Shown: positions 1 through 34,851 of the stretch, piece after piece
Numbering within the stretch: the first letter of the stretch is position 1
Layout of the letters: each line of letters opens with the position of its first letter
Assembly: GCA_021790935.1 (NCBI GenBank)
Contig: JAJYFL010000018.1
Location: 1-34,851, forward strand
Direction: 5' to 3'
Length of the DNA stretch: 34,851 nt
Source of the DNA: a bacterium
GTDB lineage: Bacteria > Vulcanimicrobiota > Vulcanimicrobiia > Vulcanimicrobiales > Vulcanimicrobiaceae
Notes under the pieces: model-generated
Database searches by the model: none
The model's input: only the letters and a program-made list of their open reading frames with translations
Told to the model about the DNA's origin: nothing
Made by a program: the position numbers and the translations under genes

Positions 1-1
1 T

Positions 2-2020
2 CCCGGCGCCTTCGGCAAACCGGTTTGGATCGACGCCTCCCACGTCCTCGTGGCCGGTGCGAATGCCGATGCATTCCTCGTAGTCGACGTAGCGCGGCGC
101 ACCGTGCGCGAGCATCGCATCGCCGCCGGCGCGTGGCCGGACGCGGTTGCGATCGCACCGAATCACGCTTTCGTCGCCGCATCCGACGACGGAGACGGCA
201 CCATCACGCTTGCCGCGTATCCGTCGTTCGGCGACCGGCGCTCGATCGCCGTCGGCCCGCATCCCGGCGACGTGCTCTTCTCGCGCAACGGGGCGACGCT
301 CTACGTTGCGATGCGCGGCGCGCGCACGGTCAAAGCGATCGACGTGGCGACCGGCACCGCGAGCGCGATTGCGGTCGGCTTGCATCCAAGCGCGTTGGCG
401 CTCTCCGGCGACGGTTCGCGTTTGTACGTGGCCGAAAGCGACGACGACGCGGTCGGCGCGATCGACACGCGAACGAACCGCCGCATTGCCGATATTGCCG
501 TGGGGCTGCACGACGGGCGCCTCTCCGGGTACGGCGCCTCACCCAACGCGCTCTGGATCGGCTCGTGGCCGAACTCGCCGCTGTTCGCGAGTCTGGGTGC
601 CGAAAACGCCATCGCCGTGATCCGCAACGATCGTGTGGTCGAGCGTATTCCGACCGGCTGGTATCCCACCGGCGTCGCGCTCGGCCGCGGCGACACGCTC
701 TTCGTCAGCGACGGCAAGGGCGAAGGCATGCGAGCGAATCCGCAGTTCAATCCATACCTGCACCGCAACGCCGAATACGTCGCAACCACGCTGTACGGCT
801 CCGTGCGTGCCATTCCGCTGGGCGTCTGGCGGCACGCGCGCGCGCAAACCGCAGACGTCGTCGCGGCGGAGATGCCCACGTGGCATGCGCCTGCGATCTC
901 TCGCACCGTCGTCCGCCCGCACGGGCCGATTCGCCACGTCATCTACGTCATCAAAGAGAATCGTTCGTACGACCAGGTGCTCGGCGATCTGCGCGGCGCA
1001 GACGGCGATCCGCACCTGGTATGGTTTGGCGAGAACGTCACTCCAAATCAACATGCGATCGCTCGCCGCTTCGGCATCTTGGATCGTGCCTTCACGAACT
1101 CCCAGGTGAGCGCCGACGGCCACAACTGGACCGACGCCGCAATCGCAAACGATTACGTCGAACGCTTCTGGCCGGTGAACTACGCCGGGCGCAGGCGCCT
1201 GTACGATTTCCAGGACGGTCTCGCCCCGGACGTACCGCACGCCGGTTACCTGTGGGATGCCGCGCGGCGCGCAGGCATCACGTACCGCGACTACGGTGAA
1301 GACGTCATCACGCCTAAGGGGCTCGCCGGTCCGGCTACCACCGACATGGCCGGGCTCGCCGGCCACTTCGACCCGCGGTACTACGGCTGGAGTTTAAAGT
1401 ACTCCGACCGGCTGCGGCTGGCCGAATGGCTGCGCGAGTTCGACGCATACGCCGCTAACGGCGGCCTGCCGCAACTCGAGATCGTCTATCTCCCCAACGA
1501 TCACACCGCAGGCACCGATCCCGGAGCGCCTACGCCGCAAGCCTACGTTGCGACGAACGACTGGTGCCTCGGCCGCCTCGTCGACGCGGTCTCGCATTCC
1601 CGCTACTGGAAGTCGACAGCCATATTCTCGGTGGAGGACGACGCACAAGACGGCCCCGATCACGTGAGCGACCAGCGCTCGACGTTCTATGTTGCGAGCC
1701 CGTACGCCAAACCGGGCGTTCATCACGACGACTACTCGACGGCCGGCGTTCTGCACACGATCGAGTTGATTCTCGGCATTGCGCCGATGACGATCTACGA
1801 TGCGACGGCGCGCCCGCTCTATGCAGCGTTCGGCATGCGCGCAGATCTGCGCCCCTTCGACGCTCTTCGCCCTCGAATCGATCTGCGAGCGGTAAACGCG
1901 CGGACCGCCTACGATGCCGCCGTCAGCGCACGCCTAGACTGGAACCGGCCCGATGCGGTCGATCCCGCACTACTGAACCGGATCCTCGCGCATGCCGCCG
2001 GCAAGGGCCGCGTTCGATGA
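2..2020 (+). CDS. YncE-like beta-propeller / phosphoesterase (alkaline phosphatase superfamily), 5' partial
   Basis: The frame is open to the left edge of the window, so the N-terminus is missing; an internal GTG at position 50 is not the start because the frame continues upstream with propeller-like sequence. The first ~280 residues consist of repeats of the YVTN/YncE kind (for example HPGDVLFSRNGATLYVA and HPSALALSGDGSRLYVA). The second half looks like the phosphoesterase family (PF04185 type): HVIYVIKENRSYDQVLGDL near the start of the domain, then AFTNSQVSADGHNW, and near the end IFSVEDDAQDGPDHVSDQRS, which carry the Asp/His/Asn residues expected for metal binding. Proteins of this architecture are usually annotated as bifunctional YncE family/alkaline phosphatase family proteins and are commonly exported. 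The substrate is unknown. It overlaps the next gene by ATGA, so it probably heads a small operon. Confidence 0.85.
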   Translation, partial: PGAFGKPVWIDASHVLVAGANADAFLVVDVARRTVREHRIAAGAWPDAVAIAPNHAFVAASDDGDGTITLAAYPSFGDRRSIAVGPHPGDVLFSRNGATLYVAMRGARTVKAIDVATGTASAIAVGLHPSALALSGDGSRLYVAESDDDAVGAIDTRTNRRIADIAVGLHDGRLSGYGASPNALWIGSWPNSPLFASLGAENAIAVIRNDRVVERIPTGWYPTGVALGRGDTLFVSDGKGEGMRANPQFNPYLHRNAEYVATTLYGSVRAIPLGVWRHARAQTADVVAAEMPTWHAPAISRTVVRPHGPIRHVIYVIKENRSYDQVLGDLRGADGDPHLVWFGENVTPNQHAIARRFGILDRAFTNSQVSADGHNWTDAAIANDYVERFWPVNYAGRRRLYDFQDGLAPDVPHAGYLWDAARRAGITYRDYGEDVITPKGLAGPATTDMAGLAGHFDPRYYGWSLKYSDRLRLAEWLREFDAYAANGGLPQLEIVYLPNDHTAGTDPGAPTPQAYVATNDWCLGRLVDAVSHSRYWKSTAIFSVEDDAQDGPDHVSDQRSTFYVASPYAKPGVHHDDYSTAGVLHTIELILGIAPMTIYDATARPLYAAFGMRADLRPFDALRPRIDLRAVNARTAYDAAVSARLDWNRPDAVDPALLNRILAHAAGKGRVR

Positions 2021-2373
2021 GGCGTGCTCTCGCCATCGCCGCCGCGATCTGCGTTACCCTCGTCGGCATCGCCGTGCTGCTCGCCGGAGTCGTCTCGCGC
2101 GCGCCGCAACGTTTACGCGCGGCCGCACCGCCGATAGAAGCGCGCTCCCCGGACGGTTCGCTGCTCGCCATCGTTCGCAGCTCGGACGCGTCGATACGCC
2201 TGATCGATGCGCACACCAACGCGATAGTAAGGATCGTTCACCTCGGGGACCGCATCAAACGCCTTTGGTTTTCACCGCACGGCCGGCACCTGTACGCACG
2301 CGTGCGCGACGACGCACGCGTCCGCGAGATCGCGGTACGCAGCGGCGCCATCTTCGTCTTGGGCGAACGATGA
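2017..2373 (+). CDS. small membrane-anchored protein with a propeller-like segment
   Basis: 118 codons. The ATG overlaps the stop of the preceding gene (ATGA). Residues about 4-26 form one hydrophobic segment (AIAAAICVTLVGIAVLLAGV) after two arginines, suggesting a signal anchor. The rest has the look of one or two beta-propeller blades (RSPDGSLLAIVRS, then DAHTNAIVRIVHLGDRIKRL and FSPHGRHLYARVRDDARVR), similar in style to the upstream YncE-like half. It is much too short for a complete propeller. It may be an accessory or a decayed duplicate of the upstream propeller; no specific function is recognised. It is coupled to the next gene by ATGA. Confidence 0.65.
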   Translation: MRRALAIAAAICVTLVGIAVLLAGVVSRAPQRLRAAAPPIEARSPDGSLLAIVRSSDASIRLIDAHTNAIVRIVHLGDRIKRLWFSPHGRHLYARVRDDARVREIAVRSGAIFVLGER

Positions 2374-3110
2374 GCGGGTGGGTCGTAGCCGGCACGACGT
2401 TTCTCGCGTCCGGACTCGAATTCGTAGAGGCCGCGACGATCGTCATGGCGGTAGGCTACACGCAGGGCTGGCGCGCCGCTTTCGGCGGTGCGTTGTGGGC
2501 ACTCGCGGCACTGGCCGCTATCGTCCTCGCTTTCGGACCTGCGCTCGTGAAGTTCGTACCGCTCCCGCTGCTCAAAATCGTTATCGGCCTCTTCCTCGTT
2601 CTCTTCGGTTACACGTGGCTGCGCAAGGCGATCTGGCGCTTTGCGGGACGCAAAGCGACGCACGACGAGAACGCCATCTTCGCGCACGAAGTTGAGGAGC
2701 TGCGCTCCCAAGCGCACGAGCGCGACGCCCAAAAGGTCGGCTTCGTCACCGCATTCAACGGCGTCTTGCTGGAGGGCTTGGAGGTCGCCGTCATCGTCAT
2801 CACCTTCGCCGCCGTGCGACCCGACGCGATCGGATGGGGCGTCGGCGGCGCGGCGGTCGCGGCGGCACTGGTCGTGCTGGCCGCCTTTCTCCTGCGTAAA
2901 CCCTTCGCACGCGTACCGGAAAACGCCATGGGATTCATCGTCGGCACGATGCTGCTCTCGTTCGGTACGTTTTGGAGCGGCGATGGCCTCGGTATCGCGT
3001 GGTGGAACGGCGAGGCGACGCTCCTGTGGATCGTCGCCGCCTATCTCGCTGCCGCCGGTCTGCTCGTCGCCCTGCTTCGAGCGCCCCACGTGGCGGAGAC
3101 GCCATCGTGA
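2370..3110 (+). CDS. multi-pass membrane protein with a two-fold LExxE repeat (COG4280-like)
   Basis: 246 residues with about seven hydrophobic segments. Two related segments stand out: GLEFVEAATIVMAVG near the N-terminus and LEGLEVAVIVITFAA in the middle, each with a glutamate pair spaced LExxE inside a hydrophobic helix. This resembles the internal duplication and acidic motif of small cation transporters, and superficially the RExxE motif of FTR1 iron permeases, but it is not an FTR1 protein by length or overall pattern. It resembles the uncharacterised COG4280 membrane proteins. A charged loop between the halves (residues roughly 95-125) is predicted to be cytoplasmic. Starts at ATG 2370, overlapping the upstream stop, and ends in a GTGA overlap with the next gene. 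Confidence 0.65.
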   Translation: MSGWVVAGTTFLASGLEFVEAATIVMAVGYTQGWRAAFGGALWALAALAAIVLAFGPALVKFVPLPLLKIVIGLFLVLFGYTWLRKAIWRFAGRKATHDENAIFAHEVEELRSQAHERDAQKVGFVTAFNGVLLEGLEVAVIVITFAAVRPDAIGWGVGGAAVAAALVVLAAFLLRKPFARVPENAMGFIVGTMLLSFGTFWSGDGLGIAWWNGEATLLWIVAAYLAAAGLLVALLRAPHVAETPS

Positions 3111-3283
3111 AGGGTATCTACAAGTTCGTCGCCGGCAACTCGCGCGTAACGCCGGTGGGATTGGCCGCCGCGGTGGCCGCCGCCGTCTTTCTCCGCGGTC
3201 GAGCCAGTGGCGCATCCGCCGCCGTCTATCTGGCCATCCTCATCGGAACCCTCGTGGTGGCCGCCCTGGAAAAGCCGCAATAG
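3107..3283 (+). CDS. small hydrophobic membrane protein (58 aa)
   Basis: Starts at GTG 3107 inside the stop of the preceding gene (GTGA), which argues for translational coupling. It has two short hydrophobic segments (PVGLAAAVAAAVFL and AAVYLAILIGTLVVAAL) separated by RGRASG, giving a helical hairpin topology. No family is recognised. Its stop lies 8 bases before the formate dehydrogenase start, so the membrane-protein genes and the dehydrogenase may share one transcript. Confidence 0.6.
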   Translation: MKGIYKFVAGNSRVTPVGLAAAVAAAVFLRGRASGASAAVYLAILIGTLVVAALEKPQ

Positions 3284-3291
3284 CCCGTGGC

Positions 3292-5196
3292 ATGCGCGCC
3301 GTGAAACCATACGTTCGGCTTACGCATCCGCTGGTGCGGGATGGCGAGGGCTTGCGCCGCGCATCGTGGGACGAGGCGCTCGCTCGCGCCGCCGATGCGC
3401 TGCGCTCGGCGCGCGAGCGCGGCGCGACCGGAACCTATGGAATGTTCAGCTGCTCCAAGGCCACCAACGAGATGAATTACGTTGCCCAGAAATTCACGCG
3501 CTCCGTGATGGGCAGCAACAACGTCGACAGCTGCAACCGAACTTGACACGCTCCGAGCGTCGTCGGTCTGACGGCGGTCTTCGGCGCGGGCGGCGGGACG
3601 AGCTCCTACGAGGAGATCGAGAACACCGATACGATCGTACTCTGGGGATCCAACGCGCGCGAAACGCATCCGATATTCTTCCATCGCGTCCTTAAAGCGA
3701 TCCGAAAGGGCGCGAAGCTCTACGTCGTCGACCCGCGCCGCACGAGCAGCGCGCGATGGGCCGATCTGTGGCTGGCTCTGGACGTAGGTTCCGATATCGC
3801 GCTCGCGAACGCAGCCGGGCGCGAGATTCTCGCGGCCGGCCTAGAAAACCGCACCTTCATCGAGCGCGCCACGAGCGGCATCGAGGAGTACCGGGAGAGC
3901 GTGGAACCGTACACGCTCGCTCGTGCGCAACGGATCACCGGCGTGCCCGCCGAGACGATCCGCTCGTTCGCGCATGCCTACGCGCGGGCCGAACGGGCCG
4001 AGCTCTGCTGGACGCTCGGCATCACCGAGCACCACAACGCGGTCGATAACGTGCGGGCACTCATCAATCTAGCCCTGCTTACCGGACACGTCGGGCGCTA
4101 CGGTTCGGGGCTCTGCCCGCTGCGCGGTCAAAACAACGTCCAGGGCGGCGGCGACATGGGTGCGATTCCCGACAGGTACCCGAGCGGCCGGGAGGTCGTC
4201 GATCCGCGCGCGCGGGCGGCGTTCGAGCGAGCCTGGGGCGTACGCCTGCCTGCGGAGCGCGGCTGGAATCTCTCGAAGATGTTCGAGGCGATGGAGCGCG
4301 GCGATCTCGATACGCTCTACGTGATCGGTGAAAACCCCGCTCAGTCCGACCCAGACCAAGAACGCGTGCTGCGGCTCCTACGCGGCCTAAAATCTCTGAT
4401 CGTCCAGGATATCTTCCTTACGAAAACCGGCGAGCTCGCGGACGTCGTATTCCCGGCGACCGCATCCTGGTGCGAATCGGAGGGGACGGTCACCAACAGC
4501 GAGCGGCGCGTGCAGCGCGTGCGGAAAGCGCTCGAGCCGCCAGGCGAAGCGCGCGACGATATCGCCATACTCTGCGATCTGGCACGGCGCCTCGGCTGCT
4601 CCTGGCCGGCGCTCTCACCGCAAGAAGCGTGGAACGAATGCCGGAGCCTCTCCCCGTGGCACGCCGGCATGAGTTACGCGCGGCTCGAGGAGGCGGGCGG
4701 TCTGCAGTGGCCCTGCTACGACGAGCAGCATCCCGGCGAGCTCTACCTGCACGGCCGCCTTTGGGAGCGGCCCGTGCGCGGACCGCGCGCGCCGTTCAAG
4801 GGCGTCGCCCACGAACCGCCGGTCGAAGATCTCGACGAGCGTTTCCCGATTCGCTTGACCACCGGCCGGCGACTCGATTCGTTCAATACGGGCGTGCAGA
4901 GCAGCGGATACGCCTCGCCTTTGCGGCGCGGGGAGACGGTCGACGTCTCACCCGAAGACGCGCGCAGCTACGACCTGAGCGAGGGAGAGTTTGTGCGGCT
5001 GAGCTCGCGCCGCGGTTGCGTCGTCGCTCCGGTGCACGTCGATCCCGGTTTGAGAGCCGGCCTGGTCTTCATGACGTTCCATTTCAGCGACGACGTCTCC
5101 ACCAATCTGCTGACGATCGATGCGACCGACCCGCAGTCCGGCACGGCCGAGTTCAAAGCCGCGGCGGTGCGCATCGATAAAGTCGCAACGGTGTAG
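3292..5196 (+). CDS. fdhA: formate dehydrogenase catalytic subunit, selenocysteine-containing, lacking its N-terminal [4Fe-4S] domain
   Basis: Molybdopterin/tungstopterin-dependent oxidation of formate to CO2 (or the reverse). The frame runs from ATG 3292 to TAG 5196 through one in-frame TGA at 3544-3546. The flanking residues SCNRT-U-HAPSVVGL match the formate dehydrogenase active site (in E. coli FdhF, RV-U-HGPSVAGL), so TGA is read as Sec85. The conserved active-site His follows directly, and WGSNARETHP supplies the pterin-binding region. After it come the molybdopterin oxidoreductase body, PLRGQNNVQGGGDMG, and a C-terminal dinucleotide-binding domain (RLTTGRRLDSFNTGVQS). Total 634 residues. 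The usual N-terminal [4Fe-4S] domain (about 55 residues) is absent; the protein begins at the linker THPLVRDGEGLRRASWDEAL. The missing domain is at the end of the gene at 6987-7871. Reading TGA as a stop would leave an 84-residue stub and no start for the rest. First gene of a four-gene operon. Confidence 0.9.
3544..3584 (+). promoter_or_regulatory. UGA selenocysteine codon plus bacterial SECIS-like hairpin
   Basis: Directly after TGA 3544-3546 the coding sequence folds into a hairpin: upper stem CGTCGTC (3558-3564) with GACGGCG (3570-3576), including one G-U pair, around the loop GGTCT (3565-3569). A lower stem of CCGAG (3553-3557) pairs with TTCGG (3580-3584) across a small bulge. The E. 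coli fdhF SECIS also carries GGUCU in its apical loop, and by my count the loop sits 18 bases after UGA in both. Such hairpins recruit SelB with Sec-tRNA. The pairing is seen by eye; no folding energy was computed. Confidence 0.8.
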
Positions 5197-5208
5197 GTGA
5201 AGGGCGCG

Positions 5209-6987
5209 ATGGACATCCATTACACGGCGGCTGTCGCAACGCCGATCGAACGCGCGGCGGTCGATGCCGCGTTGGGCGCACGCGAAAACGCACGCGACCT
5301 GCTGCTTCCCGCGCTACACGCGATCCAAGATCGCGTCGGCTGGATCGGTGAAGGCGCCCTCAACTATCTCTGCCAGCGCCTCTGCATTCCGCCTGCGGAA
5401 GCATACGGCGTCGCTACGTTCTACGCCCATCTCTCGACCACGCGGCAGCCGCCGGTAGTCGTCCGCGCGTGCGACGACATCGCGTGCCTGGCCAACGGAG
5501 CCGATGCCGTATGTGCGGAGTTGGAGCGCGCATTCGGAGCGCCGGGAACGCCGTCTGCGAACGGCCGCGTTACGTGGCGGCGCAGCCCGTGCTTGGGATT
5601 GTGCGATCGGGCGCCGGCGGTGCTGCTTACCCAAGCCGGCGAACTTCCCGAGCGGTACGCGCTCGCACCGGCTACGCCGCAGGATGCGGTGGCCGCAGCG
5701 CGCGGGGCCGTTCCGCAGAGAGAGTCGCTGCCGCATATCGGCGGGGTGCCCTCGCGGCTACTGCGCCGCGTCGGCCGGGTCGATCCGGAGAGTTTGGACG
5801 ACTACCGCGCGAGCGGCGGTTACCTCGCGCTCCGGCGCGCGATCGAACTCGGTGCCGAAGGCGTGCTCCGCGAGATATCGGCATCGAATCTCCTCGGGCG
5901 TGGCGGTGCGGCTTTCCCAACCGGCCGAAAGATGGAAGCGGTGGCCCACGCGGCCGCGCGGCCGCACTACGTCGCGTGCAACGCGGACGAATCGGAGCCC
6001 GGGACGTTCAAGGACCGCGTGCTGCTGGAGCACGATCCGTTCGCCGTGCTGGAGGCGCTGACGATCGCCGCCTATGCGACCGGTTGCGAACGCGGTTACA
6101 TCTACGTGCGGGGAGAGTATCCGCTCGCGCTGCGCCGTATGCAAAACGCTGCCGATCGGGCGCGCGAACGCGGTCTGCTCGGCGGCAACGTCATGGGCAA
6201 AGGCTTTCGTTTCGACATCGAACTGCGGCGTGGCGCCGGTGCGTATATCTGCGGCGAAGAGACCGCACTCTTCAATTCGATCGAAGGCAAGCGTGGAGAA
6301 CCGCGCAACAAACCGCCGTTCCCGGCGCAGGCCGGACTCTTCGGAAAGCCGACGCTCGTGAACAACGTCGAAACGCTCGCGTGCCTGCCGCACGTGCTGC
6401 TCGAAGGCGGCGACGTTTTCGCCGCGACCGGTACGCCGGGGTCGAGCGGACCGAAGCTCTTTTGCGTCTCCGGCACCGTCGAGCGGCCGGGACTCTACGA
6501 GATGCCTTTCGGCACCACGCTCGGGGAACTCGTTGCGGCGGCAGGCGGCATGCGCGGCGGCCATAAAGCTCGCGCGATCCTCCTGGGCGGCGCGGCCGGC
6601 TCGTTCGTCGACCCGGAAGCCCTCGACCTCCCGCTAACCTTTGAAGGCGCACGGGCGGCGGGCGCCACGATCGGCTCGGGCGCCGTCGTGGTCTTCGACG
6701 AGACGATCGACTTGGTTCGCATTCTGCGCCGTATCGCCGAATTTTTTCGCGAAGAGTCGTGCGGCCAGTGCGTACCGTGCCGCGTCGGAACGGTCCGCCA
6801 AGAGGAGGCGCTCGCGCGGCTCGCGAGCGGTAGCGGCACGAACGGTTGCGCGGCCGATGCCGCGCTCCTCGACGAGATCGCGCGAGCGATGCGCGATGCC
6901 TCGATATGCGGGCTTGGACAGACCGCCGCAAACGCGATCCAATCCGCGCTCACCCTACACCTGCTCGCTAATGGACCGAACCCATAA
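5209..6987 (+). CDS. fdhB: formate dehydrogenase NAD-binding subunit, NuoE-NuoF fusion
   Basis: 592 residues from ATG 5209; the GTG at 5197 directly after the upstream stop is possible but lacks a good ribosome site, while GTGAAGG precedes the ATG. Residues 1-155 form a thioredoxin-like [2Fe-2S] NuoE domain with C88, C93, C128 and C132 (C-x4-C, C-x3-C). The rest is NuoF-like: the FMN/NAD region GRGGAAFPTGRKMEA and NADESEPGTFKDR, then RRGAGAYICGEETAL, and a C-terminal [4Fe-4S] site with C518, C521, C524 and C567. It passes electrons between the iron-sulfur chain and NAD(H), as in soluble NAD-dependent formate dehydrogenases and complex I. Separate NuoE and NuoF are usual; fusions occur in formate dehydrogenase and hydrogenase operons. 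It follows the catalytic gene by 12 bases and overlaps the next gene (TAATG). Confidence 0.92.
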   Translation: MDIHYTAAVATPIERAAVDAALGARENARDLLLPALHAIQDRVGWIGEGALNYLCQRLCIPPAEAYGVATFYAHLSTTRQPPVVVRACDDIACLANGADAVCAELERAFGAPGTPSANGRVTWRRSPCLGLCDRAPAVLLTQAGELPERYALAPATPQDAVAAARGAVPQRESLPHIGGVPSRLLRRVGRVDPESLDDYRASGGYLALRRAIELGAEGVLREISASNLLGRGGAAFPTGRKMEAVAHAAARPHYVACNADESEPGTFKDRVLLEHDPFAVLEALTIAAYATGCERGYIYVRGEYPLALRRMQNAADRARERGLLGGNVMGKGFRFDIELRRGAGAYICGEETALFNSIEGKRGEPRNKPPFPAQAGLFGKPTLVNNVETLACLPHVLLEGGDVFAATGTPGSSGPKLFCVSGTVERPGLYEMPFGTTLGELVAAAGGMRGGHKARAILLGGAAGSFVDPEALDLPLTFEGARAAGATIGSGAVVVFDETIDLVRILRRIAEFFREESCGQCVPCRVGTVRQEEALARLASGSGTNGCAADAALLDEIARAMRDASICGLGQTAANAIQSALTLHLLANGPNP

Positions 6988-7871
6988 TGAGCGAGTTTCA
7001 CCCACTCTCCGCCGCCAGCCCAACCCGCACCATCGAACTGACGATCGACGATCGCCCCGTGCGCGTACCCGAAGGCGCGACGCTGCTCGAAGCCTGCAGC
7101 GGCGCGGGCATCGAGACGCCGACGCTCTGTTATCTCAGCTCGCTTACGCCCGCCAACGCATGCCGCCTTTGCGTCGTCGAACTCGAGGGCTCGCGCGCGC
7201 TCGTTCCGGCGTGTTCGCGGACCGCCGAGGAGGCGATGGTCGTGCACACCGATAGCGAGCGCGTGCGCCACAGCCGTAAGATGGTACTGGAGTTTCTCGC
7301 TTCGGCGGTCGATCTCGCCGTCGCCCCGGATCTCGCCGGATATATGGAACGTTACGGTGCCGACGCGGGACGCTACGGCGCGTCGGCTCGTACGGCCGCG
7401 CAGCCGGTAAGAATCGACAACGGGCTCTACGTTCGCGATTACTCGAAGTGCGTTCTCTGCTACAGGTGCGTCGAGGCCTGCGGAACCGACGCCCAAAACA
7501 CCTTTGCCATCGCAGTCGCCGGCCGCGGATTCGGCACCGGTATCGCAACCGAGTTTGAGGTGCCGCTTCCGGACTCGGCATGCGTCTACTGCGGCAATTG
7601 CATCGGCGTCTGCCCGACCGGTGCGCTGATGTTTTCGTCGGAGTACGAAATGCGCCGGGACGGCACGTGGAATGCGAGATCTCAAACGCAGACCGACACG
7701 ATCTGTTCGTACTGCGGTGTCGGATGCACGCTGACGCTGCACGTACAGGAAAACCGCATCGTCAAGGTAACCTCGCCGGCCGATAGAGGCGTTGCGGATG
7801 GTTCCTTGTGCGTAAAGGGTCGCTTCGGCAGCGCGTACGTTCAGCGCCGCGAAGACGATCCGGTGCGTTGA
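6987..7871 (+). CDS. formate dehydrogenase iron-sulfur subunit (ferredoxin-like, includes the detached [4Fe-4S] domain of the catalytic subunit)
   Basis: 294 residues. In order: a NuoG-like [2Fe-2S] ferredoxin domain (C48, C59, C62, C76); a segment where a His-Cys [4Fe-4S] site normally sits but no cysteine remains (SRKMVLEFLASAVDLAVAPD); a two-cluster ferredoxin domain (C155, C158, C161, C165 and C199, C202, C205, C209); and a C-terminal molybdopterin oxidoreductase [4Fe-4S] domain (C240, C243, C247, C275; CSYCGVGC and LCVKGRFG). That last domain is normally the N-terminus of the formate dehydrogenase catalytic chain. The protein stops just after KGRFGSAYVQRREDDPVR, at the linker where the product of 3292-5196 begins. 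The two polypeptides together therefore make one conventional FdhA, with the C-terminal part encoded first. It is expected to wire the active site to the NuoEF fusion. Confidence 0.9.
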   Translation: MSEFHPLSAASPTRTIELTIDDRPVRVPEGATLLEACSGAGIETPTLCYLSSLTPANACRLCVVELEGSRALVPACSRTAEEAMVVHTDSERVRHSRKMVLEFLASAVDLAVAPDLAGYMERYGADAGRYGASARTAAQPVRIDNGLYVRDYSKCVLCYRCVEACGTDAQNTFAIAVAGRGFGTGIATEFEVPLPDSACVYCGNCIGVCPTGALMFSSEYEMRRDGTWNARSQTQTDTICSYCGVGCTLTLHVQENRIVKVTSPADRGVADGSLCVKGRFGSAYVQRREDDPVR

Positions 7872-8752
7872 TGCGCCTGGACGAGCGGCCCGGGACCGCG
7901 ACTTCGGTACCCATCGTCGCGTACGATGGCACCGTCGCGCGGCGAACGACCGACGACGTCGCGACCGAAGAACCGCTGGAGATTCGCGTGACCGCGGGAG
8001 GAGAGACGCGCAGTCTTGCTATGACGATGCGAACGCCCGGCAACGACTTCGAACTAGCGGTGGGCTTTCTCTATGCCGAAGGCGTCGTCCGTTCGCTCGA
8101 CGACGTGCGCGAGATATCCTACTGCCTCGATCCCGAGGTCGATCCGGTACAACGCTACAACGTCGTGAACGTCGCGCTCGCGTTTAGGGAGCTGCCCCGC
8201 ATGCAGCCTCTGGAGCGGCACTTTACGATGAACAGCGCGTGCGGCGTCTGCGGCAAGGCAACGATCGATGCGCTTCGAACGGGCCGCGCGCCGCTGGACG
8301 ACGGGTTCGAGATCGAGCTCGAAGCGATCCTCGCAATGCCAGAACGTATGCGATCGGCCCAGCGCGTCTTCGCGAGCACCGGAGGATTGCACGCCGTGAC
8401 GCTCTTCGATCGCTGCGGCGACCTCGTGGCGGTGCGCGAGGACGTCGGCCGCCACAACGCCTTCGACAAGATCGTCGGATGGGGGCTGATGGAAAGGCGC
8501 TTGCCGTTCTCCGATTGTGCCGCACTAGTCAGCGGGCGCGCGAGCTACGAGTTGGTGCAGAAAAGCGTGGCCGCAGGTATCTGCGTGCTTTCGGCAGTCT
8601 CCGCGCCCAGCAGTTTGGCCATAGCGCTAGCTCGCGAATTCAACGTGACGCTGGTCGGCTTCGTGCGCGGTTCGCGCTGCAACGTCTACAGCGCGCCCGC
8701 CCGCGTCAAACCGGCGGGGACCCGATCAGAAACGAGCGCAGAAGAGCGTTAA
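7871..8752 (+). CDS. fdhD: formate dehydrogenase accessory sulfurtransferase FdhD
   Basis: 293 residues from ATG 7871, which overlaps the upstream stop (TGATG). FdhD transfers sulfur from a cysteine desulfurase to the molybdenum/tungsten cofactor and is needed for formate dehydrogenase activity. The family features are clear: EEPLEIRV near the N-terminus, MRTPGNDFELAVGFLYAEG, the redox CxxC in NSACGVCGKA (C124, C127), and REDVGRHNAFDKIVGW. It is the last gene of the formate dehydrogenase operon, and its end overlaps the convergent hydrolase gene by 47 bases. Confidence 0.95.
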   Translation: MRLDERPGTATSVPIVAYDGTVARRTTDDVATEEPLEIRVTAGGETRSLAMTMRTPGNDFELAVGFLYAEGVVRSLDDVREISYCLDPEVDPVQRYNVVNVALAFRELPRMQPLERHFTMNSACGVCGKATIDALRTGRAPLDDGFEIELEAILAMPERMRSAQRVFASTGGLHAVTLFDRCGDLVAVREDVGRHNAFDKIVGWGLMERRLPFSDCAALVSGRASYELVQKSVAAGICVLSAVSAPSSLAIALAREFNVTLVGFVRGSRCNVYSAPARVKPAGTRSETSAEER

Positions 8753-9500
8753 ACTCCTGCGGACGATCCACGTTGCAGACGTGTCCGGCACCTTGGATAA
8801 CCTCGAGGCGCGCCCCGACGATGCCAAGGGCGATCTCTTGCGATAGCACGAGCGGCGCGACCGTATCCAGCTCGCCGCAGACGACGAGCGTGGAAGCGGT
8901 GATGCTGCCGAGCATCGACCTGTAATCTCCGGTCCACGTTGCCTTCGTCGCGGCGAGATATGACGGCACCGACTTGCGCCCCATCTGCTCGAGTGTCTCG
9001 GCCAACCGGTCGGGCGGCAGATCGAGGCCCGCGACCCGCTTGCGCGTAAAGGCGTCCATGCTCCCGGCCGCGCGCACGTCGTCGGCGATGGCCCGCGCAT
9101 GCGCCTGCGCTCCGGGATAGGCTGCGAAGCTCCCGGCCAGCGTCAGCGAGAGCACGCGCTCGGGTGCCTGCCGCCAGAGTTCGAACGCGACGACGCCTCC
9201 GAGGCTGCAGCCGACGAAGTGGAACTGCGCGATCCCCGCTGCATCCGCGATCGCCAGCACGTCGTTTGCGAACCCCACGCGCGTGATGAGTTCGGGATCG
9301 GGATCCTGCGCCGCGCCGTTGCCGCGCAGTTCTACCGCGAAACACTGGAACGCATCGCCGAACGCCCGTAACTGGTCGTCCCAAACGGCGGCGGTCGACC
9401 CGACGCCATGAACGAAGACGATCGCCGGTCCGCCGCCCCCCAGATGCCTGGCCGCCACCAGCGGGCCGTCGGAGGCTTGAGCCCACATCGTTGCAATCAT
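8706..9500 (-). CDS. alpha/beta hydrolase (3-oxoadipate enol-lactonase-like)
   Basis: 264 residues with an alpha/beta hydrolase fold: oxyanion loop IVFVHGVGSTAAVWDDQ, nucleophile elbow VGCSLGG with Ser99, acidic residue in CGELDTVAP and catalytic His in GAGHVCNVDRPQEFN. The pattern resembles PcaD-type enol-lactonases and related carboxylesterases, but substrate cannot be assigned from sequence alone. The start ATG 9500 has only a weak ribosome site; Met5 (ATG at 9488) is an alternative. The gene is convergent with fdhD and is followed upstream by a short intergenic region. Confidence 0.85.
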   Translation of the reverse strand: MIATMWAQASDGPLVAARHLGGGGPAIVFVHGVGSTAAVWDDQLRAFGDAFQCFAVELRGNGAAQDPDPELITRVGFANDVLAIADAAGIAQFHFVGCSLGGVVAFELWRQAPERVLSLTLAGSFAAYPGAQAHARAIADDVRAAGSMDAFTRKRVAGLDLPPDRLAETLEQMGRKSVPSYLAATKATWTGDYRSMLGSITASTLVVCGELDTVAPLVLSQEIALGIVGARLEVIQGAGHVCNVDRPQEFNALLRSFLIGSPPV

Positions 9501-9527
9501 TCGCTGCGCTTTCGACGGCTCGGAAGA

Positions 9528-9554
9528 CCCCTCCGCCGCCGGCCGGAGGAGGGG
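9528..9554. repeat. GC-rich inverted repeat between divergent genes
   Basis: CCTCCG at 9530-9535 is mirrored by CGGAGG at 9544-9549, and CCCC at 9528-9531 can pair with GGGG at 9551-9554. It lies between the divergently transcribed hydrolase and phosphoribosyltransferase genes, so it is more likely an operator or leader hairpin than a terminator. There is no T-tract. Confidence 0.3.
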
Positions 9555-9615
9555 CGCCGCCGAGATCGCTTCAGAACAGGCATGAACCGGCCGGGCCGTT
9601 GTGGGAAGTAGCGGC

Positions 9616-10725
9616 GTGACGAAAACGAGACTGCGCCCTCAGATCTTCAACCTGCCGGTCGAAAAGATGCGCGACGGCTATTATTCCGATACGTACTTCA
9701 ATCGCGCTCGCCGGATCCTCGACCTGGATGGCTACCATCCTCGAATGCGCATGCAGGTCTTTCAGCGCAGTGCCGCGGTCCTCTGCGGCATCGACGAGGC
9801 GCTGGCGATCGTGCGCCTGTGTTCGGGGCGCAGAGACGGCACCGGTACGTGGCACGACGGCTGGGGCGAATTGCGGGTAAGCGCGCTCTTTGACGGCGAT
9901 ACGATCGAGCCGTACGAGACGGTGATGACCATCGAGGGCGATTACTCGTTATTCGCGCATCTCGAGACCAGCTATCTGGGCGTACTTTCGCGCCGCACGC
10001 GCATCGCGACCAACGCGCGCGCGATCGTCGCTGCCGCGGACGGCAAGCAAGTCTTGTTCTTTCCGGCGCGTTTCGACCACCACTTGGTACAGACCGGCGA
10101 TGGCTACGCCGCCTATATCTCTGGTGCGCTCGGCGTCTCTACCGACGCGAACGCCGAATGGTGGGGCGCGCGCGGAATGGGCACGGTCCCGCACGCCTTG
10201 ATCGCCGCTTACGGAGGCGACACGGTGCTTGCAACCAAGAAGTTTGCCGATTGCGCAACCGACGACGTACACGTCATCGCGCTGGTCGACTTCGACAACG
10301 ATTGCGTCACAACGAGCCTCAACGTCTCGCGAGCGCTCGGGCGACGGCTCTGGGGGGTTCGCCTCGACACGTCGGGAACGCTGGTGGACCGGTCGATATG
10401 GAACGAGATGGGCACGTTCAAACCGACGGGCGTGATTCCGCAACTCGTATGGAACGTACGTCGCGCGCTGGACGGCGAGGGTTTTCAGTATGTCAAAATC
10501 GTCGTGAGCGGGGGGTTCTCTCCCGAACGCATTCGCGATTTCGAACGCGACCGCGTGCCGGTCGATGCGTATGCCGTCGGCAGCGCCTTTTTCGCACATT
10601 CGGGGCGCTACGACTTTACGGCCGATATCGTCGCGCTCGAGCGAGACGGCGTCTGGCACGAGTGTCATAAAGTCGGTCGTCCCGAGCGGCCGAACCCGCG
10701 TCTGCAACTCGTCGCGGATCTTTGA
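9616..10725 (+). CDS. pncB: nicotinate phosphoribosyltransferase
   Basis: 369 residues; start GTG 9616 is preferred because GGGAAG lies at a good distance upstream, with GTG 9601 as alternative. The enzyme forms nicotinate mononucleotide from nicotinate and phosphoribosyl pyrophosphate in NAD salvage. Visible features: LRPQIFNLPVEKMRDGYYSDTYF at the N-terminus, then GDYSLFAHLETSYLGVLSRR, the catalytic-region His in ARFDHH, DTSGTLVDRS and KIVVSGGFSPERI of the phosphate-binding barrel. The length fits the shorter COG1488 branch found in archaea and various bacteria rather than E. coli PncB. It overlaps the next gene (TGATG), linking it to a transporter-like pair. Confidence 0.85.
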   Translation: MTKTRLRPQIFNLPVEKMRDGYYSDTYFNRARRILDLDGYHPRMRMQVFQRSAAVLCGIDEALAIVRLCSGRRDGTGTWHDGWGELRVSALFDGDTIEPYETVMTIEGDYSLFAHLETSYLGVLSRRTRIATNARAIVAAADGKQVLFFPARFDHHLVQTGDGYAAYISGALGVSTDANAEWWGARGMGTVPHALIAAYGGDTVLATKKFADCATDDVHVIALVDFDNDCVTTSLNVSRALGRRLWGVRLDTSGTLVDRSIWNEMGTFKPTGVIPQLVWNVRRALDGEGFQYVKIVVSGGFSPERIRDFERDRVPVDAYAVGSAFFAHSGRYDFTADIVALERDGVWHECHKVGRPERPNPRLQLVADL

Positions 10726-11297
10726 TGCCGCTCCTCGAGATGCGCGACGCGTCGTTTACGCGTGACGCCACGACGATCGTGCACCCGCTGAGCCTGCATC
10801 TGGAACGCGGCGAACGGCTCGCGCTCCCGTTCTCCTCCACGCGGGAGGCGGCAGCCGCAGCGCTGCTGGCGTCCGGTATCGTCAAAGCGACGCACGGCCG
10901 GGTCTTCATATCGGAGTTCGACCCGCGCATTCAGCCGGTCCAAGCCAAGCGACTCGTCGGATACGTTCCGTACGATGCTGTCGCGCACGAGTTCGCGACG
11001 TTCGAAGACTACATCACCTATCGCTCGGCACTCTGGGCCATGGACGCCGGTGCCGCAGTCGGGCTGGCGCGCGCGCTCCTAGCAAGGCTCGACGGCGTTC
11101 ACGAAGCATTCGCACGCCCGCTAATCGGTGCTCTCGTCGGCCATCCCGCGCTGTTGGTATTGGACCGGCCACTGGCGCTCTACGCGCCGCAGATCGCGCG
11201 CGTCACGAGCGGCCTTGCGATCTTTTCGACGCATGAATCCACCGTGCAAGCGCGTACTTTCGAGGATGGGTACGCGCGGGCGGTGGCCCCGGCATGA
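10725..11297 (+). CDS. degenerate ABC transporter ATP-binding protein lacking Walker A
   Basis: 190 residues from ATG 10725. The fold signature of an ABC ATPase is visible: a first strand LEMRDASFTRDATTIVHPLS, then LHLERGERLAL where the P-loop should follow, a Q-loop-like region RLVGYVPYD, a degenerate Walker B LLVLDRPLA and an H-loop-like FSTHES. In place of the GxxGxGKS/T P-loop there is LPFSSTREAAAAALL, with no GKS/T, and no LSGGQ signature is apparent. ATP hydrolysis is therefore unlikely. The gene is intact and coupled on both sides (TGATG upstream, ATGA downstream), which argues for a retained structural role beside the membrane protein that follows. Confidence 0.65.
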   Translation: MPLLEMRDASFTRDATTIVHPLSLHLERGERLALPFSSTREAAAAALLASGIVKATHGRVFISEFDPRIQPVQAKRLVGYVPYDAVAHEFATFEDYITYRSALWAMDAGAAVGLARALLARLDGVHEAFARPLIGALVGHPALLVLDRPLALYAPQIARVTSGLAIFSTHESTVQARTFEDGYARAVAPA

Positions 11298-11986
11298 ACA
11301 AGGCCGCGATGCGCGAGATCGTCGTCACGCGCTTGCGCAAGGACCGCCGCCTCGTCCTGTCGGCCTGCGCGGCTGCGGCGATCGTAGGCTTCTTGCAACC
11401 GCATGCCATCGCCACCGGCGGCGATCCGTTTGCTCGCGATCTCCTCACCCGTAACGTGTGGATCGCCGGGCCGATCTTCTTCGGCACGTGGCTCGGCGTC
11501 GTCGTCGCGCTCGCGCAACGCGGAACCGGCCGCCTGCGCGAGCTCGAATTATGCGAACAGGCCGCGCCGCTCTATGGCCGCGAGTTGGCTCGCGCCACGG
11601 CGCTCGTGCCATGCATCGTCGTGACGCTCGCGTCGTTGCTGTACTGGTTCGTGCAATTCGTTACGGGCCTCGCGGCCCCGCCGGCGTTTTTCGTACTTTC
11701 GCTGGCTACGGTACTGGCGAGTACGCTGGTCGCACTCTCGGCGACGCTGCGACGAGGTGCCGAACGCTTTCTCTACGTCGCGTCGGCCTTCGGCGTGGCG
11801 ACGATATCGTATCTCCTCGCCGTCTACGGCGACACGCTCGGCCCGCACCCGCCGCAAAACGCCGGGCACTACTACGATATCGTCGGCGTCGTATCGGTTC
11901 TCGTTTTCTGCACGTTCATCGGATTCGCCGCGCTACGGCAGTACGGCGAGGCGCTCGCGCGCTACGACCCCGTGCCCGATGCGTGA
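11294..11986 (+). CDS. ABC-2-like membrane protein (putative permease partner)
   Basis: 230 residues with about six hydrophobic segments (for example SACAAAAIVGFLQPHAIA, WIAGPIFFGTWLGVVVALAQ, ALVPCIVVTLASLLYWFVQF, FFVLSLATVLASTLVAL, ASAFGVATISYLLAVYG, IVGVVSVLVFCTFIGFAAL). The order of segments and the charged patch RGTGRLRELELCEQAAPLYGRE after the second segment recall ABC-2 type export permeases. Its ATG overlaps the stop of the degenerate ABC ATPase gene. The substrate is unknown. Its end lies 14 bases from the convergent PfpI-like gene. Confidence 0.55.
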   Translation: MNKAAMREIVVTRLRKDRRLVLSACAAAAIVGFLQPHAIATGGDPFARDLLTRNVWIAGPIFFGTWLGVVVALAQRGTGRLRELELCEQAAPLYGRELARATALVPCIVVTLASLLYWFVQFVTGLAAPPAFFVLSLATVLASTLVALSATLRRGAERFLYVASAFGVATISYLLAVYGDTLGPHPPQNAGHYYDIVGVVSVLVFCTFIGFAALRQYGEALARYDPVPDA

Positions 11987-12000
11987 ACGTGACCGCGGAG

Positions 12001-12564
12001 TCAGACGGCGGTGGCCGACGACGCCGACGCGAGCTTCTCCAGAACCGCCCGGTTGAACTGCGACACGTCCTCGGGATCGCGCGAAGCTACCCAGTTACCG
12101 TCGTGGACGACCGCCTGGTCGCGGTAGAGGCCGCCTGCGTTGCGGATGTCGTCCGCGATCGAGTGCGCGCCCGTCAATTGCCGGCCGCGGACGATCTGTG
12201 CGGAGATCAGCACGTGCGGTCCGTGGCCAAGGACGAAGATGGGCTTCTTCGCCGTATCGAACTCGCGTACGAAACGCTGAACTTCCTTGTTCGTACGGAT
12301 GCGATCGGGCGAGGAACCGCCGGGGATCAGCAACGCGTCGAAATCGTCGGCCGTACAATCGGCGACGAGTTCCTCCGCTTTGACGCCGACGCCGTCCTCC
12401 AAACCGCGCCTAGCGCGAATGCGCTGCCGGGACTTCTCGTCGACACCGACGATCGTGACGATAGCCCCGGCCTCCTCGAGGGCGCGCTGGGGCTCGGTGA
12501 GTTCTGATTCTTCGAAACCGTCGCCGATCAGAGCGGCGATTCGTTTACCTTCGACTGATTGCAT
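12001..12564 (-). CDS. DJ-1/PfpI family protein with Cys-to-Gly substitution at the nucleophile
   Basis: 187 residues of the class I glutamine amidotransferase-like DJ-1/PfpI fold: KRIAALIGDGFEESEL at the N-terminus with the conserved Glu, DALLIPGG, and the nucleophile elbow region. That elbow reads FVLGHGPHVLIS, where active family members have AICHGP or similar: Gly113 (GGC) takes the place of the Cys (a single-base difference from TGC). The adjacent His is kept. PfpI-like proteins act as proteases, chaperones or glyoxalases/deglycases, and all need this Cys. A typical start ATG 12564 is used. What it does without the Cys is unknown; a stress-linked binding role is an inference. Confidence 0.85.
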   Translation of the reverse strand: MQSVEGKRIAALIGDGFEESELTEPQRALEEAGAIVTIVGVDEKSRQRIRARRGLEDGVGVKAEELVADCTADDFDALLIPGGSSPDRIRTNKEVQRFVREFDTAKKPIFVLGHGPHVLISAQIVRGRQLTGAHSIADDIRNAGGLYRDQAVVHDGNWVASRDPEDVSQFNRAVLEKLASASSATAV

Positions 12565-12611
12565 CCGCCTTCGATTCTCTGTCGGTCCCCGCGCTCCCGG
12601 TTGCCCGCCGC

Positions 12612-13121
12612 TTACAACGAGCCGCCGGTCTGTTGGACGGCTACCCGCAAGAGGTACGCCAACTCGAGCTCGAGCTTGCCCGCGCCGTCGAGCAGTTCGT
12701 CGTCCAGGAGCGCCCGCAGGGCCGGGTTGCGCCTGGTCATGTCGGCCTCGGGGACGGGGTGGCGTGGGTTTATCTCGCGCATGTATATCCGGGCGTCGTA
12801 CCGGATCGGCCCTTCGGGCAGAAAATAGAGAGGATCCAAACCAAAGGCATAGACCTCCAGCGAGAGGATCCCGGTACGCTGGAGGAACTCGATCGGGCGG
12901 CTGCGCAGAGCGGCTGCCAACCGGCCGAGGGCACTCACGGTCAGGCGGCGCTCCCCTGCGAACACCTGCGCGAGTTCCCCATCGGAGAGCGCGGCGGCGG
13001 AAGCGAGCTTCGCGTCGGAGACGCCCCGCTCGGCCGCCAGCGTACGAAGACCCGCGGCAAACGCGGAGCCCCCGGCGGTGCCGCCGGTGCCGTCCCACGA
13101 GGGAGGTTCGGACCGATTCAC
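12612..13121 (-). CDS. XRE-like helix-turn-helix regulator
   Basis: 169 residues from GTG 13121, which overlaps the stop of the upstream Rieske gene (GTGA). Residues about 20-85 look like an XRE/Cro-type helix-turn-helix: LRTLAAERGVSDAKLASAAA, then LSDGELAQVFAGERRLTVSA and LGRLAAALRSRPIEFLQRTG. The C-terminal half (VYAFGLDPLYFLPEGPIRYD, then a charged helix RALLDDELLDGAGKLELELA) is not recognised; it may bind a ligand or dimerise. Coupling with the Rieske ferredoxin suggests control of the same unit or of a redox response. Confidence 0.6.
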   Translation of the reverse strand: MNRSEPPSWDGTGGTAGGSAFAAGLRTLAAERGVSDAKLASAAALSDGELAQVFAGERRLTVSALGRLAAALRSRPIEFLQRTGILSLEVYAFGLDPLYFLPEGPIRYDARIYMREINPRHPVPEADMTRRNPALRALLDDELLDGAGKLELELAYLLRVAVQQTGGSL

Positions 13122-13456
13122 GCGACCGGCTCCAGGCTCACGTAGATCTCTCTTCCTGCTTGTCGTACGGCGTAGCGGTCGATCGAGGCGAACTCGCCGA
13201 GCGTCATCTTCCCGGTGCGCACGTCGAAGCACCAGCCGTGCCACGGGCATGTCACCAGCGTTCCTTCCAACGTTCCGTCGGCGATGGGACCGCCCTGATG
13301 CGGGCAGGTATTCTCCAGCGCGAAAAACTCGCCATCGACGTTGAAGAGCGCGACCTCACGTTCGCCGATCGCGCAGGCGCGGGCCGTGCCCGGCCGAACC
13401 TCCGCAGCGCTCGCGACCCGCACGAACTCGCTTGGCAACTCATCGGATTGCATCAT
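13118..13456 (-). CDS. Rieske [2Fe-2S] ferredoxin
   Basis: 112 residues from ATG 13456 (a second ATG directly follows at 13453). The Rieske motif is complete: CPHQGG and, 17 residues later, CPWHGWCFDVRTG, giving C-x-H and C-x2-H ligands. The length and FVRVASAAEVRPGTARA N-terminus fit small ferredoxins of the NirD/BphF type that feed dioxygenases or nitrite reductases or act as general electron carriers. No oxygenase gene is adjacent. It overlaps the downstream XRE gene and follows the SDR gene by 52 bases on the same strand. Confidence 0.9.
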   Translation of the reverse strand: MMQSDELPSEFVRVASAAEVRPGTARACAIGEREVALFNVDGEFFALENTCPHQGGPIADGTLEGTLVTCPWHGWCFDVRTGKMTLGEFASIDRYAVRQAGREIYVSLEPVA

Positions 13457-13508
13457 GTGAATCTCGATGGTACGCGATCGACGCTCGGCGTCCCCGCTTG
13501 GAGGCTTT

Positions 13509-14279
13509 CTAGCCGTAGAGGCCGCGCACCAAACCGCCGTCCACCGAGACGGTCTGCCCCGTAACGTACCGGGCGGGCTCGCCGCATAGGAACGCAACCA
13601 GCGGGGCGAACTCCTCCGGTTCGGCGATGCGGCCGATCGGCACTTCGCGTGCCGCGCGCGTTAGCGCGGCTTCGTCGTTGCCATAGAGCGATCGCAACCG
13701 GGCGGTGAGCACGCGTCCGGTCGCAATCGCATTGACCGTCACCCCATCCGCAGCCACCTCGTTCGAGAGCGTCTTCAGAGCGCTGACGAGCCCGGTACGA
13801 AAGACGTTGGAGAGCGCCAGCGCCGCTATCGGCTCCTTCACCGAGGAGGAGGTCAGCGCGACGATCCGTCCCCACTTTCGTGCCCGCATCGAGGGCAAGG
13901 CGAGGCCAACCAAGTGAATCGCGCTGCGCAACACGGTGCGGTAGCCGGCATCCCAGTCTTCGAGCGCCAACTGCGCGTACGAACCGGGCCGCGGTCCCCC
14001 TCCGTTGGCGACGAGGATCTCGATCTCTCCCAGGGCAGCCCGGATGCCGCCCACCAGCCCCTCGATCGAATCGGCTTGGCCGAGATCGACGACGAACGCG
14101 CGCGCATCCGCCGCGCCGGCCGCCAGCGCCTCGCGAGCCACCGCCTCGAGTTCATCGAACCGGCGCGCGGCCACTGCCAGGCGCACCCCCTCCCGCGCGA
14201 GGGCGAGCGCGCACGCACGGCCGACCCCCGAACTCGCGCCGGTGACCAGCGCCACCTTGCCGTGAATCTGCAGATCCAT
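13509..14279 (-). CDS. short-chain dehydrogenase-like protein without the Tyr-Lys pair
   Basis: 256 residues with an N-terminal Rossmann motif KVALVTGASSGVGRACALAL, ILVANGGGPRPG in place of NNAG, and a C-terminal FLCGEPARYVTGQTVSVDGG typical of FabG-like SDRs. The catalytic YxxxK is missing: after the SSS motif the sequence reads EPIAALALSNVFRTGLVSAL, with Asn-Val where Tyr is expected and no Lys four residues later. A known FabG-like subgroup lacks the canonical tetrad, so this may be an established variant rather than a decayed gene. Start ATG 14279; divergent from rpsO, so the two genes share the upstream region. Confidence 0.75.
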   Translation of the reverse strand: MDLQIHGKVALVTGASSGVGRACALALAREGVRLAVAARRFDELEAVAREALAAGAADARAFVVDLGQADSIEGLVGGIRAALGEIEILVANGGGPRPGSYAQLALEDWDAGYRTVLRSAIHLVGLALPSMRARKWGRIVALTSSSVKEPIAALALSNVFRTGLVSALKTLSNEVAADGVTVNAIATGRVLTARLRSLYGNDEAALTRAAREVPIGRIAEPEEFAPLVAFLCGEPARYVTGQTVSVDGGLVRGLYG

Positions 14280-14331
14280 ATCGCAACATCCGCAGCCCCG
14301 CCGATTTGTCCTGCGCCGGCGGCACCTGCCC

Positions 14332-14360
14332 TTGCGGGCCGGAGCTCGGTTTGCTATGAT
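14332..14360 (+). promoter_or_regulatory. sigma70-type promoter of rpsO
   Basis: TTGCGG at 14332-14337 and TATGAT at 14355-14360 are separated by 17 bases, the optimal spacing. They lie about 75 bases upstream of the rpsO start, leaving a leader of roughly 65 bases in which S15 autoregulation could act. The -10 box is close to consensus; the -35 box is partial. Confidence 0.6.
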
Positions 14361-14433
14361 GCGCGGGTCGCCGGAGCGGGGCTGCGCCCTGCATCCGAAG
14401 CGAGACCATCCTTGAACGAGGAGCTCTGCACCC

Positions 14434-14703
14434 GTGCCCTTGACCAAAGAACAGAAATCGGAGATCGCCACCAAGTTTGCGCGCTCTTCGAACGATACCG
14501 GTTCGGCCGACGTCCAAGTCGCCATCCTCACCGCGTCGATCAATCAGCTGACCGAACATCTGAAGGTCCATAAGAAAGACCATCACAGCCGCCGCGGCCT
14601 CCTCCTACAGGTAGGTCAGCGCCGCCGGCTGCTGAGTTATCTGCAGAAGAAAGATTTGGAGCGCTACCGGAAGCTGATCGCCGACCTCGGTTTGCGGCGC
14701 TAA
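14434..14703 (+). CDS. rpsO: 30S ribosomal protein S15
   Basis: 89 residues, the usual length. The protein is a primary binder of 16S rRNA and helps form bridge B4. Conserved stretches are complete: [20 protein letters not shown], then [20 protein letters not shown] and [20 protein letters not shown] with GLRR at the end. Start is GTG 14434 behind GAGGAG (14418-14423). Many bacteria place pnp immediately downstream; here pnp is about 13 kb away. Confidence 0.98.
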
Positions 14704-14707
14704 AAAA

Positions 14708-14740
14708 TGCCCACACCCGGGCTGCGCCCGGTCCCGGGCA
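14708..14740 (+). terminator. nested GC-rich hairpin after rpsO
   Basis: Inner stem CCGGGC (14717-14722) pairs with GCCCGG (14726-14731) around TGC, enclosed by TGCCC (14708-14712) paired with GGGCA (14736-14740). It begins 5 bases after the rpsO stop. There is no T-tract, so termination would be weak or factor-assisted; an RNA-stabilising role is also possible. Confidence 0.5.
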
Positions 14741-14809
14741 CGCGACGGGCTGATGGTACCGCGAACTTTGCGCGCGCGCATCGGGAATAGTACCTAGGAG
14801 GCTGTCGCC

Positions 14810-15817
14810 CTACTTGCGCTTTAACGCCGCACGGACGGCCTCTTTAATCGCGGCGGTCCCCATGCCGTAGTGCTCGATCAACTCGACCGGATCGCCCGAT
14901 TGCCCGAACCGATCGCGTACGCCGACGAACTCGATGGGCACGGGGTAGTGCTGTGCCAAAATTTCGGCAACGCGCGATCCCATGCCGGCGTGAATCTGAT
15001 GCTCTTCGACCGTGACGACCGTACCGCAGCGCCGCGCGGCTGCCAGGATCGCCGGCTCGTCCATCGGTTTGATCGTGTGGTTGTTGACGACGGTACACGC
15101 GATGCCGTCTTCTTCTGCGAGTTCGTCCGCGGCCACCAACGCGTTGTAGACCAGGATGCCGCAGGCGACGATGGCTACGTCGCCGCCGTCGCGGAATATC
15201 TGCGCCTTGCCGATTTGGAACGGGGTCGCTTCGGTGGTGACGACCGCCGACTTCTCGCGCGCGAAACGAAGGTAGGCCGGCCCGAACCGCTCTGCGACCG
15301 CCAGCGTTGCCCGTTTGGTCTGTATCGCATCGCAGGGAACCACCACGGTCATCTGCGGAATCACGCGCATAAGCGCGATATCCTCGATCGCCTGGTGCGT
15401 GGCACCGTCCGGCCCGACCGATACGCCCGCGTGGGCACCCGCGATCTTCACGTTGGTCTCGTTGAGCGCCATCGTCGTGCGTACTTGCTCCCAAGAGCGC
15501 CCGGGGTTGAACATCGCGTAACTCGCGATGAATGGAATCTTGCCGACGCTCGCGAGGCCGGCGGCCATCGCCACCAACATTTGCTCGGCAACGCCGATCT
15601 CGATGTACTGCGCCGGCAACGCCCTCTTGAACGCCTCCATGCGCGTCGACTCCACCAGGTCGGCACAGATCGCAAGGACGTTCCGGTTGCGCTTGCCCGC
15701 CTCGACCAGTCCTTCGCCGAATCCGTTGCGCGTCGGAACCTCTTTGACGGCGGCTGCGTCGCGGTACTCGGCCAAGCGCATCGAAGCGACGGTTTCCAAT
15801 ACGTCCGCGCTAGCCAT
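14810..15817 (-). CDS. transketolase C-terminal subunit
   Basis: 335 residues comprising the pyrimidine-binding and C-terminal domains of a split transketolase. Visible: RNGFGEGLVEAGKRNRNVLA, IEIGVAEQMLVAMAAGLASV with the conserved Glu that activates the thiamine pyrophosphate ring, HAGVSVGPDGATHQAIED, and the C-terminal domain with VEEHQIHAGMGSRVAE. Together with the N-terminal subunit encoded just upstream it transfers two-carbon units in the pentose phosphate pathway. Its ATG (15817) lies inside the end of that gene (ATGGCTAG), so the two are translated in a coupled way. Two-gene transketolases are common in bacteria and archaea. Confidence 0.93.
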   Translation of the reverse strand: MASADVLETVASMRLAEYRDAAAVKEVPTRNGFGEGLVEAGKRNRNVLAICADLVESTRMEAFKRALPAQYIEIGVAEQMLVAMAAGLASVGKIPFIASYAMFNPGRSWEQVRTTMALNETNVKIAGAHAGVSVGPDGATHQAIEDIALMRVIPQMTVVVPCDAIQTKRATLAVAERFGPAYLRFAREKSAVVTTEATPFQIGKAQIFRDGGDVAIVACGILVYNALVAADELAEEDGIACTVVNNHTIKPMDEPAILAAARRCGTVVTVEEHQIHAGMGSRVAEILAQHYPVPIEFVGVRDRFGQSGDPVELIEHYGMGTAAIKEAVRAALKRK

Positions 15818-16670
15818 TGCCCGCCACGATCCTTTCCCGCTCCGCCTCGAGTTGACGGAGTGCTTCGTCGGCCTGCTCGCGATTGGGCGGCTTGCCATGC
15901 CACGTGTAGTCGCCTTCCATGTACGAAACTCCCTTACCGGGCACCGTATGCGCGATGACGACCTGAGGTTTCCCGCGAACCGCCTTGGCTTTCTCTATCA
16001 CGGCGACGAACTCGGCAACGTCGTTGCCGTTGCACTCGAACACCTCCCAGTTGAACGATCTATATTTGTTTGCCAGCGGCTCGAGCGGCATGACGTCTTC
16101 GGTGCTGCCGTCGATCTGGATGAAATTGCGATCGACGACGCAGGTCAGATTGTCGAGCTCGAATTTCCCGGCGGTCATCATCGCCTCCCAGTGCAGGCCG
16201 CACTGATGCTCGGCATCCGAGGTGACGACGTAGACGCGCCATTCTTTCTCGTCGAGCTTCGCGCCGAGTGCCATGCCTACGCCCTGAGCGAGTCCTTCGC
16301 CCAAGGGCCCGGAGGTTGTCTCGACCGCCGGCAAGCGCACGCGTTCGGGATGTCCCTGCAGCCGCGTGCCGAACTTGCGAAGCGTCAGCAACTCCTCGAC
16401 CGGAAAGTATCCCGCATAGGCCATCGCGCTGTACCGCACCGGCGCGATGTGGCCGCACGAAAGCAGCAAACGGTCCCGATCTTCCCAATCGGGCCGCGCC
16501 GGATCGTGGCGTAAGATCTCACCATAGAAGGCCGCGAAGACGTCGGCCATGTCGAGCGAGCCGGCCGAGTGGCCGGATCCCGCGGAGACCAGCGCGCGTA
16601 CGATGCCCTGGCGAACCAGGTTAGCGCGCTCTCGAAGCGCGGTCACACGCGCTGGGGATAACGATTCCAT
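15810..16670 (-). CDS. transketolase N-terminal subunit
   Basis: 286 residues with the thiamine pyrophosphate-binding domain: GSGHSAGSLDMADVFAAFYG near the N-terminus, SCGHIAPVRYSAMAYAGYFP, GHPERVRLPAVETTSGPLGE, and the metal/diphosphate motif TSDAEHQCGLHWEAMMTAGK followed by NLTCVVDRNFIQIDG. GDGE is usual in the motif; here it is SDAEHQCG, as in many split transketolases. Start ATG 16670; divergent from the MaoC-type gene. It forms the enzyme with the overlapping downstream gene. Confidence 0.93.
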   Translation of the reverse strand: MESLSPARVTALRERANLVRQGIVRALVSAGSGHSAGSLDMADVFAAFYGEILRHDPARPDWEDRDRLLLSCGHIAPVRYSAMAYAGYFPVEELLTLRKFGTRLQGHPERVRLPAVETTSGPLGEGLAQGVGMALGAKLDEKEWRVYVVTSDAEHQCGLHWEAMMTAGKFELDNLTCVVDRNFIQIDGSTEDVMPLEPLANKYRSFNWEVFECNGNDVAEFVAVIEKAKAVRGKPQVVIAHTVPGKGVSYMEGDYTWHGKPPNREQADEALRQLEAERERIVAGNG

Positions 16671-16843
16671 GCGGCGATATACCCGGCACGCGATGCCGGA
16701 CCCTCGCAGGAGTCTCGGTAAAAATGGCGCATCCGCGCTGCGCGCTGCGCGCCCTCCGCCGCTCAGGCCCCGTCCTTCGGCCCTCACGCAGCACAGGCAT
16801 CCGCAGGGTAGGCGCGGGTCGAAACGCAAATGCTCGTCGCTAT
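16671..16843. other. intergenic region between divergent tktN and maoC-like genes
   Basis: 173 bases that should hold promoters for both directions. I see no convincing -35/-10 pair. An in-frame ATG at 16724 could extend the MaoC-like protein by 40 residues, but that extension is arginine-rich and unlike the family. A short direct repeat of GCTGCGC occurs near 16738-16751. Confidence 0.4.
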
Positions 16844-17299
16844 ATGACGCTAAACGTGACCGGAATCGAAGGGGTGCGGTCGCTTGCCGGCATGGCGCTG
16901 GAGCCGAGCCCTTGGCTCGAGATATCGCAAGAGCGCGTCGATGCGTTCGCCGCAGTGACCGAGGACCGCCAGTGGATCCACGTCGATCCGGAGCGCGCGG
17001 GAGCGGGCCCGTTCGGAACGACCGTCGCGCACGGTTTCCTCACGGTCTCGCTCATACCGCATCTCTGGCATCTTACCGCGCGCGTCGAGGGCATGGGCAT
17101 GGCGGTCAATTACGGTCTGGACCGCGTGCGTTTCCCCGCACCTCTAGCCGTTCCATCGCGCATTCGCGGGTGCTTCCGGATCGAACGTCTAATCGAAGCG
17201 AAAGGGAGCGTGCAGATCTCGCTTCACGTTACCATCGAGCGCGAGAGCTTTGCGAAGCCGGTGTGCGCGGCAGATATGCTCGTGCGCTATTATGCGTGA
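16844..17299 (+). CDS. MaoC-like (hotdog) acyl-CoA hydratase
   Basis: 151 residues. The hydratase 2 motif is present: AFAAVTEDRQWIHVDPERAG followed by GPFGTTVAHGFLTVSLIP, with the catalytic Asp and His (D..xH) expected for (R)-specific enoyl-CoA hydratases. Such enzymes supply (R)-3-hydroxyacyl-CoA for polyester synthesis or act in beta-oxidation; the PHA synthase at the end of the window makes the first role attractive, though this is an inference. ATG 16844 is chosen by homology of the N-terminus (EPSPWLEISQERVDAFAAVT); no clear ribosome site precedes it. It is 26 bases from the next gene. Confidence 0.85.
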   Translation: MTLNVTGIEGVRSLAGMALEPSPWLEISQERVDAFAAVTEDRQWIHVDPERAGAGPFGTTVAHGFLTVSLIPHLWHLTARVEGMGMAVNYGLDRVRFPAPLAVPSRIRGCFRIERLIEAKGSVQISLHVTIERESFAKPVCAADMLVRYYA

Positions 17300-17325
17300 A
17301 GTGAGAGACGGCGAAGGAGTGTCGC

Positions 17326-17979
17326 ATGACGCTAAAACTCGGCAGTAGCACCGCCGCCACGATTGCGGTCGACGCAAGGGGTACGATCGTGGCCTGGAAC
17401 AAGGCCGCCGAGCAGATTCTCGGCTGGCCGGCGACGGAAGCGCTCGGACGCCCTTGTCACGAGTTGATGCACGGCTTCGCACCCGGGGGAGTGCCGATCT
17501 GCGGGCCGGACTGCGCCGTGGCGCACGTTTGCGCCCAAGGCCATACCCCGCGGCGCTTCGAGATGGTGCTCCACCGCCCCGACGGTACCGAGATGTGGTT
17601 CGACGTGACGACCGTCACGATCGACGACGACGGCCGGCCGGTCGGGGTACACGTCTTTGAGGAAAGCGTCTCCTCGCAACGGCTGAGCGCGATGGCGGCC
17701 GACGTCGTGCGCCGCCTAACCGACGAACAGCGGCCCGCCAACGGAAAGGCCGACGAGCGCACCTACCGGCGCATCGTCGATGCCTTGACGCCGCGTGAGA
17801 TCGAAGTGCTCAAACTGGTCGCGTCGGGCAACACGACGGATCAGATCGCCCGGCGCCTCAAACTCTCCCGCGCGACGATTCGCAACCATATCTACAACCT
17901 GCTCCCGAAGCTCGGCGTCCATTCTCGGGTGGAGGCAACCGTCCTCGCCTTCAAAGCCGGTCTAATACATCTGCCCTAG
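17326..17979 (+). CDS. PAS-LuxR transcriptional regulator with a Cys/His-rich PAS domain
   Basis: 217 residues from ATG 17326 behind AAGGAG. Residues 10-120 form a PAS domain (VDARGTIVAWNKAAEQILGW, then HRPDGTEMWFDVTTVTIDDD). Inside it lies a cluster of possible metal or Fe-S ligands: C44, H45, H49, C59, C63, C69 and H73. Residues about 150-215 form a LuxR/GerE helix-turn-helix: ALTPREIEVLKLVASGNTTD, QIARRLKLSRATIRNHIYNL. The protein could be a redox or oxygen sensor, fitting a locus for an oxygen-sensitive reductase, but neither ligand nor target is shown by sequence. It sits directly upstream of the benzoyl-CoA operon. Confidence 0.85.
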   Translation: MTLKLGSSTAATIAVDARGTIVAWNKAAEQILGWPATEALGRPCHELMHGFAPGGVPICGPDCAVAHVCAQGHTPRRFEMVLHRPDGTEMWFDVTTVTIDDDGRPVGVHVFEESVSSQRLSAMAADVVRRLTDEQRPANGKADERTYRRIVDALTPREIEVLKLVASGNTTDQIARRLKLSRATIRNHIYNLLPKLGVHSRVEATVLAFKAGLIHLP

Positions 17980-18041
17980 ATAACCTCGTCGTCTAGCTCT
18001 GTCGCGCCGCTGGCCTGGACCGTATCATGAGCGTATCCGGG

Positions 18042-18063
18042 CGTTCTAACGAGCGTTCGAACG
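18042..18063 (+). promoter_or_regulatory. palindromic operator upstream of the TetR gene
   Basis: A 22-bp dyad with 9 of 11 pairs matching is centred between 18052 and 18053. Its core CTAACGAGCGTTCG (18046-18059) fits CNAACGNNCGTTNG, which I recall as the consensus for Thermus thermophilus PaaR, a TetR-family repressor released by phenylacetyl-CoA. It ends 27 bases before the start of the TetR gene and upstream of the whole benzoyl-CoA operon, so autoregulation and operon control are likely. Confidence 0.7.
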
Positions 18064-18090
18064 AATTTCAGCGATCGGGAGGGCACCGCA

Positions 18091-18690
18091 TTGCCGGGTT
18101 ACGATCTGCGCCTGCAGGCGGCGCTCGATGCCGCGGAATCGGTCTTCGCAGAGAAGAGTTACGGGCTGGCGACGATGCGCGACATCGCCGCCGCCGCGAA
18201 CCTAAGCGTCGCCGGCCTCTATTATTATCTACCGAGCAAGCAGCGTGCGCTCGGAATGGTCTGCGGGCGGGCCTTCCAGGCGCTCTCGGAGGGACTGGAG
18301 CGAGCCCTTTCGGAGGCGGCGCCACCCGATTCGCAGCTGCGCGCCTTCGTGCGCCATCACGTCGGTTTCATCACCGTTAGCCCGGCTGCGTACCGCGTGC
18401 TGCTCCACGATATGGAGGCGCTGGAAGGCGAGGACCGCGTCGCCGTGCATGAGATTCGCCGCCGCTACTTCGCGCGCGCCGCCGATCTGGTGATTGCGGT
18501 GCAGCAGCAGCGCACCTCGTCGATATCCACGCGAATCGCGACGGCGGCGCTCTTCGGCATGATGAACTGGACGCCGATGTGGTACCGCGGCGAAAACGAA
18601 TCGGATGCTTCGCACGTGGCGCTCGAGATGTCGACGCTCTTTCTGCGCGGGGTCGCGGCACCCGCCGAAGAACCGGCGGCGATCGCATGA
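18091..18690 (+). CDS. TetR/AcrR family transcriptional regulator
   Basis: 199 residues from TTG 18091, chosen because GGGAGGG sits just upstream. The N-terminal helix-turn-helix is typical: LDAAESVFAEKSYGLATMRD followed by IAAAANLSVAGLYYYLPSKQ. The C-terminal region (VGFITVSPAAYRVLLHDMEA, then EIRRRYFARAADLVIAVQQQ) resembles the ligand-binding domain of acyl-CoA-responsive regulators in the FadR/PaaR group. Its ATGA overlap with dch makes it the first gene of the benzoyl-CoA operon. A CoA-thioester effector (benzoyl-CoA or a ring-cleavage product) is the natural guess from position and operator type. Confidence 0.88.
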   Translation: MPGYDLRLQAALDAAESVFAEKSYGLATMRDIAAAANLSVAGLYYYLPSKQRALGMVCGRAFQALSEGLERALSEAAPPDSQLRAFVRHHVGFITVSPAAYRVLLHDMEALEGEDRVAVHEIRRRYFARAADLVIAVQQQRTSSISTRIATAALFGMMNWTPMWYRGENESDASHVALEMSTLFLRGVAAPAEEPAAIA

Positions 18691-19442
18691 GCGAGCGCAT
18701 CGAAGTCGGGCGCGAGGGCCGCATCGGCCGCATCACGCTGCGTTGCGGCCCGCTCAACGTACTCGGGACGCAGGACGTGCGCGACCTGCACGCCGCCGTC
18801 GGCGAACTCGCCGATTGCGCGATCGTGCTGCTCGGCGCTGCGGGCCAGCGAGCGTTTTCGGCAGGCATGGAGATCGCGGATCACACGCCTGCGGCGGCGC
18901 CTGCGATGCTGGCGGCCTTCGGCGAGATGGCCGCCGCCTTCGCCGCGACGCCGTCGGTTCTCGTCGCGAACGTGGGGGCTGCGGCGATGGGCGGCGGTTT
19001 CGAGATCGTCCTGCTCTGCGACCTCGCGATCTGTTCGGATGCGGCTTCGTTCGCGTTGCCCGAGATCAAACTCGCCGCGCTGCCGCCGGTGGCATGCGCT
19101 CTCCTTCCGCACATCGTCGGCCGGCAGCGAGCGCTGGACCTGATTCTGACCGGCCGCCGCATAGACGCCGCCGAAGCCGAGCGCCTTGGGATCGTGACGC
19201 GCTGCGTTCCGCACGACGATCTGGAGTCCGCCGTCGCGAATCTCTGCGCGCAACTCTCCGCGCTCTCGGAAGACGCTCTGCGCGCGTGCAAACGCGCTAC
19301 GGTTGGCGGCGATCTTCGCGAAGCGCTGCGCCTCTACACCGGCGAGCTCTTGCAGACGCGCGACGCCGCCGAGGGCATCGCGGCCTTTCTCGAACGCCGT
19401 CCACCGCAATGGTCTCACCACAACGAGGAGATTCCCACGTGA
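18687..19442 (+). CDS. dch: cyclohexa-1,5-diene-1-carbonyl-CoA hydratase (Dch-like)
   Basis: 251 residues of the crotonase family. It would add water to the dienoyl-CoA made by benzoyl-CoA reductase, giving 6-hydroxycyclohex-1-ene-1-carbonyl-CoA. Support: AFSAGMEIADHTP at the acyl-CoA oxyanion site (Thauera Dch has FSFGASVDEHMP as I recall it), GGGFEIVLLCDLAICSDAAS, ALPEIKLAALPPVACALLP, and the C-terminus TRDAAEGIAAFLERRPPQW, close to the Dch ending. The usual catalytic Glu pair of enoyl-CoA hydratases is not obvious, as in Dch. Gene order and the neighbouring had and bcr genes back the call. Start ATG 18687 overlaps the TetR stop; the oah start GTG overlaps its own stop. Confidence 0.82.
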   Translation: MSERIEVGREGRIGRITLRCGPLNVLGTQDVRDLHAAVGELADCAIVLLGAAGQRAFSAGMEIADHTPAAAPAMLAAFGEMAAAFAATPSVLVANVGAAAMGGGFEIVLLCDLAICSDAASFALPEIKLAALPPVACALLPHIVGRQRALDLILTGRRIDAAEAERLGIVTRCVPHDDLESAVANLCAQLSALSEDALRACKRATVGGDLREALRLYTGELLQTRDAAEGIAAFLERRPPQWSHHNEEIPT

Positions 19443-20272
19443 CGCAACCCGAAGCCCCACCCACCGCGACCGACGACGTCCTCTACGAAACGAACGACCG
19501 CGTCGCCACGATCACGCTCAACCGCCCGCAGGCCTACAACGCCTACACGACCGAAACGCTAGGGCGTCTCCACGCCGCACTGCGCCGGGCGATGTGGGAC
19601 GACGAGGTAGGCGTCGTCGTCCTCACCGGCGCGGGGCGCAAGGCGTTCTGCACCGGCGGCGACGTCAAAGAGTACGCCGAGCGCTACGTGAAGCGGCCCG
19701 ACGATTTCTGGAAGTACATGGTGCTCTTCGCCGATTGCCTCGATGCGATTCGCGGCATGGGCAAGCCCACGATCGCGCGCTTGAACGGGATGACGGTCGG
19801 CGGCGGTAACGAGATGAACATGGCCTGCGATCTCGCCGTGGCGGCCGATCACGTCACCATTCGGCAAGTCGGCGCCAAGGTCGGCAGCGTCGCGGCGGGC
19901 GGCGCTACGCAATGGCTGCCGATCATAATCGGCGACCGGCGCGCGCGCGAAATGCTCTATCTGTGCGAGCCGATTACGGCGCAGCAGGCGCTGGATTGGG
20001 GGCTGGTCAATCGCGTCGTGCCGTTCGACGAACTCGACGCGACCGTGCGCGAGTTGTGCGATAAACTGCTCGACAAGTTCCCGAGCTGCCTGAGCTACAC
20101 GCAGTGTCAGGTGAACTACTGGAAAGACCAGGCGTGGTACTCCACGATCGGCCACGCGCGCGAGTGGTTGACGATGCACTTCGGCCACCCCGAGACCGCC
20201 GAGGGAATGCAGGCGTTCGTCGAAAAACGCGCTCCCGATTACGCCGGTATCCGCAAGCGGAAAACGCGATGA
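19439..20272 (+). CDS. oah: 6-oxocyclohex-1-ene-1-carbonyl-CoA hydrolase-like, short form
   Basis: 277 residues of the crotonase family, start GTG 19439 behind GAGGAG. It would hydrate and hydrolytically open the ring ketone to a C7 dicarboxyl-CoA. Oah-like features: YNAYTTETLGRLHAALRRA, AFCTGGDVKEYAERY, KPTIARLNGMTVGGGNEMNM and KVGSVAAGGATQWLP, comparable with Thauera Oah KHGSAAIGGATDFLP as I remember it. Oah is about 370 residues because of an insert before its C-terminal helices; that insert is absent here. The length and ending (ETAEGMQAFVEKRAPDY) look more like BadI/MenB, but the MenB/BadI Asp in the GSVDPG motif is Ala here, as in Oah. I prefer Oah; BadI-like 2-ketocyclohexane-carboxyl-CoA hydrolase is the alternative. 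Confidence 0.75.
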   Translation: MTQPEAPPTATDDVLYETNDRVATITLNRPQAYNAYTTETLGRLHAALRRAMWDDEVGVVVLTGAGRKAFCTGGDVKEYAERYVKRPDDFWKYMVLFADCLDAIRGMGKPTIARLNGMTVGGGNEMNMACDLAVAADHVTIRQVGAKVGSVAAGGATQWLPIIIGDRRAREMLYLCEPITAQQALDWGLVNRVVPFDELDATVRELCDKLLDKFPSCLSYTQCQVNYWKDQAWYSTIGHAREWLTMHFGHPETAEGMQAFVEKRAPDYAGIRKRKTR

Positions 20273-21297
20273 AGGCGGCGGTTTTCTACGGCGCGCATCG
20301 CCCGCTCGAGATCGAAGAACGGCCCATCCCCGTGCCGGGAGCGGGTGAGGTGCTCGTACGCGTTGCGGCCTGCGGCTTGTGCCACACCGACCTGCACTAC
20401 ATCGATCACGACGTGCCGACGTTCCACAAGCCGCCGCTGGTGCTCGGGCACGAAGCCTCGGGGACCGTCGCGCGCGTCGGTTCCGGCGTCGAGCGCTGGA
20501 GCAAAGGGGACCGCATCCTCATTCCGGCGCTGCTGACCTGCGGATCGTGCGGCGCGTGCCGGCGCGGGCGTGAAAACATCTGCGAGCGCGGCATCATGCC
20601 CGGCAATCACATAGACGGCGCGTACGCAGAGTACGTCTGCGTGCCGGCCAAGGATACGCTGGCGCTGCCCGACGATCTCCCGCTGGAAGAGGCGTGCCTG
20701 ATCGCCGACGCCGTCTCGACGCCGTTCCACGCGGTCGTGAACCGCGGCGAAGTTCGCCCCGGCGATCGCGTCGTGGTGTACGGCTGCGGTGGGGTCGGCG
20801 TTAACGTCGTGCAGATCGCCGCCGCGTCCGGAGCCGATGTCTGGGCGGTCGACGTGCGGCCGGAGCGCCTCGAACACGCCGCGCGCTTCGGTGCGGGGCA
20901 CCTCGTCGACGCATCCGCCACGAGCGAGGTGGCCAAGGCGATCCGGCGCGAGACGGGCGGCGGTGCCGACGTTGCCTTCGAGGCCATCGGCAACCCGGCG
21001 ACCATGCGCCAGGCGTTCGATAGTCTCCATCGCGGCGGACGGCTCGTCGTCGTCGGTTACTCGGAGCACGACCTCACGCTTTCGGCGGCTAAGATCATGT
21101 TCAACGAGATGGAGGTGCGCGGCTCGCTCGGCTGCCGCCCGGTCGACTATCCGCGCATCATCGAGATGGCGCGGCGCGGCACCATCGCGGTGAAGCCGCT
21201 AGTGACCGGACGATTCTCGCTCGACGACATCAACGCAGGCCTCGACGCGCTTCGCGCCGGTCAAGGCCTGCGAAACATCGTCGTGCCGGCGGCATAG
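20269..21297 (+). CDS. had: 6-hydroxycyclohex-1-ene-1-carbonyl-CoA dehydrogenase (zinc MDR)
   Basis: 342 residues of the medium-chain alcohol dehydrogenase family. It would oxidise the hydroxyl group formed by Dch with NAD+. Catalytic zinc ligands C38, H61 and E62 (ACGLCHTD, VLGHEASGTV), structural zinc C91, C94, C97 and C105, and Rossmann motif VYGCGGVGVNVVQIAAASGA are all present. The stretch DVPTFHKPPLVLGHE and IMPGN after the structural zinc loop resemble Thauera Had. Without context it would be called a generic alcohol dehydrogenase; position between oah and bcr genes makes Had the best call. It overlaps oah by ATGA. Confidence 0.85.
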   Translation: MKAAVFYGAHRPLEIEERPIPVPGAGEVLVRVAACGLCHTDLHYIDHDVPTFHKPPLVLGHEASGTVARVGSGVERWSKGDRILIPALLTCGSCGACRRGRENICERGIMPGNHIDGAYAEYVCVPAKDTLALPDDLPLEEACLIADAVSTPFHAVVNRGEVRPGDRVVVYGCGGVGVNVVQIAAASGADVWAVDVRPERLEHAARFGAGHLVDASATSEVAKAIRRETGGGADVAFEAIGNPATMRQAFDSLHRGGRLVVVGYSEHDLTLSAAKIMFNEMEVRGSLGCRPVDYPRIIEMARRGTIAVKPLVTGRFSLDDINAGLDALRAGQGLRNIVVPAA

Positions 21298-21307
21298 GAG
21301 GACGCGC

Positions 21308-22480
21308 GTGAACATCGAGGTCATCAACCGATTCGACGAACTCATCGACGAATGCATCGAAACCTTCGAGTCTCTCGACTTTCCCGAAGCGCGCGCATGG
21401 AAGAGCGCCGAGCCGGGCCGCGCCCTGATCGGATGCTTCCCCGTCTACGCACCGGTCGAGATTTTTCACGCCGCCGGTGCGCTGCCGGTCGGGTTGGCCG
21501 GCGCCGGGAACCGGCTCGAAATCTCTCACGCGGACGCACGCTTCCAGTCGTTCGTGTGTTCCATCATCAAAAGCACGCTCGAACTCGGCATGGTGGGCAA
21601 ACTCGACGATTTCGATGGGTTGGTCTTCCATTCGATCTGCGATCCGGCCCGCAATTTGGCGAGCGTATTCACGCGTAATTTCCCAAACACGCGCGTCGAG
21701 TACGTTCACTTCCCACAACGCCTCCATTCGGAAGAGGCGGTGACCTATCTCGAGCGCGAGTACCGGCGAATCCTCGACTGGGCTACGGCGACGACCGGGC
21801 GCAGCGTAACCGACGAAGAACTGCGGCGCAGCATCGCGCTCTACAACGCGATACGCACCGGCATCCGCTGGCTCTACGATTTCCGGCGCGCCGAGCCGCA
21901 CAAACTTTCGACGCGCGAGCTGTACGCGCTGGTACGGTACGGCCACGTAGCGCCGCCGGAAAAGCATCTCCGCTTGCTCACGCACGCGTTCGACGAGCTG
22001 CAGCGGCGCGAGGGCAAGCCGAAAGACCGCGCGCGCATACTGCTCGTCGGCTCCTTCTGCGAGCAGCCTCCGCTGGACCTGATCGCTTCTATCGAAAGTG
22101 CCGGATGCTACGTCGTCGACGACGACTTCCTGCTGGGGCGCCGGTTCTTCTCGGCCGACGTCGCCGACTCGCGCAACCCGCTCCGCGACCTGGCCGACGC
22201 ATACGTGAACCACAGCGTAGACTCGAGCGTCAAACACGATCTCGGTCACTCTAAAGCGGAAGCGCTGGTGGCGCGCGCCCGCGCGTACGATGCCGACGCG
22301 GTCGTCGTGCTTACCGCGAAGTTTTGCGAGCCCGCGCTCTTCGACTACGCGCTCTATCGCAAGGCGTTCCACGAGGCCGGCATGCCCCACGTTTTTCTCG
22401 AATTCGAAGAGAAGATGTGGCTCTTCGACAAGGTCAAGACCGAGATCGAGACCTTCGTCGAATCGCTGCTCTTCACATAG
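21308..22480 (+). CDS. bcrC: benzoyl-CoA reductase subunit C (HgdB-like)
   Basis: 390 residues, close to BcrC/BzdN length. The protein belongs to the 2-hydroxyglutaryl-CoA dehydratase D-component/benzoyl-CoA reductase family and with BcrB forms the substrate-reducing module that binds benzoyl-CoA and [4Fe-4S] clusters. Visible: IGCFPVYAPVEIFHAAGALP at the N-terminus, cysteines in FVCSIIKSTLELG, FHSICDPARNLASVF and LVGSFCEQPPLDLI, and VLTAKFCEPALFDYALY near the end, all typical of the family. ATG 21308 follows AGGAGG (21296-21301). Order bcrC-B-A-D is that of Thauera and Azoarcus clusters. Confidence 0.93.
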   Translation: MNIEVINRFDELIDECIETFESLDFPEARAWKSAEPGRALIGCFPVYAPVEIFHAAGALPVGLAGAGNRLEISHADARFQSFVCSIIKSTLELGMVGKLDDFDGLVFHSICDPARNLASVFTRNFPNTRVEYVHFPQRLHSEEAVTYLEREYRRILDWATATTGRSVTDEELRRSIALYNAIRTGIRWLYDFRRAEPHKLSTRELYALVRYGHVAPPEKHLRLLTHAFDELQRREGKPKDRARILLVGSFCEQPPLDLIASIESAGCYVVDDDFLLGRRFFSADVADSRNPLRDLADAYVNHSVDSSVKHDLGHSKAEALVARARAYDADAVVVLTAKFCEPALFDYALYRKAFHEAGMPHVFLEFEEKMWLFDKVKTEIETFVESLLFT

Positions 22481-22491
22481 GAGGCGCTATC

Positions 22492-23757
22492 ATGGCGGAA
22501 ACGGCGTACCAAGGCCGACTGCACTTGCTGCAAAAAGATCTGATGTCGCAGTATTACGGCGAACTGACCGCGTCCGCCGAAGGCAGCGGCGTCCCGGCCG
22601 CCTACCTTCTGATCGGCGGCAACCCCGTAGAACTGCTTCGCGCGCTCGATATCCTTCCCGTCTATCCCGAAGTCAACGCGCTGCAGCTCGCCGTCAAGAA
22701 ACAATCGCTCGCCCACATTCAGGCCGCCGAAGGCATGGGTTACTCGACCGACAACTGCGCGTACGTAAAAGCGGATATCGGGCTGTATTTTGCGGGCCGC
22801 AAGACGCCGTTCGCAACCATCCCGGAGCCATCGCTGCTGCTGTGCAACTACGTCGGCTGCAACGTCTACCTTCACTGGTTCGACCATTTGGCCGAGTATA
22901 CCAAACGCCCGACCTTTCATCTCGACATTCCGTTCATCCGCAACGCCAGCGGACGGCCGTCCTCCGACGACATGGCTTACGTCCTGCGCCAGCTCGAGCA
23001 GTTGGTAGCGGTGTGCGAGGAGATCGCCGGAAAGAGACTCGACCCGCAGAGATTGCGCCGGGTCGTCGAACTTTCTTCACAGACCGGCCGCCTGTGGTCC
23101 GAGATCAAACACCTGACGAAGTCCGCGCCGGCTCCGTACGACGCATATTTCGATTCGGTCACGATGATGGCGCCGCTGTACTGCCTGCGCGGCACCGAGG
23201 AAGGACTGACGTTCTTCCAAACCGCCCGCGACGAATACGCGCAGATGGCGGCCGACGGCAAGGGCCCGCTCGAGCGCGAGGATTTTCGGTTCGTCATCGA
23301 AGGTCCGCCTCCGTGGCCGTACTTGCGCGTATTCCGCGACATGTTCGCCCGCTGGAACGCCGTGGCGGTGGCATCGACCTATTCCACCGTCGGAGGCCTA
23401 TGGGAGTTCGGCTTCGCGCACGACCCCGACCACCCGATGGAGAGCATCGCCGAACATTTGCTAACCTGGAATCTGACCAACCGCAACTTCTTACAGCGGT
23501 ACGATCAGATCGACCGCTACCTCAAGGAGTGGAACGCCGATGCGCTCGTTATCCATTCCGTCAAGAGCTGCCGTCTCTTCTCCGCAGGGCAGGGGGACAT
23601 GCGCGACTACTTCACGCAGCGCGGCGTCCCAACGCTGCTGGTCGAATCCGATCTCGAAGATCCGCGGTATTTTTCCGAGGCGCAGATGCGCACCCGCATC
23701 GACGCGTTTTTTGAATCGCTCGCTCACCGCAAGCTGACCGCTGCGGCGGGCGCCTAG
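22492..23757 (+). CDS. bcrB: benzoyl-CoA reductase subunit B (HgdB-like)
   Basis: 421 residues; the second subunit of the substrate-reducing module. Cysteine-bearing family motifs: [40 protein letters not shown], and [20 protein letters not shown] followed by a variant of the [20 protein letters not shown] motif that is diagnostic of BcrB/HgdB proteins. ATG 22492 follows AGGAGG (22479-22484). It lies 11 bases after bcrC and 10 bases before the first activator gene. Confidence 0.93.
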
Positions 23758-23767
23758 GAGTACGAAC

Positions 23768-24568
23768 GTGGCATATGCAGCCGGAGTCGACGTCGGCTCG
23801 ACGCAAACCAAGTGCGTGGTTCTCGACGAGGAACGCCGAATCGTGGCGCGCGCGCTGACCGATACGGGAGCCAACGTCACGCGCGCAGCGCAGCGCGCTT
23901 TCGACGAGGCGATCGCATCGGCGGGCATGCAGAGGTCGGATATCGTCTGCGTCGTCGGCACGGGATACGGCCGGTTCAAAGTTACCTTCGGCGATTTTCA
24001 GATCACCGAGATCAGCTGCCACGCCAAGGGTGCGTGTTCGGTGTTTCCGGGCACGCGTACCGTCATCGACATGGGCGGCCAGGACGCCAAAGGGATCAAA
24101 GTTCTCGACGGCGAGGTTCTCGATTTCGTGATGAACGACAAGTGCGCTGCCGGTACCGGGCGCTTCTTGGCGACCGCCGCCGAGGTCCTCGCCGTGCCCC
24201 TGGACGCCATCGGCGCCCTCGCGCTGCAGGCGCGCAATCCCGTACGCCTATCGACGGTGTGCACCGTCTTCGTCGAGTCCGACATCATGGCGTACTTGGC
24301 GCAAGGCAAGAAAGTTCCGGACATCCTGGGCGGCATCCACAGCGCGATCGCGGCTCGCACCGTCGCCCTGGTGCGGCGCGTAGGTCTGGAGCCCGAGATC
24401 ACCTTCACCGGCGGCGTTTCGCTGAACGTCGGGATGGTACGCGCGCTCGAAGATAAACTCGGGCTTCACCTCAACGTCTGCGAGGACTCGCATTACATGG
24501 GCGCGATCGGGGCCGCCGCCTTCGCTCTGGAACGCGGGCTCGCGCATTCTACCGGAAACGTCGCGTAA
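23768..24568 (+). CDS. bcrA: benzoyl-CoA reductase ATPase/activase subunit A (BcrA/BzdQ-like)
   Basis: 266 residues of the ASKHA ATPase family (BadF/BadG/BcrA/BcrD/HgdC). It hydrolyses ATP to push a low-potential electron from ferredoxin to the BcrBC module. Visible: [17 protein letters not shown] (ATP phosphate 1), [23 protein letters not shown] (phosphate 2) and the bridging [4Fe-4S] ligands C126 in [12 protein letters not shown] and C165 in [11 protein letters not shown], at the same spacing as HgdC (127/166). Thauera BcrA is about 440 residues; this protein is short, like the Azoarcus BzdP/BzdQ type. Which of the two activator genes is alpha or delta is not certain. Confidence 0.88.
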
Positions 24569-24578
24569 GGGGACCGTC

Positions 24579-25370
24579 ATGACTTTAATTGCAGGCATAG
24601 ATATCGGATCGCGCGGGACGAAGATCGCGCTGATCGACCGGGGCGGGAAACTGCGCGGATGGCATATCGCGCGAACCAAGCCGCCGTTCGAAGAGACGGT
24701 CGAAGCGGCGCTCGCGGCCGCACTCGCTACCGTCGGCGCTTCGCGCGGAGACGTCGGCTATCTCATCACGACGGGCTTCGGGCGCTCGAGCTATCCCGAA
24801 CGCGATACCCAGGTCACCGACATCAGCGCGGGTGCGTTCGGAGCGACGGCGATGTTTCCAAAGACGCGCTGCGTGATCGACATCGGATCGCAGAGTTCGC
24901 GTGCGATTCACGTGGACGAGATCGGACGGGTCAAGGAGTTCAAGTCGAACGACAAGTGCGCGGCCGGAGCCGGCGGTTTCGTCGAACGCGCGGCGCGCTA
25001 CATCGAGACGACGCTCGAGGAAGTCGGAGAACTCTCCCTCGCAGGCGAAGACCCGGTGACGATCTCGAGCGTCTGCGCGGTGCTCGCGGAATCGGAGATC
25101 ATCAACCACGTGAGCCAGGGTCGCAGCGTCGAGGACATCCTGCGCGGGGTTCACAATTCGCTCGCCGAACGGGCAATCGCGCTGCTCAAGCGCGTCGGCA
25201 TCGAACCCGAGGTCACGCTGGTCGGCGGAATGGCTCGCCAGCGCGGGATGGTTCGAGCGCTATCCGAGATGCTTCAAATGCCCATCAACATTCCCGAAAC
25301 CCCGGAGATCGTCAACGCCTTAGGCGCGGCGCTGCTCGCAAAACGGCGGCTGGAGCGCGTAGCGGCATGA
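24579..25370 (+). CDS. bcrD: benzoyl-CoA reductase ATPase/activase subunit D (BcrD/BzdP-like)
   Basis: 263 residues, a paralogue of the preceding gene. AGIDIGSRGTKIALIDRGGK, TTGFGRSSYPER, VIDIGSQSSRAIHV and [4Fe-4S] ligands C127 (NDKCAAGAGGFVER) and C166 (SSVCAVLAESEI) show an intact ATPase with a cluster shared between the two activator chains. The second phosphate motif has IGSQSSR where the partner has MGGQDAK. It forms the heterodimeric electron activator with subunit A. Its stop overlaps the hemerythrin start (ATGA). Confidence 0.88.
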   Translation: MTLIAGIDIGSRGTKIALIDRGGKLRGWHIARTKPPFEETVEAALAAALATVGASRGDVGYLITTGFGRSSYPERDTQVTDISAGAFGATAMFPKTRCVIDIGSQSSRAIHVDEIGRVKEFKSNDKCAAGAGGFVERAARYIETTLEEVGELSLAGEDPVTISSVCAVLAESEIINHVSQGRSVEDILRGVHNSLAERAIALLKRVGIEPEVTLVGGMARQRGMVRALSEMLQMPINIPETPEIVNALGAALLAKRRLERVAA

Positions 25371-25888
25371 TCGGCACGCTCGACCCGCTCCGTTTGGAGC
25401 ACGAGATCATTCTCGCGGTGGTCGAGCGCATGGAGCGTGCCGTATCGGAACCGCAAAGCGACGGCACGGGGCCGTTTCTGCTCGCCTGCGTAGAGTTCTT
25501 GCGCCGCTTCGCCGACGAAAACCATCACGGCAAAGAAGAGCGAGCGCTCTTCCCGGCGATGCGCGAGAATTCCAGGCTGGCGGATCTGGCAGAGGTGCTT
25601 CTCGAGGAACACGGCGAGGGCCGGCGGTTGTACGCGGAGATCGAGAAGGCGATCGCGGGACGCTCGGCGGCGGCCATAACCTTGGCAGTGCTCGACTATG
25701 CCGATCACATCCGCGCTCACATCCGCAAAGAAGACGAGATGATCTTCGTATCGGTCGAGCACGCGCTAGGCGCTGCGGAGGGCGCGCGGCTCGCGCGGGA
25801 GTTCGCGGGGGTAGAGGCGGAGACGCTCGGTCCGGGCGGAACCGGCGCCTTGCTCGCGGCGCTGGACGAGGCCCAGCCGCCTCAATAG
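25367..25888 (+). CDS. hemerythrin-domain protein
   Basis: 173 residues with a hemerythrin HHE domain: H12 in RLEHEIIL, H53, H54 and E57 in NHHGKEERALFP, H82 in EEHGEGRR, and H114, H118 with acidic residues in HIRAHIRKEDEMIF. These can hold a di-iron site that binds oxygen or is used in iron/redox sensing. Translational coupling to the last benzoyl-CoA reductase gene (ATGA) suggests a job for that very oxygen-sensitive enzyme, such as scavenging or sensing oxygen; this is an inference. The last bases overlap the convergent gamma-glutamyltransferase gene by 7 bases. Confidence 0.85.
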   Translation: MIGTLDPLRLEHEIILAVVERMERAVSEPQSDGTGPFLLACVEFLRRFADENHHGKEERALFPAMRENSRLADLAEVLLEEHGEGRRLYAEIEKAIAGRSAAAITLAVLDYADHIRAHIRKEDEMIFVSVEHALGAAEGARLAREFAGVEAETLGPGGTGALLAALDEAQPPQ

Positions 25889-27609
25889 CCGAGGGCCAGG
25901 CCCGACGGCCGGCGCCGGTCGGTGCCGCCATAACGCACGCCGGTCTTCGGATCGACCACGATCGCCTGCGCCGATCCCCATGACGGAATCTCCTTGAACG
26001 CGTAACCCATCTTCGCGAGCGAGGCTTTGACGCCCGGCGGGAAGGCCCCGGGTTCGTACTGGACTTGATCCGGCAGCCACTGCATGTGCATGCGCGGGGC
26101 GTCGACCGCTTGTTGCACGTTCATGCCGTAGTCGATGACGTTTTGGATCGTGTCGAGGACGATCGTGATGATGCGCGCGCCGCCCGGGCTCCCCGTTACC
26201 ATGAATATCTTGCCGTTCCGCGTGACGATCGTCGGCGCCATCGACGAGAGGGGACGTTTGCCGGGCTGAATGTCGTTGGCTTCGCCCTGCACGAGGCCGA
26301 ACATATTCGGAACGCCCGGCTTGCTGGTGAAGTCGTCCATCTCGTCGTTGAGAAAGAAGCCCGTGTCGCCGGCGATTACGCCGGCGCCGAACCAGTCGTT
26401 GATCGTGTAGGTCACACCGACCGCATTGCCCCACCGGTCGACGATCGAAAAGTGCGTGGTGTCGAGATTTTCGTGCCCGACCGGGCCCAGCCCCGGATGC
26501 ACGAGCACCGACGGCGTCGCTCGAAGCGGTCGTATCTCCGCCCGCAGCTTGGCCGCATATTGCGGCGATAGCAGCCGCGCAACGGGGTTGCGAACGAAGT
26601 GCGGGTCGCCGAGGTATTCGTTGCGGTCGGCATATGCACGCCGTTCCGCTTCGATCGTATAATGCGCGCTCTTAACCGAGTGCCAGCCCCACGCGCCTAG
26701 CGGGTAGGCGGAGAGCACGTTCAATATCTCGCATATCGTCACGCCTCCGGAGCTCGGCGGAGGTGCCGACGCGATCTCGTAGCCCCGGTAGGCACATCGT
26801 ACCGGCCGCGAGATATCCACGCTATACCGCGCAAAGTCGGCGAGCGATAGGATGCCGCCGTGCGCGCGGCTCGCGGCGACGACGGCGCGCGCGATCGCAC
26901 CCCGATAGAATGCCCGCGCGCCGCCACGCGAGATGCGCTCGAGCGTTCTCGCGAGCTGCCGCTGCACGAGCACGTCGCCGGGGCGCGGCAGGTGGCCGCC
27001 GCGCATGAAGATCGCGCGTACGTTCGGCTGCTTCGCAAACGTATACGCGCCCCCATATCCTTCGGCGGCCGCGCCTGCGAACGGGATAAGGTCTCCCGGC
27101 TGGACGCGGAAGCCATCGCGGGCCAGCGCGATGGCCGGTGCCATGAGCGCTGCGCGCGACATCGTGCCGAACGTCTTACGCGCGACCTCCATCCCCATCA
27201 CGGTGCCCGGAACGCCGGCCGAGAGATATCCTTTGATCGAGAGCCCGGGCACCACGTTGCCCGCCGCGTCCAGATACATGGTGCGCGTCGCCCGCAACGG
27301 CGCCTTCTCTCGAAAATCGATGAAGCGCTCGCGCCCGTCGTGCATGCGGACGATCATGAACCCGCCGCCGCCGATGTTGCCGCAGCACGGATCGACGACC
27401 GCCAGCGCGTACGCAGCCGCCACTGCGGCATCGACCGCGTTCCCGCCGCGTTTGAGGACCGCCAAAGCGATGTTTGTCGCGTAGTGCTGCTCCGTAACGA
27501 CCATGGCGTGCGCCCCGCTCGCCGGAATCTCACGCCGGTTCGGTACGGAGGCCGACGCTGTGGACAGCATCATCGAAAGCAGCAGGAAGGCACTCGGGAT
27601 TCGCTTCAT
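25882..27609 (-). CDS. ggt: gamma-glutamyltransferase (glutathione hydrolase), secreted
   Basis: 575 residues. A signal peptide covers about residues 1-20 (KRIPSAFLLLSMMLSTASAS). The large-subunit signature GGNAVDAAVAAAYALAVVDP is clear, and autocleavage would occur before T384 in NLDTTHFSIVDRWGNAV, the N-terminal nucleophile of the small subunit. DEMDDFTSKPG, PLSSMAPTIV and VTGSPGGARIITIV provide the substrate and oxyanion residues. It acts outside the cytoplasm on glutathione or other gamma-glutamyl compounds. It is transcribed against the benzoyl-CoA operon and divergently from pnp. Confidence 0.95.
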   Translation of the reverse strand: MKRIPSAFLLLSMMLSTASASVPNRREIPASGAHAMVVTEQHYATNIALAVLKRGGNAVDAAVAAAYALAVVDPCCGNIGGGGFMIVRMHDGRERFIDFREKAPLRATRTMYLDAAGNVVPGLSIKGYLSAGVPGTVMGMEVARKTFGTMSRAALMAPAIALARDGFRVQPGDLIPFAGAAAEGYGGAYTFAKQPNVRAIFMRGGHLPRPGDVLVQRQLARTLERISRGGARAFYRGAIARAVVAASRAHGGILSLADFARYSVDISRPVRCAYRGYEIASAPPPSSGGVTICEILNVLSAYPLGAWGWHSVKSAHYTIEAERRAYADRNEYLGDPHFVRNPVARLLSPQYAAKLRAEIRPLRATPSVLVHPGLGPVGHENLDTTHFSIVDRWGNAVGVTYTINDWFGAGVIAGDTGFFLNDEMDDFTSKPGVPNMFGLVQGEANDIQPGKRPLSSMAPTIVTRNGKIFMVTGSPGGARIITIVLDTIQNVIDYGMNVQQAVDAPRMHMQWLPDQVQYEPGAFPPGVKASLAKMGYAFKEIPSWGSAQAIVVDPKTGVRYGGTDRRRPSGLALGY

Positions 27610-27785
27610 GTGGGTGCTTCTTCGAACCGGCGGGCGGTCTTACCGCTGCGGATGAGGGCAGGGGACCGGCTGCTTTGCAGGCTCCTCACGGGGGAAACCC
27701 GGCCGGCATCCAGGTTCAAAGCGGGCCGAAGCCGAAGCCATCACGATTCAATTAGAAGACAAAACAAGAATAATTAGGAGTATTT
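27610..27785. other. divergent ggt/pnp intergenic region with several hairpins
   Basis: The left part can fold into GCGGT-CTT-ACCGC (27635-27647), CTGC-TTT-GCAG (27671-27681) and GGG-GGAAA-CCC, and GGATG (27650-27654) can close a larger loop with CATCC (27707-27711). I could not match this to a known riboswitch or RNA family. The right 60 bases are AT-richer and end in the pnp ribosome site TTAGGAG. Orientation is unresolved: it could be a pnp leader, a ggt leader, or just GC-rich pairing. Confidence 0.35.
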
Positions 27786-30032
27786 GTGCCTGAATCCATC
27801 TCGTTAGAGATCGGCGGGCGCACGATGACCATCGAGACCGGCGAGCTCGCAAAACAAGCGAACGGCTCCGCCCTGGTCCGCTATGGTGACCAAAATGTCG
27901 TGCTCTGCGCCGTCACCGCCTCCGCCAAACCGCGCGAAGGCATCGACTTCTTCCCCCTTACCTGCGACTTCGAAGAAAAGATGTACGCCGCCGGCAAGAT
28001 CCCGGGCGGCTACATCAAACGCGAAGGCCGCCCCCCCGAGCATGCGGTGCTGAGCTCGCGCCAGATCGACCGGCCGATCCGCCCGCTCTTCCCCGACGGT
28101 TTCCGCAACGACATCCAGATCGTCGCGACGGTGCTCTCGGTCGACCCCGAACTCGATGCCGACGTCATCGGCGTCTGTGCCGCCGGTGCGGCGCTCGCGT
28201 TCTCCGATATTCCGTTCGCGAAGACGGTGGCCGCCGTGCGCGTCGGCCGCGACGAGAACGGAAAGTACCTCTGCAACCCGACGCTGCCGCAGTACGTGAC
28301 CGGCGGCATGGATATCGTCATCGCCGGTACCGCCGATGCGGTGATGATGGTCGAGGGCGGCGGAAACGAGATATCCGAGGACGAGTTCCTGGCCGCCGTC
28401 GAGTACGCCCACGCCGAGATCAAGAAGATCGTCGCCGCGATCGACAAACTTGCGAAGAAGGTCGCGAAGCCCAAACGCGAGTTCCCGGTACAGAGAGTCG
28501 ATGCCGACCTGGAAAAGTGGATTCGCAAAACCTTTGCCAAGGACGTCGCCAAAGCGATGCGGGTCGTCGAAAAGCAGGAACGCGAGGCCGCGTTCGCGCT
28601 GCTGACGCGGGCCGAAGCCGTCGCGCGCTGCACCAAGAAAGACGAAGCGATCAAAGCGCTGCTCGAAACGCCGGGCAACAAGGATTTCGAGAAGGTCGTC
28701 AAGGCCATGGAAGAAGACGAACTGCGCGTGATGGTCGTCGATGAAAAGATCCGTCCCGACGGTCGCAAACCGAACGAGATCCGTGCGATTTGGAGCAAGG
28801 TGCATTACGTGCCCCGCGTTCACGGCTCCGGCGTCTTCACGCGCGGCCAGACGCAGGTCTTTACCGCGGCGACGCTCGGCTCGATCTCGGATGCCCAGCG
28901 CCTCGACGGCATCGTGGCGCTCGAAGACAAGCGCTACATGCACTTCTACAACTTCCCGCCGTTCTCGGTCGGCGAGACGCGCCCGATGCGCGGGCCCGGA
29001 CGCCGCGAGATCGGCCACGGCCATCTAGCCGAACGCGCGCTGCTTCCCGTCCTGCCGCCGAAGGAAGAGTTCCCCTACACGCTGCGTTTGATGAGCGAAG
29101 TGCTCGAGTCGAACGGATCGTCGTCGATGGCCTCGGTCTGCGGATCGACGCTCGCGCTGATGGATGCGGGCGTACCGATCAAGGACCACGTTGCGGGCGT
29201 CGCGATGGGCTTAGTTCTCAAAGGTAAGAAGTACGCCGTGCTCACCGACATCCAGGGCTTGGAAGACTCCCTCGGCGAGATGGACTTCAAGGTTGCGGGG
29301 ACCAAAGCCGGCATCACCGCCATTCAAATGGACATTAAAGTTGCGGGCGTCACGATCGAGATCATGCGCGAAGCGATGACCGAAGCCAAGAAATCTCGAC
29401 ACTTCATCATCGATAAACTCAAGGAGACGATCGCACGACCGCGTGAAGAGCTCTCGAAGTTCGCGCCGCGCATGATCGTCGTGCAGATCAATCCTGCGAA
29501 GATCAAGGACGTGATCGGACCCGGCGGCAAAGTCATCAACAAGATCATTGCCGATACCGGAGTCGCCAAGATCGACATCGAGGACGACGGCAAGGTATTC
29601 ATCACCTCGCTCGATGGCGAGTCGGCCGAGAAGGCCCGCGCGATCGTCGAGGCGATCACCAAAGAGGTGCTCGTCGGCGAAACCTATATGGGAACCGTCA
29701 CGCGCATCATCAACATCGGGGCCTTCGTCCAAATCATCCCCGGTAAAGAGGGGCTGGTCCACATCAGCCAGCTCGCGCCGACGCGCGTCGAGCGGGTCGA
29801 AGACGTCGTCAAGGTCGGCGACGAGATCATGGTCAAGGTCATGGAGATCGACGGCCAAGGCCGCATCAACCTCTCGCGCAAGGCGTTGCTCGCCGGCGCC
29901 TCCTCCAACGGCCACGGCGAACACAGCGAGCGCAGCGAGCACAGCGAGCGCCGGGAGCCGACACCGCATACCCCCGCCCCAGCCGGCGGCGGCGAACGCC
30001 GCCTGCCGCGCCGCCGCCACCCCCGCGAGTAA
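27786..30032 (+). CDS. pnp: polyribonucleotide nucleotidyltransferase (PNPase)
   Basis: 748 residues. The enzyme degrades RNA phosphorolytically from the 3' end and acts in mRNA decay. Two RNase PH-like cores (VLCAVTASAKPREGIDFFPL at the first, RPMRGPGRREIGHGHLAERA in the second) flank a helical linker; a KH domain follows (KIKDVIGPGGKVINKI), then an S1 domain (GTVTRIINIGAFVQIIPGKE). The C-terminus beyond S1 is a basic, low-complexity tail with a repeated HSERSE motif. Start GTG 27786 behind AGGAG (27776-27780). Confidence 0.97.
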   Translation: MPESISLEIGGRTMTIETGELAKQANGSALVRYGDQNVVLCAVTASAKPREGIDFFPLTCDFEEKMYAAGKIPGGYIKREGRPPEHAVLSSRQIDRPIRPLFPDGFRNDIQIVATVLSVDPELDADVIGVCAAGAALAFSDIPFAKTVAAVRVGRDENGKYLCNPTLPQYVTGGMDIVIAGTADAVMMVEGGGNEISEDEFLAAVEYAHAEIKKIVAAIDKLAKKVAKPKREFPVQRVDADLEKWIRKTFAKDVAKAMRVVEKQEREAAFALLTRAEAVARCTKKDEAIKALLETPGNKDFEKVVKAMEEDELRVMVVDEKIRPDGRKPNEIRAIWSKVHYVPRVHGSGVFTRGQTQVFTAATLGSISDAQRLDGIVALEDKRYMHFYNFPPFSVGETRPMRGPGRREIGHGHLAERALLPVLPPKEEFPYTLRLMSEVLESNGSSSMASVCGSTLALMDAGVPIKDHVAGVAMGLVLKGKKYAVLTDIQGLEDSLGEMDFKVAGTKAGITAIQMDIKVAGVTIEIMREAMTEAKKSRHFIIDKLKETIARPREELSKFAPRMIVVQINPAKIKDVIGPGGKVINKIIADTGVAKIDIEDDGKVFITSLDGESAEKARAIVEAITKEVLVGETYMGTVTRIINIGAFVQIIPGKEGLVHISQLAPTRVERVEDVVKVGDEIMVKVMEIDGQGRINLSRKALLAGASSNGHGEHSERSEHSERREPTPHTPAPAGGGERRLPRRRHPRE
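29919..29951 (+). repeat. short imperfect tandem repeat in the pnp tail
   Basis: CACAGCGAGCG occurs at 29922-29932 and again at 29940-29950, with a partial CAGCGAG between. It encodes the HSERSEHSER stretch of the PNPase tail. Probably replication slippage within a low-complexity coding region. Confidence 0.6.
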
Positions 30033-30058
30033 CCCCCCGTGTCACCCCGAGCCTGTCG

Positions 30059-30096
30059 AAAGAACGAGGCCCGCAGCAATGCGGGCTTCGTTCTTT
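30059..30096 (+). terminator. long stem-loop after pnp
   Basis: AAAGAACGA (30059-30067) pairs with TCGTTCTTT (30088-30096) and GCCCGCA (30069-30075) with TGCGGGC (30080-30086), joined by a G-T pair, giving a stem of about 17 bp around the tetraloop GCAA. The 3' arm ends in TTCTTT. It starts 26 bases after the pnp stop and is the best terminator candidate in the window. The bases just upstream (30043-30060) resemble a dispersed intergenic repeat. Confidence 0.7.
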
Positions 30097-30144
30097 CTGG
30101 GAACGAAGACGGCGCGCGTGAAGATTCCGCCGGCTCCTACGCAG

Positions 30145-30984
30145 ATGCCCGCCGAGCGGGCCGTCGTCGTAACGGGTTCGTCGAGCGGCATCGGTCGGGC
30201 CACCGCGCTTCGCTTGGCCGGCAACGGCTGGATCGTCTTCGGAGGCGTTCGCAGCGAAGCCGACGGGGAGCGCCTCGCCGCGCTTCACCCGAACCTGCGC
30301 CCCGTGATACTCGACGTCACGAACGCGGCCGATCTCGCCGAAGCCGCGCGGAGCGTCGCGCTGCGCGGAGTACCGCTTCGCGGGGTCGTCAGCAACGCGG
30401 GCGTTGCCGTCGCCGGTCCGCTCGAGTTTCTCCCCCTCGACGCCGTGCGCCGCCAGTTCGAGGTCAACGTCTTCGGAGCGCTGGCGGTGACGCAAACGTT
30501 CATGCCCTTGCTGCGTACGACGCGCGGACGCCTGGTCTTCGTCGGCTCGATCGCCGGCCGCCTCTCGCCGCCGTTCGTCGCACCATACGCCGCCTCGAAG
30601 CACGCGCTCGCAGCGCTCGCGGATTCCCTTCGCGTCGAGTTGCACGATTCGGGCGTTCGCGTAGCGCTCGTCGAGCCCGGCCCGGTCGCGACGCCGATCT
30701 GGGAGAAGGGACGGGCCGGTAAAGATGCCCTGATCGCGAGCATGCCGCCGGAGGCGATGCGGTATTACGCGCGCGCGATCGCCGCGCTCGCGGCGCAGGC
30801 CGGCGAAGAGGAGCGCCGCGGCATGAAAGCCGACGACGTGGCGCGCGCCATCGAGAGTGCGCTGACCGCACCGCGCCCACGGGCGCGTTACCTCCTGGGA
30901 CGACCGGCGAGGATCCAGGCCGCGATCGCGTTGCTGCCCGAAGATCTTCGCGACCGGCTGATTCGCAAGGCCATGAAACTCTGA
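30145..30984 (+). CDS. short-chain dehydrogenase/reductase
   Basis: 279 residues from ATG 30145; GTG 30118 and ATG 30079 are in frame upstream, but the latter lies inside the pnp terminator. A complete classical SDR: RAVVVTGSSSGIGRATALRL, VSNAGVAVAGPLEFL, the SIAGRLS serine region and catalytic PYAASKHALAALADSLRVEL. The C-terminal extension with YYARAIAALAAQA and RPRARYLLGRPARIQAAIAL resembles 17-beta-hydroxysteroid dehydrogenase-like SDRs often annotated as SDR family NAD(P)-dependent oxidoreductases. The substrate is unknown. It precedes the polyester genes by about 110 bases and may have no tie to them. Confidence 0.85.
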   Translation: MPAERAVVVTGSSSGIGRATALRLAGNGWIVFGGVRSEADGERLAALHPNLRPVILDVTNAADLAEAARSVALRGVPLRGVVSNAGVAVAGPLEFLPLDAVRRQFEVNVFGALAVTQTFMPLLRTTRGRLVFVGSIAGRLSPPFVAPYAASKHALAALADSLRVELHDSGVRVALVEPGPVATPIWEKGRAGKDALIASMPPEAMRYYARAIAALAAQAGEEERRGMKADDVARAIESALTAPRPRARYLLGRPARIQAAIALLPEDLRDRLIRKAMKL

Positions 30985-31027
30985 CCGGCCGGCTAAGCGA
31001 TCTGCCCGCGCCGCCGCGCGTTTTTCG

Positions 31028-31036
31028 TGCTATGCT
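31028..31036 (+). promoter_or_regulatory. possible extended -10 element upstream of the first phaB
   Basis: TGCTATGCT at 31028-31036 fits an extended -10 (TGn followed by a TATAAT-like hexamer). No good -35 is seen 17 bases upstream. CGTGCT (31026-31031) and AGCACG (31045-31050) form an inverted repeat around the box, a possible repressor site. Confidence 0.35.
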
Positions 31037-31092
31037 GCCAAGACAGCACGAGTCCAAGCAGCATGGCTGCTTTCGAGAGCTGGAGGCTTAGG

Positions 31093-31833
31093 TTGTTCGA
31101 ACGACGGGTGGCCATCGTCACCGGCGGTACGCGCGGCATCGGCGCCGCGATTACGACCATGCTCGTGCGCAACGGCGCGCACGTCGCCGCGGGCTACAGC
31201 AAGGGGCGCGAATCGGCCGAGCGGCTGCAGCAAGAACTCGCTGCGGAGGGGGCGAGCCTCTCGATTCACCAAGGCAGGGTCGACGTCGCCGCGGACTGCG
31301 AGCGCGTGGTCGGCGAAGTACTGGCGCTCACCGGCCGGGTCGATTTTTTGATCAACAATGCCGGCATCACGGTTGACAAGACCGTCCGAAAAATGACGCA
31401 CGAGGATTGGCAAAACGTACTCGCCGTCAATCTTCACGGCGCGTTCTACATGAGCAAAGCCGTCCTCGAACATATGATCGCGCGTGGCTCTGGCCGCATC
31501 GTCCATATCAGCTCGGTAATCGGCGAGACCGGCAACGTCGGCCAGGCGAACTACGCCGCATCCAAATCCGGGCTCTTCGGCTTCTCCAAGAGTCTGGCTC
31601 TGGAGATGGCTCATCGGGGCATCACCGTAAACTGCGTGGCGCCCGGCTTCATCGCCACCGAGATGGTCGCCGCGATACCGGAAGCCGCACTCAATAAGGT
31701 GATCGAGAAGATTCCGCTGGGCCGCCTCGGCAAGCCCGAGGAGGTCGCTCGCGTGGTCTGCTTCCTACTCCAAGACGACTCGAGCTATATCACGGGCGCA
31801 GTCTTTCACGTCAACGGCGGGCTCGATATGTGA
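31093..31833 (+). CDS. phaB: acetoacetyl-CoA reductase (PhaB-like), copy 1
   Basis: 246 residues. It reduces acetoacetyl-CoA to (R)-3-hydroxybutyryl-CoA for polyester synthesis. Rossmann motif RVAIVTGGTRGIGAAITTML, FLINNAGITVDKTVRKMTHE (the last part typical of PhaB), catalytic region ISSVIGETGNVGQANYAASK and ending ITGAVFHVNGGLDM. TTG 31093 is preferred because GGAGG lies at 31082-31086; ATG 31063 is in frame 10 residues upstream and is the alternative. It precedes a paralogue by 50 bases. FabG (3-oxoacyl-ACP reductase) is the related alternative, but the GQANY and VRKM motifs and the nearby PHA synthase favour PhaB. Confidence 0.85.
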   Translation: MFERRVAIVTGGTRGIGAAITTMLVRNGAHVAAGYSKGRESAERLQQELAAEGASLSIHQGRVDVAADCERVVGEVLALTGRVDFLINNAGITVDKTVRKMTHEDWQNVLAVNLHGAFYMSKAVLEHMIARGSGRIVHISSVIGETGNVGQANYAASKSGLFGFSKSLALEMAHRGITVNCVAPGFIATEMVAAIPEAALNKVIEKIPLGRLGKPEEVARVVCFLLQDDSSYITGAVFHVNGGLDM

Positions 31834-31860
31834 GTCGAATACGCATAAAAGGACACCGCG

Positions 31861-31886
31861 CATGCGCTAGGTAAACCTAGCGCATG
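31861..31886 (+). promoter_or_regulatory. perfect 12-bp inverted repeat covering the start codon of the second phaB
   Basis: The arms CATGCGCTAGGT (31861-31872) and ACCTAGCGCATG (31875-31886) are perfect inverse complements with a 2-base spacer. The right arm ends with the phaB2 start codon. In RNA an 8-bp stem GCGCUAGG/CCUAGCGC with loop UAAA could form, extendable to 11 bp over the AUG. The only good ribosome site, AAAAGGA (31847-31853), lies on the far side of the palindrome. It may be a translational control hairpin, a DNA operator, or both. Confidence 0.65.
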
Positions 31887-32639
31887 ACTATATCCACACT
31901 CAGCGGGCGCGTCGGCATCGTAACCGGCGGCGCTCGCGGCATCGGCGCTGCCGTCAGCCGCCTCCTCGCCCGAGACGGCGCAACCGTTGCGGTGCTCGGT
32001 CTGCCGGCCGACCGCGAGCGCACGCAAGCGCTGCGCGCTACGCTGAACGGCCAGGCGTCGAGGGTGCATTTCTACGAAGGGAACGTCGGCGAGTACGATC
32101 GCTGCAGACTCGCCGTCGACGCGATTCTTCGCGAACACGGACGGATCGATTTCCTGGTAAACAACGCAGGCATAACGGCAGATCACACCGTGCGCAAGAT
32201 GACGGTCGACGAATGGCAAGCGGTTCTGCAGGTCAACCTGTCGGGACCCTTCTTCATGACCAAGGCGGTACTCGATCACATGATCGAGCGCGGATACGGT
32301 CGCATCGTGAACATCAGCTCCGTCGTCGCTCTCTCGGGTAACGTCGGGCAGGCCAACTACGCCGCCGCCAAAGCCGGCCTCTTGGGCCTGACCAAAACGG
32401 TCGCGCTCGAGACGGCAAACAGGGGCATCACGGTTAATGCCGTCGCGCCTGGTTTCATCAACACGGAGATGGTCGCGGCGATGCCGTCGGCGGCCATCGA
32501 AGCGGCGATCGCGCGAACGCCCGAGCGCCGATTGGGGAAGCCCGATGAGATCGCCCGCACCGTACGCTTCTTGATCGACGACGATAGCGGCTATATCACC
32601 GGAGCGGTATTCAACATTAACGGAGGCATGTACATGTGA
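31884..32639 (+). CDS. phaB: acetoacetyl-CoA reductase (PhaB-like), copy 2
   Basis: 251 residues, paralogous to the preceding gene over its full length: RVGIVTGGARGIGAAVSRLL, FLVNNAGITADHTVRKMTVD, ISSVVALSGNVGQANYAAAK and ITGAVFNINGGMYM. Conserved Ser, Tyr and Lys are present. The N-terminus begins at ATG 31884, the right arm of a palindrome. Its stop overlaps the start of the PHA synthase gene. Having two PhaB-type enzymes suggests different substrate or cofactor preference, or dosage; that cannot be read from sequence. The coenzyme motif after the second strand (VLGLPADRERTQ) lacks the clear GYSKGR of copy 1, so cofactor preference may differ. Confidence 0.85.
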   Translation: MTISTLSGRVGIVTGGARGIGAAVSRLLARDGATVAVLGLPADRERTQALRATLNGQASRVHFYEGNVGEYDRCRLAVDAILREHGRIDFLVNNAGITADHTVRKMTVDEWQAVLQVNLSGPFFMTKAVLDHMIERGYGRIVNISSVVALSGNVGQANYAAAKAGLLGLTKTVALETANRGITVNAVAPGFINTEMVAAMPSAAIEAAIARTPERRLGKPDEIARTVRFLIDDDSGYITGAVFNINGGMYM

Positions 32640-34393
32640 TGGGGACCGTGCTGCCGGAAGATCTCAGTTACGGGCTCGACCTTACGGGGTTGGATCCCGC
32701 GTCGCTCGGCGATGCGGTGCGCGCGGTCTTCGCCGACGCCATGGCGGATCCGGTACGCATGATGACGTGGCTCGCAACCCTCTCGATCTCGCAACAGAGC
32801 GCGGGGCTCAACCTCCTCAAACGGCTCGCCGGTCAATCGAGCGATCCCGTGCAGGAACCGGCGGCCGGCGACAAACGCTTCGCCGATGCCGCTTGGAAAG
32901 ACAATCCGTGGTTGGCGAGCATGCTCGAAGCGTATCTCGTGCAAACCCGAGCCGCGTTGCAACTTATCGAGAGCTCGCGCCTCCCCGAAGCGACGCGGCG
33001 CAAGGCCCGCTTCGCGATGTCGATGTTCAACGACGCGCTCTCACCGAGCAACGTACCGTGGCTCAATCCGGCCGTCGTCAAGGAAGCGATGAATACCGGC
33101 GGCGATAGTTTGATTCGCGGCATGATGAATTACGCCGACGACGTCCGGAGCAACCGCGGCATGCCGCGTCAGGTCGACACGTCTGCCTTTAAACTCGGCG
33201 TCAACCTGGCCGCGACGCCCGGACGCGTCGTCTATCGCAACGACGTGATGGAACTCATCGCCTACGAGCCTCAAACGCCTACGGTGCATGCGATTCCGCT
33301 GCTCTGCAGCCCGCCCTGGATCAACAAATACTACATCATGGATCTCGCTCCGGGGCGCTCGTTCGTCGAATGGGCCGTGCGCCACGGTCATCAGACGTTC
33401 ATGATGAGTTATCGCAACCCGGATGCTTCGATGGCCTCCTATGTGATGGACGATTACCTGCGCAAGGGGCTGCTCGACGCGCTCGACGCCGTCGAACGCA
33501 TCACCGGTGCCAAGGAAACGAATCTTGCTGCGCTCTGCTTGGGCGGCACGATGGCATACGTTCTCATGGCGTATCTGGCCGCACGAGGGCAGAGCCACCG
33601 CATCGCCTCGGCCACGCTCACGAACTCCATGATCGATTTCGGCGAACCCGGCGATCTCGGCGTCTTTACCGACGAAGTCACGATCGCGCGCCTCGAAAAG
33701 AAGATGAACGAGCGTGGGTATCTGGAGTCCGGCGAGATGGCCGGAACCTTCGACTGGATGCGCGCGAACGATCTGATCTGGAGCTACGTCGTCAACAACT
33801 GGTTCATGGGGAAGCAGCCTCCGGCGTTCGACATCCTCGCATGGAATGGCGACAGCACGCGAATGCCCGCCGCGATGCATTCGCAGTACCTGCGCGCCTG
33901 CTACCTCCACAATCTGATCGCCACGCCGAACGCGTTCGTCATCGACGGCACCCCGATCGACTTGCGGCGCGTTCACACCCCGCTCTACGTACTCGGCGCC
34001 GAGGCCGATCACATCGCGCCCTGGCATTCGACCTACCAAGGCGTGCGTCTGGTCTCGGGGGACGACGTACGGTACACGCTGACCAACGCCGGACACGTAG
34101 CCGGCATCGTCAACCCGCCTGGAAACGGCAAGTCGTGCCACTGGACCGCGGAGCGCGTAGACCGCAGCCAAAGCGCCGATCAGTGGCGCGAGTCGGCCGC
34201 CTGCCGACAGGGGAGCTGGTGGGAGGACTGGGCGGTCTGGGTTCGGGAGCACGCGGGCCCGATGGTAACGCCGTGCGACCTGCCAAGCGGCGAGGCTGCG
34301 CCCGGCCCCTACGTGAAGAACGAGACGGCGGCGCCGCTCGACGTGAAGAGAGCGCGTTCCCGGAAGAAGGGACGGAAAAATGAAAAACGATGA
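32639..34393 (+). CDS. phaC: polyhydroxyalkanoate synthase (class I-like)
   Basis: 584 residues from ATG 32639 (GTG 32636 is one codon upstream). It polymerises (R)-3-hydroxyacyl-CoA. The lipase-like box ALCLGGTMAYVLMAYLA carries the nucleophile C300; the acid is in EADHIAPW and the catalytic His in NAGHVAGIVNPPGN. PWINKYYIMDLAPGRSFVEW and the HQTFMMSYRNPD motif are typical of class I/II PhaC; length near 584 suits class I. Box position 1 is Ala instead of Gly (G-x-C-x-G-G). The C-terminus ends in a basic tail (VKRARSRKKGRKNEKR). It overlaps the XRE gene downstream by 14 bases. Confidence 0.93.
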   Translation: MGTVLPEDLSYGLDLTGLDPASLGDAVRAVFADAMADPVRMMTWLATLSISQQSAGLNLLKRLAGQSSDPVQEPAAGDKRFADAAWKDNPWLASMLEAYLVQTRAALQLIESSRLPEATRRKARFAMSMFNDALSPSNVPWLNPAVVKEAMNTGGDSLIRGMMNYADDVRSNRGMPRQVDTSAFKLGVNLAATPGRVVYRNDVMELIAYEPQTPTVHAIPLLCSPPWINKYYIMDLAPGRSFVEWAVRHGHQTFMMSYRNPDASMASYVMDDYLRKGLLDALDAVERITGAKETNLAALCLGGTMAYVLMAYLAARGQSHRIASATLTNSMIDFGEPGDLGVFTDEVTIARLEKKMNERGYLESGEMAGTFDWMRANDLIWSYVVNNWFMGKQPPAFDILAWNGDSTRMPAAMHSQYLRACYLHNLIATPNAFVIDGTPIDLRRVHTPLYVLGAEADHIAPWHSTYQGVRLVSGDDVRYTLTNAGHVAGIVNPPGNGKSCHWTAERVDRSQSADQWRESAACRQGSWWEDWAVWVREHAGPMVTPCDLPSGEAAPGPYVKNETAAPLDVKRARSRKKGRKNEKR

Positions 34394-34763
34394 CGCCTGG
34401 AAGGGACTCGGCGACTTTATTCGCAGCCAGCGCGAACTGGCCAATCTCTCCCTGCGGCAGCTCGCGGAGGTCGCAAAGATATCCAATCCCTATCTGAGCC
34501 AGGTCGAACGGGGGATCTACAAGCCCTCGGCCGACGTTCTCAAGAGCATCGCCAACGCTTTGCACATCTCGGCGGAGAGCATGTACGCCCAGGCCGGCCT
34601 GCTGGACGAGGAGACCGAGGCTACGCCAGGCCACGGCGTGGAGAACGCCGTCCGGCTCGACCCGAGGCTGACCACCGACCAGAAGGAGACGCTGATCCGG
34701 ATCTATCGCGGCTTCACCGACCGCCCCGCGTCACGCCAGATTAACTCCTTACCGGAGGGTTGA
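34380..34763 (+). CDS. XRE-family transcriptional regulator
   Basis: 127 residues from ATG 34380. Residues about 10-70 form a Cro/CI helix-turn-helix: LGDFIRSQRELANLSLRQLA, EVAKISNPYLSQVERGIYKP and SADVLKSIANALHISAESMY. This is a widespread short regulator often found downstream of PHA genes in GC-rich bacteria. The last third, TTDQKETLIRIYRGFTDRPA, is probably a dimerisation or effector helix. Overlap with phaC suggests it controls that module, perhaps at the phaB2 palindrome or the 31026-31050 inverted repeat, but nothing in sequence proves this. Confidence 0.88.
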   Translation: MKNDDAWKGLGDFIRSQRELANLSLRQLAEVAKISNPYLSQVERGIYKPSADVLKSIANALHISAESMYAQAGLLDEETEATPGHGVENAVRLDPRLTTDQKETLIRIYRGFTDRPASRQINSLPEG

Positions 34764-34776
34764 TTATCGCGCCGCA

Positions 34777-34851
34777 TTACTTCTTACCGGCGCGGCGGCT
34801 TGCGCGGCGTGCCGAGCGGCCCCGCCCGGATGCGCGTTCGCAAAACTGCGG
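34777..34851 (-). CDS. possible C-terminus of a convergent gene, partial
   Basis: On the minus strand an open frame runs in from the right edge and stops at TAA 34777-34779. Only 24 residues are visible, basic and Arg/Lys rich, ending in SRRAGKK. Such tails end many RNA-binding proteins. The stop lies 13 bases from the XRE stop, consistent with convergent genes. Too short to name, and may be chance. Confidence 0.3.
   Translation of the reverse strand, partial: PQFCERASGRGRSARRASRRAGKK

Follow-up and report, generated by a model that had tools for sequence, protein, structure and literature searches.

Metal-dependent formate dehydrogenases oxidize formate at a Mo/W-Sec site and pass the electrons via a proximal [4Fe-4S] cluster and an Fe-S relay to FMN and NAD+. 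The catalytic residues of their alpha subunit are a Sec/Cys-His pair and the Arg region PLRGQNN. Sec-FdhA represents the most widespread bacterial selenoprotein family, and UGA is read as selenocysteine (Sec) in many bacteria; the Sec part of the finding reported here is therefore ordinary. The alpha subunits of NAD-linked formate dehydrogenases (6tg9_A, 9wxb_B, 7e5z_A) are single chains of ~960–1000 aa with NuoE/F partners. Formate dehydrogenase H of E. coli (FdhF, 1aa6) carries Sec followed by His at its active site and has its [4Fe-4S] domain in the same chain, and the bSECIS element of the E. coli fdhF transcript displays a GGUCU loop 18 nt after the UGA codon.

The DNA stretch analyzed here, called the window, comprises 34,851 nt from a genome of 2.65 Mb (98.8% complete) belonging to the Eremiobacterota/Vulcanimicrobiota lineage. 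Its plus strand harbors at positions 3292–5196 a gene, designated fdhA-C, for the catalytic Mo/W-bisMGD part of a formate dehydrogenase alpha subunit, as judged from its translation and from Pfam and NCBIfam matches. The reading frame extends from ATG 3292 (alternatively GTG 3301) to the TAG codon at 5194–5196 and contains an in-frame TGA at 3544–3546, corresponding to residue 85; most relatives offer a start codon 81–84 codons 5' of the TGA. The first-pass annotation had placed this TGA at the Sec/Cys position of a formate dehydrogenase (SCNRT-U-HAPSVVGL) and described the homology as unbroken in the same frame. Indeed, FdhA homology was found on both sides of the TGA, and the NCBIfam profile TIGR01591 (Fdh-alpha) yielded a single unbroken match of 634 bits spanning it. 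Pfam Molybdopterin matched residues 39–462 (E = 2.8e-68), and Molydop_binding was matched as well. As also foreseen, the standard ORF list contained only the 3' part of the gene, from GTG 3901 to 5196 (431 aa). Alignment to 7qv7 and 7bkb revealed that the Sec/Cys-His pair (U-H) and the Arg region (CPLRGQNNVQGGGDMG) both reside in fdhA-C, and the U-H-A-P sequence encoded at 3544–3555 matches the UHxP motif listed for Sec-FdhA (PMC13188914).

The initial assignment of 3292–5196 to a formate dehydrogenase holds for the catalytic domain; it had overlooked, however, that the N-terminal Fe-S part is encoded elsewhere. FdhA-C starts only after the Mo-proximal [4Fe-4S] domain, and this domain together with the Fe-S relay is the product of a separate gene, fdhA-N (6987–7871, plus strand), with [2Fe-2S] Fer2_4, Fer4 and Molybdop_Fe4S4 domains, the latter ending in LCVKGRFGSAYVQRREDDPVR. 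Comparison with the solved structures led to the same picture. Residues 39–662 of fdhA-C are homologous to the catalytic domain of E. coli FdhF, the match starting at residue 61 of 1aa6, whose [4Fe-4S] domain precedes it in the same chain. The best solved sequence match, FdhF of the hydrogen-dependent CO2 reductase (7qv7_S, 486 bits), is likewise aligned from residue 56 of a longer chain. The single chain 6tg9_A is tiled by fdhA-N (24–305) and fdhA-C (307–931), and TIGR01591 is covered by fdhA-N at positions 1–51 (45 bits) and by fdhA-C at positions 48–672. On its own, fdhA-C remains below the single-chain cut-off of this profile (666.25 bits). As the two products jointly span the whole profile, we classed them as a split variant rather than as a single-chain FdhA.

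Between the two alpha parts lies a gene for a NuoE-NuoF fusion, the NADH/FMN diaphorase part (5197–6987, plus strand), with a thioredoxin-like [2Fe-2S] domain, FMN/NAD-binding regions and a 4Fe-4S domain. Thus, the NuoE-like and NuoF-like FMN/NAD parts that an NAD-linked formate dehydrogenase complex requires are present, and fdhA-N and fdhA-C combined provide the full domain set of the NAD-linked alpha subunits, distributed over two genes instead of one. Downstream of fdhA-N follows fdhD (7871–8752, plus strand), encoding the formate dehydrogenase accessory sulfurtransferase, whose ATG at 7871 overlaps the fdhA-N stop codon. The genes abut or overlap by one base, which is consistent with a single operon. 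FdhA-N retains a CVKGRFG segment. According to PMC12176258, a Lys located close to the Mo cofactor and a [4Fe-4S] cluster is highly conserved in Mo-dependent formate dehydrogenases; the Lys of CVKGRFG presumably corresponds to this residue. In one relative (L129), fdhA-N seemed to be extended by 700 aa, but this proved to be an artefact, as the frame stops after ...FTNTRRD. Taken as a whole, the locus reads as encoding an NAD-linked selenoenzyme with a split alpha subunit, and we put the probability of this interpretation of the sequence at about 95%.

If the TGA is translated as Sec, the genome should contain the corresponding machinery, and the absence of selA, selB, selC and selD had been set beforehand as speaking against this reading. 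All four were found. The selA gene (C16:53589–54911, 522 bits) is located directly before selB on the same contig (C16:54935 onward; 281 bits, or 308 bits with the rest of the frame). The tRNA-Sec gene (C8:9746–9835, 71 bits) has the anticodon TCA, and selD (C33:302209–303135, minus strand, 379 bits; L018, G000) carries an in-frame TGA of its own. The context of the latter, AYSSCAG-U-ASK, fits the UxxK motif listed for Sec-SelD (PMC13188914), which makes SelD a second probable selenoprotein of the same genome. Among the phylum genomes with the TGA-containing gene, 33 of 35 possessed selA; since selA occurs in 121 of all 149 phylum genomes, this proportion agrees with the Sec reading but does not strongly prove it. 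Relatives found through a scan of GTDB representatives gave a similar result, with selA above the cut-off in 45 of 47 genomes. It went undetected in two genomes of the phylum, G049 (63% complete) and G053 (91%), and in two of the 47 elsewhere; a few such cases are expected because the genomes are drafts.

The first-pass annotation had also pointed to a hairpin with a GGTCT loop 18 nt after the TGA, and this loop was located at 3565–3569. It caps a predicted bSECIS stem-loop (3558–3576, plus strand), in which 3558–3564 pairs with 3570–3576 to form 7 bp, with a folding energy of –9.2 kcal/mol for the 19-nt stem-loop. The bSECIS consensus comprises an apical loop of 3–9 nt on an upper stem of 4–16 bp, G at loop positions 1 and 2, a UGA-to-loop distance of 16–37 nt and a minimum free energy of –7.5 kcal/mol or lower (PMC13188914). 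With a 5-nt loop, a 6–7 bp stem, GG at the loop start, a spacing of 18 nt and –9.2 kcal/mol, the hairpin lies within all four published criteria. Loop and spacing equal those of E. coli fdhF, whereas the stem differs in sequence and lacks the bulged U.

We compared relatives with 60–96% identity, collected from 149 genomes of the phylum and from the scan of GTDB representatives. The loop starts with GG in all 97 distinct sequences of the split clade, and six stem pairs (offsets 15–20 with 26–31) are intact in every one of them. Codon usage is correspondingly constrained: codon +5 is GTC in 97/97 (background, 45%), codon +8 is CTG in 97/97 (background, 39%), and codon +7 is GGT in 95/97, a triplet that makes up 10.7% of the Gly codons in these genes. 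Codons +6 (GTC for Val or GCC for Ala) and +9 (ACG for Thr or GCG for Ala) covary. The combinations GTC/ACG, GCC/GCG and GTC/GCG were observed 31, 47 and 19 times, respectively, and GCC/ACG, the sole combination that breaks a pair, did not occur among the 97 sequences. This Val/Ala and Thr/Ala pair clearly illustrates how an RNA element can limit the choice of amino acids within a coding region.

After randomization of synonymous codons, on average 20 of the 97 sequences still formed the full six-pair stem (maximum 31, 200 trials), as compared to 97 observed. In an alignment of 42 sequences, neither the covariation score nor the share of paired cells was reached by any of 500 column shuffles, which related sequences beat more readily than independent ones. 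Hairpin registers slid along the alignment scored lower on both measures, and RNAalifold recovered the same six pairs. Five other TGA-containing homologues possess the loop and 6–7 of the 7 pairs, whereas only one of 18 Cys-type homologues has the GGTCT loop, most of them retaining 2–3 of 7 pairs. We conclude that the hairpin is under selection at the RNA level. It is the comparative evidence that establishes it, since the fold of a longer stretch of the single sequence was not striking (z = –0.72 and –0.21, not significant). The minimum-energy fold also contained a longer lower stem, which we discarded, as relatives do not preserve its pairs. Rfam gave no match in the window at the gathering threshold, although for a hairpin as short as a bSECIS this result is not decisive. 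Separately, we observed a Cys-type FdhA gene (L164; G124:C211:4820–6646) in which a TGA replaces a Cys that is conserved in homologues (DH*TRLC versus DHCTRLC) and lies four residues N-terminal to the active-site Cys; this reflects an error or a mutation.

Two explanations of the in-frame TGA do without Sec. A former TGC or TGT codon might have become a broken stop through base-calling error or decay into a pseudogene, for which one base change would suffice, and the locus stems from a draft genome. The codon is TGA, however, at 97 of 97 distinct orthologous sites of the split clade, drawn from independent assemblies and including genomes of the same genus; a Cys codon (TGC/TGT) was present at none of them. 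These assemblies thereby speak indirectly against TGC at 3544, the second finding that the first-pass annotation had named as refuting the Sec reading. This uniformity excludes a sequencing error or a fresh pseudogene. Moreover, fdhA-C shares 74–77% identity with its counterparts in other genera, in most of which the TGA is the sole internal stop, and the RNA hairpin is conserved; we regard the probability of such a defect as negligible. A TGA within a functional gene would also be expected if UGA had been reassigned as a general sense codon in this organism. Yet TGA terminates fdhA-N at 7869–7871, where the relatives end too, as well as a membrane gene at 3108–3110, and no in-frame TGA was seen in other genes among those of the window that were examined. 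In fdhA-C and selD, the TGA falls exactly on the Sec motif, and selABCD are present. Code reassignment is thus extremely improbable as well. Decoding of the fdhA-C UGA as Sec, the interpretation initially proposed, is strongly supported as a prediction by the Sec machinery, the invariant TGA and the covarying, bSECIS-like hairpin.

Other alternatives concern the enzyme rather than the codon. FdhA-C might act alone, like a short FdhF, with fdhA-N belonging to a different NADH-linked enzyme; the similarity of fdhA-N to the Fe-S subunits HoxU and NuoG and to those of hydrogenases would fit this idea. FdhA-N contains, however, precisely the FdhA Molybdop_Fe4S4 domain that is missing from fdhA-C, and both genes co-occur in fixed order in relatives, so that we consider independent function very unlikely. 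It is also conceivable that the enzyme serves mainly as a CO2 reductase or uses an acceptor other than NAD in vivo. Formate dehydrogenase chemistry is reversible, and the closest solved match of fdhA-C is a subunit of a hydrogen-dependent CO2 reductase. Here, the operon contains a NuoE-NuoF diaphorase fusion instead, and we noticed no hydrogenase gene next to it; a primarily CO2-reducing or non-NAD enzyme therefore appears unlikely.

For the NAD-linked enzyme with split alpha, we infer the following course from the genes. FdhA-C would provide the catalytic chain of a Mo/W formate dehydrogenase that is probably located in the cytoplasm. SelB with Sec-tRNA(Sec) would bind the GGUCU hairpin 18 nt downstream of the UGA and bring Sec to the ribosome, and the inserted Sec would ligate Mo/W beside the conserved His. 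FdhD, encoded in the same operon, may act in sulfuration of the cofactor. In the assembled complex, fdhA-C would carry the bisMGD/Sec site and fdhA-N the Mo-proximal [4Fe-4S] domain plus the Fe-S relay. Electrons from formate would move from Mo-Sec across the subunit interface to the [4Fe-4S] cluster and then through the relay and the NuoE-NuoF fusion to NAD+, so that electrons leaving the active site would first pass between two gene products.

The split layout, less usual than the Sec part of the finding, is shared by relatives in many phyla of soil bacteria. The TGA gene also occurs in a cultured carrier, Aquisphaera insulae JC669 (strain record L121). Where the retrieved DNA of a relative contained all three genes, a script counted the strict order catalytic part, NuoEF, Fe-S part in 69 of 76 cases. 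Among the seven exceptions, L147 is an unsplit outgroup. The other six fail the strict test because, by inspection, the NuoEF match begins either at the stop codon of the catalytic gene or a few bases ahead of it, and we take their gene order to be unchanged. In most loci, an in-frame stop ~82–170 codons upstream of the TGA leaves no room for an Fe-S domain in that frame. The Sec-FdhA genes of two phylum genomes, L147 and L149, share the TGA, the GGUCU loop and the stem but are 44% identical to fdhA-C, and L147 has a longer open frame (911 aa) that accommodates the Fe-S part immediately upstream. In some Chloroflexota loci (L073, L076, L103, L104, L124, L129), an additional 0.8–3.9 kb separates fdhA-C from NuoEF, which in L124 includes a 1136-aa ORF resembling, by eye, a secreted multidomain protein.

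In the gene tree, the split clade was separated from two outgroup sequences with a support of 100, and fdhA-C grouped with eight Eremiobacterota records, also with 100. Members of the split clade bear the names of nine phyla. These labels form clusters on the tree, but several of them require more than a single change. Horizontal transfer of the genes is possible, a reading that is limited by binning errors and submitter titles. We lean towards the view that the clade represents a widespread, undescribed Sec-FDH subtype of Eremiobacterota, Acidobacteriota, Chloroflexota, Planctomycetota, Actinomycetota and others, with alpha split at the [4Fe-4S]/Mo-cofactor boundary, the permuted order catalytic part, NuoEF, Fe-S part, and an electron that would leave Mo-Sec across a subunit interface. 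No description of a split Sec-FdhA or of an Eremiobacterota formate dehydrogenase was found in open-licence PMC papers, and an earlier description is possible. The plasmid collection contained no relative above 60% identity and hence no annotated close relative.

Because standard gene callers cut fdhA-C at the TGA, annotations of soil phyla known mainly from metagenomes may understate both formate oxidation and the use of selenium. The split would amount to a natural two-piece FdhA, whose Mo-Sec module and first electron acceptor could be made, matured and exchanged separately, a property useful for enzymology and for the engineering of CO2 reduction.

Elsewhere in the window, we noted genes resembling subunits C and B of class I benzoyl-CoA reductase (21308–22480 and 22324–23757), two activase-type subunits (23768–24568 and 24579–25370) and a 6-hydroxycyclohexenecarbonyl-CoA dehydrogenase-like gene (20263–21297). 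With the exception of the activase domain, the equivalog cut-offs were not reached in this region (20263–25370), which possibly encodes an anaerobic aromatic or 2-hydroxyacyl-CoA pathway. An enoyl-CoA hydratase family member encoded close to these genes (18684–19442) matches cyclohexa-1,5-dienecarbonyl-CoA hydratase. Finally, a class I-like poly(R)-hydroxyalkanoate synthase gene (32636–34393; 578 bits versus a cut-off of 623) is preceded by two ORFs (31027–32639) that look, by eye, like short-chain dehydrogenases.
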